Assembly: GCF_946886895.1 (NCBI RefSeq)
Contig: NZ_CAMPJO010000006.1
Span: 1 to 64,000, forward strand
DNA length: 64,000 nucleotides
Direction of reading: 5' to 3'
Origin: an uncultured Marinobacter sp.
GTDB taxonomy: Bacteria > Pseudomonadota > Gammaproteobacteria > Pseudomonadales > Oleiphilaceae
A model generated the notes under the pieces. The model was given only the letters and a program-made list of their open reading frames with translations. It did no database searches and was not told where the DNA came from. Positions 1 through 64,000 of this stretch are shown here, one piece after another; within the stretch, counting starts at the first letter, position 1; each line of letters begins with the position of its first letter. The position numbers were made by a program, and so were the translations under genes.

Positions 1-55
1 CGGGCCTGACACCTCAGTGCGGGTGGCGCAAGTGGGTCGATTTAAGGGCGCTTAC
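1..55. mobile_element. Possible right end of an IS66-family element running off the window
   Basis: The bases at 49-55 (cgcttac) read GTAAGCG on the minus strand. GTAAGCG is the usual start of IS66-family terminal repeats, and the same heptamer forms the outer end of the repeat at 974-980. Directly after it, at about 56, begins sequence shared with the other tnpA leaders in this region. I infer an IS66-type end facing left, with its body outside the window. The call rests on a short motif and could be chance. Confidence 0.3.
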
Positions 56-80
56 CATTCACCAACACGAGGTTACCCTC

Positions 81-371
81 ATGAGAAAGCACCGTACTCC
101 AGAACAGTGGCAGGCCCTGGTTGATCAGCAGCGTGACAGTGGTCTGTCAGCGCCACAATTTTGCAAACAGGAAGGCATTGGCTATGCCAGCTTCTGCAAC
201 TGGCGCAAGCGTCTGTCCGCCCCATCGACCGGTGATTCGGCAGATTCCGGTGAAGCCAGTTTTCTGGATCTCTCTTCATTAATGGGCACGTCGCAAGCCT
301 CCGGCCCAAGCTGGAACATTGTGCTGAGCCTGGGCAACGGCGTCGAACTGCGGCTGAGCCAGAACGGATGA
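81..371 (+). CDS. tnpA: IS66-family accessory protein TnpA, copy 1
   Basis: This 96-residue protein matches the small TnpA (OrfA) protein of IS66-type elements. It has an N-terminal helix-turn-helix-like part (RTPEQWQ, FCKQEGIGYASFCNWRKRL) and the usual C-terminal core (FLDLSSL, LSLGNGVELRL). In IS66 elements it accompanies TnpB and the DDE transposase TnpC, and is probably DNA-binding. The stop at 369-371 overlaps a tnpB start at 368 (ATGA), the standard coupled arrangement. No TnpC lies in the window and tnpB is cut, so the gene is a remnant that can no longer move by itself. Confidence 0.85.
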   Translation: MRKHRTPEQWQALVDQQRDSGLSAPQFCKQEGIGYASFCNWRKRLSAPSTGDSADSGEASFLDLSSLMGTSQASGPSWNIVLSLGNGVELRLSQNG

Positions 372-469
372 TCGGGCTCGATAGCCAGGCCCGGATCTGG
401 CTGTGCGTAACCGGTCATTCCAGGACGTCCTGCCGCCCCGCTGAAATTCGCCCTACAGTAACCTCATAA
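368..469 (+). pseudogene. tnpB: tnpB fragment (IS66), truncated after about 14 codons
   Basis: The reading frame opens as MIGLDSQARIWLCVT, like the N-terminus of IS66 TnpB, and overlaps the tnpA stop by four bases. At about 407 the sequence changes into the terminal repeat of the next IS66 copy, and the frame then runs through non-coding repeat sequence to a stop at 467-469. The breakpoint lies where native tnpB and the incoming repeat share the bases gtaac. This is a dead fragment. Confidence 0.7.
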
Positions 470-491
470 TTTCCAACCCGAGGTTACCCCC

Positions 492-752
492 ATGAGAAAG
501 CACCGCACACCCGAGCAGTGGCAAGCCCTGATCAATCAGCAGCGTGACAGTGGCCTATCAGCTTCGAAGTTCTGCAAACAAGAGAACATTGGCTATGCCA
601 GCTTCTGCAACTGGCTCAACCGCAGTTCGACGCCGTTGCCGAGGCTCAGCACAATGTGCCAGCCTGGGCCGGAGGCTTGCGACGAGCCCATCAGTGACGA
701 GAGATCCAGAAAACCGGGTTCACCGGTACCTGCCGAATCATCGGTCGACTGA
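492..752 (+). pseudogene. Chimeric tnpA fragment (IS66), copy 2
   Basis: About 40 residues match the TnpA N-terminus (start MRKHRTPEQWQALINQQRDS, through FCNW). After about 612 the frame reads the antisense strand of the inverted copy 3, giving an unrelated tail to the stop at 752. The tail is junk read-through, so the gene is interpreted as a broken tnpA. The shared start and leader show that it is a duplicate of copy 1. Confidence 0.7.
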
Positions 753-895
753 TCAGCAGACAGACGTTTTCGCCAATTACAGAAACTGACGTAACCGATA
801 CTCTCCTGCTTACAGAACTGCGGAGCGGACAGGCCACTGTCATGCTGCTGGTCAACCAAGGTTTGCCACTGTTCCGGGGTGCGGTGCTTTCTCAT
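593..895 (-). CDS. tnpA: IS66-family TnpA, copy 3 (inverted, 3' end lost)
   Basis: The 100-residue product is a near full-length TnpA whose first 94 residues (895 down to 614) align with copy 1 through the C-terminal ELRLS motif. The last six residues are read from the reverse strand of copy 2 past the head-to-head junction, so the native C-terminus and the following tnpB are missing. The product might still fold, but it has no partner transposase here. Confidence 0.65.
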   Translation of the reverse strand: MRKHRTPEQWQTLVDQQHDSGLSAPQFCKQESIGYVSFCNWRKRLSADQSTDDSAGTGEPGFLDLSSLMGSSQASGPGWHIVLSLGNGVELRLSQLQKLA

Positions 896-995
896 TGAGG
901 TAACCTCGTGTGGGGGAATGTGAGGTTACTGTATGGCGAATTTCAGCGGGGTGGCAGAACGTCCTGGAATGAACGCTTACTGGGCAGGGTAGCCG

Positions 996-1727
996 TCAGA
1001 GCGCCATCAGACCCTGAACCAGCGCCGCCGTGCCGGCCACGGCAGCCACCGCCAGGATGACCGGTCGCAGGCCGTCAAATGGCATGCGATTCACCAGCTT
1101 GCCAGACAGCCAGAAGCCAGTCAGAACGCCGGGAAAGGTCATGGCAAACAGCGCCAGTTCCCTCGGGCCCAGGTACCCGGAGAACACCAGTGCGGCCAGG
1201 CTGAAAAAACTGGCCACCAGGAAGAATGCCGACATGTTGGCCCGCACCAGCGGCCCCTTTTCATTCTGGTAGATCAGCGCAATGGGCGGGCCGCCCACGG
1301 CGGTGATGGTGCCCATGTAAGTGGATGCGGCACCGGCAAGGACACTGTTGCGGGCATTGAGAACAGGGCGCAGGCCGCCCGCGCTCAGGGCGACGCCCGT
1401 GAGGATCAGTACCCCGAAAATCAGCTCAAAGCCCTTGGGCGAGAGCACCAGCAGGGTTAGCCCGGCCAGCACCGTACCAATCGCCCCGCCACCGATGGCA
1501 AACCGCACTTCCCGAAGCTGCAGCGCGCCCCGGTTGCGGATCAGCATCAGCACGGTGAGCACCACGGCATTGAGAATCAGCGGGGCCGGCAGCAGCACCG
1601 GGCTGATCAGGAACAGCAAAGGCGCCGCCAGCGTACCGATACCGTAACCGGCGACGCCCTGAAGGCAGGCGCCCGCCAGCAGGGCAAGATTGGCAAGCAC
1701 AATGTGAACGAGTGTTACGTCATCCAT
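996..1727 (-). CDS. TSUP (TauE/SafE) family anion exporter
   Basis: This is a hydrophobic protein of about 243 residues with some seven or eight membrane segments. It carries the TSUP pattern of two similar halves, each with a glycine/proline-rich helix (GVAGYGIGTLAAPLL near the N-terminus, TITAVGGPPIAL in the second half). Family members export sulfite, sulfoacetate or other small organosulfur or carboxylate anions across the inner membrane. I chose the ATG at 1725-1727; a TTG eight codons upstream (1751) is the alternative, and neither has a well-spaced ribosome site. The gene stands alone between the IS66 remnant and a divergent rarD, so its substrate cannot be inferred from context. Confidence 0.8.
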   Translation of the reverse strand: MDDVTLVHIVLANLALLAGACLQGVAGYGIGTLAAPLLFLISPVLLPAPLILNAVVLTVLMLIRNRGALQLREVRFAIGGGAIGTVLAGLTLLVLSPKGFELIFGVLILTGVALSAGGLRPVLNARNSVLAGAASTYMGTITAVGGPPIALIYQNEKGPLVRANMSAFFLVASFFSLAALVFSGYLGPRELALFAMTFPGVLTGFWLSGKLVNRMPFDGLRPVILAVAAVAGTAALVQGLMAL

Positions 1728-1878
1728 AACGGGGGTACCGGGTTGAGACAATCCGCCTTGATATCACAGCGCGGGTCCGGTGGAAACCCGAACACCCCTG
1801 CGCCCATTAAGACCATAGTGGAACAGGTACGCCAGGTGGATCCTGTGCTAGATTGAGGGACCAGTTAATGAGGAAGCT

Positions 1879-2778
1879 ATGAAAACCGCCACGCCCGAAG
1901 CCACCAAAGGCGTCCTGTATGGCCTTGGCGCCTACACCGTCTGGGGCTGTTTTCCCCTGTATTTTGCGCTCTTTGCGGGCGTGCCGTCCTATGAGGTGCT
2001 GATTCACCGGGTGATATGGTCCTGCGTGTTCCTGGCCGTGGTGGTCACCCTGCTCAGGCGCTGGCCTCCGATCAGAGCTGCGCTGGCACGCCCGAAAGAA
2101 CTCGGCTATGTGTTTGGTTGTGCGGTGTTCATCGCCATCAACTGGGGCGTGTACATCTACGCTGTGGAAACCCGCCACGTACTGCAGGCCAGCCTGGGCT
2201 ACTTCCTCACCCCGCTGGTAAACGTGGGCCTGGGTATGCTGGTGCTCCGGGAGACCATCACCCGGTTGCAGGTGCTGGCCGTGTCCCTGGCCACACTCGC
2301 CATTCTCTACCAGTTATTCCTGCTGGGGGTGGTGCCCTGGATCACCCTGGTGCTGGCCTTCAGCTTCGGCACCTATGGCCTGATGCGTAAGCAGGTGGCG
2401 CTGGACGGCCTCTCCGGCCTGTTCGTGGAAACCTTGCTGCTGTTGCCGCTCAGCCTGCTGACGCTGGGCGCGCTCAGCGCCGCCGGCGCCTCGCATTTCG
2501 GCAGCGACCTGCCCGTCGCCCTGCTGCTGGTCTCCAGCGGCATCGTTACGGCCATTCCGCTGCTCGCCTTCGCCGGGGCCGCCCGCCGGCTGCGGCTGGC
2601 GACCGTCGGCTTCCTGATGTACATCAACCCGACGCTGCAGTTCCTCATTGCGCTGCTTGTGTTTAATGAGCCCCTGAGTGGCGAAAAACTGCTGAGCTTC
2701 GCCATGATCTGGGTGGCCCTGGGAATTTATTCCTGGTCCGCCTGGCGTGGCCGCCGACCCGTTGTGGAGGCTGCTTGA
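1879..2778 (+). CDS. rarD: RarD-type EamA-family permease
   Basis: This 299-residue DMT/EamA membrane protein has about ten transmembrane helices. The N-terminus (KGVLYGLGAYTVWGCFPLYF) and the LIHRVIWS motif are typical of RarD, long annotated as a chloramphenicol-sensitivity permease. The true substrate of the family is not settled. GAGGAAG lies just upstream of the ATG and supports this start. The TGA stop overlaps the TTG start of the next small gene by four bases, suggesting co-translation. Confidence 0.9.
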   Translation: MKTATPEATKGVLYGLGAYTVWGCFPLYFALFAGVPSYEVLIHRVIWSCVFLAVVVTLLRRWPPIRAALARPKELGYVFGCAVFIAINWGVYIYAVETRHVLQASLGYFLTPLVNVGLGMLVLRETITRLQVLAVSLATLAILYQLFLLGVVPWITLVLAFSFGTYGLMRKQVALDGLSGLFVETLLLLPLSLLTLGALSAAGASHFGSDLPVALLLVSSGIVTAIPLLAFAGAARRLRLATVGFLMYINPTLQFLIALLVFNEPLSGEKLLSFAMIWVALGIYSWSAWRGRRPVVEAA

Positions 2779-2984
2779 AACAGCCCATTACCGGCTACCA
2801 CAAAGACGAAGAAGACCACTGGGTCGCCCGGTTGGCCTGCGGCCACAACCAGCATGTGCGCCACACGCCGCCCTGGGTGAACCGCCCGTGGGTGACCACG
2901 GCGGAAGGCAGGGAGTCGATGCTGGGGGTTGAGCTGGACTGCCGGAAGTGTGATGAGGGCGCGCCGCCGGATGACCGGCCCTGA
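2775..2984 (+). CDS. DUF3565 family small protein
   Basis: The product has 69 residues and a pattern typical of DUF3565: N-terminal ITGYHKDEEDHWVARLACGH, then a HVRHTPPW motif, WV, and a C-terminal CRKC pair. The cysteines and histidines suggest metal binding, but I know of no assigned function. The start is a TTG overlapping the rarD stop, so translation is probably coupled. Relatives are small, conserved and often next to membrane or stress genes in marine gammaproteobacteria. Confidence 0.7.
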   Translation: MKQPITGYHKDEEDHWVARLACGHNQHVRHTPPWVNRPWVTTAEGRESMLGVELDCRKCDEGAPPDDRP

Positions 2985-3033
2985 GCTATACTATGGCCGA
3001 GATCTGACCATTTGATTGGCAAAGGAGTCTGCC

Positions 3034-4047
3034 ATGGTAAAGCGCCTCGTTATCTGTGCCGACGGCACATGGAACCGTCCCGAAGAAGACCTTCAGAAAG
3101 ATGTTCCCACCAACGTTCTGAGAATGGCCCGGGCCATTCGTCCCCTGGCGGCCGATGGCAAGCCCCAGCATGTGTTCTATGACTGGGGCATCGGGTCCTA
3201 TCACAACGCGGTGATTGGCGGGGTCACCGGGCAGGGTATTCACAAGAACATCATGGATGCCTACCGCTATATTGTGCAGAACTTCACGCCCGGCACCGAC
3301 ATCTACCTGTTTGGCTTCAGCCGCGGCGCCTACACCGTGCGCTCCCTGTGCGGGCTGATCAATAACTGCGGCATTCTCAAGCGGCCCGATGCGAGGCTGA
3401 TCCAGCAGGCGTTTGAACACTACAAGAAGACCGGTAGCGCCTGGAAACCCTCCGGAGCCCGGTCGGTGGCGTTCCGCAATGCCCATAGCCATGAGTCCCG
3501 GGCGATCCGGTTTGTGGGCGCCTGGGATACGGTGGGCGCGCTGGGTGTGCCGTTTTCGCTGATGGGGCTGTTTGATCGCAAGGACGAGTTTTACGACACC
3601 AAGCTGGGCGGCAATGTGCGCATGGCCCGCCATGCTCTGGCCATCGATGAGCGCCGGGAAGATTTTGAGCCCACCTTGTGGGAGCCCCGGGACGGGCTGG
3701 ATCTCGAACAGGTGTGGTTTGCCGGTTCCCACAGCGATATTGGCGGTGGCTATCCGGCGGACGGCCAGGGGTTGATGGCGTCTGACATTGCCCTCGACTG
3801 GATGGTGCAACAGGCCAGGCGTGCCGGCCTGGATATCGAGGAACATCTGCCCGCCGGGATTCATCCGAGCGCTGCGGCAAAGCTGCATAACTCACGGAGA
3901 CATATTTTCCGGTTTTCAACGCCACTGGTGCGTAACCTGAAACCGGCAAACGTTGATACGGTTATTCACCCCTCCGTGGCGGAGCGCTGGCGGTTGGACC
4001 CGGATTACCGGCCGGTCAACCTGCAACGGATTGGCTTTTCAGCCTGA
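3034..4047 (+). CDS. DUF2235 domain protein (alpha/beta-hydrolase-like)
   Basis: This 337-residue protein opens with KRLVICADGTWN, the hallmark of DUF2235. It has the nucleophile elbow GFSRG (Ser at about residue 96) and the later motif GSHSDIGGGYP that supplies the His/Asp part of the presumed triad. Family members include phospholipase effectors (Tle1) of type VI secretion, but many are house-keeping proteins of unknown substrate. Nothing secretion-related (VgrG, PAAR, immunity protein) lies nearby, so I do not call it an effector. AAAGGAG at 3021-3027 sits six bases before the ATG at 3034, which decides the start over an in-frame TTG at 3016. Confidence 0.85.
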   Translation: MVKRLVICADGTWNRPEEDLQKDVPTNVLRMARAIRPLAADGKPQHVFYDWGIGSYHNAVIGGVTGQGIHKNIMDAYRYIVQNFTPGTDIYLFGFSRGAYTVRSLCGLINNCGILKRPDARLIQQAFEHYKKTGSAWKPSGARSVAFRNAHSHESRAIRFVGAWDTVGALGVPFSLMGLFDRKDEFYDTKLGGNVRMARHALAIDERREDFEPTLWEPRDGLDLEQVWFAGSHSDIGGGYPADGQGLMASDIALDWMVQQARRAGLDIEEHLPAGIHPSAAAKLHNSRRHIFRFSTPLVRNLKPANVDTVIHPSVAERWRLDPDYRPVNLQRIGFSA

Positions 4048-4194
4048 GCCTGTGAGCACCCCGTGGCCCTGTCGCATGGGCGGAGCGTACAGGAAATCGC
4101 CGCTCCATTTACGCGCCTTAACAAACTGGAACAGATCAATCGGGACAGTCCGTGGATAATCCGCTTCAGGAATGTTTCTTTTGAGGTTCGGTGC

Positions 4195-5871
4195 ATGAGA
4201 GTCCTGAGCAATCTGAAAATACGAACACGCTTGCTGGTCGCCGTGCTGGTGCCGGTTGTCATCACGGCGGCAACGATTGCCTGGATCACCGTGAGCCAGA
4301 TCCAGTCCAATGGCGAGGCCGAGCTTGAGCGCCTGGAAAAGAGCCTGCTTGAGGCCCGTAAAGACGGTTTGAAAAACCTGGTTGATGCGGCCAAGGCCGT
4401 GGTTCTGGAGGCCAAGAACGATCCGGACATGACCGAAGAGGAAGCCAAGGAGGCCGCTGCGGAGCGGTTGCGGTCAATCCGGTTCGAGAAAACGAACTAT
4501 GTCTTTGCCTACACGCGGGATGTCTATAACCTGGCGTACGCTCCGGATCCATCCAAGGAAGGGCCGAGTAGTAACCCAGTCTTGCGCAAGCTGGTAGGTG
4601 ACCTGTTCGAAGTCGCCGAGGACGATGGCTTTTATGGCTATGAATGGCTGAATCCAGCCTCCGGCAAGGACGAACCCAAGGTGTCCTATTCCACCCTGAT
4701 ACCCGGATGGGACTGGATGATGGGCGCCGGCGTCTATGTGACCGATATCAAAAAGGAAGTGGCGGCGGCCCGGATGGTGATCGAGAAGAACATTGCCTCT
4801 GCCCTGGGCTTTATTTTGCTGGTGACGGCGGTTGTGGTGCTGATTTCCCTGCTGATTGGCGTGATTGTTGGTCGCACGGTGACCAAACCCCTCAAGGGCG
4901 TCAGTGACATGATGCAGGAGATTGCCGATGGTGAGGGCGACCTGCGTCAGCGGTTGCCGGAAGACGGCTCCGATGAACTTTCGGAACTGGGCCGCAGGTT
5001 TAACGCCTTTGTGGTGAAGATTCAGAACACCATGCGGGAGGTGGGTGCCACCACCGACCAGTTGGCGTCGGCGGCGGAGGAGCTCAGCCGGGTCGCCAAC
5101 GAAACCCGCGCTTCGGTTCAGGAGCAGGGGTCGGAGACCGATCAGATTGCCTCGGCGATCAATGAAATGGCGGCGACGATCCAGCAGATCTCGGGTAACG
5201 CCAATGAGGTGGAAGGTGCCGCCTCGGATGCCGACCGCATGGCGCGTGAGGGTGGCGAGACCATTGCCAGTGCCCAGGGCGCGGTCAATCAGCTCTCCGA
5301 GGAGATCCAGGAAAGCGCCAGGAGTATCGATGCCCTGGCGGAGAAGTCCGACGATATCCAGCAGGTGCTGGACGTGATTCATGCGGTCACCGAGCAAACC
5401 AATCTGCTGGCGCTGAATGCGGCCATCGAGGCAGCCCGGGCCGGCGAGCATGGTCGTGGCTTCTCGGTGGTGGCGGATGAAGTGCGCCAACTGGCCAAAC
5501 GCAGCGCCGAATCGGCGGACCAGATCCGGGACATGATCGGTGGTTTTGTCACTGAGTCACGGGCCGCCGTGGAGCGCATGAACCAGTCCCGTACCCGGTC
5601 CACCGAAACGGTTGAGCGCATCAACCACGCCACGGATTCCTTGCGGACCATTGAAAAGTCCGTGGGCCAGATTCACGACCAGGTGACCCAGATCGCGACC
5701 GCCGCCGAGCAGCAAAGCCAGGTGGCGGAAGAGATCAACCAGAACGTGGTGCGCATTGTGGATGCCGCTCAGCGCAGTGATACCGGGGTGACCCAGACCA
5801 ACGAGGCGAGCCATGAGCTGGCCAGGCTGGGGGAGAATCTCCGGGATCTGGTCGGTCAGTTCAAAGTGTAA
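4195..5871 (+). CDS. Methyl-accepting chemotaxis protein with periplasmic Cache domain
   Basis: This 558-residue chemoreceptor has TM1 at about residues 11-31 and a periplasmic single-Cache (sCache_2-type) ligand domain at about 35-195, with FEKTNYVFAY and GWDWMMGAGVYV motifs. TM2 is at about 201-225, followed by HAMP at about 226-280 and a long helical signalling domain. The conserved hairpin (TNLLALNAAIEAARAGE, GFSVVADEVRQLA) should bind CheA and CheW. sCache domains usually sense small organic acids. No CheB/CheR-tethering pentapeptide is seen; the C-terminus is LVGQFKV. An in-frame upstream start at 4063 would add a 44-residue tail without a membrane signal, so the ATG at 4195 is preferred. 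A TRAP binding protein gene follows. Confidence 0.92.
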   Translation: MRVLSNLKIRTRLLVAVLVPVVITAATIAWITVSQIQSNGEAELERLEKSLLEARKDGLKNLVDAAKAVVLEAKNDPDMTEEEAKEAAAERLRSIRFEKTNYVFAYTRDVYNLAYAPDPSKEGPSSNPVLRKLVGDLFEVAEDDGFYGYEWLNPASGKDEPKVSYSTLIPGWDWMMGAGVYVTDIKKEVAAARMVIEKNIASALGFILLVTAVVVLISLLIGVIVGRTVTKPLKGVSDMMQEIADGEGDLRQRLPEDGSDELSELGRRFNAFVVKIQNTMREVGATTDQLASAAEELSRVANETRASVQEQGSETDQIASAINEMAATIQQISGNANEVEGAASDADRMAREGGETIASAQGAVNQLSEEIQESARSIDALAEKSDDIQQVLDVIHAVTEQTNLLALNAAIEAARAGEHGRGFSVVADEVRQLAKRSAESADQIRDMIGGFVTESRAAVERMNQSRTRSTETVERINHATDSLRTIEKSVGQIHDQVTQIATAAEQQSQVAEEINQNVVRIVDAAQRSDTGVTQTNEASHELARLGENLRDLVGQFKV

Positions 5872-5977
5872 ACGCCGGGATTGAGGGCGGCCGATTGGCG
5901 CCGCCTCCCCGGCACGTTATGATGGTCGCGACTGTGAGAACCCTGTTTTCATACCAACAATAACGGAAGCCAACACT

Positions 5978-7045
5978 ATGACAATCCGGAAAACCTGGCT
6001 GGCCGCGGTTGCCGCTGCGGCAACGGCATTCAGTGTTCCCTCGTTCGCCGAGGAAAACTTCACCCTGCGCCTGGCGCAGACCTGGGGTCCCAACTCTCCG
6101 ATTCTCGGGGAAACCGTGGAACACATGGCCGAGATGGCCAACCTGATGTCCGATGGTCGTCTGACCATCCGTATCGATGCCTCCAACAAGCACAAGGCAC
6201 CGTTCGGTATCTTCGATCTGGTGCGCAACGGCCAGTACGACATGGGCCACACGGCGTCCTATTACTACAAGGGCACCATTCCCAACGCCATGTATTTCAC
6301 CACCGTACCCTTCGGTATGATTGCGCCGGAACAGTACGCCTGGTTCTATCATGGCGGCGGCATGGAGCTGATGCAGGAAGTGTACGAGCCCTATGGCCTG
6401 CTGTCGTTCCCGGGTGGGAACACCGGCAACCAGATGGGTGGCTGGTTCCGGGAGGAGATTACCTCCCTGGAGGATCTGAAGGGCCTGAAGATGCGCACCC
6501 CGGGGTTTGCTGGCGAAGTGATGGCCGAGCTCGGCGTGGCGGTGACCAACATCCCGCCGGGAGAGCTCTACAGTTCCCTGGAGCGCGGCACCATCGATGC
6601 GGTTGAATGGGTCGGGCCGGCCCTGGATTTCCAGATGGGCTTCCACCAGATCGCCAAGTACTACTACTCCGGCTGGCAGGAGCCTGGCGCGGAAGTGCAG
6701 TTCCTGATCAATAAGGACACCTGGAACAAACTGCCGAAGGATCTGCAGGAGATCCTGCGGGTTGCCATGCGCACCGCCGCCTATGACATGTATATCCAGA
6801 GCACCCATGAAAGCGGCGTGGCCTGGGATCGCATGAAGGAAGACTACCCGGACGTGACCCACAAGACCTTCCCGCCCGAGGTGATTGACGCCCTGCGCGA
6901 GGCCACCAACAAGTTGCTGGCCGAGGCCGCCGCCAAGGACCCGTTGGCGAAGGAAATTATCAGTTCCCAGCGCGACTACCTGCAGCAGGTTCGCCAGTGG
7001 ACCAATATTTCCGACAAGGCTTATCTCAACACCGTTGCTGAGTAA
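5978..7045 (+). CDS. TRAP transporter periplasmic binding protein (TakP-like, DctP family)
   Basis: The 355-residue product has a signal peptide (about 1-24, ending SFAEE) and the DctP fold. Motifs NTGNQMGGWFR, LKMRTPGFAGEV and DAVEWVGPALD resemble TakP of Rhodobacter sphaeroides, where equivalent Gln, Arg, Glu and Trp residues bind an alpha-keto acid with sodium. An alpha-keto or 2-hydroxy acid ligand is therefore likely. Unusually, no DctQ or DctM membrane genes lie beside it; the neighbours are a chemoreceptor and potABCD. It must pair with membrane subunits encoded elsewhere or serve as a ligand carrier for chemotaxis. An imperfect inverted repeat follows at 7090-7132. Confidence 0.85.
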   Translation: MTIRKTWLAAVAAAATAFSVPSFAEENFTLRLAQTWGPNSPILGETVEHMAEMANLMSDGRLTIRIDASNKHKAPFGIFDLVRNGQYDMGHTASYYYKGTIPNAMYFTTVPFGMIAPEQYAWFYHGGGMELMQEVYEPYGLLSFPGGNTGNQMGGWFREEITSLEDLKGLKMRTPGFAGEVMAELGVAVTNIPPGELYSSLERGTIDAVEWVGPALDFQMGFHQIAKYYYSGWQEPGAEVQFLINKDTWNKLPKDLQEILRVAMRTAAYDMYIQSTHESGVAWDRMKEDYPDVTHKTFPPEVIDALREATNKLLAEAAAKDPLAKEIISSQRDYLQQVRQWTNISDKAYLNTVAE

Positions 7046-7089
7046 ACAGTCTGAACGCTGCGACCGCTTCCTGAGAGGTCGTTGAAACG

Positions 7090-7132
7090 AGGGGCACAAG
7101 GTGCGGACAACGTCTGGCAGCCTTGCGCCCCT
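7090..7132. terminator. Imperfect inverted repeat, possible terminator
   Basis: AGGGGCACAAGG (7090-7101) and CCTTGCGCCCCT (7121-7132) pair at 11 of 12 positions around a 19-base loop, followed by CT-rich sequence. It lies between the TRAP binding protein and potA, so it may end the first transcript or lie in the pot leader. It lacks a clean T-run. Confidence 0.35.
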
Positions 7133-7203
7133 TTCTGCCCATGCCCCTTTCTGTTTGTGTCGCTTTCTGGAAAAATAGGCCGCTCATTCTTTGGGCAGCG
7201 CCG

Positions 7204-8319
7204 ATGAAACAGACACTGCTATCTCTGGCTAACCTCTCCAAGCAGTTCAGTGGCAAAACCGTTCTGGATGCCCTGGATCTGGATATCTACGACGGTGAAT
7301 TCATTACCCTGCTGGGCCCTTCCGGGTGCGGTAAAACCACACTGCTGCGGCTGATGGCGGGTTTTGAACAACCCGATGCAGGTACCATCACCCTGGCCGG
7401 TGACGACCTGACCTACCGGGCACCGGAGCATCGCCCGCTGAATACGGTGTTCCAGCATTACGCGCTGTTCCCGCATATGTCGGTGTTCGACAACGTTGCC
7501 TACGGCCTGAAAATGGAACAGCGCCCGAAGGACGAGATCCGTGCGCGGGTGAACGCAGTGCTGGCCATGGTCCAGTTGCAGGACTTTGCCCGTCGCAAGC
7601 CGCATCAGTTATCCGGCGGTCAGCAGCAGCGGGTGGCCATTGCCCGGGCCGTGGTCAAGCGCCCGCGCCTGCTGTTGCTGGACGAACCGCTGTCGGCCCT
7701 CGATTTCAAGCTACGCCGTACCATGCAGGTGGAACTCAAGCGCCTGCAGCGGGAACTGGGCATTACCTTTGTGTTTGTCACCCACGATCAGGAAGAAGCG
7801 CTGTCCATGTCGGACCGGGTGGCGGTGCTCAAGGACGGCAAGGTGCAGCAACTGGGCACGCCCCGGGAAGTCTACGAGCGCCCGGCCAACCTGTTTACCG
7901 CCCGTTTTGTGGGCGAGACCAACTTCTTTCCGGGCACGGTGGCGTCGGTCGACGAAGCGTCCATCACCGTGGACGTGCTGGGTGTGCACCGCCGTCTGCG
8001 ACGCCCGGACTTTACGGTCCGGTCCGGGCAGGGGGTGCATGTGCTGCTTCGCCCGGAGGATATCCGGGTGCTGGACCCGGCCGACGATCACGGGCTTGCG
8101 GGCAAGGTGGTCGAGCGCAATTACAAGGGCAGCACCCTGGATTCGGTGATTCACCTGGCTGACGGCACCGAGGTGCTGGCCAGTGAGTTTTTTGATGAAG
8201 ACGATCCAGCCTTTGATTATCGCCTGGGTGAGCCGGTGAAAGTCAGTTGGGTGGATGGCTGGGAGTGGTTGCTTCCGGAAGAGAGCAGCCGCTCAGAGGT
8301 ACCGTCAGCGGATGCCTAG
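7204..8319 (+). CDS. potA: Polyamine ABC transporter ATPase PotA
   Basis: This 371-residue ABC ATPase has Walker A (GPSGCGKTT), signature (LSGGQQQR), Walker B ([12 protein letters not shown]), an H-loop (VTHDQEE) and a C-terminal TOBE region (about 290-360), the layout of PotA/PotG. It energises spermidine or putrescine uptake through PotB and PotC. The ATG at 7204 gives a length close to E. coli PotA; upstream in-frame starts add an unlike leader. Its stop overlaps the likely potB start by eight bases. potA-potB-potC-potD form one operon. Confidence 0.92.
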
Positions 8320-9169
8320 GGTGATGGCGCAGCCGTTCAGAACCGCCGTGCTTGTCCTGGTGTGGGGCTGGTTGCTGTTCCTGGTGCTGGTACCGAACCT
8401 GCTGGTGGTGAGCGCCAGTGTGCTGTCCCGGAACCCGGACACGTTCATATCCCTGCCGTTCAGCCTGGCCGCGTACCGGCAACTGTTCGATCCGCTGTAC
8501 CTGGATGTGTTTCTGCACTCGCTGTACATGGCCGCCATGACCACGCTGGTGTGTCTGCTGATCGGCTACCCCTTTGCCTGGGCGCTGTCCCGGCTGGGTA
8601 AACAGCGTCAGCTCTGGCTGATTTTCCTGCTGATCGTGCCGTTCTGGACCAATTCGCTGGTGCGTACCTACGCACTCAAACTGATCCTGGCCACCAACGG
8701 CCTGCTGAACTCGCTGCTGATGTCCCTCGGGGTCATCGATGAACCCCTGCAGTTGCTGTACACCGAAGGGGCCGTGATCATCGGCCTGGTCTATTTGTTG
8801 TTGCCGTTCATGATCCTGCCATTGTATTCGGTGTTTGATGACCTTCGGGAGGAATTGCTGATGGCCTCGCACGATCTGGGGGCGGGCCGTGTGTCCACGT
8901 TCGTGCACGTAATTGTGCCACTGACCCTGCCCGGGGTGCTGGCGGGAGTCATGCTGGTGCTGTTGCCGGCCATGGGTCTGTTCTTTGTGCCGGATATCCT
9001 GGGCGGTTCCCGCAACCTGCTGGTGGGCAATGTCATCAAGAATCAGTTTCTCGACGCCCGTGACTGGCCCTTCGGGGCGGCGGCCAGCATTGTGCTGACC
9101 CTGGCCATGGCGGTGCTGATGTTCGCGCACCGGCTGAGCAAGCGGCGCCTTGGTGAGGAGGGAGCCTGA
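8312..9169 (+). CDS. potB: Polyamine ABC transporter permease PotB
   Basis: This inner-membrane permease of about 285 residues has six predicted helices and a binding-protein-dependent transport EAA loop ([29 protein letters not shown]) that docks onto PotA. The start is taken as the ATG at 8312, which overlaps the potA stop; an ATG at 8324 is also possible. The TGA at 9167-9169 overlaps the potC ATG by one base. The order ATPase, two permeases, binding protein matches classical potABCD. Confidence 0.9.
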
Positions 9170-9939
9170 TGACACGCTGGCTGCCCCGGGTCTACCTCGC
9201 CTTCGTGTACCTGCTGCTGTACGTGCCCATTGTGGTGCTGATGGTGTTCTCGTTTAACGATTCACGCTCAGGCTATACCTGGGGTGGTCTGAGCCTGCGC
9301 TGGTATGAGGCATTGTTGAACAACCATGCCCTGGTGCAGGCCATGTGGAATTCCCTGTGGCTGGCCCTGTCGGCGGCCACGGTGTCGACCCTGATCGGTG
9401 CGCTGACGGCCCTGGCCCTGCACCGTTACCGGTTTCGCGGCAAAAAAGTGCTGCATGGCATGTTGTTCGTGGTGATGATGTCCCCCGAGATTGTGCTGGC
9501 GATCTCGCTGCTGGCGCTGTTCTTGCTGGTCGGGCTGCAACTGGGCTACGTTTCACTGTTGCTGGCCCACGTGACGTTCTGTCTGCCGTTTGTGGTGATT
9601 ACCGTCATGGCACGGCTGAGCGGGTTTGATGAAAGCCTGCCGGAGGCGGCCCGGGATCTGGGCGCCAGCGAATTCGCGATGACCCGCACGGTGCTGATTC
9701 CGGTCATTATGCCGGCATTACTGGCGGGCTGGTTGCTGGGGTTTACACTGTCGCTGGATGATGTGGTGGTCAGTACTTTTGTCAGCGGCCCGAGCTACGA
9801 CATTCTGCCCCTGAGGATTTACTCGATGGTGCGCGTGGGGCTGAAGCCGGAGGTGAATGCCCTGGGCACTCTGTTGCTGGTGTTTTCACTGGCTATGCTG
9901 ATGTTGTCTCAATGGATACTTACAAGGAGCAAACGATGA
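9169..9939 (+). CDS. potC: Polyamine ABC transporter permease PotC
   Basis: The 256-residue second permease of the system has six helices, opening with YLAFVYLLLYVPIVVLMVFS and containing FNDSRSGYTWGGLSLRWYEAL, a stretch very typical of PotC and PotI. Its cytoplasmic EAA loop (SLPEAARDLGASEFAMTRTVLIP) contacts PotA. It pairs with PotB to form the channel. The stop overlaps the potD start as ATGA at 9936-9939, and an AAGGAG site for potD lies inside the potC coding sequence. Confidence 0.92.
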   Translation: MTRWLPRVYLAFVYLLLYVPIVVLMVFSFNDSRSGYTWGGLSLRWYEALLNNHALVQAMWNSLWLALSAATVSTLIGALTALALHRYRFRGKKVLHGMLFVVMMSPEIVLAISLLALFLLVGLQLGYVSLLLAHVTFCLPFVVITVMARLSGFDESLPEAARDLGASEFAMTRTVLIPVIMPALLAGWLLGFTLSLDDVVVSTFVSGPSYDILPLRIYSMVRVGLKPEVNALGTLLLVFSLAMLMLSQWILTRSKR

Positions 9940-10976
9940 AGAAACTGGCCGTTGCCGGCCTGCTGGCGCTGGGGCTCACCGCTTGCAGCTCAGAGGAGCC
10001 GAAAGTCCTTAACCTGTACAACTGGTCTGAGTACATGCCCCAGGAGGTGCTCACCCGGTTCGAGGAAGAAACCGGTATTCAGGTGGTGTACACCACTTAT
10101 GACAGCAACGAAGCCATGTACGCCAAACTGAAATTGCTGGACGACAGCGCGGCCTATGATCTGGCCGTGCCTTCCACCTACTACGTCAGCAAGATGCGCC
10201 AGGAAGGCCTGCTGATGCCCATCGACCGCAGCAAGATCAAAGGCTTTGATGAGTTGGATCCGGAACTGGTCAACCTCGATATCGACCCGGACAACCAGTA
10301 CAGCATCCCCTACCTGTGGGGAACCACCGGGCTGGCGGTGGACACCGCCGATGTTGAAGGCGAGCCCGTGGATGCCTGGCAGGATTTGTGGGACGACCGG
10401 TTCAAGGGCCGGGTGATGCTCACCAACGACATGCGGGAAGTCTTCCATGTCGGTCTTCGGGTGCTGGGGTATTCCGGCAACAGCACCGATCCGGAGAAAA
10501 TCCGCGAGGCCTATGAGAAGCTGACGGAGCTGATGCCAGCGGTGCGCACGTTTAACTCCGATGCGCCCCGGGTCCCTTATCTGGAAGGAGAAACCGATGT
10601 CGGCATGATCTGGAACGGTGAGGCCGTTATGGCCCAGGACACCATGCCGGCGCTGGATTATGTGTATCCGGAGGAGGGCGTGATTGCCTGGCTCGACAGC
10701 TTTGTGATCCCGAAGAACGCCCGGAATCCCGAGGCCGCCCACAAGTTCATCAGTTTTGTGTTGCAGCCGGAAATCTCCGCCATGATCAGTGAAGAGATCG
10801 GTTACGCCACCCCGAACCTGGCCGCCCGGAAGTTACTGGATGATGTGGTGGCCGATAATCGAGCCAGCTACCCGACGCCGGACGATATGAAGAACGCCGA
10901 GTTTCAGGTGGATATTGGTGATGAGGCGTTGCAGGTGTACGCAAAGTATTGGGAAATGCTGAAATCCGGCCAGTGA
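9936..10976 (+). CDS. potD: Polyamine-binding lipoprotein PotD
   Basis: This 346-residue periplasmic binding protein has a lipoprotein signal (MKKLAVAGLLALGLTAC, acylated Cys at 17) and the PotD/PotF core starting LNLYNWSEYMP. It captures putrescine, spermidine or a related polyamine and delivers it to PotBC. AAGGAG at 9924-9929 precedes the ATG at 9936. E. coli PotD is a soluble periplasmic protein, so the lipobox is a departure, as in several other genera. Polyamine preference cannot be read with confidence. Confidence 0.9.
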   Translation: MKKLAVAGLLALGLTACSSEEPKVLNLYNWSEYMPQEVLTRFEEETGIQVVYTTYDSNEAMYAKLKLLDDSAAYDLAVPSTYYVSKMRQEGLLMPIDRSKIKGFDELDPELVNLDIDPDNQYSIPYLWGTTGLAVDTADVEGEPVDAWQDLWDDRFKGRVMLTNDMREVFHVGLRVLGYSGNSTDPEKIREAYEKLTELMPAVRTFNSDAPRVPYLEGETDVGMIWNGEAVMAQDTMPALDYVYPEEGVIAWLDSFVIPKNARNPEAAHKFISFVLQPEISAMISEEIGYATPNLAARKLLDDVVADNRASYPTPDDMKNAEFQVDIGDEALQVYAKYWEMLKSGQ

Positions 10977-11099
10977 ACAGGCCGGATTCGGGGTTGACGG
11001 CGATTTCGAATCGTTGACCTGTCGTCAGGGTAGGTATGTTGTTGCCTGCCTTGATCTATACTGACACTGATCGTTACCTTTTACAGGTTTCTTGCCCTG

Positions 11100-13364
11100 A
11101 TGTATGCGCCTGCCGCCAAGAGTCTGATCGTCGCCCTGCTGTGTGTGTGCAGCCTCGTGGCCGGCAGGGCCATGGCCTCTTCCCAGCCAGTGGATCGTGG
11201 TTGGGAGTACCGGTGGGGGGACTCGCCGTTTACTGAGCAGGGTGTTCCCGAATGGACGCAGGAGGCGGCGCCGGGCCAGTGGCACGCTATCGGTTTTCCG
11301 TCCAACCCGCCCGGCCGCGCCGGCCGCGAGCATGTCTGGTTCCGGGTGCCTTTGCCTTCCGGTGAATGGCAAACGCCGGTGCTCTACATTTTCAGTGTCG
11401 ACCTGATCACCCAGGTCTGGATGGACGGTCGGAAAATCTATCAGTACGGCGAGTTCGATGATCAGGGGCGTGGTCGGTTCGCGGGCTGGCCCTGGCACGA
11501 AATCCCGTTGCCGGATAACTACGAAAACCAATGGGTTTATTTCCGGGTATTTTCCAACTACACGGACATCGGGCTCTGGGGCGAGGTGTCCATCATGGAT
11601 CACTCGGATCTGGTGCTCTATATCCTGGGGAGTTCGCTGGAGGCGTTGATCGTGGCCGGCTTTTCGGCCCTGATTGCCCTGCTGGCCATGATCTTTGCGT
11701 TAGTGCAGACCGAGAAGAAGACGCTGGCCAGCATTGCTCTGTTCGCGTTGTCTTCGTCGGTACTGCTGGTGGCTGAGAGCCAGGCCAGCCTGTTGATCGC
11801 CAATCGGCCGTTGCTCTGGGATTACCTGGCCGCGGGCTCCTATTACCTGCTTCCCGTGGCACTGGGCCTGATGCTGGAGCAATGGTTGGCGGACCACCGC
11901 CCGTGGCTGATCAACCTGATCTGGAAGCTGCATCTGGTCTATGTGGTGGGCGCCCTTGGCCTGGCCCTGTCAGGCATGATTGACCTGTCTTCTACCTTCC
12001 CGCCGTTCGATGCCATGCTGCTGGTGTCATTGTCTGTCATTACCGTGGTCGTTGTACGGCGGTTTGCCGGGATGCGACGGGAACAGCAGGTTCTGCTCCT
12101 GGCCTACGGGGTATTCTGCGCCCTGTTGCTGGTGGACATGGCGGTCGCCCACGGGGTGCTGCCCTGGGGTCGGGTGCCGGTCAGTTGGGGCATCCTGGTG
12201 TTTTCCCTGGCGGTGGTGCTGATCTCCCTGTGGCATTATGCAAGTACCCAGCGGGCGCTGCAGCGACTGAACCTGTCGCTGGAGCAACAGGTGGCGCTCC
12301 GAACGCAAAAGGCGGAGTCCCTCGCCCGGCGTGAACAGGCCCGGGCCAGGCTGCTGACCTTTGAGAACGAGAAAAGCCGGGTATTGGGCGATGTGATTAC
12401 CCGGCTCCAGGACTGTTTCGGGCTGCAGCAGGCCTTTGGCCGACTGGCGGAGACCATGCCGGATTTATGCAGCCCGTTGAAAGGCACCCTGTATCGGCAT
12501 ACCGGTGATGGGGAGTATGAGCCGGTCAGTATCTGGGGCTACGGTGATCAAACCCCGGGCACGCCTGACCATCTCGATGCCTCTGAAAACCTGCCGAGGC
12601 CGACACGGTCCCGGATATCACTTCCGGAGGACTCGCCTGAACAGGCAGCACCCTATCTGTGTTTCTGGATCAATGTGGAATCGGCCAGCCAGGGCCTGGT
12701 AACCGAGGGTGTGTTGCTGCTCGAAGGCGTGGAGATTTTCACCCATGAGGAAAGTGACTATGGCGCTGCCCGGCTCTTTGCCGCACTGGACCAGGCCATC
12801 CAGCGCATCGGCCTGACCTTGTCCAGTATTGTCCTGCGGGAAGAGCTGCAGAAATTCTCCTACGAGGACGCGCTCACCGGTCTCAAGAACCGGCGTTATT
12901 TTGATCAGCTTTTTGAGCATGAAAAGGCTGTGGCTGGGCGCAACCGGGAGTCGCTGTCCTTGCTGGTCATCGACATTGATCATTTCAAGAGGTTCAACGA
13001 CAGCCATGGTCATGAGGCCGGTGACCGCGCTTTGCAGGCCGTGGCCATGGTTTTGCAGCGGCAGTTCCGGGAAAGCGATGTGGTGTGTCGCTATGGCGGG
13101 GAGGAATTTGTGGCGATCCTGCCGGGCGCTGGCACGGACGATGCCAGGGACAGGGCAGAGCATCTGTGCGACGCGATTCGCCAGCTGTCCGTTACGGTGC
13201 CCGAGAAGGCCCAGGAGCGGGTAACGGTATCGGTGGGCGTGGCCAGTTGGCCCGACAGTGGCGGCGAGCCAGAACAACTGGTCGGGCAGGCTGACAAGGC
13301 CCTGTATCAGGCCAAGCAGCGGGGTCGGGATCGCGTTGAGGTGTACCGGGCCTCAGACTACTAG
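11100..13364 (+). CDS. 7TM-DISM diguanylate cyclase (GGDEF)
   Basis: This 754-residue membrane enzyme has a signal peptide and a periplasmic 7TMR-DISM-type sensing domain (about 25-175). Seven transmembrane helices (about 180-395) of the 7TMR-DISM type follow, then a coiled coil, a GAF-like linker region and a C-terminal GGDEF domain. The active site reads GGEEF, and an RESD motif five residues before it is an intact inhibitory I-site (RxxD), so an active, product-inhibited cyclic-di-GMP synthase is expected. Extracellular carbohydrate-like or other small ligands are typical for such sensors. The 3' end overlaps the convergent teaD by 12 bases. Confidence 0.9.
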   Translation: MYAPAAKSLIVALLCVCSLVAGRAMASSQPVDRGWEYRWGDSPFTEQGVPEWTQEAAPGQWHAIGFPSNPPGRAGREHVWFRVPLPSGEWQTPVLYIFSVDLITQVWMDGRKIYQYGEFDDQGRGRFAGWPWHEIPLPDNYENQWVYFRVFSNYTDIGLWGEVSIMDHSDLVLYILGSSLEALIVAGFSALIALLAMIFALVQTEKKTLASIALFALSSSVLLVAESQASLLIANRPLLWDYLAAGSYYLLPVALGLMLEQWLADHRPWLINLIWKLHLVYVVGALGLALSGMIDLSSTFPPFDAMLLVSLSVITVVVVRRFAGMRREQQVLLLAYGVFCALLLVDMAVAHGVLPWGRVPVSWGILVFSLAVVLISLWHYASTQRALQRLNLSLEQQVALRTQKAESLARREQARARLLTFENEKSRVLGDVITRLQDCFGLQQAFGRLAETMPDLCSPLKGTLYRHTGDGEYEPVSIWGYGDQTPGTPDHLDASENLPRPTRSRISLPEDSPEQAAPYLCFWINVESASQGLVTEGVLLLEGVEIFTHEESDYGAARLFAALDQAIQRIGLTLSSIVLREELQKFSYEDALTGLKNRRYFDQLFEHEKAVAGRNRESLSLLVIDIDHFKRFNDSHGHEAGDRALQAVAMVLQRQFRESDVVCRYGGEEFVAILPGAGTDDARDRAEHLCDAIRQLSVTVPEKAQERVTVSVGVASWPDSGGEPEQLVGQADKALYQAKQRGRDRVEVYRASDY

Positions 13365-13796
13365 AACCGGACACTTGGCGTGGGAGGCCACCCGGTGGGA
13401 CACGCTGCCCAGAATCACGCCTTCCTTGTCACTGTGGGTGCCCCGGGTGCCGACCACAATCAGATCCGCCTCTTTGTCCTGGGCAAACTTGACGATCACC
13501 CGGGACGGCCGCCCCGCCTTCACAAAGCCTCGGACCTTGGTGGCGCCGCGCTCTTTGGCCAGACTCTTGGCATGATTGACCACTTCCTTGGCGTACTCTG
13601 ACAGGATTTTGTCCGGAATGTCCATCTCCACCGGGCGGCCGATCGACAGGGAGGCCTCAAACAGGCTGTGGTGCTTGTACACGCAGAGTATGAAGATCTC
13701 CGTGTCCGGCATCAGCTTCTGGAACTCAATGGCCTTGTCGAGCGCCTTCAGGGACGTTGTCGAACCGTCCACCGCGACCAGGATCCGTTTGAACAT
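13353..13796 (-). CDS. teaD: Universal stress protein TeaD-like (ATP-binding regulator of TeaABC)
   Basis: The 147-residue UspA-fold protein has the start KRILVAVDGS and the ATP-binding motif GTRGTHSDKEGVILGSVSHRV (G-2x-G-9x-G-S pattern). In Halomonas elongata TeaD is encoded right after teaABC and down-regulates ectoine uptake through ATP-dependent oligomerisation. The same gene order here makes that role likely. The gene follows teaC by 33 bases and ends inside the 3' end of the convergent diguanylate cyclase gene. Confidence 0.88.
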   Translation of the reverse strand: MFKRILVAVDGSTTSLKALDKAIEFQKLMPDTEIFILCVYKHHSLFEASLSIGRPVEMDIPDKILSEYAKEVVNHAKSLAKERGATKVRGFVKAGRPSRVIVKFAQDKEADLIVVGTRGTHSDKEGVILGSVSHRVASHAKCPVLVV

Positions 13797-13829
13797 GAGT
13801 GTCTCCCTGAAAGTTCCCCGTGGTTCGAG

Positions 13830-15113
13830 CTATCGATAAGCCAGGTCACGAAGGAACAGAGCGATTTGCGGAAACGCTATGATCAGACCCGCAGCCGCAA
13901 TCAGCATGATAATGAACGGTGGTGTGCCCCGGATCACCTCCCAGTAAGGACGCTTGAAAATCGCGATGGCGGTGAAGATGTCGCAACCGAACGGCGGCGT
14001 GGCGGAGCCGATGGCCACCTGCAGGGTAATCAGAACCCCCACCAATACCGGGTCCAGGCCGGTGGCCTGGATGGCCGGGGCGAAAATCGGCGTCAGTACC
14101 AGGATCACCACAATCGGATCCACGAACATACAGGCGACAAAGAACGCGATGCTGATGGCAATGAGGACGCCAACGGGGCCGGCTTCATCGATGCCAACGG
14201 CCGCCAGGATTGCATCCGGGATCTGGGCAAACGAAATAATCCAGGAGAAGCCGGTGCCCGCGGCAACCAGGATAAAGACCACGGCGGTGATCAGGCCGGT
14301 GGATTTGGCAATGCGCCAGATGTCAGCGGCCTGAAGTGAACGGAAGATGATGAACTCCAGGATCAGGGCATAAAGCACGCACACAGCCGCCGCCTCGGTG
14401 GGGCTGAAGATGCCGCCGTAGATACCACCGACGATAATAACCGGGAAAAACAGCGGCCAGAGCGCCTCCCTCGACGCCACCATCCGCTCTTTCCAGCTGG
14501 CCTTGTCTTCCGTCGGCAGCTTGTTTACCTGGGCATAGATCAGGCAGTAAATGGAAAACATGCAGAGAATCAGAAGGCCCGGCCCGATGCCGGCTATGAA
14601 CAGTTCGGCAATGGAGGTTTCCGAGACCACACCGTAGATAATAAAGCCGATACTGGGTGGAATCAGGAAGGCAATGTCACTGGAATTGATAATCAGTGCC
14701 AGGGTAAACGAGTCGGAGTAACCCGCTTTCAGCAGCCTGGGACGTAACGGCGAGCCGACCGCCACCACGGTGGCCTGGGTGGAGCCGGAGACCGCACCGA
14801 ACAGGGTGCAGGAGGTGGCGGTACTGATCGCCAAGCCACCCTTGATGTGGCCGATGAAGGACATGACCATGTGGATCAAGCGATCCGCGGACTGGCCCCG
14901 GGTCATGATGTCCGCGGCAAGAATGAACATGGGGACCGCAATGAGTGACGCGGGCCGGATACCGGCCATCATCTGCTGGATAAGCGTGGGCATCTGGCCG
15001 AAACCATCGAACATCATGATGAAGCCGACCACGGAGGCGGTGATCAGCGGGATCATCATCGGAAAGCCTAAGAGCAGCAGCCCGATCATGATCAGCATAA
15101 GCGTGGTCGCCAT
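13830..15113 (-). CDS. teaC: Ectoine TRAP transporter large membrane subunit
   Basis: This 427-residue DctM-family protein has about 12 membrane segments and the typical GATFPGxxG-like and PPSIGFIIYG motifs (LIPPSIGFIIYGVVSETS). It forms the ion-coupled translocation path with the small subunit. AAGGAAGGA lies just upstream of the ATG at 15113, which decides the start over an in-frame start at 15188. Identification as TeaC rests on its position between teaA/teaB and teaD and on the strong TeaA resemblance. Confidence 0.88.
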   Translation of the reverse strand: MATTLMLIMIGLLLLGFPMMIPLITASVVGFIMMFDGFGQMPTLIQQMMAGIRPASLIAVPMFILAADIMTRGQSADRLIHMVMSFIGHIKGGLAISTATSCTLFGAVSGSTQATVVAVGSPLRPRLLKAGYSDSFTLALIINSSDIAFLIPPSIGFIIYGVVSETSIAELFIAGIGPGLLILCMFSIYCLIYAQVNKLPTEDKASWKERMVASREALWPLFFPVIIVGGIYGGIFSPTEAAAVCVLYALILEFIIFRSLQAADIWRIAKSTGLITAVVFILVAAGTGFSWIISFAQIPDAILAAVGIDEAGPVGVLIAISIAFFVACMFVDPIVVILVLTPIFAPAIQATGLDPVLVGVLITLQVAIGSATPPFGCDIFTAIAIFKRPYWEVIRGTPPFIIMLIAAAGLIIAFPQIALFLRDLAYR

Positions 15114-15153
15114 GAGCGTATCCTTCCTTAAAGGTGACTGGCGGGTTGTGTAT

Positions 15154-15744
15154 TCATACTTCCGATTCGGTGTCGGCGTAGCCGTCACGCACGCCGGTCG
15201 ATAAATACACCTCGCGGGTGCGGAAATTCTTGATGGCCGTTAACAGATACTGGATACCGGTGATGGCGAACCCGACCGGTGCCCACACGTAAATCATCCA
15301 TACCTCGAAGCCCAGCGCAGGCAAGACCCGGCCCCGGCCAGCGAGGGTGACGATGTATTCGTAGGAGTAGTAACACAGGAAGAACATCACCACGGACGTG
15401 AACAGCGCGATGATGATCATCAGTATCTTGCGCCCCATCAACGGAAGCGCGTCGAATATGGCCGACATGCGAATGTGGCGACCGTGCCTGGCGGCGTAGC
15501 CAATGCCGGCAAAGGTAATCAGAATAATCAGGATCCGGTTGACTTCACCGGTGTAAAACATGCCTTCCTGGAAGACAAACCGCGCAACCACGTTGACGCA
15601 GGTGTTTAGTGCCATCAGCAGCACGCCCGCAGCGAGCATAACGGCTTCTATTTTGCTGATGAAGACGTCAATCGTACCCAGAAAGCCGGGTAATCCGGAC
15701 TCGAAGTGGCCGGTATCATCGGTATCCGGGGAATTGTCAGACAT
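15154..15744 (-). CDS. teaB: Ectoine TRAP transporter small membrane subunit
   Basis: The 196-residue DctQ-family protein has four membrane helices and an N-terminal cytoplasmic tail of about 25 residues (MSDNSPDTDDTGHF), as in TeaB. The sequence VNVVARFVFQ in the first half and RHGRHIRMSAIFDALP are typical of DctQ subunits. It pairs with the DctM-type subunit 40 bases downstream. A strong hairpin separates it from the binding-protein gene upstream. Confidence 0.87.
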   Translation of the reverse strand: MSDNSPDTDDTGHFESGLPGFLGTIDVFISKIEAVMLAAGVLLMALNTCVNVVARFVFQEGMFYTGEVNRILIILITFAGIGYAARHGRHIRMSAIFDALPLMGRKILMIIIALFTSVVMFFLCYYSYEYIVTLAGRGRVLPALGFEVWMIYVWAPVGFAITGIQYLLTAIKNFRTREVYLSTGVRDGYADTESEV

Positions 15745-15766
15745 GAGTGGTTACTCCGGGGGAAAG

Positions 15767-15797
15767 GCCGTGAAACAACATCCCGTTGTTTCACGGC
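15767..15797 (-). promoter_or_regulatory. Intercistronic hairpin between teaA and teaB
   Basis: Thirteen perfectly paired bases (15767-15779 with 15785-15797) enclose a five-base loop. The core arms are CCGTGAAACAAC and GTTGTTTCACGG. It lies after the binding-protein gene and before the membrane genes, with no run of T. Such hairpins typically protect or partly terminate the upstream mRNA so that more binding protein than membrane subunits is made. That role is inferred here. Confidence 0.7.
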
Positions 15798-15846
15798 ATT
15801 GGTTCCAAGCTGAACCCGGGCAGGACCCGGGGCCAGCGATCAGGGC

Positions 15847-16878
15847 TTATTTGTCGGCCTGAACTTCCTTGAGGTCTTCCTCGAACTGGTTCAGCAGCTT
15901 CTGGCCGCTCTCGCCGGTCATCTCGATAAACTTCTCCTTGACCTGGGGAGCGCGGGCCTGGAACGCGTCGATCTGTTCCTCTGTCAGGCGGGTAACAGTG
16001 ACTTCGTCACTGGCCTTCTTGATTTTCTCGAGGGCTTTTTCCGCCAGGCCATCAATGTGCACGAGGATTTTCTCGAACGCGTAGTCCGCGCCGTCCTGAA
16101 CCAGTTTCTGGTCCCCTTCAGACAGGCCCTGGTAGAAGTCCAGGTTTGCCATCATGGCGGTGGTGAACCAGCCATGGCCGGTGAAAGTCAGATTCGGGGA
16201 TACCTCGTACAGACCACCGGATTCAATCCAGAAGATCGGGTTCTCCTGACCGTTGATCATGTTGGTCTGCAGGGCGCCGTAGACTTCACCCCAGGGCAGT
16301 GGCGTCGGCGTGGCACCGAAGGCGTTATAGGTAGCAGACAGTAGCGGGTTGGTCATCACCCGGATTTTCTTGCCTTCGAAATCCGCTGGCGAGGTGATCG
16401 GCTCGTCGGCAGTCACCACCATTTCCCCTTCCGGATACATCTGCAGCAGCTTCAGGCCGTGCTCCGCGTAGAGCTTCGGGAACATCTCGTTGATGGCCTC
16501 ACTCTCACGGAAGAACTCCACCACGGTGTCCATATCGGTCGGCAACAGATACGGGATAAAGAAAATCTGGGCTTCGGGAATCAGCGAGCCGGTGAAACCG
16601 GGAGACTGGTTCACGAACTGCAGGATGCCGGCCAGGGTCTGCTCCATGATGTCACTGGATTCGCCCAGCTCGCCGAACCGGTAAACCTGAACGGAATGAT
16701 CGGAGTTGTCCTCGACATACTCCTTGAACTTCATGGCGAAAACGTCTTGCACATCGCCTTCATACTCTTCGTGGGCATAGCGCCAGGTGTCTGCACTAAC
16801 TGAGCTGGCCAGTGTTGCCGCGCCAACGGCAAATGCCGAAATGGCTGCCAGTTTTCTAAACTTGCTTTGGGTGCTCAT
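15847..16878 (-). CDS. teaA: Ectoine/hydroxyectoine-binding TRAP protein TeaA
   Basis: This 343-residue periplasmic binding protein has a signal peptide (about 1-29, cut near VSA). Long stretches read almost as I recall Halomonas elongata TeaA: WRYAHEEYEGDVQDVFA, VQVYRFGELGES, NQSPGFTGSLIP, ATPTPLPWGEVYG and GQENPIFWIESGG. TeaA binds ectoine and hydroxyectoine, used as osmoprotectants and nutrients in salty habitats. The gene leads the minus-strand operon teaA-teaB-teaC-teaD. A TATAAAAT-like box lies upstream near 16919-16927 on the minus strand, but its -35 partner is unclear. Confidence 0.93.
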   Translation of the reverse strand: MSTQSKFRKLAAISAFAVGAATLASSVSADTWRYAHEEYEGDVQDVFAMKFKEYVEDNSDHSVQVYRFGELGESSDIMEQTLAGILQFVNQSPGFTGSLIPEAQIFFIPYLLPTDMDTVVEFFRESEAINEMFPKLYAEHGLKLLQMYPEGEMVVTADEPITSPADFEGKKIRVMTNPLLSATYNAFGATPTPLPWGEVYGALQTNMINGQENPIFWIESGGLYEVSPNLTFTGHGWFTTAMMANLDFYQGLSEGDQKLVQDGADYAFEKILVHIDGLAEKALEKIKKASDEVTVTRLTEEQIDAFQARAPQVKEKFIEMTGESGQKLLNQFEEDLKEVQADK

Positions 16879-17019
16879 CGCATTGTCTCCGCTCGTTTTT
16901 TTACGTTAATGCTTTGTTACATTTTATAAGACTGGCAAAACAAAGCGGTTTTCGCAAGAAAATGGGCAAAAACATGAGACAGACCCGGTGTCTGTTACCA
17001 ATATCGCAAGTTCATGAAA

Positions 17020-17571
17020 TCACAATTGATTCGGATTTCGGAGGCAGGTATTCAGAAACAGCCGGAACTCGCTGGCAACCCGCGCCACGCTGTGTTCCAG
17101 CCGATGACCATCGGGCAAAACCAGGGCCGAAATGCCCTGCTGGCGGGCCAGCTCCAATACCGGCATAACCGGTACCACATCATCATTCCAGCCATGAATG
17201 ATCTGGCAATGGCGGGCCCGGATGACCGGACTGGACCGGGGGTAATCGGCCATCGCGAGTGCGGGCGCCAGCAAAAAGCAGCCAAGCACCGGTGTCTCTG
17301 AACTGGTTTGCGCACACACCCAGCCACCCATGCTGGAGCCTGCCAGGATGGTGTTCTCGGGACTTGCGCCAGCTCGATTCATGGCGTCCTGCATCTGCGC
17401 CAGCCGGGTGGCGGGGTCTTTGGTGCTGCGGTGGTCGATGGCATGAGCCCGGAGGTCGGCAAAGGTCTCGGCTTCGGCTTTCATGGCCTGGATCTTGGTG
17501 CTGCCCGGCCCGCTTTCCAGGCCGTGGGATAAAAACACATGAATGGGTGAGGGTGTGATGGCGGATGTCAT
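17020..17571 (-). CDS. Small alpha/beta hydrolase (YqiA/UPF0227-like)
   Basis: The 183-residue protein has the start [16 protein letters not shown], nucleophile elbow GSSMGG, an Asp in HGWNDDVVP and His in DGHRLEHSV, so a complete Ser-Asp-His triad. Short hydrolases of this kind cleave small esters or CoA thioesters; the exact substrate is unknown. It overlaps the upstream luciferase-like oxidoreductase gene by four bases (ATGA), so the two are probably co-translated. Confidence 0.8.
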
Positions 17572-18593
17572 GAGAGTGGCCTCGCCGTTGGTTTGCCCTG
17601 ATCGGGCTTGCGGGTGGCGGCCAGGATCTCGAGCGCGTGCCGGCGCTTTTGAGGGTCGTGAATATCAACGGTAAACATCAGCTCATCCACCTCAACGGTC
17701 GCCAGAAGCTGTTCCAACTGCCGCCCGATGGCGGACGCATCGCCCAGTAACTGCAGTGCCAGGAAATCCATCACGCTCGCCTTTTCCCCGGCGTTCCACA
17801 GGCCGTCCATGGAGTCCACGGGCGGCTTCATCCACAGCGGCTGCCCCCGGAATAGCGCAAGAATGCGCTGATAGCTCGTGGTCGCCAGGTGTTGTGCCTC
17901 TTCCATGGAATCCGCGGGCACCGCCGGAACCGCCAGCATGGCATAGGGTCTGTCGAGCTGTGCGGAAGGCTGGAAATTATCCCGATAGACTTTCAGGGCT
18001 TCCCGGTAGAGCCGGGGGGCGAAATGCCCGGCAAAGGCGTAGGGCAAACCGCGCATGGCGGCGAGCTGAGCGCTGTAAAGGCTCGACCCCAGCAGCCAGA
18101 TGGGGACGTTGGTGCCGGCGCCGGGGATGGCCTTCACCGGCTGGCCGGGCTGTAGCGGGCCAAGCAGGGACTGCAAACGGGCGACGTCTTCCGGGAACTG
18201 CTCCGCACCCAGTCCGTCCCGCCTGAGGGCGCGGGCGGTGACCGGATCGGTCCCGGGGGCGCGCCCCAGGCCGAGATCAATCCGGCCCGGGTACAGGCTG
18301 GCCAGGGTGCCGAACTGCTCGGCAATGACCAGCGGCGGGTGGTTGGGGAGCATGACGCCGCCGGAGCCAACCCGGATGGCTTCGGTCTGCCCTGCAATGT
18401 GCCCGATCAGAACCGACGTGGCGGAACTGCTGATGCCCTCCATATTGTGATGCTCGGCCAGCCAGAATCGTTTGAAGCCGAGTCTTTCCGCCCTCTGGGC
18501 GTAGGCCACGCTGTTGGCCAGCGTGGTACCAACGGAATCGCCTTCACGAACGGAGGCCAGTTCAAGCAGCGAGTAATCAGGATAGTCAGACAT
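17568..18593 (-). CDS. LLM-class flavin-dependent oxidoreductase
   Basis: This 341-residue luciferase-like monooxygenase-family protein has the TIM-barrel N-terminus ([22 protein letters not shown]) and FMN-site segments ([36 protein letters not shown]). It belongs to the short alkanal-monooxygenase-like (YhbW-type) group, whose reactions are largely unassigned. The ATG at 18593 preceded by GGGAG is favoured; an upstream in-frame start at 18752 gives a cysteine/arginine-rich leader unlike the family. It forms a pair with the hydrolase gene downstream. Confidence 0.85.
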
Positions 18594-18676
18594 GGGGCTC
18601 CCGGGGCGACAGTGGAATATGAGCCTGCAAACATGGCGCCTGGGAGCGCCTGTTTCAAGGTTAGCTGAACGTTGGC

Positions 18677-19306
18677 TTACAGTTCGATGACAATCGGCGG
18701 ATTGACCGGTTTGTAGCGACCGGTACAGGTACTGGCGTTGACGTACAGGCAACTGCCGATCTGTTCCAGACCGTGATCTTCGTGGATGTGTCCGAATACA
18801 TGAAGCTTCAGCGGCAGCCTGGCTACCCGGTCGGCCAGCGCCTCGCAGCCGGGGCGAATCGTGCCGTCCGGTGTCGTGATCCGGTCCAGAATACCGGCGG
18901 GAGGCCCATGGGTGATCAGTATGTCGGTGTCGTCGGGGATCTGCGCCCAGCGTTCGGCCAGTGCCTCCCCCCGGTCCAGATTGAACGCCCAGTTGAAAAA
19001 CATTGGTGTCCAGGGACTGCCCCAGAACTTGAGTCCTTCCAGTTCCAGCGGGCTGTCCTGCAGGTAGTGGGCATGGCGCACCAGGGCCCGGGCCTCAGCG
19101 GGCTCGTCCTGGAAGCACCAGTCGTGGTTGCCGGCAATCAGTATCTTGTTCCGGTGAGGCAGTTCCGAGAACCACTGGTCCAGGTCCTCCAGCTCTTCCA
19201 GGGAGCCAGTGCCCAGGCAGTCACCGGCGTGGATCAACAGGTCGCCGTCGGGTACTTCGATCTGGCGGTGCATGCTGTGAGTGTCCGAAATGCAGACTAT
19301 TCTCAT
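18677..19306 (-). CDS. Metallophosphoesterase (MPPED/239AB-like)
   Basis: The 209-residue calcineurin-like phosphoesterase carries the full metal-binding series: SDTHSMH near residue 7, HAGDCLG at about 26, AGNHDW at about 58, ITHGPP at about 130 and FGHIHEDHG near 170. It probably hydrolyses a phosphomonoester or cyclic nucleotide in the cytoplasm. The gene is alone, with a divergent methyltransferase gene upstream. Confidence 0.88.
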
Positions 19307-19393
19307 GGTTTCCTGGCCGTTCCGGTTGTGTGATAGTCCACTATCATAGCAGCAGACATTTCTGCGCCGATATCAAGCCGGAGGATAGCCATC

Positions 19394-20149
19394 GTGCAGC
19401 AAAGCGCGTTCTATGAAGACGACACCACCCTTGCCCAGTATCTGGAGTTTCATTTCGGTGAGCAGTGGCATGGGGAAAACAACTTTCCGAAGGCGCTGGC
19501 CGATTCGGCCATGGACGCCATGGACGGCCGGTCTCCCGGTCGTGCGCTGGACCTGGGCTGCGCCTGTGGCCGAACGACGTTTGAGCTTGCCCGGTACTTT
19601 CAGCACGTGGACGGTATCGATTTCTCCCGGTCGTTTGTTCGCGCCTGTCAGGATATGGCGAAAAACCGGCAGGTACGGTATGCCCGGGCGGAAGAAGGTG
19701 AGCTGGTGAGCTTCCAGGAGCGGACCCTGGCGTCTCTGGGGCTCGCCGAGGTGACGGGCCGGGTGGCGTTCCATCAGGGCGATGCCTGTGACCTGGAGCC
19801 AACGTACCGGAATTACGATCTGGTGGTGGCGGGCAATCTGATCGATCGCCTGTACCAACCCGCGCGGTTTCTGACTACGATTCATGAACGAATCAACGAG
19901 CTGGGACTGCTGGTGATTGCCTCGCCCTACACCTGGCTGGAGGCGTACACACCGAAGGATCACTGGGTAGGCGGGTTTAAACGGGGTGGCGAGGACTTTT
20001 CCACGCTGGATGGCCTGAAAGAGATGCTGGCTCCCCATTTCCAGTTACTTATCGAACCGAGAAGCCTGCCGTTCGTGATCCGGGAAACCCGGAACAAATT
20101 CCAGCACAGCTTTTCGGAACTGACGGTGTGGGAAAAAGTGAGCCAGTAG
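19394..20149 (+). CDS. Stand-alone ovothiol-type methyltransferase (putative 4-mercaptohistidine N1-methyltransferase)
   Basis: This 251-residue SAM-dependent methyltransferase has motif I ALDLGCACGR (residues 51-60) and GIDFS as the acidic strand. The N-terminus (YLEFHFGE, NFPKALAD) and the features EEGEL and NLIDRL match the C-terminal methyltransferase domain of OvoA as I recall it. OvoA joins a sulfoxide synthase to this domain to make ovothiol A, a redox-active thiol. Here only the methyltransferase is present, so the 5-thiohistidine substrate must come from an enzyme encoded elsewhere. The start is a GTG with GGAGG at 19380-19384. Confidence 0.75.
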   Translation: MQQSAFYEDDTTLAQYLEFHFGEQWHGENNFPKALADSAMDAMDGRSPGRALDLGCACGRTTFELARYFQHVDGIDFSRSFVRACQDMAKNRQVRYARAEEGELVSFQERTLASLGLAEVTGRVAFHQGDACDLEPTYRNYDLVVAGNLIDRLYQPARFLTTIHERINELGLLVIASPYTWLEAYTPKDHWVGGFKRGGEDFSTLDGLKEMLAPHFQLLIEPRSLPFVIRETRNKFQHSFSELTVWEKVSQ

Positions 20150-20155
20150 CCCTGG

Positions 20156-20893
20156 CTACTTCATTTCAAAGCCGCGTTTGATCAGAAACTCCCGCATGTG
20201 GCCCCGGAGCTTGCTGGTAAACAGCGGCTTGAGTTGCTCCGACCAGGTGGTGTCCTTGTTGCCTCCGGTGCGCTGGCGATAGTAGTCGCCCATGGTGTCG
20301 TCAAACGCGGCCACCAGGGCTTCGTCCTGTGAATCGTCGTAGTAGTCTTCCTTCAGAATACTTGCCAGCGGCAGCCGGGGTTTGACCTCCGGGTTCTGAT
20401 CCGGGTAACCCAGGCACATACCGAACACCGGGTAGACATGTTCCGGCAGCTTCAGCAGCTCACTCACTTCCGCCGGATTGTTGCGAATACCGCCGATATA
20501 GCACAGCCCAAGCCCAGCGGACTCCGCCGCAATCGCCACGTTCTGTGCCATCAGGGCGGTATCGATACTGGCCACCAGCAATTGCTCGGTCATCCCCCGG
20601 ACCACCTCCGCGCCCGCGCGCTCGGCCGATTCCGTGGAGCGTTTCATGTCGGCGCAGAACACCAGAAAGTCCGAACAGGACTCGATGTAGCGCTGGCCAC
20701 CGGCCAGTTCGGCCAGTGCCTTCCGGTTATCGGGGTTCACGACATGGATAATGGAGTAGGCCTGCACGTGGCTGGAGGTGGCGGCGCTCTGGCCTGCCCG
20801 GATGAGTTCAAGGAACAGATCCCTGGGAATCGGCTGATCCCGGAATTTCCGGATGGAGCGATGGGCGGTCAGTAGGTCAATGGTCGGGTTCAT
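20156..20893 (-). CDS. nfsA: Oxygen-insensitive NADPH nitroreductase (NfsA family)
   Basis: The 245-residue FMN-dependent nitroreductase has the NfsA signature: HRSIRKFRDQPIP at the N-terminus, SSHVQAYSIIHV, GLGLCYIGGIRN and the C-terminal arginine/lysine-rich tail. NfsA reduces nitroaromatics and quinones by two-electron steps with NADPH. It is transcribed toward the methyltransferase gene, the stops being six bases apart. The 200-base region upstream, shared with a divergent diguanylate cyclase gene, holds a 6-bp inverted repeat at 20950-20964. Confidence 0.88.
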   Translation of the reverse strand: MNPTIDLLTAHRSIRKFRDQPIPRDLFLELIRAGQSAATSSHVQAYSIIHVVNPDNRKALAELAGGQRYIESCSDFLVFCADMKRSTESAERAGAEVVRGMTEQLLVASIDTALMAQNVAIAAESAGLGLCYIGGIRNNPAEVSELLKLPEHVYPVFGMCLGYPDQNPEVKPRLPLASILKEDYYDDSQDEALVAAFDDTMGDYYRQRTGGNKDTTWSEQLKPLFTSKLRGHMREFLIKRGFEMK

Positions 20894-20949
20894 GGAGCCT
20901 CATGATCAAGGAATTTCAAATAGCGTACTAACGTTTTCCTGCTGCGAAA

Positions 20950-20964
20950 GTACGACCTTCGTAC
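20950..20964. promoter_or_regulatory. Inverted repeat in the nfsA / diguanylate cyclase intergenic region
   Basis: GTACGA-CCT-TCGTAC is a perfect 6-bp inverted repeat with a 3-base centre. It lies about 57 bases upstream of the nfsA start, in the divergent intergenic region. It could be an operator for nfsA or for the GGDEF gene; no known consensus fits clearly. Confidence 0.35.
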
Positions 20965-21094
20965 AAGATTGGATGGGGCCGGGCAAAAACGCTCACAATA
21001 CTCATACCCATTGCTACAAATTCCTCCATTGCATCGTTCTGGAAACTGGTAGCGTAATGGTATTACGACGTACTCCAGGAATGACCGGCCGGCA

Positions 21095-22273
21095 ATGGAA
21101 CTGAACCTGCATCTCCCGACGCTGATGGTGCTTTCGATCGTGGTAAATACCCTGATCGGAGCGCTGCTGTGGGCAGTCTATCACTTGCGTGAGCGACAGG
21201 CGTGTTTTCGCGCCTGGGCCTGCGCGTGTCTGGCGTTTGTGTTGGGGGCCATCCTGGCCGGAGGCCGGGCGTACTGGGATCTGCCGGTTATTACGGTGTT
21301 TATGGCGCACCTGGCGTTGGGGGCGCCGCCGCTGCTGGTTCTTGTGGGCATCCATAGCCTGGTGGGCCTGCCGGCGTTGGGCGGGCGCTTCTCTTCGCGA
21401 CTGCTGGGTATCGCGACACTGGTGTATACGTTTGGCCTACTGGTCAGCTTTCAGACCGGTACCGATGCACCCCGCTGGCTGACTGCGTTCTATTCGGCAC
21501 TGCTGTTCAGCCTGGCCACCTACCGGTTGGCCAGGCTCAGGCGCAAGCCAAGACTACCACTACGGATTTTGCAGACATTGTTCGCGACTCACGGCGCTCT
21601 GATGATGACACACGTGCTGGTTATCCCCGTCATCGCTGCAGGTATTGCCGGGTTCGATCTGGAGGGCCTGCTGACATTGATTCTGGCCAACCACCTGCTG
21701 CTGGCGACCGCGACCATGATGGCGCTGCCGCTGCTGGCTTTCACCGAGGCAGAGTTTGTGCTCAGGGCACTGGCGGACCGGGATGAGCTGACCCAGCTGT
21801 TCAATCGCCGGGCGTTTTTCCGGGAAGGTGTCGCGGTTTTCGAGCGGGCCCGGCGTGCTCACCATTCCCTGACGGTGCTGATGATCGACCTGGATCATTT
21901 CAAACAGATCAACGACCGGTGGGGCCACCGGGTCGGTGATGACGCCCTGCGCTTTATTGCCGGTGTGATGGAGGACGAGTTGCGGGATGGAGATATTCTT
22001 GGCCGGATTGGCGGTGAGGAGTTCGCTGCCGTCCTCAATACCGGCAATCGGGAGGAGGTTGATGCCATTACCCATAGGCTTCTGCAGCAGATTGCCCGGC
22101 AAGGCAAATTCCTGGAAGGCCGTCCGCTGAACCTCTCAGCCAGTATTGGCGGGGTCGCCATGACATCCGGAACGCCGGATTTCGATGATCTGGTCCAGCG
22201 GGCGGATGCTGCATTGTACAATGCCAAAAACAAGGGGCGTAACCGGGTGGAGTTCGAGCGCCTGGCTGTCTGA
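21095..22273 (+). CDS. Membrane-bound diguanylate cyclase (GGDEF)
   Basis: The 392-residue protein has an N-terminal membrane region of about six helices (residues 1-215) of no named sensor family that I recognise, followed by a GGDEF domain (about 225-390). The active site is GGEEF, with an RDGD I-site five residues before it, so an active, product-inhibited c-di-GMP synthase is likely. The ribosome site is weak. The gene is monocistronic and diverges from nfsA. Confidence 0.88.
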   Translation: MELNLHLPTLMVLSIVVNTLIGALLWAVYHLRERQACFRAWACACLAFVLGAILAGGRAYWDLPVITVFMAHLALGAPPLLVLVGIHSLVGLPALGGRFSSRLLGIATLVYTFGLLVSFQTGTDAPRWLTAFYSALLFSLATYRLARLRRKPRLPLRILQTLFATHGALMMTHVLVIPVIAAGIAGFDLEGLLTLILANHLLLATATMMALPLLAFTEAEFVLRALADRDELTQLFNRRAFFREGVAVFERARRAHHSLTVLMIDLDHFKQINDRWGHRVGDDALRFIAGVMEDELRDGDILGRIGGEEFAAVLNTGNREEVDAITHRLLQQIARQGKFLEGRPLNLSASIGGVAMTSGTPDFDDLVQRADAALYNAKNKGRNRVEFERLAV

Positions 22274-22413
22274 CCGCCCTGTTTCAGCTCCGATGATGTT
22301 CCTCTTTCAGTTCATCGCAAAACCTCGCTGCGTCCGCCAGCGAACCTGAGACTTCTTCTCGCCCGAAATTCAGACGCTTCAATGCGATTTTCGAGTTTTG
22401 TTCTTGAATATTT

Positions 22414-22423
22414 CGAGCGCTCG
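22414..22423. promoter_or_regulatory. Palindrome upstream of the lva-like operon (candidate TetR operator)
   Basis: CGAGCGCTCG is a perfect 10-bp palindrome, 30 bases before the SDR start codon, in an AT-richer stretch. TetR-family regulators of acyl-CoA genes often bind palindromes of this type. A TetR gene lies downstream at 32259, so it is a reasonable but unproven ligand for this site. Confidence 0.45.
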
Positions 22424-22452
22424 TTCTATTTTTGAGTCTCGGAGGTCGAAAT

Positions 22453-23253
22453 ATGCACAATTCCAATAACACGAACCCTCGCAGCGCAAGCGGGTTGCTG
22501 CGTCTTGACGGTAAGACTGCGTTGGTCACAGGCGCCGCCGGTGGCTTGGGTCGCAGCTTTACCCGGTGCCTGCTTGAAGCTGGTGCGACGGTTGTTGTCA
22601 GTGGGCGTCGTCGCGAGGCACTGGAATCTCTTAAAGGTGAGCTTTCCGGGCATGCCGATCGGGTTCACGTCGTCACCATGGATGTCGCCGACGAGGTGAG
22701 CGTCGCTAAGGCGTTCGACACTATGGCTGATGCTATCGCCATCCCGGACGTGGTGGTTTCCAACGCCGGTGTGGCGACCAGCAAGAAGTCACTGGATGTG
22801 ACCGGTTCGGACTGGGACCGGGTGATCGACACCAATCTCAAAGGCTGCTGGCTGGTCTGCAATGAAGCCGCCCGTCGCCTCTCCGCGATCAACCTGGGGG
22901 GCAGCATCATCATGATTTCTTCCATCCTGGGTCATCGCGTGGCCGGTAACGTGGCGCCCTATGCCGCCGCCAAGGCCGGCGTCGAGCAGCTAACCCGTGC
23001 CCTTGCGCTGGAATGGGCCCGTTACGGTATCCGCGTCAATGCACTGGCACCGGGTTACATCGAAACCGACCTGAATCGTGATTTCTTCGCCAGTGAACCT
23101 GGCCAGAAAATGATTCGCCGCATTCCCCAGCGCCGTCTGGGGCAGGCCGATGATCTGAACGGTCCGTTGCTGCTTCTGGCTTCCGGACTTTCCGATTACA
23201 TGACCGGCAGCACCCTCGTGGTGGATGGCGGCCATCTTCAATCCTCGTTGTAA
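22453..23253 (+). CDS. lvaD: SDR oxidoreductase, LvaD-like
   Basis: The 266-residue short-chain dehydrogenase has the cofactor motif TGAAGGLG (26-33), NAG (104-106) and a catalytic Ser (about 156-157), Tyr170 and Lys174. In the P. putida lva pathway LvaD reduces levulinyl-CoA to 4-hydroxyvaleryl-CoA. That role fits because the next four genes match LvaC, LvaA, LvaB and LvaE; the sequence alone would only say 3-oxoacyl or hydroxyacyl SDR. GGAGGT at 22441-22446 supports the ATG at 22453. It is the first gene of the operon. Confidence 0.75.
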   Translation: MHNSNNTNPRSASGLLRLDGKTALVTGAAGGLGRSFTRCLLEAGATVVVSGRRREALESLKGELSGHADRVHVVTMDVADEVSVAKAFDTMADAIAIPDVVVSNAGVATSKKSLDVTGSDWDRVIDTNLKGCWLVCNEAARRLSAINLGGSIIMISSILGHRVAGNVAPYAAAKAGVEQLTRALALEWARYGIRVNALAPGYIETDLNRDFFASEPGQKMIRRIPQRRLGQADDLNGPLLLLASGLSDYMTGSTLVVDGGHLQSSL

Positions 23254-23263
23254 GGAGTGGGCT

Positions 23264-24469
23264 GTGGATTTCAATCTGGACGCCAGGAACGAGTCGTACC
23301 GAAAACGTATCCGGGATTTTGTGGAGCAGGAGCTGTTGCCGCTGGAGACGAACCCGGAGGCCTACGATGAGCATGAGAACATTGCGCCCGGTTATCTTGA
23401 CCAAATGCGTGCCAAGGCCAGACAGCAGGGCCTGTGGTGTCTGCAAATCCCCGAGCGGCTGGGCGGCCAAGGGCTCGACATCTCCGGTATGGCGGCCTGT
23501 TACGAGGAAATGAACCGCTCAATTTTCGGGCCGGTGGTATTCAATTCCGCGGCGCCGGACGATGGCAACATGATGGTACTGGCGAAAGTGGGCACCGAGG
23601 TCCAGCAGGAGCGCTGGCTCAAGCCCATCGTGGAGGGAAAAGTACGCTCATCGTTTGTCATGACCGAGCCCGCGCCCGGGTGTGGTTCCGACCCTGGCAT
23701 GATGCAGACCACGGCCACGCGAAAGGGGGATCAGTGGGTCATCCACGGGCACAAGCACTACATTACCGGCGCCGCCGAAGCGTCCCATTTCATCCTGATT
23801 GCCCGGACGTCTGACGACACCCGCAAGGGCCTGAGTGCCTTCCTGTTCCACAAGGATGATCCGGGCTGGGAGATTGTCCGGCGGATTCCGATCATGGGGC
23901 CGGAAGAGCACGGTGGGCATTGCGAACTTCGGTTCGATGGCCTGGAAATTCCGGACGAGAATCGGCTGATGGAGGTGGGAGACGGGCTCAAGGTCACCCA
24001 GATCCGCCTGGGTACGGCCCGTCTGACCCACTGCATGCGCTGGCTTGGCCTGGCCCGTCGGTCCCTGGAAATTGCCACCGAGTATGTCGACACCCGGCAA
24101 TCCTTCGGCCAGACCCTGGCTCAGCGTGAAGGCGTGCAGTGGTTGCTGGGCGAGGCCGCAATGGAGATACAGATCGGCCGGCTGCTGACCATGCACGCTG
24201 CCTGGAAGCTGGACCAGGGCGACTTCGCCCGCAAGGAAGTGTCCATGGCCAAGGTCGCTGTGGCCGACACACTGCACAAGGCGGTGGATACGGCCATTCA
24301 GCTCTGCGGTGCCCGGGGTTATTCCAAGGATACCCCGCTGGAGTGGATCTATCGTTATGCCCGCCAGGCCCGGTTGGTGGATGGTGCTTCGGAAATACAC
24401 AAGATGGTGTTCTCGAAAACCCTGCTGGCGGAGCGGACCGACTTCTGGCACTGGGGAGTGAGTGCGTGA
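23264..24469 (+). CDS. lvaC: Acyl-CoA dehydrogenase family protein, LvaC-like
   Basis: This 401-residue flavoprotein has the acyl-CoA dehydrogenase fold: N-terminal helical domain, SFVMTEPAPGCGSDP in the middle domain, and a C-terminal four-helix domain with LCGARGYSKDTPLEWIYR and RLVDGASEIHK. It resembles the ACAD10/11-type group. In the lva pathway LvaC, with phosphorylation of the 4-hydroxyl by LvaA, isomerises 4-hydroxyacyl-CoA to the 3-hydroxy form. AAGGAG at 23252-23257 points to the GTG at 23264. The TGA overlaps the next ATG by one base. Confidence 0.78.
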   Translation: MDFNLDARNESYRKRIRDFVEQELLPLETNPEAYDEHENIAPGYLDQMRAKARQQGLWCLQIPERLGGQGLDISGMAACYEEMNRSIFGPVVFNSAAPDDGNMMVLAKVGTEVQQERWLKPIVEGKVRSSFVMTEPAPGCGSDPGMMQTTATRKGDQWVIHGHKHYITGAAEASHFILIARTSDDTRKGLSAFLFHKDDPGWEIVRRIPIMGPEEHGGHCELRFDGLEIPDENRLMEVGDGLKVTQIRLGTARLTHCMRWLGLARRSLEIATEYVDTRQSFGQTLAQREGVQWLLGEAAMEIQIGRLLTMHAAWKLDQGDFARKEVSMAKVAVADTLHKAVDTAIQLCGARGYSKDTPLEWIYRYARQARLVDGASEIHKMVFSKTLLAERTDFWHWGVSA

Positions 24470-25494
24470 TGTCCGCGCTTGCCGACACCTTCGCTATGTT
24501 CATTGCCCGGCAGACCGCTGCCCGGAATGCCCGGGTGATCGATTTCGACAAGCTCTCCGGTGGCGCCATCCAGGACAATTTCGGGTTAACCCTGGAGCTG
24601 GACGGCGGCAGCCGGCCGGGTCGGCAGGAATGTGTGGTCCGGCAGGACGCCCCCTCCGGCGTGGCAGAGAGCCTGTCCAGGCCCGAGGAGTTCCGGGTGC
24701 TTAAAGCGGCGTTCGAGGCCGGGGTAACGGCGCCGGAACCGCTCTGGCTGTGCGAAGACCCCAAGGTCAGCGGGCGTGTGTTTTACGTGATGGCCCGTGC
24801 CGCAGGGAGTGCCTCTCCCCGCAAGCTGACCAAGGCGGATTTCACCCAGGCGCAGCGCCGGAACATCGTACGCCGGCTGGGTGCGGAACTCGCCAGGTTG
24901 CATACAGTGCGGCCACCGCGGGAGTCGCTTGAGTTCCTGGCGTTACCCGATCCGGTTACGCCGGCCCTGAGCCGGGTGGCGCTGTACCGTCGCTACCTGA
25001 AGGAAATCGGGGAACCCCATCCGGTACTGGAGTGGGCGCTGAACTGGCTCGAGGATCAGGCACCGGAACCAGGCCCGACGGTGCTGTGCCACTGTGACTT
25101 CCGGACCGGCAACTACATGATGGATGGTGACGAGCTGACAGCCATCCTCGACTGGGAGTTCGCCGCCTGGAGCGATCCCTGTGAGGATCTGGGCTGGCTT
25201 TGTTGCCGGAGCTGGCGGTTCGGGGCTGATGACCGGGAAGCTGGTGGTGTCGGCGACAAACAGGATCTTCTGGACGGCTACCGGGACGCGAGCGGAATCG
25301 ACCTTGATCCGGCGGCGGTCAGTTACTGGGAAGTGATGGCCCTGGTGCGTTGGGCCATGATTGCGTTGCAGCAGGCGCGCAGGCATATGTCCGGTGAACA
25401 GCATTCGTTGGAGCTGGCACTGACCGGGCGAATGGTGGCCCAGATGGAATTCGACCTGCTGAACCAGATCCAGGAACTGGAGGGCGGACAATGA
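24469..25494 (+). CDS. lvaA: APH-fold phosphotransferase, LvaA-like (4-hydroxyacyl-CoA kinase)
   Basis: The 341-residue aminoglycoside-phosphotransferase-fold kinase has the Brenner motif H208-x-D210-x(4)-N215 (CHCDFRTGN) and the metal-binding D228 in ILDWE. The N-terminal lobe carries GGAIQDNF. ACAD11 fuses the same kind of kinase to an acyl-CoA dehydrogenase, and LvaA phosphorylates 4-hydroxyvaleryl-CoA. The gene touches the acyl-CoA dehydrogenase gene (TGATG) and overlaps the DUF6285 gene (ATGA), so tight coupling is expected. An upstream in-frame start at 24139 lies inside the dehydrogenase gene and is rejected. Confidence 0.8.
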   Translation: MSALADTFAMFIARQTAARNARVIDFDKLSGGAIQDNFGLTLELDGGSRPGRQECVVRQDAPSGVAESLSRPEEFRVLKAAFEAGVTAPEPLWLCEDPKVSGRVFYVMARAAGSASPRKLTKADFTQAQRRNIVRRLGAELARLHTVRPPRESLEFLALPDPVTPALSRVALYRRYLKEIGEPHPVLEWALNWLEDQAPEPGPTVLCHCDFRTGNYMMDGDELTAILDWEFAAWSDPCEDLGWLCCRSWRFGADDREAGGVGDKQDLLDGYRDASGIDLDPAAVSYWEVMALVRWAMIALQQARRHMSGEQHSLELALTGRMVAQMEFDLLNQIQELEGGQ

Positions 25495-25856
25495 TCAATC
25501 GACCGGAGACCCGTGACCTGCTCACCGAGGCACGCCGGGTACTGCTGGATTCCGTGGCCGGGCAGCTTGCGGGGGAGCACAAATACGAGGCGCTCATGGT
25601 CGCCAACGCCATGGGCATGGCAATCCGGGAGTTTGAGCAGTGCGAGCAGGGTCAGCCGGAGCAAACCGATCAGGCCGTCCGGGCATTCCTGGCAGAGCGC
25701 TCCCTTAAAGCCACCGCCAGTGAGTCTGAGGCAGAGCTTGCCCGGGCCATTCGAGAGCGTCGGCTGGATGGAGCGGACCCGCCCCTACGATCCGTGCTCC
25801 TAACCCTCACGGAGGCCCGGTTGCAAATCAACAACCCCGGCTATCTGAAACGGTGA
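25491..25856 (+). CDS. lvaB: DUF6285 protein, LvaB-like
   Basis: This small helical protein of 121 residues starts with NRPETRDLLTEARRVLLD and contains KYEALMVANAMGMAIREFE, the usual DUF6285 pattern. In P. putida the small protein LvaB is needed together with the kinase LvaA for activity. DUF6285 genes elsewhere sit between the phosphotransferase and the ligase, as here. It probably forms a complex with the kinase. The start overlaps the kinase stop by four bases. Confidence 0.75.
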   Translation: MINRPETRDLLTEARRVLLDSVAGQLAGEHKYEALMVANAMGMAIREFEQCEQGQPEQTDQAVRAFLAERSLKATASESEAELARAIRERRLDGADPPLRSVLLTLTEARLQINNPGYLKR

Positions 25857-25859
25857 ACC

Positions 25860-27473
25860 ATGAATAAATACAACAATCTCGACAAGACTGCCGCTAACCA
25901 TTCTGCGCTGACGCCGCTGAACCTGCTTCAGCGCTCAGCTCAGGTTTTTCCGGACAAGCGCGCGGTCATTGATGACGACCGGTCACTGTCCTACCGGGAG
26001 CTCTACCAGCGTTGTCGGCAGATGGGCGATGCGCTGAGTCGCCGCGGCATCAATCCTGGCGACACGGTGGCCATCTTGTGTCCGAACAGCCATGAAATGC
26101 TGGAATCCCATTACTCCGTGCCCATGGCCGGCGCCGTGCTCAACTCTGTCAATATTCGCCTGGATGCGGCAACGCTGTCCTTTATCCTGGCCCATGGTGA
26201 AGCCCGAGTGCTGTTTTACGATACCCAGTGGGAGAATGAGGTCCGGGCCGCCATAGCCGAACTGGAGGTACCGCCGTTGCTGGTCGCCATCGAACGCAAG
26301 GCGGGGGCGAGCGAAGGTCTGGCGGATCTGGACTACGAAAGTTTGTTGACGGAAGGGAATCCGGAGGCCTCCTGGCAGCGTCCCGCCGACGAATGGGACG
26401 CCATCACCCTGAATTACACCTCCGGCACCACGGGCAATCCCAAAGGCGTGGTCTACCACCATCGCGGCGCTTACCTCGCAGCCATGACCAACGCCATGGT
26501 GTTCGATATGACCGCCGAGACCGTCTACCTGTGGACCTTGCCGATGTTTCATTGCAACGGCTGGGCCTACACCTGGGCGATCACGGCTGTGGGTGGTACC
26601 CACGTTTGCCTTCGGGAGGTGGATACCATGGAAATCTACCGCCGGATTGAAGACCACGGCGTCACCCACATGTGCGGTGCGCCGGTGGTAATGAACCTGC
26701 TGCTGCAAGACCTGGGGCGCGAGAGCCTGACGCTTTCCCGACCGGCGCACTTTGCCCTGGGTGGCGCGGCGCCGCCGAGCAGCGTTATTCGCAAGGCCGA
26801 GGAGATTGGCTTCCAGATTACCCATCTGTATGGCCTGACCGAGACATTCGGACCTGCGACCCTCTGTGTTCCCCAGCCGGAATGGCAGCCGTTACCGTTG
26901 GAGGAACGGGCGGTGAATATGTCCCGGCAGGGTGTTCCCACCCATGGCCTGGACGAGGTCGCGGTGCTGGATATGGTCAGCGGCCAACCACTGCCTGCCG
27001 ATGGCAACACCATGGGAGAGATCTGCATCCGTGGCAATACCGTGATGAAGGGCTACCTGAAGAATGCGGAAGCCACGGAAAAGGCGTTCAGTGATGGCTG
27101 GTTTCACACCGGTGACCTGGCTGTCATGCACCCGGATCACTACGTTGAAATCCGGGACCGGGCCAAGGACGTGATCATCTCGGGTGGCGAAAACATCTCC
27201 AGCCTGGAAGTGGAAGAGGTTCTCTACCGGCATCCGAAAGTCTCCGAGGCAGCGGTGGTTGCCATGGCCGACGAGAAATGGGGCGAAGTGCCCTGTGCCT
27301 TTGTCAATCCGGTCGACGAGGGTGAGGAACCCACCCCCGAGGAAATTATTGCCTTCTGTCGGGAGCATATGCCGCACTTCAAGGCGCCGCGGAAGGTGGT
27401 GCTTGGTGAACTGCCCAAGACGGCCACTGGCAAGATCCGCAAGAACATTCTCCGGGACTCACTATCCCGATAA
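25860..27473 (+). CDS. lvaE: Acyl-CoA synthetase, LvaE-like
   Basis: This 537-residue AMP-forming acyl-CoA ligase has the phosphate loop YTSGTTGNPKG (about 187-197), the A5-type motif YGLTETFGP, GWFHTGDLAV and the C-terminal catalytic Lys in TATGKIRKN. The medium/short-chain family resembles AlkK and LvaE. It should activate levulinate, another 4-oxo or 4-hydroxy acid, or a medium-chain acid to its CoA ester. It follows DUF6285 by three bases and ends the operon. Confidence 0.8.
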   Translation: MNKYNNLDKTAANHSALTPLNLLQRSAQVFPDKRAVIDDDRSLSYRELYQRCRQMGDALSRRGINPGDTVAILCPNSHEMLESHYSVPMAGAVLNSVNIRLDAATLSFILAHGEARVLFYDTQWENEVRAAIAELEVPPLLVAIERKAGASEGLADLDYESLLTEGNPEASWQRPADEWDAITLNYTSGTTGNPKGVVYHHRGAYLAAMTNAMVFDMTAETVYLWTLPMFHCNGWAYTWAITAVGGTHVCLREVDTMEIYRRIEDHGVTHMCGAPVVMNLLLQDLGRESLTLSRPAHFALGGAAPPSSVIRKAEEIGFQITHLYGLTETFGPATLCVPQPEWQPLPLEERAVNMSRQGVPTHGLDEVAVLDMVSGQPLPADGNTMGEICIRGNTVMKGYLKNAEATEKAFSDGWFHTGDLAVMHPDHYVEIRDRAKDVIISGGENISSLEVEEVLYRHPKVSEAAVVAMADEKWGEVPCAFVNPVDEGEEPTPEEIIAFCREHMPHFKAPRKVVLGELPKTATGKIRKNILRDSLSR

Positions 27474-27491
27474 CCGGGTCCCGATGGCTGG

Positions 27492-27507
27492 GCTGACCAT
27501 GGTCAGC
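27492..27507. promoter_or_regulatory. 16-bp perfect palindrome before the livK gene
   Basis: GCTGACCATGGTCAGC is perfectly self-complementary over 16 bases. It lies 18 bases after the ligase stop and about 110 bases before the binding-protein start. It may be an operator for the importer genes, or a short hairpin at the end of the lva-like transcript. It has no following T-run. Confidence 0.4.
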
Positions 27508-27617
27508 AGGAGGTTGCGATAAGGCGAATAAGGCGTTCACAACAATGAAAACCGGGCCGGTTCCAATGGGCCTGCCAGTTCCAGTGACAACAAAGACAAG
27601 AGCACAGGAGCATTACC

Positions 27618-28841
27618 ATGACGATAACAAGCATCAAGAAACTCCTGGTTGCGATGACCGCAACTGCGGCGCTGGGTACCGCCAGTACCAGTTACGCCGA
27701 GGATCCGATACGGATCGGGGGCATCTACATTCTCTCGGGCAGCGCCGCCACCTACGGTGAGTTTGCCCAGAGGGGGATCAATCTGGCGGTGGAGGAAATC
27801 AACTCGTCCGGCGGCATCCTGGGTCGCCAGGTTGAAATGATCTATGAGGATGGTCAGGCCAAGGCCTCGGTCGCTATTCAGGCCGCCCGCAAACTGGTCT
27901 ACGCCGAAGGGGCCGACGCCCTGGTGGGCCTGGACAGCTCGGGCGTTGCCCAGGGTATGGTTCCAATCATGACAGAGCTACAGAAGCCGCTGATCATCAC
28001 CCACGCAGCCACGCCGGATGTTACCGGCGAGCTGTGTAATCCGTTTACTTACCGCATCAGTGTGAATGTGCCCCAGAACATGAAGGCCGCTGCCCTGGTC
28101 GCTGCCGAAACCGGTGCGACCAACTGGACCACCATTGGCCCGGACTATGCCTTCGGCCATCAGTCCTGGGAGTACTTCGGCAACTACCTCAAAGAGATCA
28201 ATCCGGATGTGAACCTGATGTCGGAGACTAACTTTCCGCGCTTCGGTGCAGAGGATTTCACTCCGTTCATCGATCGGGTCATGAACTCTGATGCCGAGGG
28301 TGTTCTGATCTCCGTCTGGGGTGGCGATCTGGTCAACTTCGTCCGTCAGGCCAATACCCGTGGCTTCTTCGAAGACGACCTTGAAGTGCTTTTTACGGTC
28401 GGTGCCGCGACCGAGGTGCTCTCAGCTCTGGGCGAGGAAATGCCCGAGGGCGTGCATCTGTCCACGCGCTACTGGTACGACGCCTACGACAATCCGGTGA
28501 ATGATCGCTTCGTCAAAGCCTATATTGAGGCCTATGGTACTCCCCCAAGCTATAACGCCGAGGGCGCCTATGCGGCGATCTATGCCTATAAAAAAGCCAT
28601 GGAAACCGCCGGTACCACTGATGGTTCTGCGGTCGCCAAGGCGCTCAGTGGCATGAGCCTGGACGCCCCGAACGGCACGGTGACCTTCCGTGAAGGTGAT
28701 CATCAGGCCTTGGTCAGTCCGAACTGGGGTGTGTCGGGTCCCATGCATCCGGAACACGGCATCCGTACGCTGACCAACCTGAAGATTTTTGAGGCTGGGA
28801 AAGTAACCCGGCCTATCAAAGAGACCGGTTGCAGGCTCTGA
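27618..28841 (+). CDS. livK: Liv-type ABC transporter periplasmic binding protein
   Basis: The 407-residue type I periplasmic binding protein (Peripla_BP_6) has a signal peptide (about 1-23, ending SYA) and the start IRIGGIYILSGSAATYGE, as in amino-acid and organic-acid binding members. The LivK family binds branched-chain amino acids, but many members bind aromatic acids, short fatty acids or amides. Next to a 4-hydroxyacyl-CoA operon, a short oxo or hydroxy acid is the best guess. AGGAG precedes the ATG. A 10-bp hairpin separates it from livH. Confidence 0.83.
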   Translation: MTITSIKKLLVAMTATAALGTASTSYAEDPIRIGGIYILSGSAATYGEFAQRGINLAVEEINSSGGILGRQVEMIYEDGQAKASVAIQAARKLVYAEGADALVGLDSSGVAQGMVPIMTELQKPLIITHAATPDVTGELCNPFTYRISVNVPQNMKAAALVAAETGATNWTTIGPDYAFGHQSWEYFGNYLKEINPDVNLMSETNFPRFGAEDFTPFIDRVMNSDAEGVLISVWGGDLVNFVRQANTRGFFEDDLEVLFTVGAATEVLSALGEEMPEGVHLSTRYWYDAYDNPVNDRFVKAYIEAYGTPPSYNAEGAYAAIYAYKKAMETAGTTDGSAVAKALSGMSLDAPNGTVTFREGDHQALVSPNWGVSGPMHPEHGIRTLTNLKIFEAGKVTRPIKETGCRL

Positions 28842-28866
28842 TCTGACGATTGTTCTTATCCTTGCT

Positions 28867-28889
28867 GTGGCGTCCCTTCGGGGCGCCAC
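28867..28889 (+). promoter_or_regulatory. Hairpin between livK and livH
   Basis: Bases 28867-28876 (GTGGCGTCCC) pair with 28880-28889 (GGGGCGCCAC) over ten positions, one of them G-U, with a TTC loop. No T-run follows. As in the tea operon, it lies between the binding-protein gene and the membrane genes, where it could keep binding-protein mRNA in excess. Confidence 0.65.
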
Positions 28890-28919
28890 GACTCCGGCCC
28901 TAACGTAATGAGGTAACCC

Positions 28920-29789
28920 ATGTCTGGCATCGGATCGGCGTTGCTGAATAGCCTCGATATCGGGCTGCTGCTGTTCATCATCGCAGTGGGCCTGAATATC
29001 GTGTTCGGTGTTCTGAATATCATCAACTTTGCCCACGGGGCACTCTACATGCTGGGGGCCTATCTGGCCTTCACCCTGATCAACCTCGTGGGGATGCCCT
29101 TCTGGGCGGCCCTGCTCCTGGCGCCTATGGGCGTCATCGTTCTGGCAGTGATTATCGACCGGGTGCTTTTGCGATTCATCTATTCCCGGGATGTGGCAGA
29201 CAGTTTGCTACTGACGTTCGCCATCCTGCTGATTATCAATGAGAGTGTGCGGATTATCTGGGGTAGTGGCATCCACGTGGTGCAACCGCCAAATCTGCTT
29301 TCCGGTTCGGTGCAACTACTGGGTAGTTCCGTTGCCACCTATAGCCTGTTTGTGATTGTTGTCGGCCTTCTGCTGTTAGCGGGTCTCTGGTACCTGTTCA
29401 ACCGCACCCGCATCGGCCGCATTATGCGAGCAGCTGCACTGGACCGTGAAATGGCCGAGGCGCTGTGTATCAACACCCGCCTGGTGGTGACTGGTGTCTT
29501 TGCCTTCGGTGCCTGGCTGGCCGCCATTGGTGGCGTGATGGCGGTGCCCATGCGAGCGCTGGATCCCGGCATGGGAGACAAGATCATTATCGAGTCCTTT
29601 ATTGTGGTGGTAATTGGGGGTCTGGGCAGCTTCCCGGGCGCCTTGATCGGCGCCATTATCCTGGGTCTGATTCACGGCTTCGGCGGTCGATACGTGCCCG
29701 AAGTGAACATGCTGCTGCCGTTCGTAGGCATGGCACTGGTTCTGTTGTTCAAACCACACGGTATTATGGGTAAAGGGGCGAACGCATGA
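28920..29789 (+). CDS. livH: Liv-type ABC permease LivH
   Basis: This 289-residue permease has about eight helices, opening with LLNSLDIGLLLFIIAVGLNIVFGVLNIINFAHG, the family hallmark. The EAA-like loop near GRIMRAAALDREMAEALCIN contacts the ATPases. It pairs with LivM, whose start overlaps this stop by four bases (ATGA at 29786-29789). Confidence 0.9.
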   Translation: MSGIGSALLNSLDIGLLLFIIAVGLNIVFGVLNIINFAHGALYMLGAYLAFTLINLVGMPFWAALLLAPMGVIVLAVIIDRVLLRFIYSRDVADSLLLTFAILLIINESVRIIWGSGIHVVQPPNLLSGSVQLLGSSVATYSLFVIVVGLLLLAGLWYLFNRTRIGRIMRAAALDREMAEALCINTRLVVTGVFAFGAWLAAIGGVMAVPMRALDPGMGDKIIIESFIVVVIGGLGSFPGALIGAIILGLIHGFGGRYVPEVNMLLPFVGMALVLLFKPHGIMGKGANA

Positions 29790-30733
29790 AGACCAAAGTT
29801 CTTATGGCCATTCTGGCTGCGGTGATCTGCGGGCTGATTGCGGTGCCTTGGATTGCTTCCTATTTTTATGTCTTTATTTTTACCGAAATCCTGATCCTGG
29901 GTCTGTTCGCCGCCAGTTTCAACCTGATTTTTGGCTATACCGGCATGCTGAGCTTCGGGCATGCGGCCTTTTTTGGTATCGGTGCTTACGCCACGGCCCT
30001 GGTGCTGATTCACCTGGAGTGGCCGTTCCTGGTCTGCCTGCTGGTTTCCATGGGCGCATCTGCGCTGCTGGCCCTGGCGATTGGCTTCCTGAGTGTAAGG
30101 CTCAACGAAGTGTACTTTTCAATGCTCACCCTGGCTTTTGGCATGATGGTTTTCGCCAGCGCCTATCAGTGGCGCTCGGTGACCAATGGCAGTGACGGCC
30201 TTGCCGGATTTACCCTGGGCTCCTTTGGGTTTGGTATCGATTTGACCCTCGGTAATCCGTTGGTCTACTACCATGTCGTGCTGGGTATCGTGACCGTTGC
30301 ATCGATTGTGCTTTATCTGATCTGTCGGAGTTCTTTCGGCATGATTCTCAAAGCCATCCGCCAGAATCCCGAGCGGGTATCCTTCGCCGGGTTGAACGTG
30401 CGAACCTACCGTCTGGTGGCTTTTGTCATTGCTGGCACCTTTGCGGGCCTGGCTGGTGGTCTGATTGCCCCATTCCTGCGGGTGGCGAGCCCGGAACTCC
30501 TGCACTGGTCCATGTCTGCCGAACCGATACTCATGGCCATTCTCGGTGGTACCGGATATTTCCTGGGTCCATTTATCGGCGCGGCGTCGTTCATATTGCT
30601 GGAAGCCTGGATCACTACGTATACCCAGGCCTGGATGCTGGTTCTTGGCATTATCCTGGCGGTGATGGTGATCTTTTTCCGCAAGGGTTTGCTGGGCACT
30701 CTCATTGACTGGTGGATGGAGGTGAAGAAATGA
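29786..30733 (+). CDS. livM: Liv-type ABC permease LivM
   Basis: The 315-residue second permease has about nine helices, with FNLIFGYTGMLSFGHAAFFGIGAYA and RIGxxLKAIRxNPERxxxxGxN-type loop (FGMILKAIRQNPERVSFAGLN) as in LivM. The sequence ends GTLIDWWMEVKK, and the stop overlaps the livG ATG. It forms the pore with LivH. Confidence 0.9.
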   Translation: MKTKVLMAILAAVICGLIAVPWIASYFYVFIFTEILILGLFAASFNLIFGYTGMLSFGHAAFFGIGAYATALVLIHLEWPFLVCLLVSMGASALLALAIGFLSVRLNEVYFSMLTLAFGMMVFASAYQWRSVTNGSDGLAGFTLGSFGFGIDLTLGNPLVYYHVVLGIVTVASIVLYLICRSSFGMILKAIRQNPERVSFAGLNVRTYRLVAFVIAGTFAGLAGGLIAPFLRVASPELLHWSMSAEPILMAILGGTGYFLGPFIGAASFILLEAWITTYTQAWMLVLGIILAVMVIFFRKGLLGTLIDWWMEVKK

Positions 30734-31512
30734 CGAGCCCGGTTCTTTCTATAACTAACCTGACCAAGCGGTTTGGTGGAGTTACTGCAGTTTCCGACAT
30801 CAATCTGGAAGTCATGCCCAAGGAAACGATCGCCATTATCGGCCCTAACGGTGCCGGCAAGACCACCTTCTACAATATGGTTTCAGGACGGATGCAGCCG
30901 ACAGAAGGCAATATTCTGCTGGAAGGCAAGAATATCACCGGCCTGCCGCCCCACAAGATCAGCCGAATGGGAGTATCGCGATCTTTCCAGATCAATAACA
31001 TCTTCCCGGAGATGACGGTACAGGAGAATGTGGAAGTGGTTCTGTCAGCCTACCATGGCCACAGCCGCAAGCTGTTCAATATTGCTTCCCGTAATACCGG
31101 CATCCAGCAGGAATCGGTCGAGTTTCTTGAGCGTCTCGGAATCGAAGAGCTGAAGGGGCAACGTGCCGAAGTCATCAGCTACGGCGACAAGCGATTGTTG
31201 GAAATCGCCATGGTGCTGGCGACATACCCCAAACTGGTCCTGCTTGACGAACCCACGGCAGGTATGACTCCGGATGAAACACGGCTCACCACCAAGCTGA
31301 TCAGGAAGCTTGCCGCAAGCGGAGATTATACCTTCATGATCACCGAGCATGACATGGACGTGGTATTCAACCTGGCCGACCGCATTCTGGTTATGCACCG
31401 GGGTGAAAAGCTGTTTGCCGGTACGCCCGAGGAAGTGAAAAACGATACAGAAGTTCGTCGCGCCTACCTGGGAGAGGAAGACGACGAGGCGGTCGAGGAG
31501 GCCAACATATGA
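30730..31512 (+). CDS. livG: Liv-type ABC ATPase LivG
   Basis: The 260-residue ATPase has Walker A GPNGAGKTT, a signature region with ISYGDKRLLEIA (an LSxGxxR variant usual in LivG) and Walker B LVLLDEPTAGM. GGAGGTG at 30718-30724 supports the ATG at 30730, which overlaps the livM stop. It works as a heterodimer with LivF to drive uptake through LivHM. Confidence 0.9.
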   Translation: MTSPVLSITNLTKRFGGVTAVSDINLEVMPKETIAIIGPNGAGKTTFYNMVSGRMQPTEGNILLEGKNITGLPPHKISRMGVSRSFQINNIFPEMTVQENVEVVLSAYHGHSRKLFNIASRNTGIQQESVEFLERLGIEELKGQRAEVISYGDKRLLEIAMVLATYPKLVLLDEPTAGMTPDETRLTTKLIRKLAASGDYTFMITEHDMDVVFNLADRILVMHRGEKLFAGTPEEVKNDTEVRRAYLGEEDDEAVEEANI

Positions 31513-32213
31513 TTCTTGAAGTTCGCAATATCCAGACCTTCTATGGTGAGAGCCAGGCGCTACAGGGCGTAACGCTGCAACTGGAAGCGGGTGAAACCGT
31601 TTGCATCCTCGGACGTAACGGTGCGGGAAAGAGCACAACCCTGAAAAGTATAATGGGGCTGACGCCTCCGCGATCCGGCGAGGTTATCTATGACGGCAAA
31701 CCGGTTCAGGGCTGGCCGGCGCACCGGATTGCCAGAGCAGGCATCGGTTATGTGCCGGAGGACCGCCGGATCTTCCCGGGTTTGACAGTGCGGGACAACC
31801 TGGATATCGCCGCCTATAAACGCAAGGACACGGCCGCCCGATGGACGGTGGATGGAATTCTTGATAAGTACGAGATGTTGGGCGAGCGGGCAGGTCAGGA
31901 CGGAGCCACCCTCTCCGGTGGCCAGCAACAGATGCTGGCTGTGGCGCGATCGCTGATGATCCAACCGCGGCTGCTGTTGCTGGACGAGCCCAATGAAGGT
32001 CTGGCACCGGTTATCGTGCAGCAGATTGGTGAATTGATTGATGACCTCAGCCAGACCACCACCATTCTGTTCACCGACCAGAGCGTGCGGTTTGCGCTCA
32101 AGCACGCCCAGCGAGCTTACATCCTGGAAAAGGGGCAGGTAGTGCACGAGGCAGCCAGTGATGAGTTGCGTAAAGACCAGGCAACCCAGGACCGGTTTCT
32201 CTCGGTCGCATAG
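31509..32213 (+). CDS. livF: Liv-type ABC ATPase LivF
   Basis: The 234-residue ATPase has Walker A GRNGAGKST, signature LSGGQQQMLAVAR and Walker B LLLLDEPNEGLAP, the last typical of LivF. Its start overlaps the livG stop by four bases. It closes the livKHMGF operon; the TetR gene follows 45 bases later. Confidence 0.9.
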   Translation: MILEVRNIQTFYGESQALQGVTLQLEAGETVCILGRNGAGKSTTLKSIMGLTPPRSGEVIYDGKPVQGWPAHRIARAGIGYVPEDRRIFPGLTVRDNLDIAAYKRKDTAARWTVDGILDKYEMLGERAGQDGATLSGGQQQMLAVARSLMIQPRLLLLDEPNEGLAPVIVQQIGELIDDLSQTTTILFTDQSVRFALKHAQRAYILEKGQVVHEAASDELRKDQATQDRFLSVA

Positions 32214-32258
32214 TCCGGCGTATAATCCCCGCCGCGGAGCCAGACAGGCGTGGCAGTT

Positions 32259-32951
32259 ATGATCGAAAATTATGAAGTGTTTCGTGGTGAACTCAGCATG
32301 TCCAAGGAGGACGTGATCCGTGAGGTTTACCGTCAGAACAAGGAACGAATCAGTATCAAAAAGGAGGCGACGGCGGTCAAGAATCTGACCCGGATTATTG
32401 AGTCGACCTTGCGGCTGGCCAACTCAAAAGGCTTTCATGCCATGACGCTGAGGGATCTGTGTGCAGATTCGGGGATGAGCATGGGGGGGCTGTACGCCTA
32501 CATTCGTAACAAAGATGACCTTATCCATCTGATCCAGAGCCACGGGTTCATTATTACGCGTCGGACATTGCTCCACTACACGGAAGAGGTTCAGGATGTG
32601 CGTGACCGGTTGTTTGCCGCGATCAAGGCGCACCTGTACCTGAGCGAGCTGATGCGCGCCTGGTTCTACTTTTCCTATATGGAGGCGAAGAGCCTGCCAG
32701 TAGAGGAAAAACGGGATGCTGTCGCCATCGAACTGGAGATCGAGGAGATTTTCCTGAGTGTGATTGAAGGAGCTATTGAGACAGGCGTTTACCAGCCAAG
32801 GAACGCTCGACTCGTTGCCTCAATGATCAAGGCACTGTTGCAGGATTGGTACCTGAAACGCAGGAAATACCGTGATCAGAATGTTGCGGTTGATGACTAC
32901 GCTGCGTTTGTCAGGGATGTGATTGAAAGCTATCTGCTCCGAGGGCATTGA
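32259..32951 (+). CDS. TetR/AcrR-family regulator
   Basis: This regulator of about 230 residues has a helix-turn-helix at roughly residues 45-85 (GFHAMTLRDLCADSGMSMGGLYAYIRNKDDLI) and an all-helical ligand domain. The first 40 residues are a charged N-terminal extension, longer than usual. Given its place between an acyl-CoA operon plus importer and further CoA-related genes, an acyl-CoA ligand is likely. The palindrome at 22414-22423 is a candidate target. Starts at 32250 (GTG) and 32298 (ATG) are also possible. Confidence 0.82.
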   Translation: MIENYEVFRGELSMSKEDVIREVYRQNKERISIKKEATAVKNLTRIIESTLRLANSKGFHAMTLRDLCADSGMSMGGLYAYIRNKDDLIHLIQSHGFIITRRTLLHYTEEVQDVRDRLFAAIKAHLYLSELMRAWFYFSYMEAKSLPVEEKRDAVAIELEIEEIFLSVIEGAIETGVYQPRNARLVASMIKALLQDWYLKRRKYRDQNVAVDDYAAFVRDVIESYLLRGH

Positions 32952-32971
32952 ACCCTCCTGTGAGGACTGTG

Positions 32972-34441
32972 ATGACTATCCATTTGACGAATCCGGAACT
33001 GGTGCGCGAAAGCGCCTACATTAACGGCGAATGGGTTCAGGCCCGTTCGGCTAAAAGGCTCCCGGTTACCAATCCGGCGAATGGAGAGCATCTGTCAGAC
33101 GTGCCGGATATGGATGCTGAAGATGCCCGGCGTGCCATTCGGGCGGCCGAGGCGGCATGGCCGGAGTGGCGTGCCCGCCCGGCCAAGGAGCGGGCGGGTA
33201 TCCTGCGCAGATGGTTCGACCTGGTGATGCAGCATCAGGAGGATCTGGCTCGTCTGATGACCGCGGAGCAGGGCAAGCCGTTGGCCGAAGCCCGCGGTGA
33301 GGTGGGTTACGGCGCCAGCTTTATCGAATGGTTTGCCGAGGAAGCCAAGCGGGCCTATGGTGACGTGATTCCGGCCCACGGCCGAGACAAACGGATTGTT
33401 GTGATCAAACAGCCCATCGGGGTGGTGGCGGCCATCACACCCTGGAACTTCCCGGTGGCCATGATCACGCGCAAGGTGGCACCGGCCCTGGCAGCCGGCT
33501 GTCCGGTGGTCGTCAAGCCAGCCGAGGATACGCCCCTGTGCGCCCTTGCCCTGGCGGTTTTGGCCGAAGAGGCTGGTGTTCCGCCAGGAATCCTCAATAT
33601 CATTACCTGCTCAAAAGACCGGGCGCCGGAGGTGGGCGAGGAACTGACGACCAACCCGGCGGTTCGCAAGGTGTCGTTCACCGGTTCCACGCCCGTGGGC
33701 AAATTGCTCATGCGACAGGCCAGCGGCACAGTCAAGAAAGTCAGCCTTGAACTTGGTGGCAATGCCCCGTTCATCGTGTTTGACGATGCCGATCTTGAGG
33801 CTGCAGTGGCGGGAGTGATGGCCTCCAAATATCGCAACACCGGGCAGACCTGTGTGTGCGCAAACCGCATCTATGTCCAGTCTGGCGTGTACGACGAATT
33901 TGTCGAGAAGCTGAAAGCAGCGGTTACCGGTTTGGTGGTGGGCGCCGGCCTTGAAGGCGAGACCCACCAGGGTCCGCTGATCAACCGGGGGGCCCTGGAC
34001 AAGGTCAAGCGGCACATCGCCGATGCCACCGGCAAGGGCGCCAACGTGGTCCTGGGCGGGCGGGTTCACGCCCTCGGCGGCACCTTCTTCGAGCCGACCA
34101 TCCTCACCGACGTCACCCAGGACATGCTGGTGGCCAGTGAGGAGACCTTTGGCCCGGTGGCGCCGTTGTTCCGATTTGACACCGAGGAGCAGGCAATCGC
34201 CATGGCCAACGATTCGGAGTTTGGTCTGGCGGCCTATTTTTACAGCAACGACATCCGACGCATCTGGCACGTAGCCGAGGCCCTGGAAACCGGCATGATC
34301 GGCATTAACGAGGGGATCATTTCCACCGAGGCGGCCCCTTTTGGCGGCGTTAAGGAAAGCGGCCTGGGTAGGGAAGGCTCCCGGTACGGCCTGGATGAGT
34401 TCATGGAGCTTAAATATCTGTGCCTGGGTGGCATGCGCTGA
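32972..34441 (+). CDS. NAD(P)-dependent succinate-semialdehyde-type dehydrogenase (GabD-like)
   Basis: This 489-residue aldehyde dehydrogenase has Asn159 (PWNFP), Glu260 (LELGG) and the catalytic Cys294 (NTGQTCVCANR), all in place. The layout matches GabD-type enzymes, which oxidise succinate semialdehyde to succinate; glutarate semialdehyde is an alternative. In this setting it may handle a C4-C5 semialdehyde from a 4-hydroxy acid. TGAGGA lies just before the ATG at 32972. An in-frame TTG at 32948 overlaps the TetR stop and is less likely. Confidence 0.85.
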   Translation: MTIHLTNPELVRESAYINGEWVQARSAKRLPVTNPANGEHLSDVPDMDAEDARRAIRAAEAAWPEWRARPAKERAGILRRWFDLVMQHQEDLARLMTAEQGKPLAEARGEVGYGASFIEWFAEEAKRAYGDVIPAHGRDKRIVVIKQPIGVVAAITPWNFPVAMITRKVAPALAAGCPVVVKPAEDTPLCALALAVLAEEAGVPPGILNIITCSKDRAPEVGEELTTNPAVRKVSFTGSTPVGKLLMRQASGTVKKVSLELGGNAPFIVFDDADLEAAVAGVMASKYRNTGQTCVCANRIYVQSGVYDEFVEKLKAAVTGLVVGAGLEGETHQGPLINRGALDKVKRHIADATGKGANVVLGGRVHALGGTFFEPTILTDVTQDMLVASEETFGPVAPLFRFDTEEQAIAMANDSEFGLAAYFYSNDIRRIWHVAEALETGMIGINEGIISTEAAPFGGVKESGLGREGSRYGLDEFMELKYLCLGGMR

Positions 34442-34464
34442 GATCCGCTTGCGAGGAGAATGGA

Positions 34465-35688
34465 ATGTCGGGCTCACTGTCCCACCTGCGTGTTCTGGAT
34501 CTATCCAGGGTGCTGGCCGGCCCTTGGGCCGGCCAGATTCTCGGCGACCTGGGCGCGGAGGTCATCAAGATCGAGCGCCCGGGAACCGGTGACGACACCC
34601 GCTCCTGGGGGCCGCCCTATCTCAGGGCGGCTGATGGCAGCGTAGAACTCTCCGCGTACTTCCTCGCGGCCAACCGGAACAAGCAGTCGCTGGCCATTGA
34701 TATCGCCCATCCCGAAGGGCAGGCACTGATCCGCAAGCTGGTGGCCGAATCGGACGTGGTGCTGGAAAACTTCAAGGTGGGCGGCCTCAAGCGCTATGGC
34801 CTGGATTACGACAGCCTGAAACGCATCAACCCGAGGCTCATCTATTGTTCGATTACCGGGTTTGGCCAGGATGGGCCCTACGCGAATCGTCCGGGTTATG
34901 ACTTCCTGATCCAGGCCATGGGCGGGCTGATGAGCATTACCGGGCAACCGGATGGCGAGCCCGGCGCCGGGCCGATGAAGGTCGGGGTGGCTCTGACCGA
35001 CATCATGACCGGACTCTATGCCACCATCGGTGTCCTCGCCGCTCTCAGTCACCGGGACCGGACCGGTGAGGGTCAGTACGTGGAGGCCGCGCTGCTGGAT
35101 GTGCAGGTGGCCTGCCTGGCCAATCAGGCCATGAATTACCTGACCACCGGCACCGCACCGGTCAGGATGGGAAACGCCCATCCCAACATCGTGCCTTACC
35201 AGGATTTCCCGACGGCGGATGGCAATATGGTGCTGACGATCGGCAACGATCAGCAGTTTGCCCGGCTGTGCGACGTACTCGGGCATCCGGAGTGGGCTGT
35301 CGACGAGTGCTATGCGACAAACCGTGCCCGGGTGGCGAACCGCCGGGAACTGATCCCGAAACTGAGGCAAGCCACGGTGATGCGGTCGACCCGGGAATGG
35401 GTCGAAATCCTCGAGCGGGCCGGAGTGCCCTGCGGGCCGGTGAATACGCTGGATCAGGTATTTGACGACCCCCAGGTTCGCGCGCGGGGCATGAAGCAGA
35501 CGGTCACCCATCCCGAACTGGGCGAGGTGCCGACGGTCGGTAATCCAATCAAGCTGAAACTGACACCGGTGGCCTATCGCACGGCGCCCCCTTTACTGGG
35601 TGAACAGTCGGTTCAGATCCTGCAGCAGGTGGCCGGGTTGTCTCCGAACGACATTGAGGACCTGAAGGAGCGTGGTGTTATTTCGTGA
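34465..35688 (+). CDS. Family III CoA-transferase (CaiB/BaiF)
   Basis: The 407-residue protein has the family III start VLDLSRVLAGPWAGQILGDLGAEVIKIE and the segment PGYDFLIQAMGGLMSITG, which holds the catalytic Asp. Such enzymes move CoA between acyl-CoA and carboxylic acids without ATP. The protein is closest in feel to dicarboxylate (succinate or glutarate type) CoA-transferases. It follows the semialdehyde dehydrogenase by 23 bases with GAGGAG before the ATG, so the two may act in sequence: semialdehyde to dicarboxylate to its CoA ester. Confidence 0.85.
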   Translation: MSGSLSHLRVLDLSRVLAGPWAGQILGDLGAEVIKIERPGTGDDTRSWGPPYLRAADGSVELSAYFLAANRNKQSLAIDIAHPEGQALIRKLVAESDVVLENFKVGGLKRYGLDYDSLKRINPRLIYCSITGFGQDGPYANRPGYDFLIQAMGGLMSITGQPDGEPGAGPMKVGVALTDIMTGLYATIGVLAALSHRDRTGEGQYVEAALLDVQVACLANQAMNYLTTGTAPVRMGNAHPNIVPYQDFPTADGNMVLTIGNDQQFARLCDVLGHPEWAVDECYATNRARVANRRELIPKLRQATVMRSTREWVEILERAGVPCGPVNTLDQVFDDPQVRARGMKQTVTHPELGEVPTVGNPIKLKLTPVAYRTAPPLLGEQSVQILQQVAGLSPNDIEDLKERGVIS

Positions 35689-35730
35689 ATTACCGTTGAA
35701 GTGGCTTTTTCGGGCCGGCCTTCAAGACCC

Positions 35731-36525
35731 TTACCGCCCCCGGAACTGCGCCGGCCGCTTGGCCAGGAACGCCGACACGCCCTCGGCAAAATCTTCGGTC
35801 CGGGTCATTTCAAGGAAGGCTGCCCGCTCCGCTTCCAGGTGGGCCGCCAGTTGATCACCGCTGGCCCGGTCGGTCAGTTGGCGGAACGCACCAAAGGCCC
35901 GAGTGGGGCCGCTGGCAACTTTTTTGATCGTTTCACTCAGCAGGTTTTCATACTCATTCTCCGGAGCGAACCCGGTGACCAGCCCCCAGTCTTTCGCTTC
36001 CGCCGCGCTGAGGGTTCGCCCTAGCATCATTAATTCCGCTGCCCGGCCAGCACCGATCTTGTGCGTCAGAAACCAGCTGCCGCCGCAGTCGGGCACCGCA
36101 CCGATGCCGTTATAAGCCACCAGAAATCGTGCGTCTTCCCGGGCGATCACCAGATCTGCCATCAGTGCCAGGCTCAGGCCTGCGCCGGCGGCGACACCCT
36201 TTACCGCGGCAATCACCGGTGCACCCAGGCTACGTAACAGCAAAATGGCCGGATTGGCCGCATCCAGAATGGCATTGATGGCATCCCCGGCCTGCGCCGG
36301 GGTGCCGGCCATGCTGGTTACGTCGCCGCCCGCCATAAAGGCACGCCCCGCCCCGGTGAGAACCACGCACCGTAACCCCGCCAGGTTCTTCAGCTCCCGG
36401 GCTGCGGCAAGGAAGGCCTCTGCCATGGGCACATTGACGGCGTTCAGGGCTTCCGGCCGGTTGAAGGTCAATGTTGCCACGCCGGTTTTTTCGTCGAATG
36501 CGGTGTGTACCAGTCTGTCTGTCAT
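35731..36525 (-). CDS. Enoyl-CoA hydratase/isomerase (PaaG-type)
   Basis: This 264-residue crotonase-fold protein has FNRPEALNAVN, oxyanion-hole segment AGRAFMAGGDVTSM, and YNGIGAVPDCGGSWFL. The acidic residue here is Asp rather than the hydratase Glu, as in PaaG-like isomerases, so double-bond isomerisation may be the main activity. The gene is on the minus strand, convergent with the CoA-transferase and divergent from the second Liv operon. The start is taken at the ATG at 36525; one six codons upstream (36543) is also open. Confidence 0.82.
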   Translation of the reverse strand: MTDRLVHTAFDEKTGVATLTFNRPEALNAVNVPMAEAFLAAARELKNLAGLRCVVLTGAGRAFMAGGDVTSMAGTPAQAGDAINAILDAANPAILLLRSLGAPVIAAVKGVAAGAGLSLALMADLVIAREDARFLVAYNGIGAVPDCGGSWFLTHKIGAGRAAELMMLGRTLSAAEAKDWGLVTGFAPENEYENLLSETIKKVASGPTRAFGAFRQLTDRASGDQLAAHLEAERAAFLEMTRTEDFAEGVSAFLAKRPAQFRGR

Positions 36526-36778
36526 TGATGGGGACCTTGTCATTCTGGCAGGTCTGATGGCCTGTGCCCTGCGTATCTATTTCAATGGTTCGTCCGATAA
36601 CAGGATAGAGGGGTTTGCCTAATGTTGCCCGGATGGACTACTTTTAATCTGGGTCGGGGTTAAGTCCCGGCGACAGGAAATAACAAAAATTACAATCATC
36701 TTCGGGCGTGGGATATGGGTAATGGCAAGGCGTGCTCGCCTGTCTGCGTACCCGGCGCCAGGGGTGCCGGGGGGTAAC

Positions 36779-37594
36779 GTGAGTATCCTGGAGATCAGTC
36801 ACCTGTCTCTGTCGTTTGGTGGTGTGAAGGCCCTGCAGGATGTCAGCTTCCGGGTGCCCGAAAATACCATCACCACTATTATTGGCCCGAACGGCGCCGG
36901 CAAGACGTCCCTGTTCAACTGCATTTCCGGGTTCTACAAGCCCCAGCAGGGCACCATCCGCTATCAGGGCCGTGAGCTTTCTGGCGCTCTGAAGCCGCCG
37001 CGTCGGGCGGCGCTGGGCCTGGCCCGGACCTTTCAGAACATTGCCCTGTTCCGGGGCATGACCGTGCTCGACAACATCAAGCTTGGCGCCCACGTGCACA
37101 TGAACAGCGGCCTGCTCAGCGCACTGGCCTATTTCGGACCCGCGCGCCGGGAAGAGATGGCGGTCCGCCAGGATGTGGAAAAACGGATCATCGATTTCCT
37201 GGAAATAGACCATATCCGCCGCCAGCCGGTGGCAAGCCTTTCCTACGGCCTGCAGAAACGGGTCGAGCTGGCCCGGGCCCTGGCCATGCAACCGAAGGTG
37301 CTGATGCTGGATGAGCCGGTGGCCGGCATGAACCGGGAAGAAAAGGAGGATATGGCCCGTTTCATTCTGGATATCCGGGAGGAGTGGGGCATCACCGTGC
37401 TGATGGTGGAGCACGACATGGGCATGGTGATGGATATTTCCGACCACATTGCGGTGCTCAATTTTGGCCAGGTAATCACCGAGGGCCTGCCCGCCGATGT
37501 TCAGAAAAATCCCGAGGTGATCAAGGCGTACCTTGGCAACAGCGATATCGACAGCCTGCGCAGAAAGCTCAATCCGGAAGAGGCAGCGGCCTGA
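36779..37594 (+). CDS. Second Liv-type ABC ATPase (LivG-like)
   Basis: The 271-residue ATPase has Walker A GPNGAGKTS, signature LSYGLQKRVELARAL and Walker B VLMLDEPVAGMNREE, the last being the LivG form. It starts at a GTG (36779) preceded by GGGGGT; an ATG 19 codons upstream gives an arginine/proline-rich leader unlike the family. First gene of a six-gene operon (ATPase, permease, permease, binding protein, ATPase, acyl-CoA ligase). Confidence 0.86.
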   Translation: MSILEISHLSLSFGGVKALQDVSFRVPENTITTIIGPNGAGKTSLFNCISGFYKPQQGTIRYQGRELSGALKPPRRAALGLARTFQNIALFRGMTVLDNIKLGAHVHMNSGLLSALAYFGPARREEMAVRQDVEKRIIDFLEIDHIRRQPVASLSYGLQKRVELARALAMQPKVLMLDEPVAGMNREEKEDMARFILDIREEWGITVLMVEHDMGMVMDISDHIAVLNFGQVITEGLPADVQKNPEVIKAYLGNSDIDSLRRKLNPEEAAA

Positions 37595-38472
37595 TGGACT
37601 GGTTGTTCTTCGGAGAAATCAGCCTGGCGGGTCTGGCCATGGGCGGTCTCTATGCCCTGATCGCCCTGGGCTTTGTGATCATCTACAAGGCCACCCGGGT
37701 GATCAATTTTGCCATCGGCGAAATCATGATGTTCGCCGCTTACCTGTTCCTGGCCTTTGCCGGCGGCATGGAACTCTCGGCCTGGATCGCGCTGCCACTG
37801 GCGGTGATTGGTGGCAGCATTCTGGGCGGGGTGATCGAAAAAACCATGATCCGGCCCATGCTGGGTGAATCCCCGATCTCGGTGGTGATGGTCACCATTG
37901 GTATCGCCAGTATCCTGGTGGGACTGGTGGAGTTTATCTGGACCGCCAACCCGCAACTGCTACCCAGCTTCCTGCCCCGGGAACCGGTATTTATCGGCCC
38001 GCTCTATCTGGCCCCCAAGATTGCCTATGGCTTCCTGATCGGCTCCGCCCTGCTGATTGCTTACCTGCTCTATTTCCGGTTCTCCCGGGGCGGCGTGGCG
38101 TTGAGGGCAACCGCGTCCGATCAGGCCGCCGCCTACTCCATGGGCATCAATGTGCGCCGGGTGTTCAATATGGCCTGGGTGTTCGGTTCTCTGGCGGCGT
38201 CACTGGCCGGTGTACTGGTGGCTGCCACCGGTGGCCTCAGCCCCCAGTTCGGGATCATCGGCCTGAGTGTGCTGGTGGTGGTGATTGTGGGTGGCCTGGA
38301 CAGCATTCTGGGTGCCCTGGTGGCCGGCGTGTTCATCGGCTGGCTGGAAACCGTGGCCGGCGCCTATCTGGGCGGCGAGTACCGGATGCCGGCGACCTTC
38401 CTGGTGCTGGCGGTGATTCTGGTAATTCGCCCCTATGGCCTCTTTGGTACCCACGAGATAGAGCGAGTCTGA
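37594..38472 (+). CDS. Second Liv-type ABC permease (LivH-like)
   Basis: The 292-residue permease has about eight helices and opens with FFGEISLAGLAMGGLYALIALGFVIIYKATRVINFAIGE, the LivH hallmark. The ATPase-contact loop is near RFSRGGVALRATASDQAAAYSMGIN. Its ATG overlaps the preceding stop (TGATG). The product should form the pore with the LivM-like protein encoded next. Confidence 0.88.
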   Translation: MDWLFFGEISLAGLAMGGLYALIALGFVIIYKATRVINFAIGEIMMFAAYLFLAFAGGMELSAWIALPLAVIGGSILGGVIEKTMIRPMLGESPISVVMVTIGIASILVGLVEFIWTANPQLLPSFLPREPVFIGPLYLAPKIAYGFLIGSALLIAYLLYFRFSRGGVALRATASDQAAAYSMGINVRRVFNMAWVFGSLAASLAGVLVAATGGLSPQFGIIGLSVLVVVIVGGLDSILGALVAGVFIGWLETVAGAYLGGEYRMPATFLVLAVILVIRPYGLFGTHEIERV

Positions 38473-38473
38473 G

Positions 38474-39517
38474 ATGCGCATCGGTGATGCAAAACAGAGT
38501 TACGAGGCCGATGAGGCGATCTGGACCAGTTCTACCCAGAAAGGGTGGTTCGGCCTGTTCCTGCTGATCCTTCTACTGTTCCCGTTTATGGTCGATTCCT
38601 ACCTGCTGTATCTGGGCTGTCTGGTGGGCATTGCGGTAATCAGTGCCACCGGCCTGAACATCCTGACCGGCTTTACCGGTCTGATCTCCCTTGGCCAGGC
38701 CGGGTTTATGGGGGTGGGTGCCTATACCGTGGCCTGGCTCTCCCTCCACACCGGCCTGCCGTTCCCGGTCACCCTGGTGCTGGCGGGGCTTATGGCCGCC
38801 GCGGTGGGCATTCTGGTGGGGCTGCCCTCATTGCGGGTGAAGGGGTTGTATCTGGCGATTGCGACTCTGGCAGCCAGTGTGTTCCTGCATTTTATTTTCG
38901 CCGAGTGGGAGTCGGTCACCGGTGGCATGGGTGGCCTGAGCCTGGAACCGGCACACCTGTTCGGGGTCTCCTTCCAGAGCGACTTCAGGATGTATTTCAT
39001 CATTGTGCCGCTGGCGGTGCTGATGGTGTTTGCCGCCCGCAATGTGTTCCGGACGCGCATTGGCCGGGCCTTTATCGCCATCCGGGACCGGGATATTTCC
39101 GCCGAGATCCTGGGCATCAACCTGCTGCACTACAAGCTGATGTCCTTCGCGCTCAGCTCATTTTACGCTGGGGTGGCGGGCGGCCTGTTCGCCTATTTCT
39201 TCCGGGTGGTGACGCCGGAGAGCTTCCCGTTGTCGATGTCGATTTTCTATCTGGCGGCGGTGATTGTGGGCGGTATGGGGAACCTGCTGGGCGGCATACT
39301 CGGTGCCGCTTTCATGACCCTGGTGCCGGAAGCACTGAAGCTGCTCACTGCCGCCCTGACGCCGTTCTATCCGGACGCCCCGGTATTCATGTCGCCGATG
39401 CTGGAGATTATCTTCGGTGCCCTGATTGTGGGCTTCCTGATCTTTGAACCCCATGGTCTCGCGGAAATCTGGCATCGCATCCGCCGTTTTTTCCGTCTGT
39501 GGCCGTTCCGGAATTAA
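38474..39517 (+). CDS. Second Liv-type ABC permease (LivM-like)
   Basis: The 347-residue permease has about ten helices and an N-terminal cytoplasmic tail of some 28 residues (SYEADEAIWTSSTQKGW). LNILTGFTGLISLGQAGFMGVGAYT and RIGRAFIAIRDRDISAEILGIN are the LivM family features. It starts one base after the livH-like stop. The arginine-rich C-terminus (WHRIRRFFRLWPFRN) is unlike livM of the first operon. Confidence 0.88.
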   Translation: MRIGDAKQSYEADEAIWTSSTQKGWFGLFLLILLLFPFMVDSYLLYLGCLVGIAVISATGLNILTGFTGLISLGQAGFMGVGAYTVAWLSLHTGLPFPVTLVLAGLMAAAVGILVGLPSLRVKGLYLAIATLAASVFLHFIFAEWESVTGGMGGLSLEPAHLFGVSFQSDFRMYFIIVPLAVLMVFAARNVFRTRIGRAFIAIRDRDISAEILGINLLHYKLMSFALSSFYAGVAGGLFAYFFRVVTPESFPLSMSIFYLAAVIVGGMGNLLGGILGAAFMTLVPEALKLLTAALTPFYPDAPVFMSPMLEIIFGALIVGFLIFEPHGLAEIWHRIRRFFRLWPFRN

Positions 39518-39597
39518 TTGTGTTTCAACGAGCCTCTTACCGGGCCTTTCACCGGGAAACCGTGCAACACCAACAACAAGAAGCAAGGAGAAGAACC

Positions 39598-40806
39598 ATG
39601 TTCACAAACATCCTCAACAAAGGGCGCCGGCTTGCCGGGCTGGGCAGCCTGGTCGCTGCGTTAACCGTAGCCACCCCGGCCATGGCCCAGGACAAGGAAC
39701 CCATCGTGTTCGGTGGCTCGATACCGCTCTCCGGTGTCTTTGCCTTTGCCGGTATTCACATTCACGCCGGGCTGACCGACTACACCGACTGGATCAACAG
39801 CCAGGGCGGCATCAATGGCCATCCGGTCCAGTATGTGATGGAAGATACCGCCTATGAAGTGGATCGTTCGGTGGCGGCCTTTAAGAAGATTTCCGGCAGT
39901 CATTCACCGGCGACCTACTACGGTGACAGTACCGGCTTTATGAAGACCATTGCCTCGGAACTGAACAGCCAGGGCGATACCCTGATGAGCGGTGCGTCCT
40001 TCGCCACGGTGCTGACCGATAACGAGCAATATCCGTATCAGTTCATTCCCGGTCCCAGCTACAGTCAGATGTTCGGCATCATCCTGGAATACATTGCCAG
40101 CCAGGGTAAGGACGGCGACATGCCAACCGTCGCCTTCGTTTACAGCGATACCGAGTTCGGCAAGGATCCCATCGAAAATGGCAAGGCCCGGGCCGCTGAG
40201 TTGGGTATAGAAGTGGTAGAGGACATTGTCACCAAGCCCGGCGCCGTGGATGTGTCTGCCGAGATCCTGAAACTGCGCCGGGTTCGTCCAGACTTCGTGG
40301 TGTTCCATGGCTATGTGCTGTCGCCGATCAATGAGTTCATGGTGCAGATGCGCCAGATGGGCCTGGATACCCAGTTCATGGGCACCTTCTGGTCCTCCGA
40401 TAAGCTGATCATCGACAAGATGGGCAAGGATGCCGACGGTTATATGGGTGTGATGCCCTACAACTACTACGACAGCGAGGAAAGCGGCCCGATGCTGGAC
40501 GCCCTTCGCGCCCAGGCCGAGAAGAGCGACCCGGAGGCCGGCTACCGCCCGACCGGTTACATGCAGGCCTGGTTCAACGCCATGGTGTGGACCGAAGTGG
40601 TCAAACGTACCCTGGATGACGGCAAAGAGCTGACGGCAGAGAATATGGCGGCTTCCCTGGCGTCTATCGAGGACTGGGACACCGGCGGCATCATCGGCAT
40701 TCCGGTGACGGTGAAGGATATGTCGTTCCCGGTTGGTCGCATCTGGCGGGTGAATGCCGAGAAGGGCCGCTATGAGCCGGTGTCGGACTGGATCCACCTC
40801 GACTGA
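39598..40806 (+). CDS. Second Liv-type ABC binding protein
   Basis: The 402-residue type I binding protein has a signal peptide (about 1-31, ending PAMAQ) and the start PIVFGGSIPLSGVFAFAGIH. It diverges strongly from the first importer's binding protein. Since the operon ends with an acyl-CoA ligase, an organic or fatty acid substrate is more likely than an amino acid. AAGGAGAAG before the ATG at 39598 decides the start. Its position inside the operon, after both permeases, is typical of this subgroup. Confidence 0.85.
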   Translation: MFTNILNKGRRLAGLGSLVAALTVATPAMAQDKEPIVFGGSIPLSGVFAFAGIHIHAGLTDYTDWINSQGGINGHPVQYVMEDTAYEVDRSVAAFKKISGSHSPATYYGDSTGFMKTIASELNSQGDTLMSGASFATVLTDNEQYPYQFIPGPSYSQMFGIILEYIASQGKDGDMPTVAFVYSDTEFGKDPIENGKARAAELGIEVVEDIVTKPGAVDVSAEILKLRRVRPDFVVFHGYVLSPINEFMVQMRQMGLDTQFMGTFWSSDKLIIDKMGKDADGYMGVMPYNYYDSEESGPMLDALRAQAEKSDPEAGYRPTGYMQAWFNAMVWTEVVKRTLDDGKELTAENMAASLASIEDWDTGGIIGIPVTVKDMSFPVGRIWRVNAEKGRYEPVSDWIHLD

Positions 40807-40814
40807 GGGGCGGT

Positions 40815-41624
40815 ATGGAAGCTTTACTGGAAATCGATAACATCGAGGTGGTTTACAACAAGTCGGTGCAGGTCCTCCGGGGCCTGTCACTGCGGGTGCC
40901 GGAGGGTGCCATCGTGGCACTCCTGGGCTCCAACGGGGCCGGAAAATCCACCACGCTGAAAAGTGTTTCCGGCCTGCTGAGCCTGGAAGACGGCGAAGTG
41001 ACCGCCGGGGAGGTGCGGTTTCGGGGCAGGAATGTCAAGGGCACACCGCCCGAGCAACTGGTACGTAGCGGCTTGTTCCATGTGATGGAAGGCCGTCGGG
41101 TGTTTGAAGACCTCACGGTGGAGGAGAACCTGATTGCCGCCACCTACGCGCTCAGTGGCCACAAACCCTCCCTGAGCGACAGCTACGAGCTGGTCTACAA
41201 CTACTTTCCTCGGCTGAAAGAGCGTCGTAAACAGCTGGCGGGATACCTGTCCGGCGGTGAACAGCAGATGCTGGCCCTTGGCCGCGCCCTGATTGCCCAG
41301 CCCGGCCTGATCATGCTGGATGAACCTTCGCTGGGACTGGCGCCGTTGCTGGTGGAGGAGATTTTCACCATCGTGGCGCGGATCAACCGGGAGCAGGGCA
41401 CCGCCATTTTACTGGTGGAGCAGAATGCCGCCGTGTCTCTGGCGATTGCGTCCTACGGCTACATCATGGAGAACGGCAAGATTGTGATTGATGGCCCGGC
41501 GGACAAGCTCACCGCCAATGAGGATGTCCGGGAGTTTTACCTGGGGGTGGGTGGCAAGGAAGGCAAGGCCCGCAGTTACCGGGATATCAAGCATTACAAA
41601 CGCCGTAAACGGTGGCTTTCATGA
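40815..41624 (+). CDS. Second Liv-type ABC ATPase (LivF-like)
   Basis: This 269-residue ATPase has Walker A GSNGAGKST, signature LSGGEQQMLALGRAL and Walker B LIMLDEPSLGLAP. The C-terminus is extended by about 30 basic residues (KARSYRDIKHYKRRKRWL), a feature of LivF proteins next to acyl-CoA ligases. Its stop overlaps the ligase ATG by four bases, linking the importer to CoA activation. Confidence 0.88.
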   Translation: MEALLEIDNIEVVYNKSVQVLRGLSLRVPEGAIVALLGSNGAGKSTTLKSVSGLLSLEDGEVTAGEVRFRGRNVKGTPPEQLVRSGLFHVMEGRRVFEDLTVEENLIAATYALSGHKPSLSDSYELVYNYFPRLKERRKQLAGYLSGGEQQMLALGRALIAQPGLIMLDEPSLGLAPLLVEEIFTIVARINREQGTAILLVEQNAAVSLAIASYGYIMENGKIVIDGPADKLTANEDVREFYLGVGGKEGKARSYRDIKHYKRRKRWLS

Positions 41625-43423
41625 CAACACCTTCCGTTCCTGAACTTACTCTCACGCAAATGTTGCGGGCCCATGCCAAAGACCGGCCTGATGCATTGGC
41701 CCTGCGCCAGAAAGACTTCGGTATCTGGAAGGCCTATACCTGGCAGGATTACTATCAGCGTGCGCGCCACTTCGGGCTGGGGCTGCGCGCACTGGGCCTG
41801 GAGGAAGGCAGCCATGTGGCTATCATCTCGGAAAATCGGGTGGAATGGGTGATCGCCCAGATGGGCATCGGCCTGGTTCGGGGCATCTGCGTGGGTGTGT
41901 ACCCGACCAGCCCCTGGAGCGAGGTGGCCTATGTGCTCGAGCACAGCGATGCCGAGTTTGTGGTCTGCGAGGATCAGGAACAGACCGACAAGGTGCTGGA
42001 AGCCTGGCCGGATCTGCCCAAGCTGAAGCACTGCATTGCCATCGATATGAAGGGCCTGCGCTATTATCCCGCGCCGCCTGCGGCGTTCGACGATATCGAA
42101 GCCCGGGGAAGGGAATACGAAGAGGCCCACCCTGGGCTGGTGGATGGCATGCTGGACGGCCAGCAGATGGACGACACCGCCCTGATGATCTACACCTCCG
42201 GCTCCACTGGCCGACCGAAAGGGGCCATGATCAGTTGGGGCAATCTCCACGCCGCGGCGCCCGGGCTGATTGAGCTGCTGCAGGCCGATGAACATGGCTC
42301 CAGCCTGTCCTATCTGCCGCTGTGCCATGTGGCCGAACAGGCGTTTACCAACATTGCGCCGGTGTACGTGGGCAGTACCGTCAGCTTCGGTGAAAGCCTG
42401 CGGACCATTCAGGAGGATTTGCGGGAAATTGCGCCAACGTTTTTTCTGGGCGTGCCCCGGATCTGGGAGAAACTGCATTCCGCCATCTACATCAAAATTC
42501 AGGAGACCGGTCGCTTCCGGCAGGGGCTATTCCACTGGGCCACCCGGGTGTGTTCGCCGATGGCCACCAAGCCCAGGGGTCAGTGGAGTCTGAAAGAAAA
42601 GTGTCTGTACGGCATCAGTTATGTTCTGGTGCTACGGGCGCTACAGAATTTTATCGGCCTGCGCCGTTGCACCATCGCACTCACCGGAGCCGCCCCCATT
42701 TCCACCGGTATTCTGGAATTCTTCCGGACGATCGGTGTCCCCCTGGTGGAGGTCTATGGCCAGACCGAAAGCACCGGTGTTGCCACGGCCCAGCCGGGTA
42801 ACGATGTGCATCTGGGCACCGTGGGGGTGGCTATTGCCGGTGTCGAAGTGACGCTCGGCGAGCACAACGAAATCATCATGCGTGGCGGCAGTATGTTCAG
42901 GGGCTATTACAAGAACGAGGAGGCGACCGCTTCAACCCTGGTCGATGGCTGGCTGCATACCGGCGATGTGGGCGAATGGCGGGACGGCCAGCTCAAGATT
43001 GTCGACCGGCTCAAGGACATCATGATTACCGCGGGCGGCAAAAACCTGTCGCCAACGGAGATTGAGAACACCCTCAAGGCCAGCCCGTATATCAAGGAAT
43101 GCATTGTGATTGGCGAGGCCCGGAAGTACGTTTCCGCGTTGATCCAGATCGATTTCGAGACGGTGGCCAAGTGGGCCGAGCAGGAGCGGCTTGCCTATAC
43201 CACCTTCCGGAGCCTGACCGAACAGGCGCGGGTGAACGACCTGATCCAGGCCGAAGTGAACAAGGGTAATGAACAGCTGCCCCAGGTGGCGCAGATCAAA
43301 CGTTTCCACCTGCTCACCAAGGAGCTGGACCACGACGACGATGAAGTAACCGCCACCATGAAGGTACGCCGGAGCAATATCCAGCAGAAGTATGGTGACG
43401 TTATAGAGTCACTGTACGGGTGA
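41621..43423 (+). CDS. AMP-forming long-chain-type acyl-CoA synthetase
   Basis: This 600-residue ligase of the FadD15-like group has phosphate loop IYTSGSTGRPKGAM, YGQTESTGVAT, GWLHTGDVGEWRDG and the long-chain-type C-terminus with ITAGGKNLSPTEIENTLK. It probably converts the acid brought in by the adjoining transporter to its CoA ester, trapping it in the cell. The ATG overlaps the LivF-like stop (ATGA). The gene converges on the GAF gene with 12 bases between stops. Confidence 0.87.
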   Translation: MTTPSVPELTLTQMLRAHAKDRPDALALRQKDFGIWKAYTWQDYYQRARHFGLGLRALGLEEGSHVAIISENRVEWVIAQMGIGLVRGICVGVYPTSPWSEVAYVLEHSDAEFVVCEDQEQTDKVLEAWPDLPKLKHCIAIDMKGLRYYPAPPAAFDDIEARGREYEEAHPGLVDGMLDGQQMDDTALMIYTSGSTGRPKGAMISWGNLHAAAPGLIELLQADEHGSSLSYLPLCHVAEQAFTNIAPVYVGSTVSFGESLRTIQEDLREIAPTFFLGVPRIWEKLHSAIYIKIQETGRFRQGLFHWATRVCSPMATKPRGQWSLKEKCLYGISYVLVLRALQNFIGLRRCTIALTGAAPISTGILEFFRTIGVPLVEVYGQTESTGVATAQPGNDVHLGTVGVAIAGVEVTLGEHNEIIMRGGSMFRGYYKNEEATASTLVDGWLHTGDVGEWRDGQLKIVDRLKDIMITAGGKNLSPTEIENTLKASPYIKECIVIGEARKYVSALIQIDFETVAKWAEQERLAYTTFRSLTEQARVNDLIQAEVNKGNEQLPQVAQIKRFHLLTKELDHDDDEVTATMKVRRSNIQQKYGDVIESLYG

Positions 43424-43435
43424 GGCCACACGACA

Positions 43436-44002
43436 CTAGCGGCTGTTTTCCAACTTCCGGATGGCGCTCTGTAGCTGTTTGCAGGTCAACTCAAGGTGCC
43501 TGGACACCAAGTGCATCTGAATCAGTGACTCGGCATGCCGGGCGAAGCTTTCCAGCAGGGCCGCCTGCGAGGCGCCGAAGGGGCGGCTGCGCCTGTCGAT
43601 GATACAGACGGTGCCGAGGTCCACGGTCTCCGAAAACACATCGATCCGGATCGGGGCGCCGGCGTAGAAACGGATATGCGGTTCACCGGTGACCAGGGGG
43701 TTGTCCGCAAAGCGCTTGTCCGTAAGTGCGTCCTGCACGAGCAGGGTGTCATCGTGATAGATTGCATGGCCGCAGAACGAAATATCCCGGCCCGTTTCGC
43801 ACACATCCAGGCCGTGACTGGATTTGAACCATTGCCGGTGTTCGTCCACCAGGGTCAGGGCACAGATGGGTACATCAAAGGCGAGCCTGGCCGTCTCCGT
43901 CAGCGAATCGAAAACCTCTTCCCGCCCCGAGTCCAAAAGCTCCGTGGCCTTCAGGGCCTGCAGGCGTAGCGCTTCGTTGGCTGGCGTTCGTGGTGGTTGC
44001 AC
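43436..44002 (-). CDS. GAF domain protein
   Basis: The 188-residue cytoplasmic protein consists of a GAF domain (about residues 25-165) flanked by a short N-terminus and a C-terminal helix. The start ANEALRLQALKATELLDSGREEVFD and the stretch ISFCGHAIYHDDTLLVQDALTDKRFADNPLV are typical of GAF modules often fused to GGDEF domains. Here no output domain follows, so it acts by itself or through a partner. Ligand unknown. Confidence 0.82.
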   Translation of the reverse strand: MQPPRTPANEALRLQALKATELLDSGREEVFDSLTETARLAFDVPICALTLVDEHRQWFKSSHGLDVCETGRDISFCGHAIYHDDTLLVQDALTDKRFADNPLVTGEPHIRFYAGAPIRIDVFSETVDLGTVCIIDRRSRPFGASQAALLESFARHAESLIQMHLVSRHLELTCKQLQSAIRKLENSR

Positions 44003-44080
44003 GGTATCGCACCTGTCTGACCTTACCTAAGGTTAACAATAGCACCATAATACGATCCAGCGTTCTGATGAATTTCAGAC

Positions 44081-44102
44081 AAAAAAAGGCCTGCGCTCAG
44101 GC
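44081..44102 (-). terminator. Rho-independent terminator of the porin gene
   Basis: On the minus strand GCCTG-AGCG-CAGGC forms a 5-bp hairpin, directly followed by CTTTTTTT. It lies 35 bases past the porin stop in the right direction. Confidence 0.75.
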
Positions 44103-44136
44103 AGACCCAGTCAGGCAAAGCAACCTGTAACCCGGT

Positions 44137-45390
44137 TCAGAATTTTACCCGCATCCCGGTGGTAACAATGGTGATGTCCTCGTACTCGGGGTTGTAGCAG
44201 GTTCGTCCCGATGTAGTGCACCATTCGGCGCGCTCGAAACTGTGTATCTTGGCGCCACCGTAGACGTCGAACATGTCGGTGGGGCTCCAGACGTAGCCAA
44301 CCCCGATTACGGACCCTTTTTCGTCTTCCTTGTTACGATTTCGGGTCTCGCCGTAATGAATGTCGAACGCATGCTGGCGATTGGGGCGATAGCCCAGCTT
44401 GACGTAGCGGAACTGTCCGAGCTCTGAGTTTGTGGCATCGAAGGTGTCCGTTGCCTGCTCTTCGGTCAGGTCCTGGGCCTGGTTAACCGCCGCCAGTGTC
44501 AGGTTCAGCCCGGTATCACTGTGAAAGTAAGAGACCGAACCACCGTAGATGATGACGGCCTCGCCGTCCGGGCCGCCCGGGTCTTCACTGTTCTGAGTCG
44601 CATGGGAGTAGCCTGCGCCAATCAGCATGCGACCGCCCGGCACCCGAAGGCCGGATTTGATGCCCAGTTGCAGGACGGAACTGTTCCCGCTGTCGCCGTC
44701 ATGGCCGGCGCTGACAGACACGATGGCCGGGCCGATGCGGGGGCTGTCGTAGCGGATTCGGTTGTGACGACCTTCAAAGTTGTAGTCACGAATACTGCCG
44801 GAAATGGACGACTCGTTCTGCGCGGGATTGGCCAGGTCGAACGGTTCATTGCCAGTGAAGTTGCCGCTGCTGTCAAAGGTACGCTTGAAAGAGGAGGGCT
44901 TTAACTTGTAACGGAGGCTGCCGCCGATCAGGTTCGGATTACGGAAACTGATGACGCCAGTCCCCGAATAATCCCGGCGACCGGCATTGTAGGCCGCACC
45001 TTCGCCCAGACCGAGTGTCAGTTTGCCGTAAGGCGTATCCACAAAGGCGTCGGTAACACGCTCATCGACCTCCGGATCGATGTTCTTGGCCGTCGGATCC
45101 ACGTCGTTCGACGCGTTGGAAAACACGCCCACCTCGATGAGTGCGCCGGCTGTCCAGCCTTCAAACAGCCTCTGGGTGCCACCGATGCTGAAGCGCGTCG
45201 GGCTGTTTCTGTTATCGACATGATAGAACTCGGTGTCTGACCCCACGCCCAGGTTGTTGGCACTGTAACCATCCTTGGCGTACATGATAGCGCGGTTAAC
45301 CTGGCCACCGACCTCAACTTCCAGCGCCGATGCGGGGAGTGCCGTCAGGCCGGCAACGCCAGCCGCCAGCAGCGATTTGAAACACCTCAT
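44137..45390 (-). CDS. Gram-negative general porin
   Basis: The 417-residue outer-membrane beta-barrel protein has a signal peptide (about 1-22, cut after SA-LEVEVGGQVNRAIMY) and a C-terminus ending TTGMRVKF, the terminal Phe that marks BAM substrates. Repeated alternate-hydrophobic strands and the pattern of a trimeric 16-stranded porin are visible. It is not close to a substrate-specific channel that I recognise. It diverges from a LysR gene and may import the substrate of the Dpp-like system beyond it. A terminator follows at 44081-44102. Confidence 0.85.
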   Translation of the reverse strand: MRCFKSLLAAGVAGLTALPASALEVEVGGQVNRAIMYAKDGYSANNLGVGSDTEFYHVDNRNSPTRFSIGGTQRLFEGWTAGALIEVGVFSNASNDVDPTAKNIDPEVDERVTDAFVDTPYGKLTLGLGEGAAYNAGRRDYSGTGVISFRNPNLIGGSLRYKLKPSSFKRTFDSSGNFTGNEPFDLANPAQNESSISGSIRDYNFEGRHNRIRYDSPRIGPAIVSVSAGHDGDSGNSSVLQLGIKSGLRVPGGRMLIGAGYSHATQNSEDPGGPDGEAVIIYGGSVSYFHSDTGLNLTLAAVNQAQDLTEEQATDTFDATNSELGQFRYVKLGYRPNRQHAFDIHYGETRNRNKEDEKGSVIGVGYVWSPTDMFDVYGGAKIHSFERAEWCTTSGRTCYNPEYEDITIVTTGMRVKF

Positions 45391-45525
45391 ATTGCCTCCG
45401 GTTTCTTGTTTTGTAAGGTTTCATCCACAGAGTCCACCTGTTTGTATTCGGCCAGTTCGAGACAGGTCGTTGTTGGCAGTCTGGTCTCATGGCGCTTTCC
45501 ACGCTTACTTTATCGGCTACTATTG

Positions 45526-45559
45526 ATACCTATGTAAATTGAAAACATTAGATAGGTAT
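45526..45559. promoter_or_regulatory. 8-bp inverted repeat between porin and LysR genes
   Basis: ATACCTAT (45526-45533) and ATAGGTAT (45552-45559) are perfect reverse complements 18 bases apart, 33 bases upstream of the LysR start, in an AT-rich divergent promoter region. It is a plausible binding site for the LysR protein, controlling itself and the porin. Confidence 0.45.
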
Positions 45560-45591
45560 ATGCGTTTTCTGCATGTAAGTGAGGTAGGTCA

Positions 45592-46533
45592 ATGAATATC
45601 AAAAAGTTGAAGTGTTTTCGCGCGGTCGTGATTCATGGCTCCCTGGTGGCGGCGGCCGATGTCATGAACCTGAGCCAGCCCGCCACGAGCCGGTTGATCT
45701 CCACCCTGGAGAACGAACTGAAGCTGAAACTGTTCAAACGGGAGAGGCGCCGCCTGGTGCTGACGCCGGAGGGTAAGGAGTTTTACCGGGAAACCGAGAA
45801 AATCCTGTCGAACCTGGATGACCTGCCCCGCATCGTGCAGGAGATCAAGGCGGGTGGCACCCGAACTCTGCGCATTGTGGCCCTTGCCCGGCTGGCGAAT
45901 AGCCTGGTGTCGCCCGCGCTGGCCCGGTTTGTCCGCGAGCACCCGGACCAGCGTTTCAGCGTGGACGTGCGGGGGCATCGGGATATCGAGCAATGGGTGG
46001 CTGGCCGCCACTACGATATTGCGGTGGCACTGACCAAACCCTGCAACCATCCATCCGTTATTCAGCGCCCCTTCTTTGATACTGACGCCATGGTCATGAT
46101 TCCGCGCGGGCATCCCCTGGAGGCCCTGGCAACTGTCTCGCCGGCCCAGATGGCGGAACACGACATTATTGCCCTGGCGCCCGGGTTACGCCCCCGTTTC
46201 CAGATGGAAGAAATCTTTCAGGCGGCCGGTGTCGGCCTCGACTGCAAGATAGAAACCACATCCAGCGTGCTGGCGTGCCAGATGGTAGTGGAGGGGCTGG
46301 GGGTAACCATTATTGATCGCCTGGCGGCGCTGGCGGTGGACCCGTCACGGTTCTGCCTGCGCCCGTTGAGCCCGAATTACCGGCTGCAGTTTGTGTTGCT
46401 GTTTCCGCCGGGCTTTGAGGAAACACCAGCCACCACCAGCCTGGTTCGGTGCCTGAAGGATGAGGTGATGTCTGCCCTCGGTGAGCATGCGATCCTGACG
46501 GACGGGGAACCCGGCAATGCCGGGGTGATGTGA
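45592..46533 (+). CDS. LysR-family transcriptional regulator
   Basis: The 313-residue LTTR has an N-terminal winged helix (about residues 1-60; HGSLVAAADVMNLSQPATSRLISTLENELKLKLFKR) and a periplasmic-binding-like effector domain. It lies between a divergent porin gene and a downstream Dpp-type importer, and probably controls one or both. Its effector is unknown; the transported compound or its breakdown product is a good guess. Confidence 0.88.
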   Translation: MNIKKLKCFRAVVIHGSLVAAADVMNLSQPATSRLISTLENELKLKLFKRERRRLVLTPEGKEFYRETEKILSNLDDLPRIVQEIKAGGTRTLRIVALARLANSLVSPALARFVREHPDQRFSVDVRGHRDIEQWVAGRHYDIAVALTKPCNHPSVIQRPFFDTDAMVMIPRGHPLEALATVSPAQMAEHDIIALAPGLRPRFQMEEIFQAAGVGLDCKIETTSSVLACQMVVEGLGVTIIDRLAALAVDPSRFCLRPLSPNYRLQFVLLFPPGFEETPATTSLVRCLKDEVMSALGEHAILTDGEPGNAGVM

Positions 46534-46545
46534 CGCTGTTTTTAG

Positions 46546-46560
46546 ATGCATTAATTGCAT
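46546..46560. promoter_or_regulatory. ATGCA-N5-TGCAT element upstream of the Dpp-like operon
   Basis: ATGCA and TGCAT flank TTAAT, giving a 15-bp dyad in AT-rich DNA about 120 bases before the binding-protein start. The spacing fits a LysR-type site (T-N11-A). It may be a target of the LysR protein encoded just upstream. Confidence 0.35.
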
Positions 46561-46682
46561 ATAAATATGACTTATATTCAATTTTAAAATCAATCGTGCC
46601 TGCCTAGACTGATTTCCAAGCCCTGATCTGAACACGAACCAAACAACTATCAAATGCTCCAATAATGACAACAGGAGGAGAC

Positions 46683-48230
46683 ATGTGGATCTGGCCCCCG
46701 GTGCCCGTCGGCATTTGCCTTTCCGGCTTGCTTGCCTTGTGCGCGCTGCCCTTTAACGCCAGTGCAGGCCCGGAAGACGACACGCTGGTGGTCGCCTTCT
46801 CCAAGCCACTGACCACGGTTGACCGGCTGTATTCCATTCAGCGCGAGGGGTTGATCCTTTCCCGGCTGACGGACGACGGCCTGTTTTTTGTGGATACGGA
46901 CACCCTTGAATTTGTCCCCCTGGCCGCGTCTGGCTATGAATGGGTATCCGACACCGAGCTGGACGTCACCGTCCGCGATGACGTGGTGTTTCACGATGGC
47001 AGCCCGCTGACCGCAGACGATGTGGTCTACACCTTCGAGTGGGTGATTAATGAAGACTCCGACACCAGCCGTGGGCCGGTTATCCGCAGTTGGCTGGAAG
47101 GTGTTGAAAAGCTGGGCCCGCGCAAGGTCCGTTTTAATCTGAAATTGCCGTATCCCATGGCTTTGCGGGACATGGCCATCAGCATTCCCTTGCGCAAACA
47201 GGGCACTTATCACAACGCGAAGGGTGGAGCCGACGAACAGCCGCTGAACGGTATCGGGCCGTATCGGGTTGTCGAGTTCAGTGCCGGGCGCGAGATTGTG
47301 CTCGAGCGGTTCGAGGACTATTACCAGGCCAGTCCCAAGGCTCACCCGGATATCGGGCGTATGGTGTTCCGGGTCATCCCGGACCAGGGCACGCAGCAGG
47401 CCGAACTGCTCAGTGGCGGCATTGACCTGATGATGGATGTGCCGCCGGATGTTGCCGACAACGTCAGCCATCTGCCCGGGGTTGAACGCCTGGAAGGCAA
47501 CGATATCCGTATTGGCTACATCACCCTGGATGCGGCCGGTTATTCCGACCCTGACACACCGTTCACCAAACTGAAGGTGCGCCAGGCGATCAACCACGCC
47601 ATCAATCGTGAGGAAATCACCCGGTATCTGGTGCGTGGCAGTGCCGAGGTTGTGCACTTTGCCTGCCATCCGCGCCAGTTTGGTTGCAATGGCGACGGCC
47701 CCTACTACCCCTACAACCCGGAAAAGGCGAGGGCACTGCTGGCGGAAGCGGGCTATCCGCAGGGCTTTTCCTTCGACCTGTGGGCCTACCGGGAGAAAAT
47801 CATCGCCGAGGCCATCGTTAATGACCTGCGAGCCGTCGGCCTTGAGGCGAACCTGCGCTATGTGAAACTCAATGTGTTCTCGAAAGTGCGTAACGACCAG
47901 GACATGGAAGCCTTCTTCGCCTCCTACGGCAGCGGTGGAACCGCCGACGCCTCGGCCAGCACCGGCGTTCACTTCGCTGCCGATTCCGCCCGGAATTATA
48001 CCGGCGACGAAACCCTGGCGGAAACCGTGCTGGCCGCCGAGAGAACCATTGATCCCGCCAAACGTAAGTCGCTGTATCGCAAGGCACTGAACCGGATTGC
48101 GGAGCAGGCTTACTGGGTGCCGATGTTCTCCTATAGCCAGAACTATCTGCTGTCGCCGGCGCTGAATTTCACGGTGCCAAAGGACGGGGTTCCCCGCCTG
48201 TGGCAGGCAAGCTGGAGGAAACAGCCATGA
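46683..48230 (+). CDS. Dpp/Opp-type ABC binding protein (SBP_bac_5)
   Basis: This 515-residue periplasmic binding protein of the peptide/nickel family has a signal peptide (about 1-28, ending SAG). Family motifs are VRDDVVFHDGSPLTADDVVYTFEW, PLNGIGPYRVV and KVRQAINHAINREEI. Members carry peptides, glycosides, opines or other polar compounds. AGGAGG sits just before the ATG at 46683. First gene of an operon with two permeases, a fused ATPase and two hydrolases. The stop overlaps the permease ATG. Confidence 0.88.
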   Translation: MWIWPPVPVGICLSGLLALCALPFNASAGPEDDTLVVAFSKPLTTVDRLYSIQREGLILSRLTDDGLFFVDTDTLEFVPLAASGYEWVSDTELDVTVRDDVVFHDGSPLTADDVVYTFEWVINEDSDTSRGPVIRSWLEGVEKLGPRKVRFNLKLPYPMALRDMAISIPLRKQGTYHNAKGGADEQPLNGIGPYRVVEFSAGREIVLERFEDYYQASPKAHPDIGRMVFRVIPDQGTQQAELLSGGIDLMMDVPPDVADNVSHLPGVERLEGNDIRIGYITLDAAGYSDPDTPFTKLKVRQAINHAINREEITRYLVRGSAEVVHFACHPRQFGCNGDGPYYPYNPEKARALLAEAGYPQGFSFDLWAYREKIIAEAIVNDLRAVGLEANLRYVKLNVFSKVRNDQDMEAFFASYGSGGTADASASTGVHFAADSARNYTGDETLAETVLAAERTIDPAKRKSLYRKALNRIAEQAYWVPMFSYSQNYLLSPALNFTVPKDGVPRLWQASWRKQP

Positions 48231-49144
48231 TCAACTATGTCCTGCGGCGAGCCCTGATGGCCCTGCTCGTTGCGTTTGTTGTCTCCTTCGGCACCTTTGC
48301 CCTGTTTCACTTTGCCACTGACCCGGCGCAAACCATCGCTGGCGAGGATGCGCCTCAGGAAATGGTCGAAGACATCCGCGAGCAGTACGGCTTTGACCGG
48401 CCCCTGTCGGTGCAGTATTTCGAGTGGCTGAGTGGTGTGCTGCAGGGGGATTTCGGCGAGAGCTTTTTCTGGAAACAACCCGTGGTGGAGCTGATTCAGC
48501 AGCATGCCGGGGTGACCATTCTGCTGGCCCTGTCATCGCTGATGGTCACCATCCTGATTGCCCTGCCACTGGGGATCAGTGCCGCGCTCCGGCCCAACAG
48601 CTGGGTGGACCGGTTCGCGCTCTCGACGGCGGTTTCGGCCCAGGCCATTCCCAATTTCTGGCTGGGCCTGATGCTGATCATTCTGTTTGCCGTCATGTTT
48701 CCGATCTTTCCGGTTTCCGGGGACGCCACCTGGCAACACTATGTTCTGCCGGCGCTGGTGCTGGGGGCCAGCTCGGTGCCGGCCGTCATGCGCCTGACCC
48801 GCACCGGGCTGCTGGATGTGTTGTCGTCGGACTACATCCGTACGGCCCGTGCCAAGGGATTCACGGGTTACCGGCTGATTCTTCAGCAGGCCATGCGCAA
48901 CGCGCTGCTGCCCATTGTCAGCGTGCTGGCGGTGCAGCTTGGCAACAAGCTCGGCGGCTCGGTGGTGACCGAATCGGTGTTCAGCATGAACGGATTGGGC
49001 CGACTGGCGGTGGAGTCCATCTTCAATTCGGATATCCCCACGGTGCAGTCCTTGATCCTGATATTCGTGTTGACCTTTGTATTGCTCACGCTGGCGGCTG
49101 ACCTGATCAACGCCTGGCTTGATCCTCGGATCCGGATGGGGTGA
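48227..49144 (+). CDS. Dpp-type ABC permease (DppB-like)
   Basis: The 305-residue inner-membrane permease begins MINYVLRRALMALLVAFVVS. The segments DPAQTIAGEDAP, YGFDRPLSVQYFEWL and the loop RTARAKGFTGYRLILQQAMRNALLPI belong to the DppB/OppB family. It has about six helices. ATGA overlap with the binding-protein gene; the next gene begins directly after its stop. Confidence 0.9.
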   Translation: MINYVLRRALMALLVAFVVSFGTFALFHFATDPAQTIAGEDAPQEMVEDIREQYGFDRPLSVQYFEWLSGVLQGDFGESFFWKQPVVELIQQHAGVTILLALSSLMVTILIALPLGISAALRPNSWVDRFALSTAVSAQAIPNFWLGLMLIILFAVMFPIFPVSGDATWQHYVLPALVLGASSVPAVMRLTRTGLLDVLSSDYIRTARAKGFTGYRLILQQAMRNALLPIVSVLAVQLGNKLGGSVVTESVFSMNGLGRLAVESIFNSDIPTVQSLILIFVLTFVLLTLAADLINAWLDPRIRMG

Positions 49145-50086
49145 ATGATGATAACAAGACAAACCGTAAGTGATGCCAGCATCGCCTCCGTTGAAACGCC
49201 GCCCGAGCTTGAGGACGGCGGCCTGGGACTGAGCCCGACCATGGCGGCCCTGAAACGGGCCCGCCAACACCACGGGCTGAAGATTGGCTTCGGGATCCTG
49301 CTGGTGATGGCCATATTCGCACTGTTTGCTCCCTGGCTCGCACCACACGACCCCTACGCGCAGAATCTGTCCTTGCGCATGCTGCCGCCGGTCTGGGTTG
49401 AAGGTGGTAGTTGGGAATACTTGCTGGGCACCGACCACCTGGGCCGGGATTACCTCAGCCGTCTGATCCACGGCGCCCGTATTTCCATGGCCATCGGCCT
49501 GGGCGCCGCGTCCATTGGTGCGGTTATCGGCGTTACTCTTGGGCTGATTGCCGGCTATTTCGGGGGCTGGATCGATCAGGCGGTCAATTTCCTGGTGACC
49601 TGCCAACTGGCGGTGCCGAGCCTGTTGCTGATCATGGCGCTGGTGTTCGTGATCGGCCAGTCCATCACGGTGGTGATTTTTGTCATTGGCGCCACCCACT
49701 GGGTGTTCTATCTGGTGGTTACCCGCTCCGCCACACTCCGATTGCGCGAGCTGGACTTCGTCGCGGCAGCCCAGGCCATGGGTTGCAGCAAGTTCCAGAT
49801 CGCGGTGCGCGAAGTGCTGCCGAACCTGACCAACCAGATCATGGTGATTTTTACCCTGGAAGTGGCCGTCGCCATCCTGAACGAAGCCACCCTGTCGTTC
49901 CTCGGGCTGGGCATTCCGTCGCCCCTTCCGTCCTGGGGGCTGATGATTGCCGAAGGCAAGACCGCCATGTTCTTCCAGCCCTGGCTGGTGATCCTGCCCG
50001 GTATCACCCTGTTCATTCTCGTGATTGCCATCAACCTGCTGGGGGATGGAGTCCGTGATGTCACCGTCACCAACCGGAGGAACTGA
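49145..50086 (+). CDS. Dpp-type ABC permease (DppC-like)
   Basis: The 313-residue second permease has a cytoplasmic N-terminus of about 45 residues, then APHDPYAQN, LGTDHLGRDYLSRLIHGARIS and the EAA-type loop FVAAAQAMGCSKFQIAVREVLPN, all DppC/OppC family marks. It pairs with the DppB-like protein. Starts at 49145 and 49148 are both ATG. Confidence 0.9.
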   Translation: MMITRQTVSDASIASVETPPELEDGGLGLSPTMAALKRARQHHGLKIGFGILLVMAIFALFAPWLAPHDPYAQNLSLRMLPPVWVEGGSWEYLLGTDHLGRDYLSRLIHGARISMAIGLGAASIGAVIGVTLGLIAGYFGGWIDQAVNFLVTCQLAVPSLLLIMALVFVIGQSITVVIFVIGATHWVFYLVVTRSATLRLRELDFVAAAQAMGCSKFQIAVREVLPNLTNQIMVIFTLEVAVAILNEATLSFLGLGIPSPLPSWGLMIAEGKTAMFFQPWLVILPGITLFILVIAINLLGDGVRDVTVTNRRN

Positions 50087-50087
50087 T

Positions 50088-52112
50088 ATGACCACGGCAT
50101 CCATCCTGGATATCCGGGACCTGTCCGTCGAGATTCCCACCGACTCCGCCACCCTGAAAGCGGTGAGGGGCATCAGCCTGGACCTGAAGCGTGGCGAGAC
50201 CCTGGGTATTGTGGGGGAGTCCGGTTCCGGCAAGTCCATGACTGCACTGGCGATCATGAACCTGTTGCCGCCCTCCGCCAGACGCGCTGCCGCCTGCATC
50301 AACTTTGACGGCAGCGACCTGGCCCATTCGGGCGAGCGGGAGTTGGCCACCAAGGTGCGCGGCCAGCGGATTGGCATGATCTTCCAGGAACCCATGACCA
50401 GCCTGAATCCGGTCTATTCCATCGGGCGTCAACTGACCGAGACCATGACTATTCACCGGAAGGTGTCCCGGGCCGAGGCCGAGCAGCGTGCGATCCAGTT
50501 GCTGGAGAAAGTGGGCCTGCCCGATCCTGCCAGTCGCTTGAAACAGTACCCCCATGAACTCTCGGGTGGTCAGCGCCAGCGGGTGATGATCGCCATGGCA
50601 CTGATGAACAAACCGGAATTGCTGATTGCCGACGAGCCCACCACTGCCCTGGATGTGACCATTCAGGCACAGATTCTCTACCTGCTGCAGGACCTGCAGA
50701 AAGAGCTGGGCATGTCGATGATCCTGATCACCCATGATCTGGGTGTGGTGTCCCGCTCGGCGGACAAAATTGCTGTTATGTATGCCGGCGATATCGTGGA
50801 AACCGGAACGGCCGAAGAGGTGCTCAGGGATCCCCGGCATCCCTACACCCAGGGGCTGCTCGAGTGTGTGCCGGGCTATCGTGGCGATGCCGCACGCCGT
50901 CTCGGCTCGATTCCGGGCATCGTTCCGGCCATGACCGGCACCCTGCAGGGCTGCGCCTTTGCCTCCCGCTGCCCCCGGGCGGTGGACGCCTGCAGAACCG
51001 AGGTGCCGCCCGGAAAGCCACTCGGGCCGGGCCGGGTGTACGTCTGCCACGACCCGGAGGCCACACGGAACCGGGCCAACACCGGTGCGGGAACGGCTGC
51101 CAACGAGCTTGCGGTCGATCTTCCCAAGACGCCTGGCGCAAACGTCCTCTCGGTCGACAGCGTCAGTTGTACCTTTCAGGTGCGTCGTGGGCTGTTTGGC
51201 AAGCGCAAGTCGCTGCGGGCGCTGGACAATGTAAGTCTGGATATCCGCAAGGGCGAGGTGCTGGCGCTGGTGGGTGAGTCCGGGTGCGGAAAATCCACCC
51301 TGTCACGAACCATTATGGGGTTGCAGCAGCCGGATACCGGGTCCGTCACTCTGGGCGCGCACGAGATTGGCGCTCTGCCTGCCGGACAGCGTGCGCGCAT
51401 GATCCAGCCCATTTTTCAGGACCCGTATTCATCACTGAACCCCCGCAAGACCATCGGTGACATCATCGGACGGCCTCTGGTGGTCAACCGCATCGGCACC
51501 AGGCCCGAGCAGCTTGCCAAGGTCCACCAAATGATGGAGCACGTGGGCCTGCCCCGGCGGGTGTTCAACAGCTACCCGGACCAGCTTTCCGGCGGACAGC
51601 GACAGCGCGCGGCCATTGGCCGGGCCCTGATCATGGATCCGGAGATTGTGATCTGCGACGAGCCGACGTCCGCGCTGGATGTCTCGGTGCAGGCACAGAT
51701 CCTCAACCTGCTGCTCGACCTGCGGGACGAGCTGGACCTGACTTATCTGTTCGTCACCCACGACCTCTCTGTCGTCCGGCACATGGCGGATCGAGTGGCG
51801 GTGATGTACCTGGGCGAGATTGTGGAGTGCGGGCCGCGAGACCAGGTGCTGTCCAATCCGAAGCACCCGTACACCGCCGCCTTGCTGGATTCGGCGCTGA
51901 CCATCTCACCGGACCTCAGGGTGCCGGCGCCGGGGCTGTCCGGGGAGTTTCCCAACCCGATGAGTCGGCCGTCTGGCTGCCCGTTCCACCCCCGCTGCCC
52001 GGTCGCGGAATCACGGTGCCGGGAAGAGATTCCCTCACCGGAAATCATTGAGACCACCCTGGTGAAGTGCTGGAAGGCACGGACGTTCAGCCATCCGCCA
52101 AAACACTCATGA
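50088..52112 (+). CDS. Fused double ABC ATPase (DppD-DppF-like)
   Basis: The 674-residue protein carries two complete ABC domains. The first half has Walker A GESGSGKS, signature [15 protein letters not shown] and a C-terminal oligopeptide extension with [14 protein letters not shown]. The second half has Walker A GESGCGKS, signature [15 protein letters not shown] and [14 protein letters not shown]. Two separate proteins (DppD and DppF) are usual; here they are one chain joined by about 30 residues. CCGGAGG precedes the ATG at 50088. The cysteine motifs at both C-termini could each bind an iron-sulfur cluster, as in some DppD-type ATPases. Confidence 0.9.
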
Positions 52113-52138
52113 ACAACAACCTGAAGGAATCATGCGCC

Positions 52139-53215
52139 ATGAAGATGATTGCCATGTTTTTAGCCGCGCTTGTCTCACTGCTGGCGGGCTGTCAGACCGT
52201 GACGACGGAGCCTGTCGCCTACTCCGAAGACAGTGAATCCAACCTTTTCGACCCGGAGACCTTCGAGCGCTATGGCTCGATTGTGGTGGCGGCCGGTACA
52301 CCGGAAAAGCCGGTGGACATGCGGCTTTGGTACACCCGCCCGGACAAACTGACAGCCAATACCCCGGTGGTTCTGGTGATGCACGGCGGGCGCCGCGATG
52401 CCGATGTCTACCGGGATTTCTGGGGTGCCTATGCCAGTGAATACAACGTGCTGATTGTGGCCCCGGAGATATCAGAGGAGGACTTCCCGACGGGCTGGGG
52501 CTACCAGACTGGTAACTGGGTAACGCCGGACTCCTCCTCGGTGGACGCCACAAAGGGGCACCGTCATCCGCCTGAGCAGTCGTCCTTTGCGGCGGTGGAG
52601 CGGGCGTTCGACAAGTTGCGGGAGGCCTTCGCCCTCGAGGACAACGAATACGACATCTGGGGCCATGGCAGTGGCGCCCAGTTCGTCACCCGCATGGTGA
52701 TGCTGTATCCCCAGGCACGGATTGGCACCGCTGTGGCAGCCAACTCCGGTACCTATACCTTTCCGGACTGGAGCCTGCCGCTGCGCTACGGACTCAAGAA
52801 CACAGGCATTGACGAAGAGGATCTCAAACCTGCCTACGCCCACCATCTGGTGATCATGCTGGGGACCGCTGACAACGACCCCTCTCATCGGCTGCTGAGC
52901 AAACTGGATATCGCCATTGCCCAGGGAGCGCATCGTCTGGAAAAGGGCAAAAATTTCTACGCCGCGAACAAGGCCAAGGCGGAGGAACTGGGTACAGAAT
53001 TCAACTGGGAACTGGAAACCGTCTATGGCATCGGCCACAGCGGTCAGGCGATGTCGGTAGCCGGCGCCCGCTACTTGCTGGCAGGCGAGAAGGAACGGGC
53101 GCTGTTTCCATTGGATGACGATTCCGACAGCGAAGAAAGCGGTGAATCACGGGAAAAGAACGAGTTACTCCAGGGCTCCGGAGCGGAAGACGATCCGTTT
53201 GCGGACATGGACTGA
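52139..53215 (+). CDS. Alpha/beta-hydrolase-fold lipoprotein
   Basis: This lipoprotein of about 358 residues has signal KMIAMFLAALVSLLAGC, acylated Cys at about 18. The hydrolase fold is seen in VVLVMHGGRRDADVY (oxyanion turn), IWGHGSGAQF (nucleophile turn, GHGSG), LGTADNDP (acidic residue) and GIGHSGQAM (His). The nucleophile turn departs from strict GxSxG, so the Ser register is uncertain. A C-terminal acidic tail of about 40 residues (DDDSDSEESGES) is unusual. Last but one in the importer operon; it may trim the substrate at the envelope. An ATG at 52109 overlapping the ATPase stop is an alternative start. Confidence 0.7.
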   Translation: MKMIAMFLAALVSLLAGCQTVTTEPVAYSEDSESNLFDPETFERYGSIVVAAGTPEKPVDMRLWYTRPDKLTANTPVVLVMHGGRRDADVYRDFWGAYASEYNVLIVAPEISEEDFPTGWGYQTGNWVTPDSSSVDATKGHRHPPEQSSFAAVERAFDKLREAFALEDNEYDIWGHGSGAQFVTRMVMLYPQARIGTAVAANSGTYTFPDWSLPLRYGLKNTGIDEEDLKPAYAHHLVIMLGTADNDPSHRLLSKLDIAIAQGAHRLEKGKNFYAANKAKAEELGTEFNWELETVYGIGHSGQAMSVAGARYLLAGEKERALFPLDDDSDSEESGESREKNELLQGSGAEDDPFADMD

Positions 53216-53251
53216 TTGTTCCAGTACACGCGACACAGAGTGAGTTCCCAC

Positions 53252-54067
53252 ATGAACGATGCACGCAGTCAAACATCGGCTCCGCGATTCGGGGCTAACC
53301 TGGGCCACGGTTGGGTCAGCTTTCTTCAAAGCGGCACTGGCGAACCTGTCCTCTTTCTCCATGGCCTGAATGGCAATGCCTCCAGCTGGCAGGACCAGCT
53401 CAGTGAACTTGCGTCGGGCATGAATATGGTTGCCTGGGATGCGCCCGGCTATGGTAAGTCGGACGCGGCGGGCAATACCGTCGAAGCCCTTGCCCGAGTA
53501 GCGATTGCGTTCGCCAGACGGGTGTGGCGGGGCCCCATTAACGTGGTTGGTCACTCCATGGGTGGGTTGGTGGCCATGAAGATGGCGGTGCTCGAACCGC
53601 AACTGGTCAAGCGCCTGGTGCTGTCCTGCACCCACCCCGGGCATGGCCTGGGGCCGAGTGGTGGTGCCAACGAGCGATACCGGCGCCGCTTGGAGGAACT
53701 CCGGGACCTTCCGCCAGCGGTATACGGCGAACGCCGGGCAAAAGGCATGCTGCCGGAAGGCACCGACGAGCATATCTTCAGAAAAGTGGCCCAGATTGCT
53801 GCCGAGTCCCGCTCGGAGGGCGTCGCTAACGCCGCCTGGGCGATTCAGACCGAAGATCTGCAGCCAGAGCTGCCCCGGATTCAGGCACCCACACTGGTGA
53901 TCACCTGCGACCAGGATAAGGTGGCGCCGCTGGCCAAGGCACAACCACTTCTGGATCGCATACCGGATGTGCGGCACGTGGAACTGACGGGCCTGGGGCA
54001 CGCGCCATACATAGAGGATGCGCGGCGGTTCAATACGGTAATAGCGGGGTTTCTACTGGAGGAATAA
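53252..54067 (+). CDS. Alpha/beta hydrolase
   Basis: The 271-residue protein has a standard hydrolase fold: VLFLHGLNGNASSWQDQ, WDAPGYGKSD, nucleophile elbow GHSMGG, an Asp near ITCDQDKVAP and His in GLGHAPYIE. This is the group of 2-hydroxymuconate-semialdehyde and 3-oxoadipate-enol-lactone hydrolase relatives, but many others share it. No signal peptide, so it acts in the cytoplasm, complementing the lipoprotein hydrolase before it. The ATG at 53252 is chosen. Confidence 0.83.
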   Translation: MNDARSQTSAPRFGANLGHGWVSFLQSGTGEPVLFLHGLNGNASSWQDQLSELASGMNMVAWDAPGYGKSDAAGNTVEALARVAIAFARRVWRGPINVVGHSMGGLVAMKMAVLEPQLVKRLVLSCTHPGHGLGPSGGANERYRRRLEELRDLPPAVYGERRAKGMLPEGTDEHIFRKVAQIAAESRSEGVANAAWAIQTEDLQPELPRIQAPTLVITCDQDKVAPLAKAQPLLDRIPDVRHVELTGLGHAPYIEDARRFNTVIAGFLLEE

Positions 54068-54217
54068 CGAACCGCGGAGAAGCGTGAGCCTGCCATCCAG
54101 CCATCGGGAATGGGCTGACCTGTTTCAGACACCGGGGCGAATCCCGGTGCATCGACTGAAGGTGTACACGCACAGAATGAAAATACCCATCAGTTGCAGT
54201 GATCCCGAGTTTTATTC

Positions 54218-55102
54218 TCAGACAGTCACGCCGGCCAGCCGCTTCAGGATAAACTGCTCCAGCGCCTGGGCGGCGGGTGACAGCGACCGGTGAGCGGGTT
54301 TAATAATGCCGATCTGCCGCACGAGTCGTGGCTCGCTCAGGGGGATGAATCGCAACGTACGGTTGTCCATGGGAAAGGCCAGTCGGGGCAGGGTGGTAAT
54401 GCCACTGCCCGCCTCCAGCATGGCGAGCAGGGAAATCATGTTGGAAATATAGAAATCGTTGTTATCCACCAGGCTGGCGGCCGCGGTGTTCTCCAACAGC
54501 CGGGATGTGCCGTTGGCGATAAACCGCTCCCCTCTCAGTTCCTGCCATTTCAGGCTTGGACGGCCTGCCAGCGGGTGGTCCCGGTGCAGCACCACGCCGA
54601 CGTTGTCCTCGAAAAGATGGGTGTAGCGCAAACGATCATCCGGTGACCAGACACTGCTGATGCCCAGATCCGTCTCCCCGCTGGCCACCATGCGGCAGAC
54701 GAATTCCGCGTTCTCATCGTGCAGGTTAATATTGATGCTCGGGTATTCGGCTATGAAGGCTGCCAGGAACTCGGGCATCAGCCGGCTGGCAACTGAAGGC
54801 ACCGTCGCCAGTGTTACCCGTCCCTGATGCCCCTGGGCCATTTGCTGCAGTTCGTTGGCCAGGCGGTCATGCTGTTGAATCAGTTCCCGGAACCTGGGCA
54901 GGCAATACTCGCCGTAGGGTGTGAGTTGTCCCTTGTGATTCTTTTCGAACAACGGCTGCCCGAGCCGTTCCTCCAGGTCACGAATCGCCATGGAAAGTGC
55001 CGGCTGGCTGCGATGGAGCAGCCGTGCCGCGCCGTGGAAGCTGCCTTCCCCCCACACTGCCAACACGTAACGCAGGGGTTGAATTTTAAGTTCCGGAGTC
55101 AT
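54218..55102 (-). CDS. LysR-family transcriptional regulator (divergent to the BCCT/dipeptidase operon)
   Basis: The 294-residue LTTR has an N-terminal winged helix (GSFHGAARLLHRSQPALSMAIRDLEERLGQPLF) and an effector domain. It is divergent from the aldehyde dehydrogenase gene at 55225, with a 122-base space that holds a dyad ATAAG-N5-CTTAT at 55134-55148. It is therefore the likely regulator of the 55.2-62.2 kb operon. Effector unknown. Confidence 0.88.
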   Translation of the reverse strand: MTPELKIQPLRYVLAVWGEGSFHGAARLLHRSQPALSMAIRDLEERLGQPLFEKNHKGQLTPYGEYCLPRFRELIQQHDRLANELQQMAQGHQGRVTLATVPSVASRLMPEFLAAFIAEYPSININLHDENAEFVCRMVASGETDLGISSVWSPDDRLRYTHLFEDNVGVVLHRDHPLAGRPSLKWQELRGERFIANGTSRLLENTAAASLVDNNDFYISNMISLLAMLEAGSGITTLPRLAFPMDNRTLRFIPLSEPRLVRQIGIIKPAHRSLSPAAQALEQFILKRLAGVTV

Positions 55103-55133
55103 GGGTTGTTGTCGCCTCTCTTACGCGGTCAGT

Positions 55134-55148
55134 ATAAGAAATACTTAT
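55134..55148. promoter_or_regulatory. LysR-type operator (T-N11-A) in the divergent promoter
   Basis: ATAAGAAATACTTAT is a dyad of arms ATAAG and CTTAT with a 5-base centre, matching the T-N11-A frame. It lies 32 bases from the LysR start and 77 bases before the aldehyde dehydrogenase ATG, as expected for a LysR recognition site. Confidence 0.55.
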
Positions 55149-55224
55149 CAAATTTGCGATATTTTTGATTATCTTTATTAAAAGTGGGGGGCTAGGCTAG
55201 AGGTTAATCACGAAGGAGGAACCC

Positions 55225-56667
55225 ATGGCACAGTCGCACGCGCTTTACATCGGTGGAGAGTGGATCGCGGGGGAAAACGTCGCCCTGCCGAACCAGAATC
55301 CGTCGGACCTTAACGACATTATCGGTTATTACGACCAGGCAAGCGCCGGCCAGGTCAAGCAGTCTGTCAGGGCTGCCCTGGAGGGCCAGAAAGCATGGGC
55401 CGCCACTGGCCTTGAGGCCCGTTACAGCGTATTGATGGCCATTGGTGACGAGCTCATTGCCCGCAAGGATGAACTGGGTGAGCTGCTGTCCCGGGAAGAG
55501 GGTAAACCGCTGGCGGAAGGCAAGGGTGAGGTCTATCGCTCAGGCCAGTTCTTCCACTATTACGCGGCCGAAGTGCTGCGGCAGATTGATGACCGGGTTG
55601 CTTCTGTACGGCCCGGCGTTGAAATAGAAACCCGCCGAGACCCGCTGGGTGTCGTGGGTGTGATCAGCCCCTGGAATTTCCCCATGGCGACCGCGGTCTG
55701 GAAGATTGCCCCGGCCCTAGCCTTCGGCAACGCGGTGGTATTCAAACCCGCGAATCTGGTGCCGGCAAGCGCCTGGGCGCTGACCGAGATCATCAGCCGT
55801 CAGGGACTGCCTGACGGTGCCTTTAACCTGGTCACAGGCAGTGGTCGCGAGGCCGGTGAAGCGTTAATTACCAGCCCCGATATCCACGCAATCACCTTTA
55901 CCGGCTCCCTGGAGGTTGGGCGTCGCGTGGCTGCTGCCACGGCCACCAACCTTGTGAAATGTCAGCTTGAGATGGGCTCCAAGAACGCCCTGATCGTTTT
56001 GGAGGATGCGGACGTTGACCTGGCGGTGGAGGCTGCGTTCGCCGGGGCCTATTCCGGCTCCGGGCAGAAATGCACCGCCTCCTCCCGACTGATTGTTGCC
56101 GATGCGGTACACGATGAGTTCGTGGCGAAGCTGACCTCAAAACTCGCAGCGGCAACCGTTGGCCCGGCGCTGGATGGAAGCACCGTGATTGGGCCGATTG
56201 CCAGTGAAAGCCAACTGGCGGCTAATCGTCGCTGGGTGGATGTGGCGCTGCAGGAAGGCGCAACCTTGGCCTTCGGCGGTGATGACGTGGATGTCGGGCG
56301 GGAAGGCCACTACATGCAACCGGTGCTGTTTACGGACACCACCAACGACATGGCCATCAACCGTGACGAAGTGTTCGGGCCGGTGGCTTGTGTTATCCGG
56401 GTTCCGGATTACGAAAGTGCCCTGACTACCCTGAACGATACCAACTACGGCCTGACGGCCGGCCTGATGACCCGTTCCCTGCAGCGTGCCAGTGACTTCA
56501 AGGCCCGAGCCGAAACTGGCTGCGTGATGGTCAACCTGGCCACGGCCGGCACCGACTACCACGTGCCGTTTGGTGGTCGTAAGGATTCCAGTTTCGGCCC
56601 TCGTGAGCAGGGACAATACGCCCGGGAGTTCTACACCGTGGTTAAAACCTGCTACACCAAGGCTTGA
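55225..56667 (+). CDS. Aldehyde dehydrogenase (semialdehyde type)
   Basis: This 480-residue enzyme has Asn151 (PWNFP), Glu249 (LEMGSKNALIVL) and catalytic Cys283 (GQKCTASSRLIV). The LEMGSKN and GQxCTASSR motifs recall alpha-ketoglutarate-semialdehyde (2,5-dioxopentanoate) dehydrogenases, but the substrate is not fixed by this. GAAGGAGG precedes the ATG. First gene of the operon regulated by the divergent LysR. Its role would be the last oxidation of a carbon skeleton freed by the other enzymes. Confidence 0.85.
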   Translation: MAQSHALYIGGEWIAGENVALPNQNPSDLNDIIGYYDQASAGQVKQSVRAALEGQKAWAATGLEARYSVLMAIGDELIARKDELGELLSREEGKPLAEGKGEVYRSGQFFHYYAAEVLRQIDDRVASVRPGVEIETRRDPLGVVGVISPWNFPMATAVWKIAPALAFGNAVVFKPANLVPASAWALTEIISRQGLPDGAFNLVTGSGREAGEALITSPDIHAITFTGSLEVGRRVAAATATNLVKCQLEMGSKNALIVLEDADVDLAVEAAFAGAYSGSGQKCTASSRLIVADAVHDEFVAKLTSKLAAATVGPALDGSTVIGPIASESQLAANRRWVDVALQEGATLAFGGDDVDVGREGHYMQPVLFTDTTNDMAINRDEVFGPVACVIRVPDYESALTTLNDTNYGLTAGLMTRSLQRASDFKARAETGCVMVNLATAGTDYHVPFGGRKDSSFGPREQGQYAREFYTVVKTCYTKA

Positions 56668-56678
56668 GGAATCCCACC

Positions 56679-57680
56679 ATGTCACAGTCTGTTCTGACCA
56701 TCGACGGCCTACAGTATTCCAACTGGTCGAGGGCTATCTTCGAGCAAATGCGGGAGGGGGGTGTTGATGCCGTACATGCGACCCTGGTGTATCACGAAAA
56801 CTGCCGAGAAACCCTGCTGCGTTTTGGGGAGTGGCAGCGCCGCTTTGAGGAACATGCAGACCTGATCATGCCGGTGCGGGAAGCCTCGGATATTGAGCTG
56901 GCGCGGGAAAGCCATCGAGTGGGTGTTTTCTTCGGTGCCCAGAACTGCTCACCGATCGAGGATGATATCGACCTGGTAGCCATTATGCGCCGGCTGGGGC
57001 TGCTGATCATGCAGCTCACCTACAATAACCAGAGCCTTTTGGCCTGTGGCTGCTACGAAACGGAAGACAGCGGCATTACCCGGTTTGGCCGGCAGGCGAT
57101 CCGGGAAATGAACCGGGTGGGGATGTTGGTTGATATGTCCCACAGCGCTGAGCGCTCTACGCTGGAGGCCATCGAGTTGTCAGAACGGCCGGTGATTATT
57201 TCACACGCCAATCCTGCGAGCTTTCATCCGGCCAAGCGTAATAAGTCTGACACGGTGTTACGTGCCATTGCGCAAAGTGGTGGCCTCCTCGGCTTCTCGG
57301 TGTATCCGTTTCATCTGAAGAACGGCCCGGACTGCACGCTGGATGATTTCTGCGGCATGGTGGCTGATACCGCCGAGCTGATGGGGATTGATCACATCGG
57401 GATGGGCACGGATTTATGCCAGGCCCAGCCGGAATCGGTGCTGACCTGGATGCGCAATGGCCGCTGGACCAGGGCCATGGACTACGGCGAGGGCAGTCAG
57501 GGAAATGCAGGCTGGCCGTCACCGCTGACCTGGTTCAGCGATAACCGACACTTTCCCGCCATTGTTGAGGGGTTGCGTCAGAAAGGTTTTAACCACGAAG
57601 ACATCGAGAAGATCATGGGCCGGAACTGGCTCAGGCAATTGACCGAGGGCACGCGGCCAGCCTCAGGCACCGTGTTCTGA
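56679..57680 (+). CDS. Peptidase M19 (membrane dipeptidase) homologue with altered metal site
   Basis: The 333-residue protein belongs to the renal dipeptidase family: DMSH (His155), ISHANP (His176), KRNKSD and GMGTD (Asp245) match the C-terminal metal and substrate residues. But the N-terminal HxD motif is absent; its place reads TIDGLQYSNW (residues 7-16). The bridging Glu appears as Gln88 (FGAQN). It therefore cannot form the usual binuclear zinc centre. It has no signal peptide. M19 homologues of this type occur beside dimethylglycine-catabolism genes in Pseudomonas (from memory), hinting at amine-compound degradation. GAGGA lies before the ATG at 56679. Confidence 0.8.
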   Translation: MSQSVLTIDGLQYSNWSRAIFEQMREGGVDAVHATLVYHENCRETLLRFGEWQRRFEEHADLIMPVREASDIELARESHRVGVFFGAQNCSPIEDDIDLVAIMRRLGLLIMQLTYNNQSLLACGCYETEDSGITRFGRQAIREMNRVGMLVDMSHSAERSTLEAIELSERPVIISHANPASFHPAKRNKSDTVLRAIAQSGGLLGFSVYPFHLKNGPDCTLDDFCGMVADTAELMGIDHIGMGTDLCQAQPESVLTWMRNGRWTRAMDYGEGSQGNAGWPSPLTWFSDNRHFPAIVEGLRQKGFNHEDIEKIMGRNWLRQLTEGTRPASGTVF

Positions 57681-57717
57681 GTACTCACTGTTCCAACAAC
57701 AAAAACAGGTAATCGTC

Positions 57718-59337
57718 ATGACAAATGCAGCCAGCTCCACCGCGATCCCCGAAACGGGCATCAGGCGCTTCGGCGACCCGATTGTTCTGGTCCTGAGCGT
57801 CGGTTTCATCCTGCTTTTTCTTGGTTTATCACTGTATGACATCGAGTGGACGGCCGGTCTGATCAGCGAGGGCTTTGCCTGGACGGCCAAGTACCTCGGT
57901 TCCTATTTTCAGCTTCTGTTGCTGCTCACCTTCCTTATCGGTTTGGGGGTGGCGGTTTCGCCTGCGGGCAGCGCCAAGGTTGGCAATATGGAATCGCCGG
58001 AGCTGAGTACGTTCAAGTGGCTGGCCATCATCATGTGTACCCTCCTTGCCGGCGGGGGCGTTTTCTTTGCGGCCGGCGAGCCGGTGTATCATTTCGTGGT
58101 TACGCCGCCGGTGTTTGATACCGCAGCGGGCACGGCAGAGGCGGTGGCGCCGGCCCTGGCGCAATCGTTCATGCACTGGGGGTTTCTGGCCTGGGCGATC
58201 CTGGGAACGCTGTCTGCCATCGTTCTGGCTCACGCTCATTATGTGAAGGGGCAGCCGCTGCAGCCAAGAACCCTGTTGTACCCGGTGTTTGGTGACCGTG
58301 TGATGCATGGGTGGTTCGGCGCCTGTGTCGATTCCGCCTGTGTGATCGCTGTTGTTGCCGGAACGGTCGGCCCGATCGGGTTTCTTGCGACCCAAGTCAG
58401 TTTTGGGTTGCACGAACTGTTTGGTTTCCCCGAGGGCTATGGCACCCAGTTAGTCATTCTGGTGGTACTTGCCGCCGTTTACGTGACCTCCGCCATGACG
58501 GGCATTCACCGTGGTATTCAGATGCTCAGTCGCTTCAATGTGTTTCTTGCCCTGGCGATCGCCGCCGTCATCTTTGTTTTCGGCCCCACACTGTTCCTGA
58601 CCAATGCCTACACCCAGGGGTTCGGTGAATACATCAGCTCTTTCTTTGCCATGGCAACAGTGACCAGCGTGACGGCCGAGGGCTGGTGGATGCAGTGGTG
58701 GACGGTATTCTTCTTTGCCTGGTTCCTCGGTTATGGACCGTTGATGGCCATTTTCGTCGCCCGTATTTCAAGGGGGCGTACCATCCGGCAAATGATTCTT
58801 GCGGTAGGGGTGATGGCGCCGGTGGCTACGACGATCTGGTTTACCTTGCTGGGTGGGTCCGGCATTTTCTATCAGCTCACCGGGGTGATTGACCTGGCCG
58901 AAGCCCTCAATAAGTTCCAGTTTGACGTGGCAACACTCACCATTGCCGAAGCCTTGCCAGGCGGATCCATGATGGCACTTGCGATCCTGTTGCTGACCAC
59001 CATTTTTGTGGCTACCACTGGTGATTCCATGAGTTACGCCATTGCCGTCGTCAGTGCCGGTCACGATGAGCCGGAGCCCGTTGTCCGTGCCTTCTGGGGT
59101 GTGGCTATGGCACTGATGGCGGCGGTGTTACTCTACATGGGAGCAGGTCAGATCAGCGCCTTGCAGCAGTTCATTGTGATCACTGCGATACCGGTTTCGC
59201 TGATTCTTCTGCCATCGCTCTACATCGGCCCCAAATCAGCCTACGCTATGGCACGGGAGCAGGGTATCGTTGCTGCCAGGGGCGAAGTCGCCCTCGTTGG
59301 TGCAACCACCGGTTCGTCCGGGCACTCGGGAGTCTGA
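57718..59337 (+). CDS. BCCT-family transporter with unusual substrate residues
   Basis: This 539-residue transporter has 12 helices of the betaine-choline-carnitine family, with the signature around WWTVFFFAWFLGYGP (327-341) and VARISRGRTIRQM. By motif alignment with BetP, box residues W189 and W194 are kept (W154, W159), while Y197 becomes Leu162 and W374 becomes Phe336. The flexible GxGxG stretch reads LLAGG (109-113). The substrate is therefore probably not plain glycine betaine. No long C-terminal osmosensing tail is present, pointing to nutrient uptake. Confidence 0.85.
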   Translation: MTNAASSTAIPETGIRRFGDPIVLVLSVGFILLFLGLSLYDIEWTAGLISEGFAWTAKYLGSYFQLLLLLTFLIGLGVAVSPAGSAKVGNMESPELSTFKWLAIIMCTLLAGGGVFFAAGEPVYHFVVTPPVFDTAAGTAEAVAPALAQSFMHWGFLAWAILGTLSAIVLAHAHYVKGQPLQPRTLLYPVFGDRVMHGWFGACVDSACVIAVVAGTVGPIGFLATQVSFGLHELFGFPEGYGTQLVILVVLAAVYVTSAMTGIHRGIQMLSRFNVFLALAIAAVIFVFGPTLFLTNAYTQGFGEYISSFFAMATVTSVTAEGWWMQWWTVFFFAWFLGYGPLMAIFVARISRGRTIRQMILAVGVMAPVATTIWFTLLGGSGIFYQLTGVIDLAEALNKFQFDVATLTIAEALPGGSMMALAILLLTTIFVATTGDSMSYAIAVVSAGHDEPEPVVRAFWGVAMALMAAVLLYMGAGQISALQQFIVITAIPVSLILLPSLYIGPKSAYAMAREQGIVAARGEVALVGATTGSSGHSGV

Positions 59338-59340
59338 ATC

Positions 59341-61071
59341 GTGGCAGTCCGGTCAGATATAAAGTCCGAGTTGACGTTACGTCCCTCTGACCAGGTCATG
59401 AATCTGGTTCGGCTCGGAAGCCTTCATGCCAGCCGGCTAAGCTTCTCCCGCAGCCTCGTTCGCCAGATGGCCCGGGAGGACTGGACAGTAACAAACGTGC
59501 GTTTTGAGCTTGATGCCGAGGGCCACGGTATTGTCATTTACCGTCTGAAAACACCTCATCATACCTACCATGGGGTGGTGTTTTCCCAACAACTGGCCCC
59601 GGAGCGTCGGTCTGACCGGGTGATTGCCGAAGCCTGGGACGTGACCTTCGCCCTGTTGGAAGGGGAAGTGGAAGACAGCCTGCTGGAACAGATGGCGGCG
59701 AACGTACCGCTGCAGGAAGCCGGCCGGCAGCATCCTCGGTTGCTGGTGCTGTCCCGTGCCAACAAAAGCCTGAGAAATTTCAGCCATTTTGTTGATGCCC
59801 TGGCGGCAGGTCGGCAACCAGACCCAGCCTGGTTAACCCGGGTTGGCTATCTTTACCGCACTACCGCAGTCTATGGTAATGGCAAATTTGGCATTGCTGA
59901 TTACGCTCGTCTGCAAAACAACCCGGATTTCAACCGGCCTTTTTCGGCACAGATGTTTGCGGTTTACCTGTTGCGTCACTTTTCGGTCCAGCAGGTGGAG
60001 CATCTCGCCCAATGCCGTTCGCCGGAACGTGCCGTTGCCCTGCACCCGTCGTTGCAGCGTTACCTTGGCATTGGTAACTCCACGGGTCTTGGTATGGCGC
60101 CCTTTCTGATCAACCACCCCCAACTGATCCAGCAATGGGTTTGTTGTCGTGAGCGGGCACTGGCTTACGCCCGTGAGCAACTGCCCAGCGAGGCCAGCCG
60201 TCGCGAACTTCTGTCGTTATTGAGCCGGGCGCACTGGCACTTTGCGGAGACTGTGACAGAAGATGCTGAACAGACCCACCGCAATGAGGGCACTGTTGTC
60301 TCCATTGAGTCGGTGATCGAATGGCTGCAAAGGACCCCGGCCACGCCCGGCCTCTGGAACGATTTGCTGGCCTGGGCCGACGAGCAATGCTCGCTGGAGG
60401 CACAGGAATTGATTAATACGCTGTTGATTGAACTTTATCCAGACCTGATCGACACGGTGGAAAACCAGCTTGGCTGTGAGGAAATACTCGAGCTTCAGCC
60501 GGAAATGCGCGCCGTGACCCTGAAGCAGCACATCGAGACCCGCTTCGCCTGGGCGCTGGATTATGATCCCAAAGACCCCGACCACCAATACTGGTTCTGG
60601 TACCGCTCGGCGGAAAAAGAGGAGCCAAGGCTGGGCGTACGCTCGACTGAACCCGGGGTCGAGAAAGAGATGCCTCTGGCTATCGGGCCCCGGATTTACC
60701 GGACGCATCAGCTACTGGATGCCTTTCTGGACCGCTGTCCCCGTGGCTCCGTGGTGGAGTTCCTGATGGCGCATCCGCGCCAGAAGGAATGTGTGCGTCG
60801 TATCCAGACCATGGCGAATACTCCCTACGGTGAAATTCAGGCGAACCTCTGGCACAGGGACATGAAGCCCATACACTTGCTGCGGACCAAGCTGTCGTTT
60901 TTCGGCGCCAGCCGGTTTGATCCCAAATCTGATCGTTGGGTCAGGGTAACCCTGTTCCAGGGCGCCCCCCTGTTTTGCGAACTGTTCAGTGATCATGGCA
61001 CCGACAAGGCACGCCTGGCGGAGCTGGACGACTGGAGTTTTCCCGTACAACCCGATCTGGATGCGCAATGA
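59341..61071 (+). CDS. Unrecognised 576-residue protein in the BCCT/dipeptidase operon
   Basis: I do not recognise this family. The protein has no signal peptide and no membrane helix, so it is cytoplasmic. Notable stretches are YGNGKFGIADY, LGIGNSTGLGMAPFLINHP (glycine-rich, perhaps a binding loop), and a C-terminal part with NLWHRDMKPIHLLRTK and KLSFFGASRFDPKSDRWV. Acidic and aromatic residues are common (DYDPKDPDHQYWFWYR). It starts at a GTG three bases after the BCCT stop and its stop overlaps the next ATG, so it is firmly part of the operon. It is a candidate for the key enzyme of the pathway. Confidence 0.65.
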   Translation: MAVRSDIKSELTLRPSDQVMNLVRLGSLHASRLSFSRSLVRQMAREDWTVTNVRFELDAEGHGIVIYRLKTPHHTYHGVVFSQQLAPERRSDRVIAEAWDVTFALLEGEVEDSLLEQMAANVPLQEAGRQHPRLLVLSRANKSLRNFSHFVDALAAGRQPDPAWLTRVGYLYRTTAVYGNGKFGIADYARLQNNPDFNRPFSAQMFAVYLLRHFSVQQVEHLAQCRSPERAVALHPSLQRYLGIGNSTGLGMAPFLINHPQLIQQWVCCRERALAYAREQLPSEASRRELLSLLSRAHWHFAETVTEDAEQTHRNEGTVVSIESVIEWLQRTPATPGLWNDLLAWADEQCSLEAQELINTLLIELYPDLIDTVENQLGCEEILELQPEMRAVTLKQHIETRFAWALDYDPKDPDHQYWFWYRSAEKEEPRLGVRSTEPGVEKEMPLAIGPRIYRTHQLLDAFLDRCPRGSVVEFLMAHPRQKECVRRIQTMANTPYGEIQANLWHRDMKPIHLLRTKLSFFGASRFDPKSDRWVRVTLFQGAPLFCELFSDHGTDKARLAELDDWSFPVQPDLDAQ

Positions 61072-61835
61072 AAGTCTCATTCAACGAATTGCAGGGCATC
61101 GGCCGCAAAGCCTTTATCGGTATTGGTTTCGCCGAGGGTGACGCCATTGATGCCGCCGAAATGGTGGCCTGGATGGAAGCCCATGGCCTTGGCGGCGTTG
61201 ACGCACTGAAAAAAGGCCTGCGGTTTCTTTTGACCGAGGATCAGGATGAATCGCCGACGCTGATCTACCAGGATGCCGACTTCAGTGTGCTGGATGCGCA
61301 TAACCACAGCATTCTGGGGAATGCCAGCCTCGCTGTGGAGCTGGGCTACGCCCGGGCCCGGGCCAGGGGGCTATCCATCACCAAGGTTCGTCATTGCCAT
61401 AATCGCATCCTGATCATTGGTTACCTGTCCAGGCTCGCCCGCCGGGGTATGAACGTGACCGCCTTCTGGCGCAACGCGCACAACCCGTTGGCGGAGCTTG
61501 TGGTCGGGTTCAGGGCCGGCCACCCGGTTCCCGAAATCTGCTTCTACAGCCTGGAGGAGGTTCCTGAGGACACTGAGAAAAACGACGGTATCACCCTGAT
61601 TATGGCGAACCATGTCGACTTGCTGCCAAGCCTGCGCTCAGAGTATGCGCTGACCAACCTGATGCGCCAGACCGAGGAAGACCTGGAAAAGCAACGGAAC
61701 CGGGCGCTGGTTGAAGGTATGGAGGTGGACGATGAGCTTTGGCATAACCTCAAATCCCTGGCCGACCGACTACTGGTTGAGGCGACCGATGCGTCCCGGA
61801 GCGGTGCTGGTGCAGGTACCAGCGACAACGACTGA
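61068..61835 (+). CDS. DUF3726-like protein
   Basis: The 255-residue protein starts MKVSFNELQGIGRKAFIGIG and contains EGDAIDAAEMVAWMEAHGLGGVDAL, a pattern I associate with DUF3726. The early region recalls the N-terminus of the LDH2/malate dehydrogenase fold, but no nucleotide motif is clear. No signal peptide. Its ATG overlaps the stop of the 576-residue protein (ATGA), so the two are probably made in equal amounts and may form a complex. Confidence 0.6.
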   Translation: MKVSFNELQGIGRKAFIGIGFAEGDAIDAAEMVAWMEAHGLGGVDALKKGLRFLLTEDQDESPTLIYQDADFSVLDAHNHSILGNASLAVELGYARARARGLSITKVRHCHNRILIIGYLSRLARRGMNVTAFWRNAHNPLAELVVGFRAGHPVPEICFYSLEEVPEDTEKNDGITLIMANHVDLLPSLRSEYALTNLMRQTEEDLEKQRNRALVEGMEVDDELWHNLKSLADRLLVEATDASRSGAGAGTSDND

Positions 61836-61849
61836 ACAGAGAGCTATCG

Positions 61850-62248
61850 ATGACTTCCAACACCACCATTACGCCGATTGCAACGGAGCTGCCACGCTCA
61901 AAAGCGCCCCTGGAATGGGCGGTTAGCGCCAACGGCATTCTTTTTACCGCCCAGATTCCGATCGATGCCAGTGGCCAGGTGGTTGCTGGTGGTATTGAGG
62001 CCCAGACGCGGCAAGCCATGGAAAACCTCAGGCACACGCTGGACTGTGCCGGGGGTGGCATGGCCAGCCTCACTCAGGCCCTTATTTATGTGACCGACCG
62101 GGACCATCTCGGAACGGTGAATCTGGTCTACGCGGAATACGTCGAAGCGCCTTATCCCAACCGGGCAGCGGTTATTGTCTCAGGGTTTGCGCGGGAAGAG
62201 ATGCTGGTCGAGATTGTAGCTTACGCTGCCGTTGGCGCGGCCGTATAA
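61850..62248 (+). CDS. RidA/YjgF family protein
   Basis: The 132-residue protein has the RidA fold marks: LFTAQIPID-like strand (GILFTAQIP), QTRQAMENLRHTLDCAG, KALIYVTDRD-like strand and PNRAAVIVSGF. RidA proteins hydrolyse reactive enamines and imines that arise from PLP or amino-acid oxidising enzymes. It lacks the exact RPYPA Arg signature of archetypal RidA (here YPNRAAV), with the Arg one position off. Its presence at the end of this operon suggests that an imine is formed in the pathway. Confidence 0.82.
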   Translation: MTSNTTITPIATELPRSKAPLEWAVSANGILFTAQIPIDASGQVVAGGIEAQTRQAMENLRHTLDCAGGGMASLTQALIYVTDRDHLGTVNLVYAEYVEAPYPNRAAVIVSGFAREEMLVEIVAYAAVGAAV

Positions 62249-62338
62249 CGTTTTCGTAAGCAACCTTACTTGATGTGGGGCGCACGTTTATGGAGGATGA
62301 ATCCCTGAAATTCAACGGACTTGAAAGCGAGGTTGATC

Positions 62339-62626
62339 ATGTCACTGAAAGACGAACTGATCCGGAAAGCCGAAGCCCAGTTGGATACGTGGGAGAAAGA
62401 AGCCGATGCTCTGGAGGCTGAAGCCGAGGCCAAAGAGTCTGAAGCCGAAAATCAGAAAGCCAGCGCCGATATCCAACAAAGCGCCTCCGACGCCCTGCGT
62501 TCGGTACAGGATAAAATCTCAGACGGTCGGAAAAAGCTCGATGAGATCAAACAGAGCGGCGAGGATAATGTTGAGTCGGTTCGCGGGAAGCTGGCAGATC
62601 TGGTTGGGCCCTCGGGCAAGCGTTAG
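62339..62626 (+). CDS. Small charged coiled-coil protein
   Basis: The 95-residue product is almost wholly helical and highly charged, with Glu/Ala/Lys heptad-like repeats (KEADALEAEAEAKESEAE). It has no signal peptide and no cysteine. Function unknown; resemblance to LEA-like or YtxH-adjacent small proteins is only superficial. The ATG at 62339 is chosen over one at 62321. It is followed by the convergent TusA-family gene. Confidence 0.6.
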   Translation: MSLKDELIRKAEAQLDTWEKEADALEAEAEAKESEAENQKASADIQQSASDALRSVQDKISDGRKKLDEIKQSGEDNVESVRGKLADLVGPSGKR

Positions 62627-62653
62627 CCCCCTGCTACGTACCCGGTTCGTTGC

Positions 62654-62917
62654 CTAGGCCAGACGGATACGATAACGAACGACGCCCACATCCTCTTCCC
62701 GGATCCATTCAATCCGGTGACCAGTGATTTCGCAAAGAGCCTGTAAGTCCTTGCGGCCACTGGGGTCGTCGGTGAGCAATTCCACCTGTGTTCCACTTGG
62801 TAAACCCTGGGTACGCTTTTTGAAGCGCAAGATGGGAAGAGGGCACACCAGGCCGACGGCATCGATCTGGTGTATCCCTGTCTGATGGGCTTCGGACTGA
62901 TCAGTCAAGCCGGACAC
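62654..62917 (-). CDS. TusA/SirA-family sulfur carrier
   Basis: The 87-residue protein has the family motif CPLPILRFKK (Cys25 would carry the persulfide) and the strand pattern LLTDDPSGRKDLQALCEITGH. Its neighbour is a formate dehydrogenase operon; assembly of the formate dehydrogenase sulfido ligand needs sulfur transfer by FdhD, so a TusA-like carrier may feed it. The start appears to be a GTG at 62917 that lies inside the 41-residue gene (17 bases overlap). Confidence 0.82.
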   Translation of the reverse strand: MSGLTDQSEAHQTGIHQIDAVGLVCPLPILRFKKRTQGLPSGTQVELLTDDPSGRKDLQALCEITGHRIEWIREEDVGVVRYRIRLA

Positions 62918-63026
62918 TCTCGGTACTGGTTTGTTCGGCTGAGGACCATGCGAACTGATTCAGAACGACCGGGGCAGCAAAGGCAATCACCAGGGCTGCA
63001 ACAAATGCAGACATCATAACCTTCAT
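62901..63026 (-). CDS. 41-residue membrane protein of the formate dehydrogenase operon
   Basis: Reading the minus strand from ATG 63026 to a TGA at 62903-62901 gives MKVMMSAFVAALVIAFAAPV followed by a short polar tail, that is one transmembrane helix. The start overlaps the stop of the gamma subunit (ATGA), with GGGAGGG upstream, and the 3' end overlaps the TusA-family start. It is too short for routine calling and could be an extra small subunit or assembly factor of the dehydrogenase. Confidence 0.65.
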   Translation of the reverse strand: MKVMMSAFVAALVIAFAAPVVLNQFAWSSAEQTSTESVRLD

Positions 63027-64000
63027 GAAGACCCTCCCTTACCCTGTTTGGATTCGACTTCGGCCACCCACAGATCGTGGTGCTGGCGCGCCCATTCCAC
63101 ATCAACCTGGCCGTTACCCATGGCATCGAAAGCACCTTCCATGCCGACCGAACCTATGTAGATGTGCGCAATAATGGCCACCATCATCACGAAGGCGACA
63201 ATGGAGTGCCAGATGTTGGCAAGCTGCATCTCCTCGTGGGGCGCAAGCCTGGTCGGAAGACTTGTTCCAAGAATGCTGTTGATCACCGCAAAAGTGTCCG
63301 CAAACATCGGCAGTTGGAACGGGAACAGCAGCGACAGCCCGGATAACGATACGGAAAAGCCCATTATCATCACTGTCCAGAAAACGATCTTCTGGCCAGC
63401 GTTGAATTTCTTGGCGGATGGATGGCCTTTGCCAAGAATGCCGCCGCCTGCCTTGAGCCACTGCCAGTCCAGTTTGTTGGGAATATTGTGGGCAACCCAC
63501 ATGACGAACGTCATGATCAGACCCAGCATAAAGGCCCAGGCAACGTTGTTGTGGAGCCACTTTGAACCGGCCGCCAGCGTTGCAAAAACCTCTGGCCCAA
63601 GGACCGGAATCAGGAAGCTTCGCCCCATCAGAGTGATCAGACCGGTGAGACCCAAGGCAATAAATGAACCGGCCAGCAGCCAATGGCCAAAGCGTTCGAT
63701 AGCCTTGAAGCGCTGGATCGTTGTGCCGGCAGGTCCGCCATCAATTTTGATTCTACCCCGAACGAAATAGAACACCGCCAGTAGCGCAATAATGCCGAGG
63801 ATGGCACTACCGCCGTAGGTAATTACCGGTCCTTCGCGAAGTTTGTACCAGAGTATGCCGCCGTCCTGGATCAGAACCCCGGCAGCCGGTCCCCGTACTT
63901 GCGTGGTGGGTTCTATCTTGTTGTAGCGGATGGCGCGCCAGACATCCGAGTCCGAAACGCCGCCCTCGACCCCCAGTGGAGCCGTAATCGGGGCTGCGTT
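63023..64000 (-). CDS. Formate dehydrogenase gamma subunit (cytochrome b556), partial at the window edge
   Basis: At least 325 residues are read on the minus strand up to the window edge. An N-terminal periplasmic part (SDSDVWRAIRYNK, LIQDGGILWYK) is followed by a helix near YGGSAILGIIALLAVF and the cytochrome b core with His ligand candidates at RFGHWLLAG, LHNNVAW, WHSIVAF and AHIYIGSVG. It anchors formate dehydrogenase in the membrane and passes electrons to quinone. The 5' end lies beyond 64000; the upstream catalytic and iron-sulfur subunit genes are outside the window. Confidence 0.88.
   Translation of the reverse strand, partial: NAAPITAPLGVEGGVSDSDVWRAIRYNKIEPTTQVRGPAAGVLIQDGGILWYKLREGPVITYGGSAILGIIALLAVFYFVRGRIKIDGGPAGTTIQRFKAIERFGHWLLAGSFIALGLTGLITLMGRSFLIPVLGPEVFATLAAGSKWLHNNVAWAFMLGLIMTFVMWVAHNIPNKLDWQWLKAGGGILGKGHPSAKKFNAGQKIVFWTVMIMGFSVSLSGLSLLFPFQLPMFADTFAVINSILGTSLPTRLAPHEEMQLANIWHSIVAFVMMVAIIAHIYIGSVGMEGAFDAMGNGQVDVEWARQHHDLWVAEVESKQGKGGSS

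Follow-up and report, generated by a model that had tools for sequence, protein, structure and literature searches.

A six-gene operon with a divergent LysR gene in Marinobacter, a probable route for homarine uptake and breakdown

Introduction

Homarine (N-methylpicolinate) is a pyridinium betaine and a nitrogen compound of marine algae, and trigonelline is its isomer. Excerpts of two papers describe homarine as a reported diatom osmolyte that is quickly taken up by Ruegeria pomeroyi (PMC12817926, PMC9723723), which draws it down within 10 h (PMC12817926). A pathway of homarine catabolism is in print (Ferrer-Gonzalez et al. 2026, Nat Microbiol 11:1531), as cited in a passage of PMC13390433, where the same paper is cited for the participation of N-methylglutamate dehydrogenase (Mgd).

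The trigonelline (tgn) pathway, whose genes tgnA, tgnB and tgnC are annotated in Acinetobacter sp. PK01, resembles the system described here in the kind of proposed substrate and in an aldehyde dehydrogenase (ALDH) step, although its ALDH is about 30% identical to that of our operon. No tgn-type two-component flavin monooxygenase was detected among the six operon genes with Pfam and NCBIfam, and the sole tblastn match of TgnB to the window (the whole 64-kb stretch of Marinobacter DNA analysed here) was 22% identical and lay at 17841-18569, far from the operon. The homarine operon name, which we take to be homABCDER, fits the Ruegeria form of our operon, with its five genes and divergent LysR gene.

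Results

Layout of the locus

Six intact genes occupy one strand at 55225-62248, in the order given in Table 1. All seven open reading frames, that of the LysR protein included, start with ATG or GTG, end with a stop codon and contain zero internal stops. The intergenic gaps are 11 nt (ALDH-M19), 37 nt (M19-BCCT), 3 nt (BCCT-P576), -4 nt (P576-DUF3726, an overlap) and 14 nt (DUF3726-RidA), and the LysR gene, 122 nt upstream, points the other way; this bears out the proposal, made in a sequence-only reading of this DNA, of one operon with a divergent LysR regulator. The inverted repeat upstream of the ALDH gene has the shape of a LysR-type operator (LysR box).

Table 1. Features of the operon region (window coordinates).
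Feature	Coordinates	Strand	Basis
LysR-type regulator, 294 aa	54218..55102	-	Pfam HTH_1 and LysR_substrate
Candidate LysR operator, perfect inverted repeat ATAAG-N5-CTTAT	55134..55148		sole window match to the pattern
Aldehyde dehydrogenase (ALDH), 480 aa	55225..56667	+	Pfam Aldedh, E 2.9e-151
M19-like protein of amidohydrolase fold, 333 aa, lacking one metal site	56679..57680	+	Peptidase_M19, E 2.8e-80
BCCT transporter, 539 aa	57718..59337	+	Pfam BCCT, E 9.8e-145
P576, 576 aa, large family without a name	59341..61071	+	zero Pfam or NCBIfam matches
DUF3726 protein, 255 aa, fold of LDH2 type, catalytic His absent	61068..61835	+	Pfam DUF3726
RidA-family protein, 132 aa	61850..62248	+	PF01042 (Ribonuc_L-PSP), E 1.5e-21

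Conservation of the gene set

Around homologues of P576 we assembled 144 loci, namely 8 from plasmids, 80 from genomes (the best 80 of at least 584) and 56 from further genomes. The sequence-only reading had staked its case on the gene set being kept together elsewhere, and this held: 53 of the 80 genome loci (the best 80 of at least 584) had all six partners no more than 7.5 kb from P576. Genes for both the M19-like and the DUF3726 protein were found within that distance in 132 of the 144 loci (plasmid 8/8, genome 74/80, further genomes 50/56), and the M19 gene was missing near P576 in 12 loci, of which several sit on short contigs. A DUF3726-family reading frame overlapped P576 or lay at most 40 nt away in 143 of the 144 loci (1001 nt in L080), and in two loci the two are fused. 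A LysR gene was present within 7.5 kb in 92 of the 144. P576 and its M19 and DUF3726 partners are associated more than chance would have it.

In samples that each include their operon-bearing centre, P576 was carried by 53 of 385 genomes of alphaproteobacteria and by 16 of 369 of gammaproteobacteria. It was present in 52 of the 54 genomes of the Ruegeria arenilitoris genus.

Properties of the single proteins

The best NCBIfam models for the ALDH stayed below their cut-offs (478.5 vs 770 and 469.7 vs 750), and assignment to the alpha-ketoglutaric semialdehyde dehydrogenase equivalog, the model scoring 478.5, was rejected on this ground. The transporter matches the BCCT profile, which supports the betaine-type uptake suggested earlier, and three of four Trp in one stretch of the best-matching solved transporters (8zw8, 8ybq) are replaced by F, F and Y.

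M19 metallodipeptidases have a binuclear metal site to which the HxD motif, a bridging Glu and two His belong. The operon protein matches the M19 family profile, and its nearest solved chain is 2i5g, which we take to be PA5396, from the dimethylglycine cluster of P. aeruginosa. With the 2i5g subgroup of the renal-dipeptidase family it shares the profile and the columns for two His, Arg and Asp, intact in 126 of 126 aligned sequences. The HxD and the bridging Glu of that family are, however, both replaced: the motif by L in 125 and mostly Y (120) of the 126, the Glu by Gln in all 126. The alteration of the dipeptidase noticed from the single sequence is thus confirmed.

The DUF3726 protein has an LDH2-type fold and also matches Pfam Ldh_2, below its cut-off; at 255 aa it is shorter than the structures of the LDH2 family (YiaK, AllD, DpkA; 313-361 aa). 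The His of the SHG motif is the catalytic residue of LDH2 dehydrogenases. In its column this His occurs in 0 of 128 aligned DUF3726 rows vs 30 of 35 LDH2 rows, and an SHG string stands elsewhere within the first 90 residues in three DUF3726 rows. Our literature search for DUF3726 gave zero papers, and among the papers listed for the gene set one (PMC12093977) was of distant relevance. P576 belongs to a large family (of 8000 candidates scored, 7995 reached E <= 0.001) with no match in Pfam, NCBIfam or the PDB sequences; a relaxed Pfam search with the window protein returned PLD_C as its sole match, at an unconvincing E of 0.17.

RidA and LDH2 are not found together near P576

The RidA-family protein matches its family profile, and the aligned Arg, which is the substrate residue, is present (YPNRAAV versus YPARSCV); its NCBIfam TIGR00004 score of 67.7 is below the cut-off of 106. 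A RidA gene was found near P576 in 60 loci and an LDH2 reductase gene in 35, and the finding that is new here is that the two were never found together (0 of 144 loci). This count mixes LDH2 types, as the LDH2 proteins of L031, L048, L054 and L086 are only 36-40% identical to the Ruegeria type, and the presence of RidA or LDH2 largely tracks bacterial class. Since the two never co-occur, it looks as if they were alternatives acting on one shared imine, suggesting two possible exits of the pathway, to N-methylglutamate or to 2-oxoglutarate and methylamine. An imine and then a semialdehyde had been proposed as intermediates from the gene content; the steps are plausible chemistry, and the RidA/LDH2 exchange points to the imine independently.

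Mgd genes adjoin the operon in relatives

In six related loci of Halieaceae and other marine gammaproteobacteria (L026, L027, L031, L043, L054, L076) the operon is followed by genes for a heterotetramer. Its beta subunits, testable in five of the six, share 67-83% identity with beta subunits whose clusters contain gmaS and Mgs-like genes, and 38-46% with sarcosine oxidases and further members of the family. In the beta-subunit tree the five fall in one clade with MgdABCD of methylamine users, and the split from sarcosine oxidases has a support of 100/100, with a program warning of long branches. Sarcosine oxidase was rejected as the identity of the tetramer on its separate clade and its scores (soxB 456.7-478.2 vs a cut-off of 529, soxA 860-871 vs 1164); the gmaS-linked reference tetramers likewise score below these cut-offs. 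Near one reference, GmaS is above its cut-off (662 vs 469.6).

By tblastn, Mgd is not encoded in the 64-kb window, and the Marinobacter genome G002 gave zero strong matches, so the Mgd argument rests on the relatives. Among 40 gammaproteobacterial genomes searched, the Mgd type was found in 3 of 29 with the RidA operon vs 8 of 11 without it, and Mgd without GmaS in 0 of 29 with RidA and 6 of 11 without. In the 369 gammaproteobacterial genomes, drawn around one operon-bearing centre, Mgd accompanied P576 in 5 of 16 carriers vs 10 of 353 others (5 of 15 without the centre), and GmaS above its cut-off did so in 12 of 16 vs 24 of 353 (11 of 15 without the centre), all counts being taken with no correction for genome size or kinship. 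That genomes with Mgd but no GmaS always carry P576 was dropped as an argument; in this wider sample G474 and G606 have it without P576, which also speaks against the homarine reading discussed below.

Discussion

We consider that the operon probably serves the uptake and breakdown of homarine, a compound already among the candidate substrates of the sequence-only reading. Counted for this are the RidA/LDH2 exclusion, the Mgd genes next to the operon in six relatives and the link drawn in PMC13390433; the distribution of Mgd in the 40 genomes and the co-occurrence of P576 with Mgd and GmaS; and the presence of P576 in Ruegeria together with homarine uptake there. Two neighbourhoods add to these: a five-gene tgn-like cluster adjoins the operon in the Arenicella bin L046, and the operon has formate dehydrogenase genes in its vicinity in the window, L010 (Marinobacter, its alpha subunit below the cut-off), L013 (Halomonas) and L038, an adjacency that would suit a pathway releasing formate but may be fortuitous.

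In such a pathway the BCCT transporter would import homarine, and P576 with its non-catalytic LDH2-like partner DUF3726 would open the ring. The ALDH would oxidise the resulting semialdehyde, and the M19-like protein may hydrolyse an N-formyl or similar amide group to release formate. In this genome RidA would hydrolyse the N-methyl enamine or imine of glutamate to 2-oxoglutarate and methylamine; in relatives with LDH2 instead, the imine would be reduced to N-methylglutamate, which Mgd would convert to glutamate. The LysR protein would sense the substrate. The operon holds zero recognisable oxygenase, which counts against homarine and leaves an unexplained step that P576 must supply.

N-methylglutamate would likewise arise from proline betaine, and the operon might carry out the last steps in degrading proline betaine or N-methylproline: N-methylglutamate semialdehyde would be formed by a demethylase and an oxidase encoded elsewhere, the ALDH would turn it into N-methylglutamate, and Mgd would finish. 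We regard this as distinctly unlikely. On the plasmid of Pseudomonas sp. MPC6 (L002) a split operon does have genes for a Rieske protein, FAD oxidoreductases, a second BCCT transporter and two mandelate-racemase-family proteins as neighbours, and in the Ruegeria copy L163 a Rieske-type gene precedes the ALDH gene by 2 kb. However, a Rieske-type homologue is found anywhere in the examined stretch in only 12 of the 144 loci, the Ruegeria copy L165 has none among its neighbours, and M19, P576 and DUF3726 would be left without a role. A role for the M19 protein as a working dipeptidase, in an operon for peptide-like or N-acyl amino acids, agrees with its Pfam match and with amidohydrolase and ABC transporter genes near a Phaeobacter copy, but is highly improbable given a BCCT transporter, the missing HxD ligands and the Gln in place of the bridging Glu in 126 of 126 sequences.

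The neighbourhoods of some relatives, partly read by eye, are of glycine betaine, sarcosine or DMSP type (L123, L127, L128, L119, L121, L001), and copies at 30% identity are paired with other ABC transporters (L005, L007). These observations count against homarine. DMSP itself was rejected as the substrate; 4 of the 144 loci (L001, L081, L119, L121; L119 above the cut-off) have DmdA-like genes, all of one family, in the neighbourhood. The mixed neighbourhoods and transporters would suit P576, DUF3726 and M19 being a general module for N-methylated osmolytes (glycine betaine, dimethylglycine, DMSP and relatives), the full operon being one substrate-specific form. The trio indeed persists alongside other transporters in S. 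meliloti (L005), Variovorax (L006) and Aminobacter (L007), at about 30% identity; dimethylglycine dehydrogenase (DMGDH) and Rieske neighbourhoods are seen by eye, and sarcosine oxidase and DmdA above their cut-offs; 2i5g is the nearest solved M19 relative; and an excerpt of PMC12093977 places a dipeptidase gene before dgcAB in V. natriegens and P. aeruginosa. Yet in the closest relatives (the 53 loci above, among the best 80 of at least 584) the gene set is fixed, pointing to one main substrate for this form, and we hold such a module to be rather unlikely.

Returning to homarine, the published pathway, in which Mgd participates according to the passage in PMC13390433, may be linked to this operon through the Mgd genes that adjoin it in six relatives, though not in the window. 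Compared in make-up rather than in gene sequence, the window form differs from it by carrying RidA rather than LDH2 and by its BCCT transporter. That the operon is undescribed, as was first supposed, is doubtful with a homarine pathway in print (cited in PMC13390433), and may hold for the RidA form and the chemistry of P576 and DUF3726. If the operon is identical with the published hom genes, the pathway is known, which the sequence-only reading had itself named as grounds for refutation, but the RidA form and that chemistry are not necessarily so. It is possible, though we put it forward tentatively, that P576 and the pseudo-LDH2 subunit make up a new N-methylpyridinium ring-opening enzyme, in a pathway with two interchangeable ends, one reductive (LDH2, N-methylglutamate) and one hydrolytic (RidA, 2-oxoglutarate and methylamine).

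If the homarine reading is true, these genes would be a marker for homarine turnover, and P576, of a large family with no assigned domain, would have a concrete reaction to test. A division of bacteria into glutamate formers and methylamine releasers would also become testable; were the two-ended reading true, one algal osmolyte would feed glutamate in some bacteria and free methylamine in Marinobacter, Vibrio and relatives.

The operon and its P576 partner genes are conserved

The operon is real and widespread. We found its six genes (ALDH, M19-like, BCCT, P576, DUF3726 and RidA; P576 is a 576-residue protein) intact in the window, and the features compared are collected in the table. Pfam families were assigned to five of the six products; P576 received none at the default limit, and 43 aligned members, with Pfam relaxed to E up to 5, gave scattered weak families only. 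P576 has at least 7995 relatives (7995 of 8000 scored candidates), the closest named ones among the matches listed being Marinobacter proteins (82-91%). This points to Marinobacter, or a close relative of it, as the most likely source of the window.

Features of the window and of the loci compared
Feature	Locus	Position (strand)	Remark
LysR gene	window	54218-55102	divergent from the six-gene operon
Operon	window	55225-62248 (+)	intergenic gaps -4 to 37 nt
Formate dehydrogenase	window	63023-64000 (-)	just downstream of operon, convergent; gamma subunit over cut-off
Formate dehydrogenase	L010	18000-21506	just downstream of operon, convergent; FDH3 beta over cut-off
tgn-like cluster, five genes	L046, Arenicella metagenome bin	1338-6382	adjoins operon
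Mgd-type subunits, folD, purU and annotated tgnABC	L203, Acinetobacter plasmid	4603-17672	Mgd-type subunits with folD and purU adjoin tgnABC
Fused P576-DUF3726	L004	11947-14391	814 aa
Fused P576-DUF3726	L129	9049-11655	868 aa
LysR-P576-DUF3726	L060	8909-12408	second form; nearby M19 and ALDH not recognised
DoeA-like gene (ectoine hydrolase)	L120	7013-8185	470 of 613 bits
P576-DUF3726-M19 trio	L005, S. meliloti pSymB	9716-13390	30% identity

Neighbourhoods were read in 144 P576 loci, namely 8 plasmid loci, 56 further genome loci and 80 genome_contigs loci, the last being the 80 best-matching of at least 584 and thus skewed to close relatives. A DUF3726-family gene was present within 7.5 kb of P576 in all 144 loci, M19 in 132, ALDH in 101, LysR in 92, BCCT in 74, RidA in 60 and LDH2 in 35. 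The DUF3726 gene overlapped P576 or lay at most 40 nt away in 143 loci, and in two the pair forms a single protein. The complete set of six partners seen in the window occurred together in 53/80 genome_contigs, 2/8 plasmid and 1/56 remaining loci. In samples each drawn from one class around an operon-bearing centre, P576 was carried by 53 of 385 alphaproteobacterial and 16 of 369 gammaproteobacterial genomes. It was found in 52 of 54 genomes of the genus of Ruegeria arenilitoris, and the alphaproteobacterial carriers include five genomes of 1.2-1.6 Mb (GC at the locus 28-36%).

L131, in Ruegeria genome G001, resembles the L060 form, although it sits at the edge of its contig; G001 carries a full operon too. 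The DoeA-like gene of L120, in a low-GC alphaproteobacterial genome, adjoins the trio and a sarcosine oxidase gene. The pSymB trio is followed by genes judged by eye to encode an ABC transporter of the polyamine type.

RidA and LDH2 were not found in the same locus

Gammaproteobacterial loci mostly carry RidA and BCCT (55/80 and 66/80 genome_contigs loci, nearly all gammaproteobacterial), and the Ruegeria layout (L163, L165) is LysR / ALDH-M19-P576-DUF3726-LDH2. In Marinomonas L075 an LDH2 gene stands in the place of RidA, as the last gene of the BCCT-M19-ALDH arm. RidA hydrolyses imines and some LDH2 members reduce them, among them the piperideine-carboxylate reductase 1wtj. Since both types handle imines, the simplest reading is one imine common to both forms, with two exits. 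Both genes together were found in 0/144 loci (neither in 49), and the 75 L001-L088 loci with enough room gave both in 0, RidA in 54, LDH2 in 8 and neither in 13; this exclusion is suggestive, not proof, because the pattern tracks bacterial class and pools LDH2 subtypes.

A four-subunit flavoenzyme follows the operon in six related loci

In six related loci, genes of a four-subunit flavoenzyme come after the operon. A first reading as sarcosine oxidase was rejected, as the tested subunits fell below the sarcosine oxidase cut-offs and the beta subunits group elsewhere. The five testable beta subunits cluster with those of GmaS-bearing clusters (support 100/100, with a long-branch warning). Their identity to these references is 67-83%; to sarcosine oxidases and the rest of the family compared it is 38-46%. 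GmaS, a type III glutamine synthetase, was confirmed in reference cluster L231 and placed by coordinates in L229 and L232; the glutamate-synthase-like genes of these clusters, which received no name from NCBIfam, are read as Mgs. On sequence similarity, the flavoenzyme is taken for a putative N-methylglutamate dehydrogenase (Mgd).

The Mgd-type dehydrogenase was present in 8/11 gammaproteobacterial genomes with a RidA-less operon versus 3/29 with the RidA operon (40 genomes). Among the 369 gammaproteobacterial genomes, Mgd occurred in 5/16 with P576 versus 10/353 without, and GmaS in 12/16 versus 24/353. However, two of the 369 carry the dehydrogenase but lack both GmaS and P576, and neither Mgd nor GmaS was found within the 64-kb window; both points count against the link.

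Homarine as the probable substrate

PMC13390433 states that Mgd takes part in the breakdown of homarine. The homarine operon is reportedly named homABCDER and is said to occur in Rhodobacterales and SAR11. With its five genes plus a regulator, the operon of Ruegeria would fit this. Homarine is a betaine and therefore suits the BCCT transporter, which we counted for homarine. We also counted the cluster beside the operon in L046 (trigonelline is a homarine isomer), whose five proteins are all 37-59% identical to those of an annotated Acinetobacter cluster. The window and L010 have formate dehydrogenase genes close to the operon, and FDH alpha genes scoring over their cut-off are also found in its vicinity in L013 and on its upstream side in L038; such neighbours would suit a formate-releasing step.

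The trigonelline route runs through a monooxygenase, an ALDH and a hydrolase. By analogy, P576 together with DUF3726, a presumed pseudo-LDH2 protein, would open the ring, ALDH would act on the semialdehyde, the M19-like protein may hydrolyse the N-formyl group, and RidA or LDH2 would take the imine step.

In the literature searched, 'homABCDER' and 'homarine degradation' were not found, and 'homarine catabolism' occurred only in PMC13390433, which cites a 2026 pathway paper. The sequence-only reading knew of no described pathway for this set; the homarine pathway is probably already in print, and the operon of the window is most likely the RidA form of the homarine operon.
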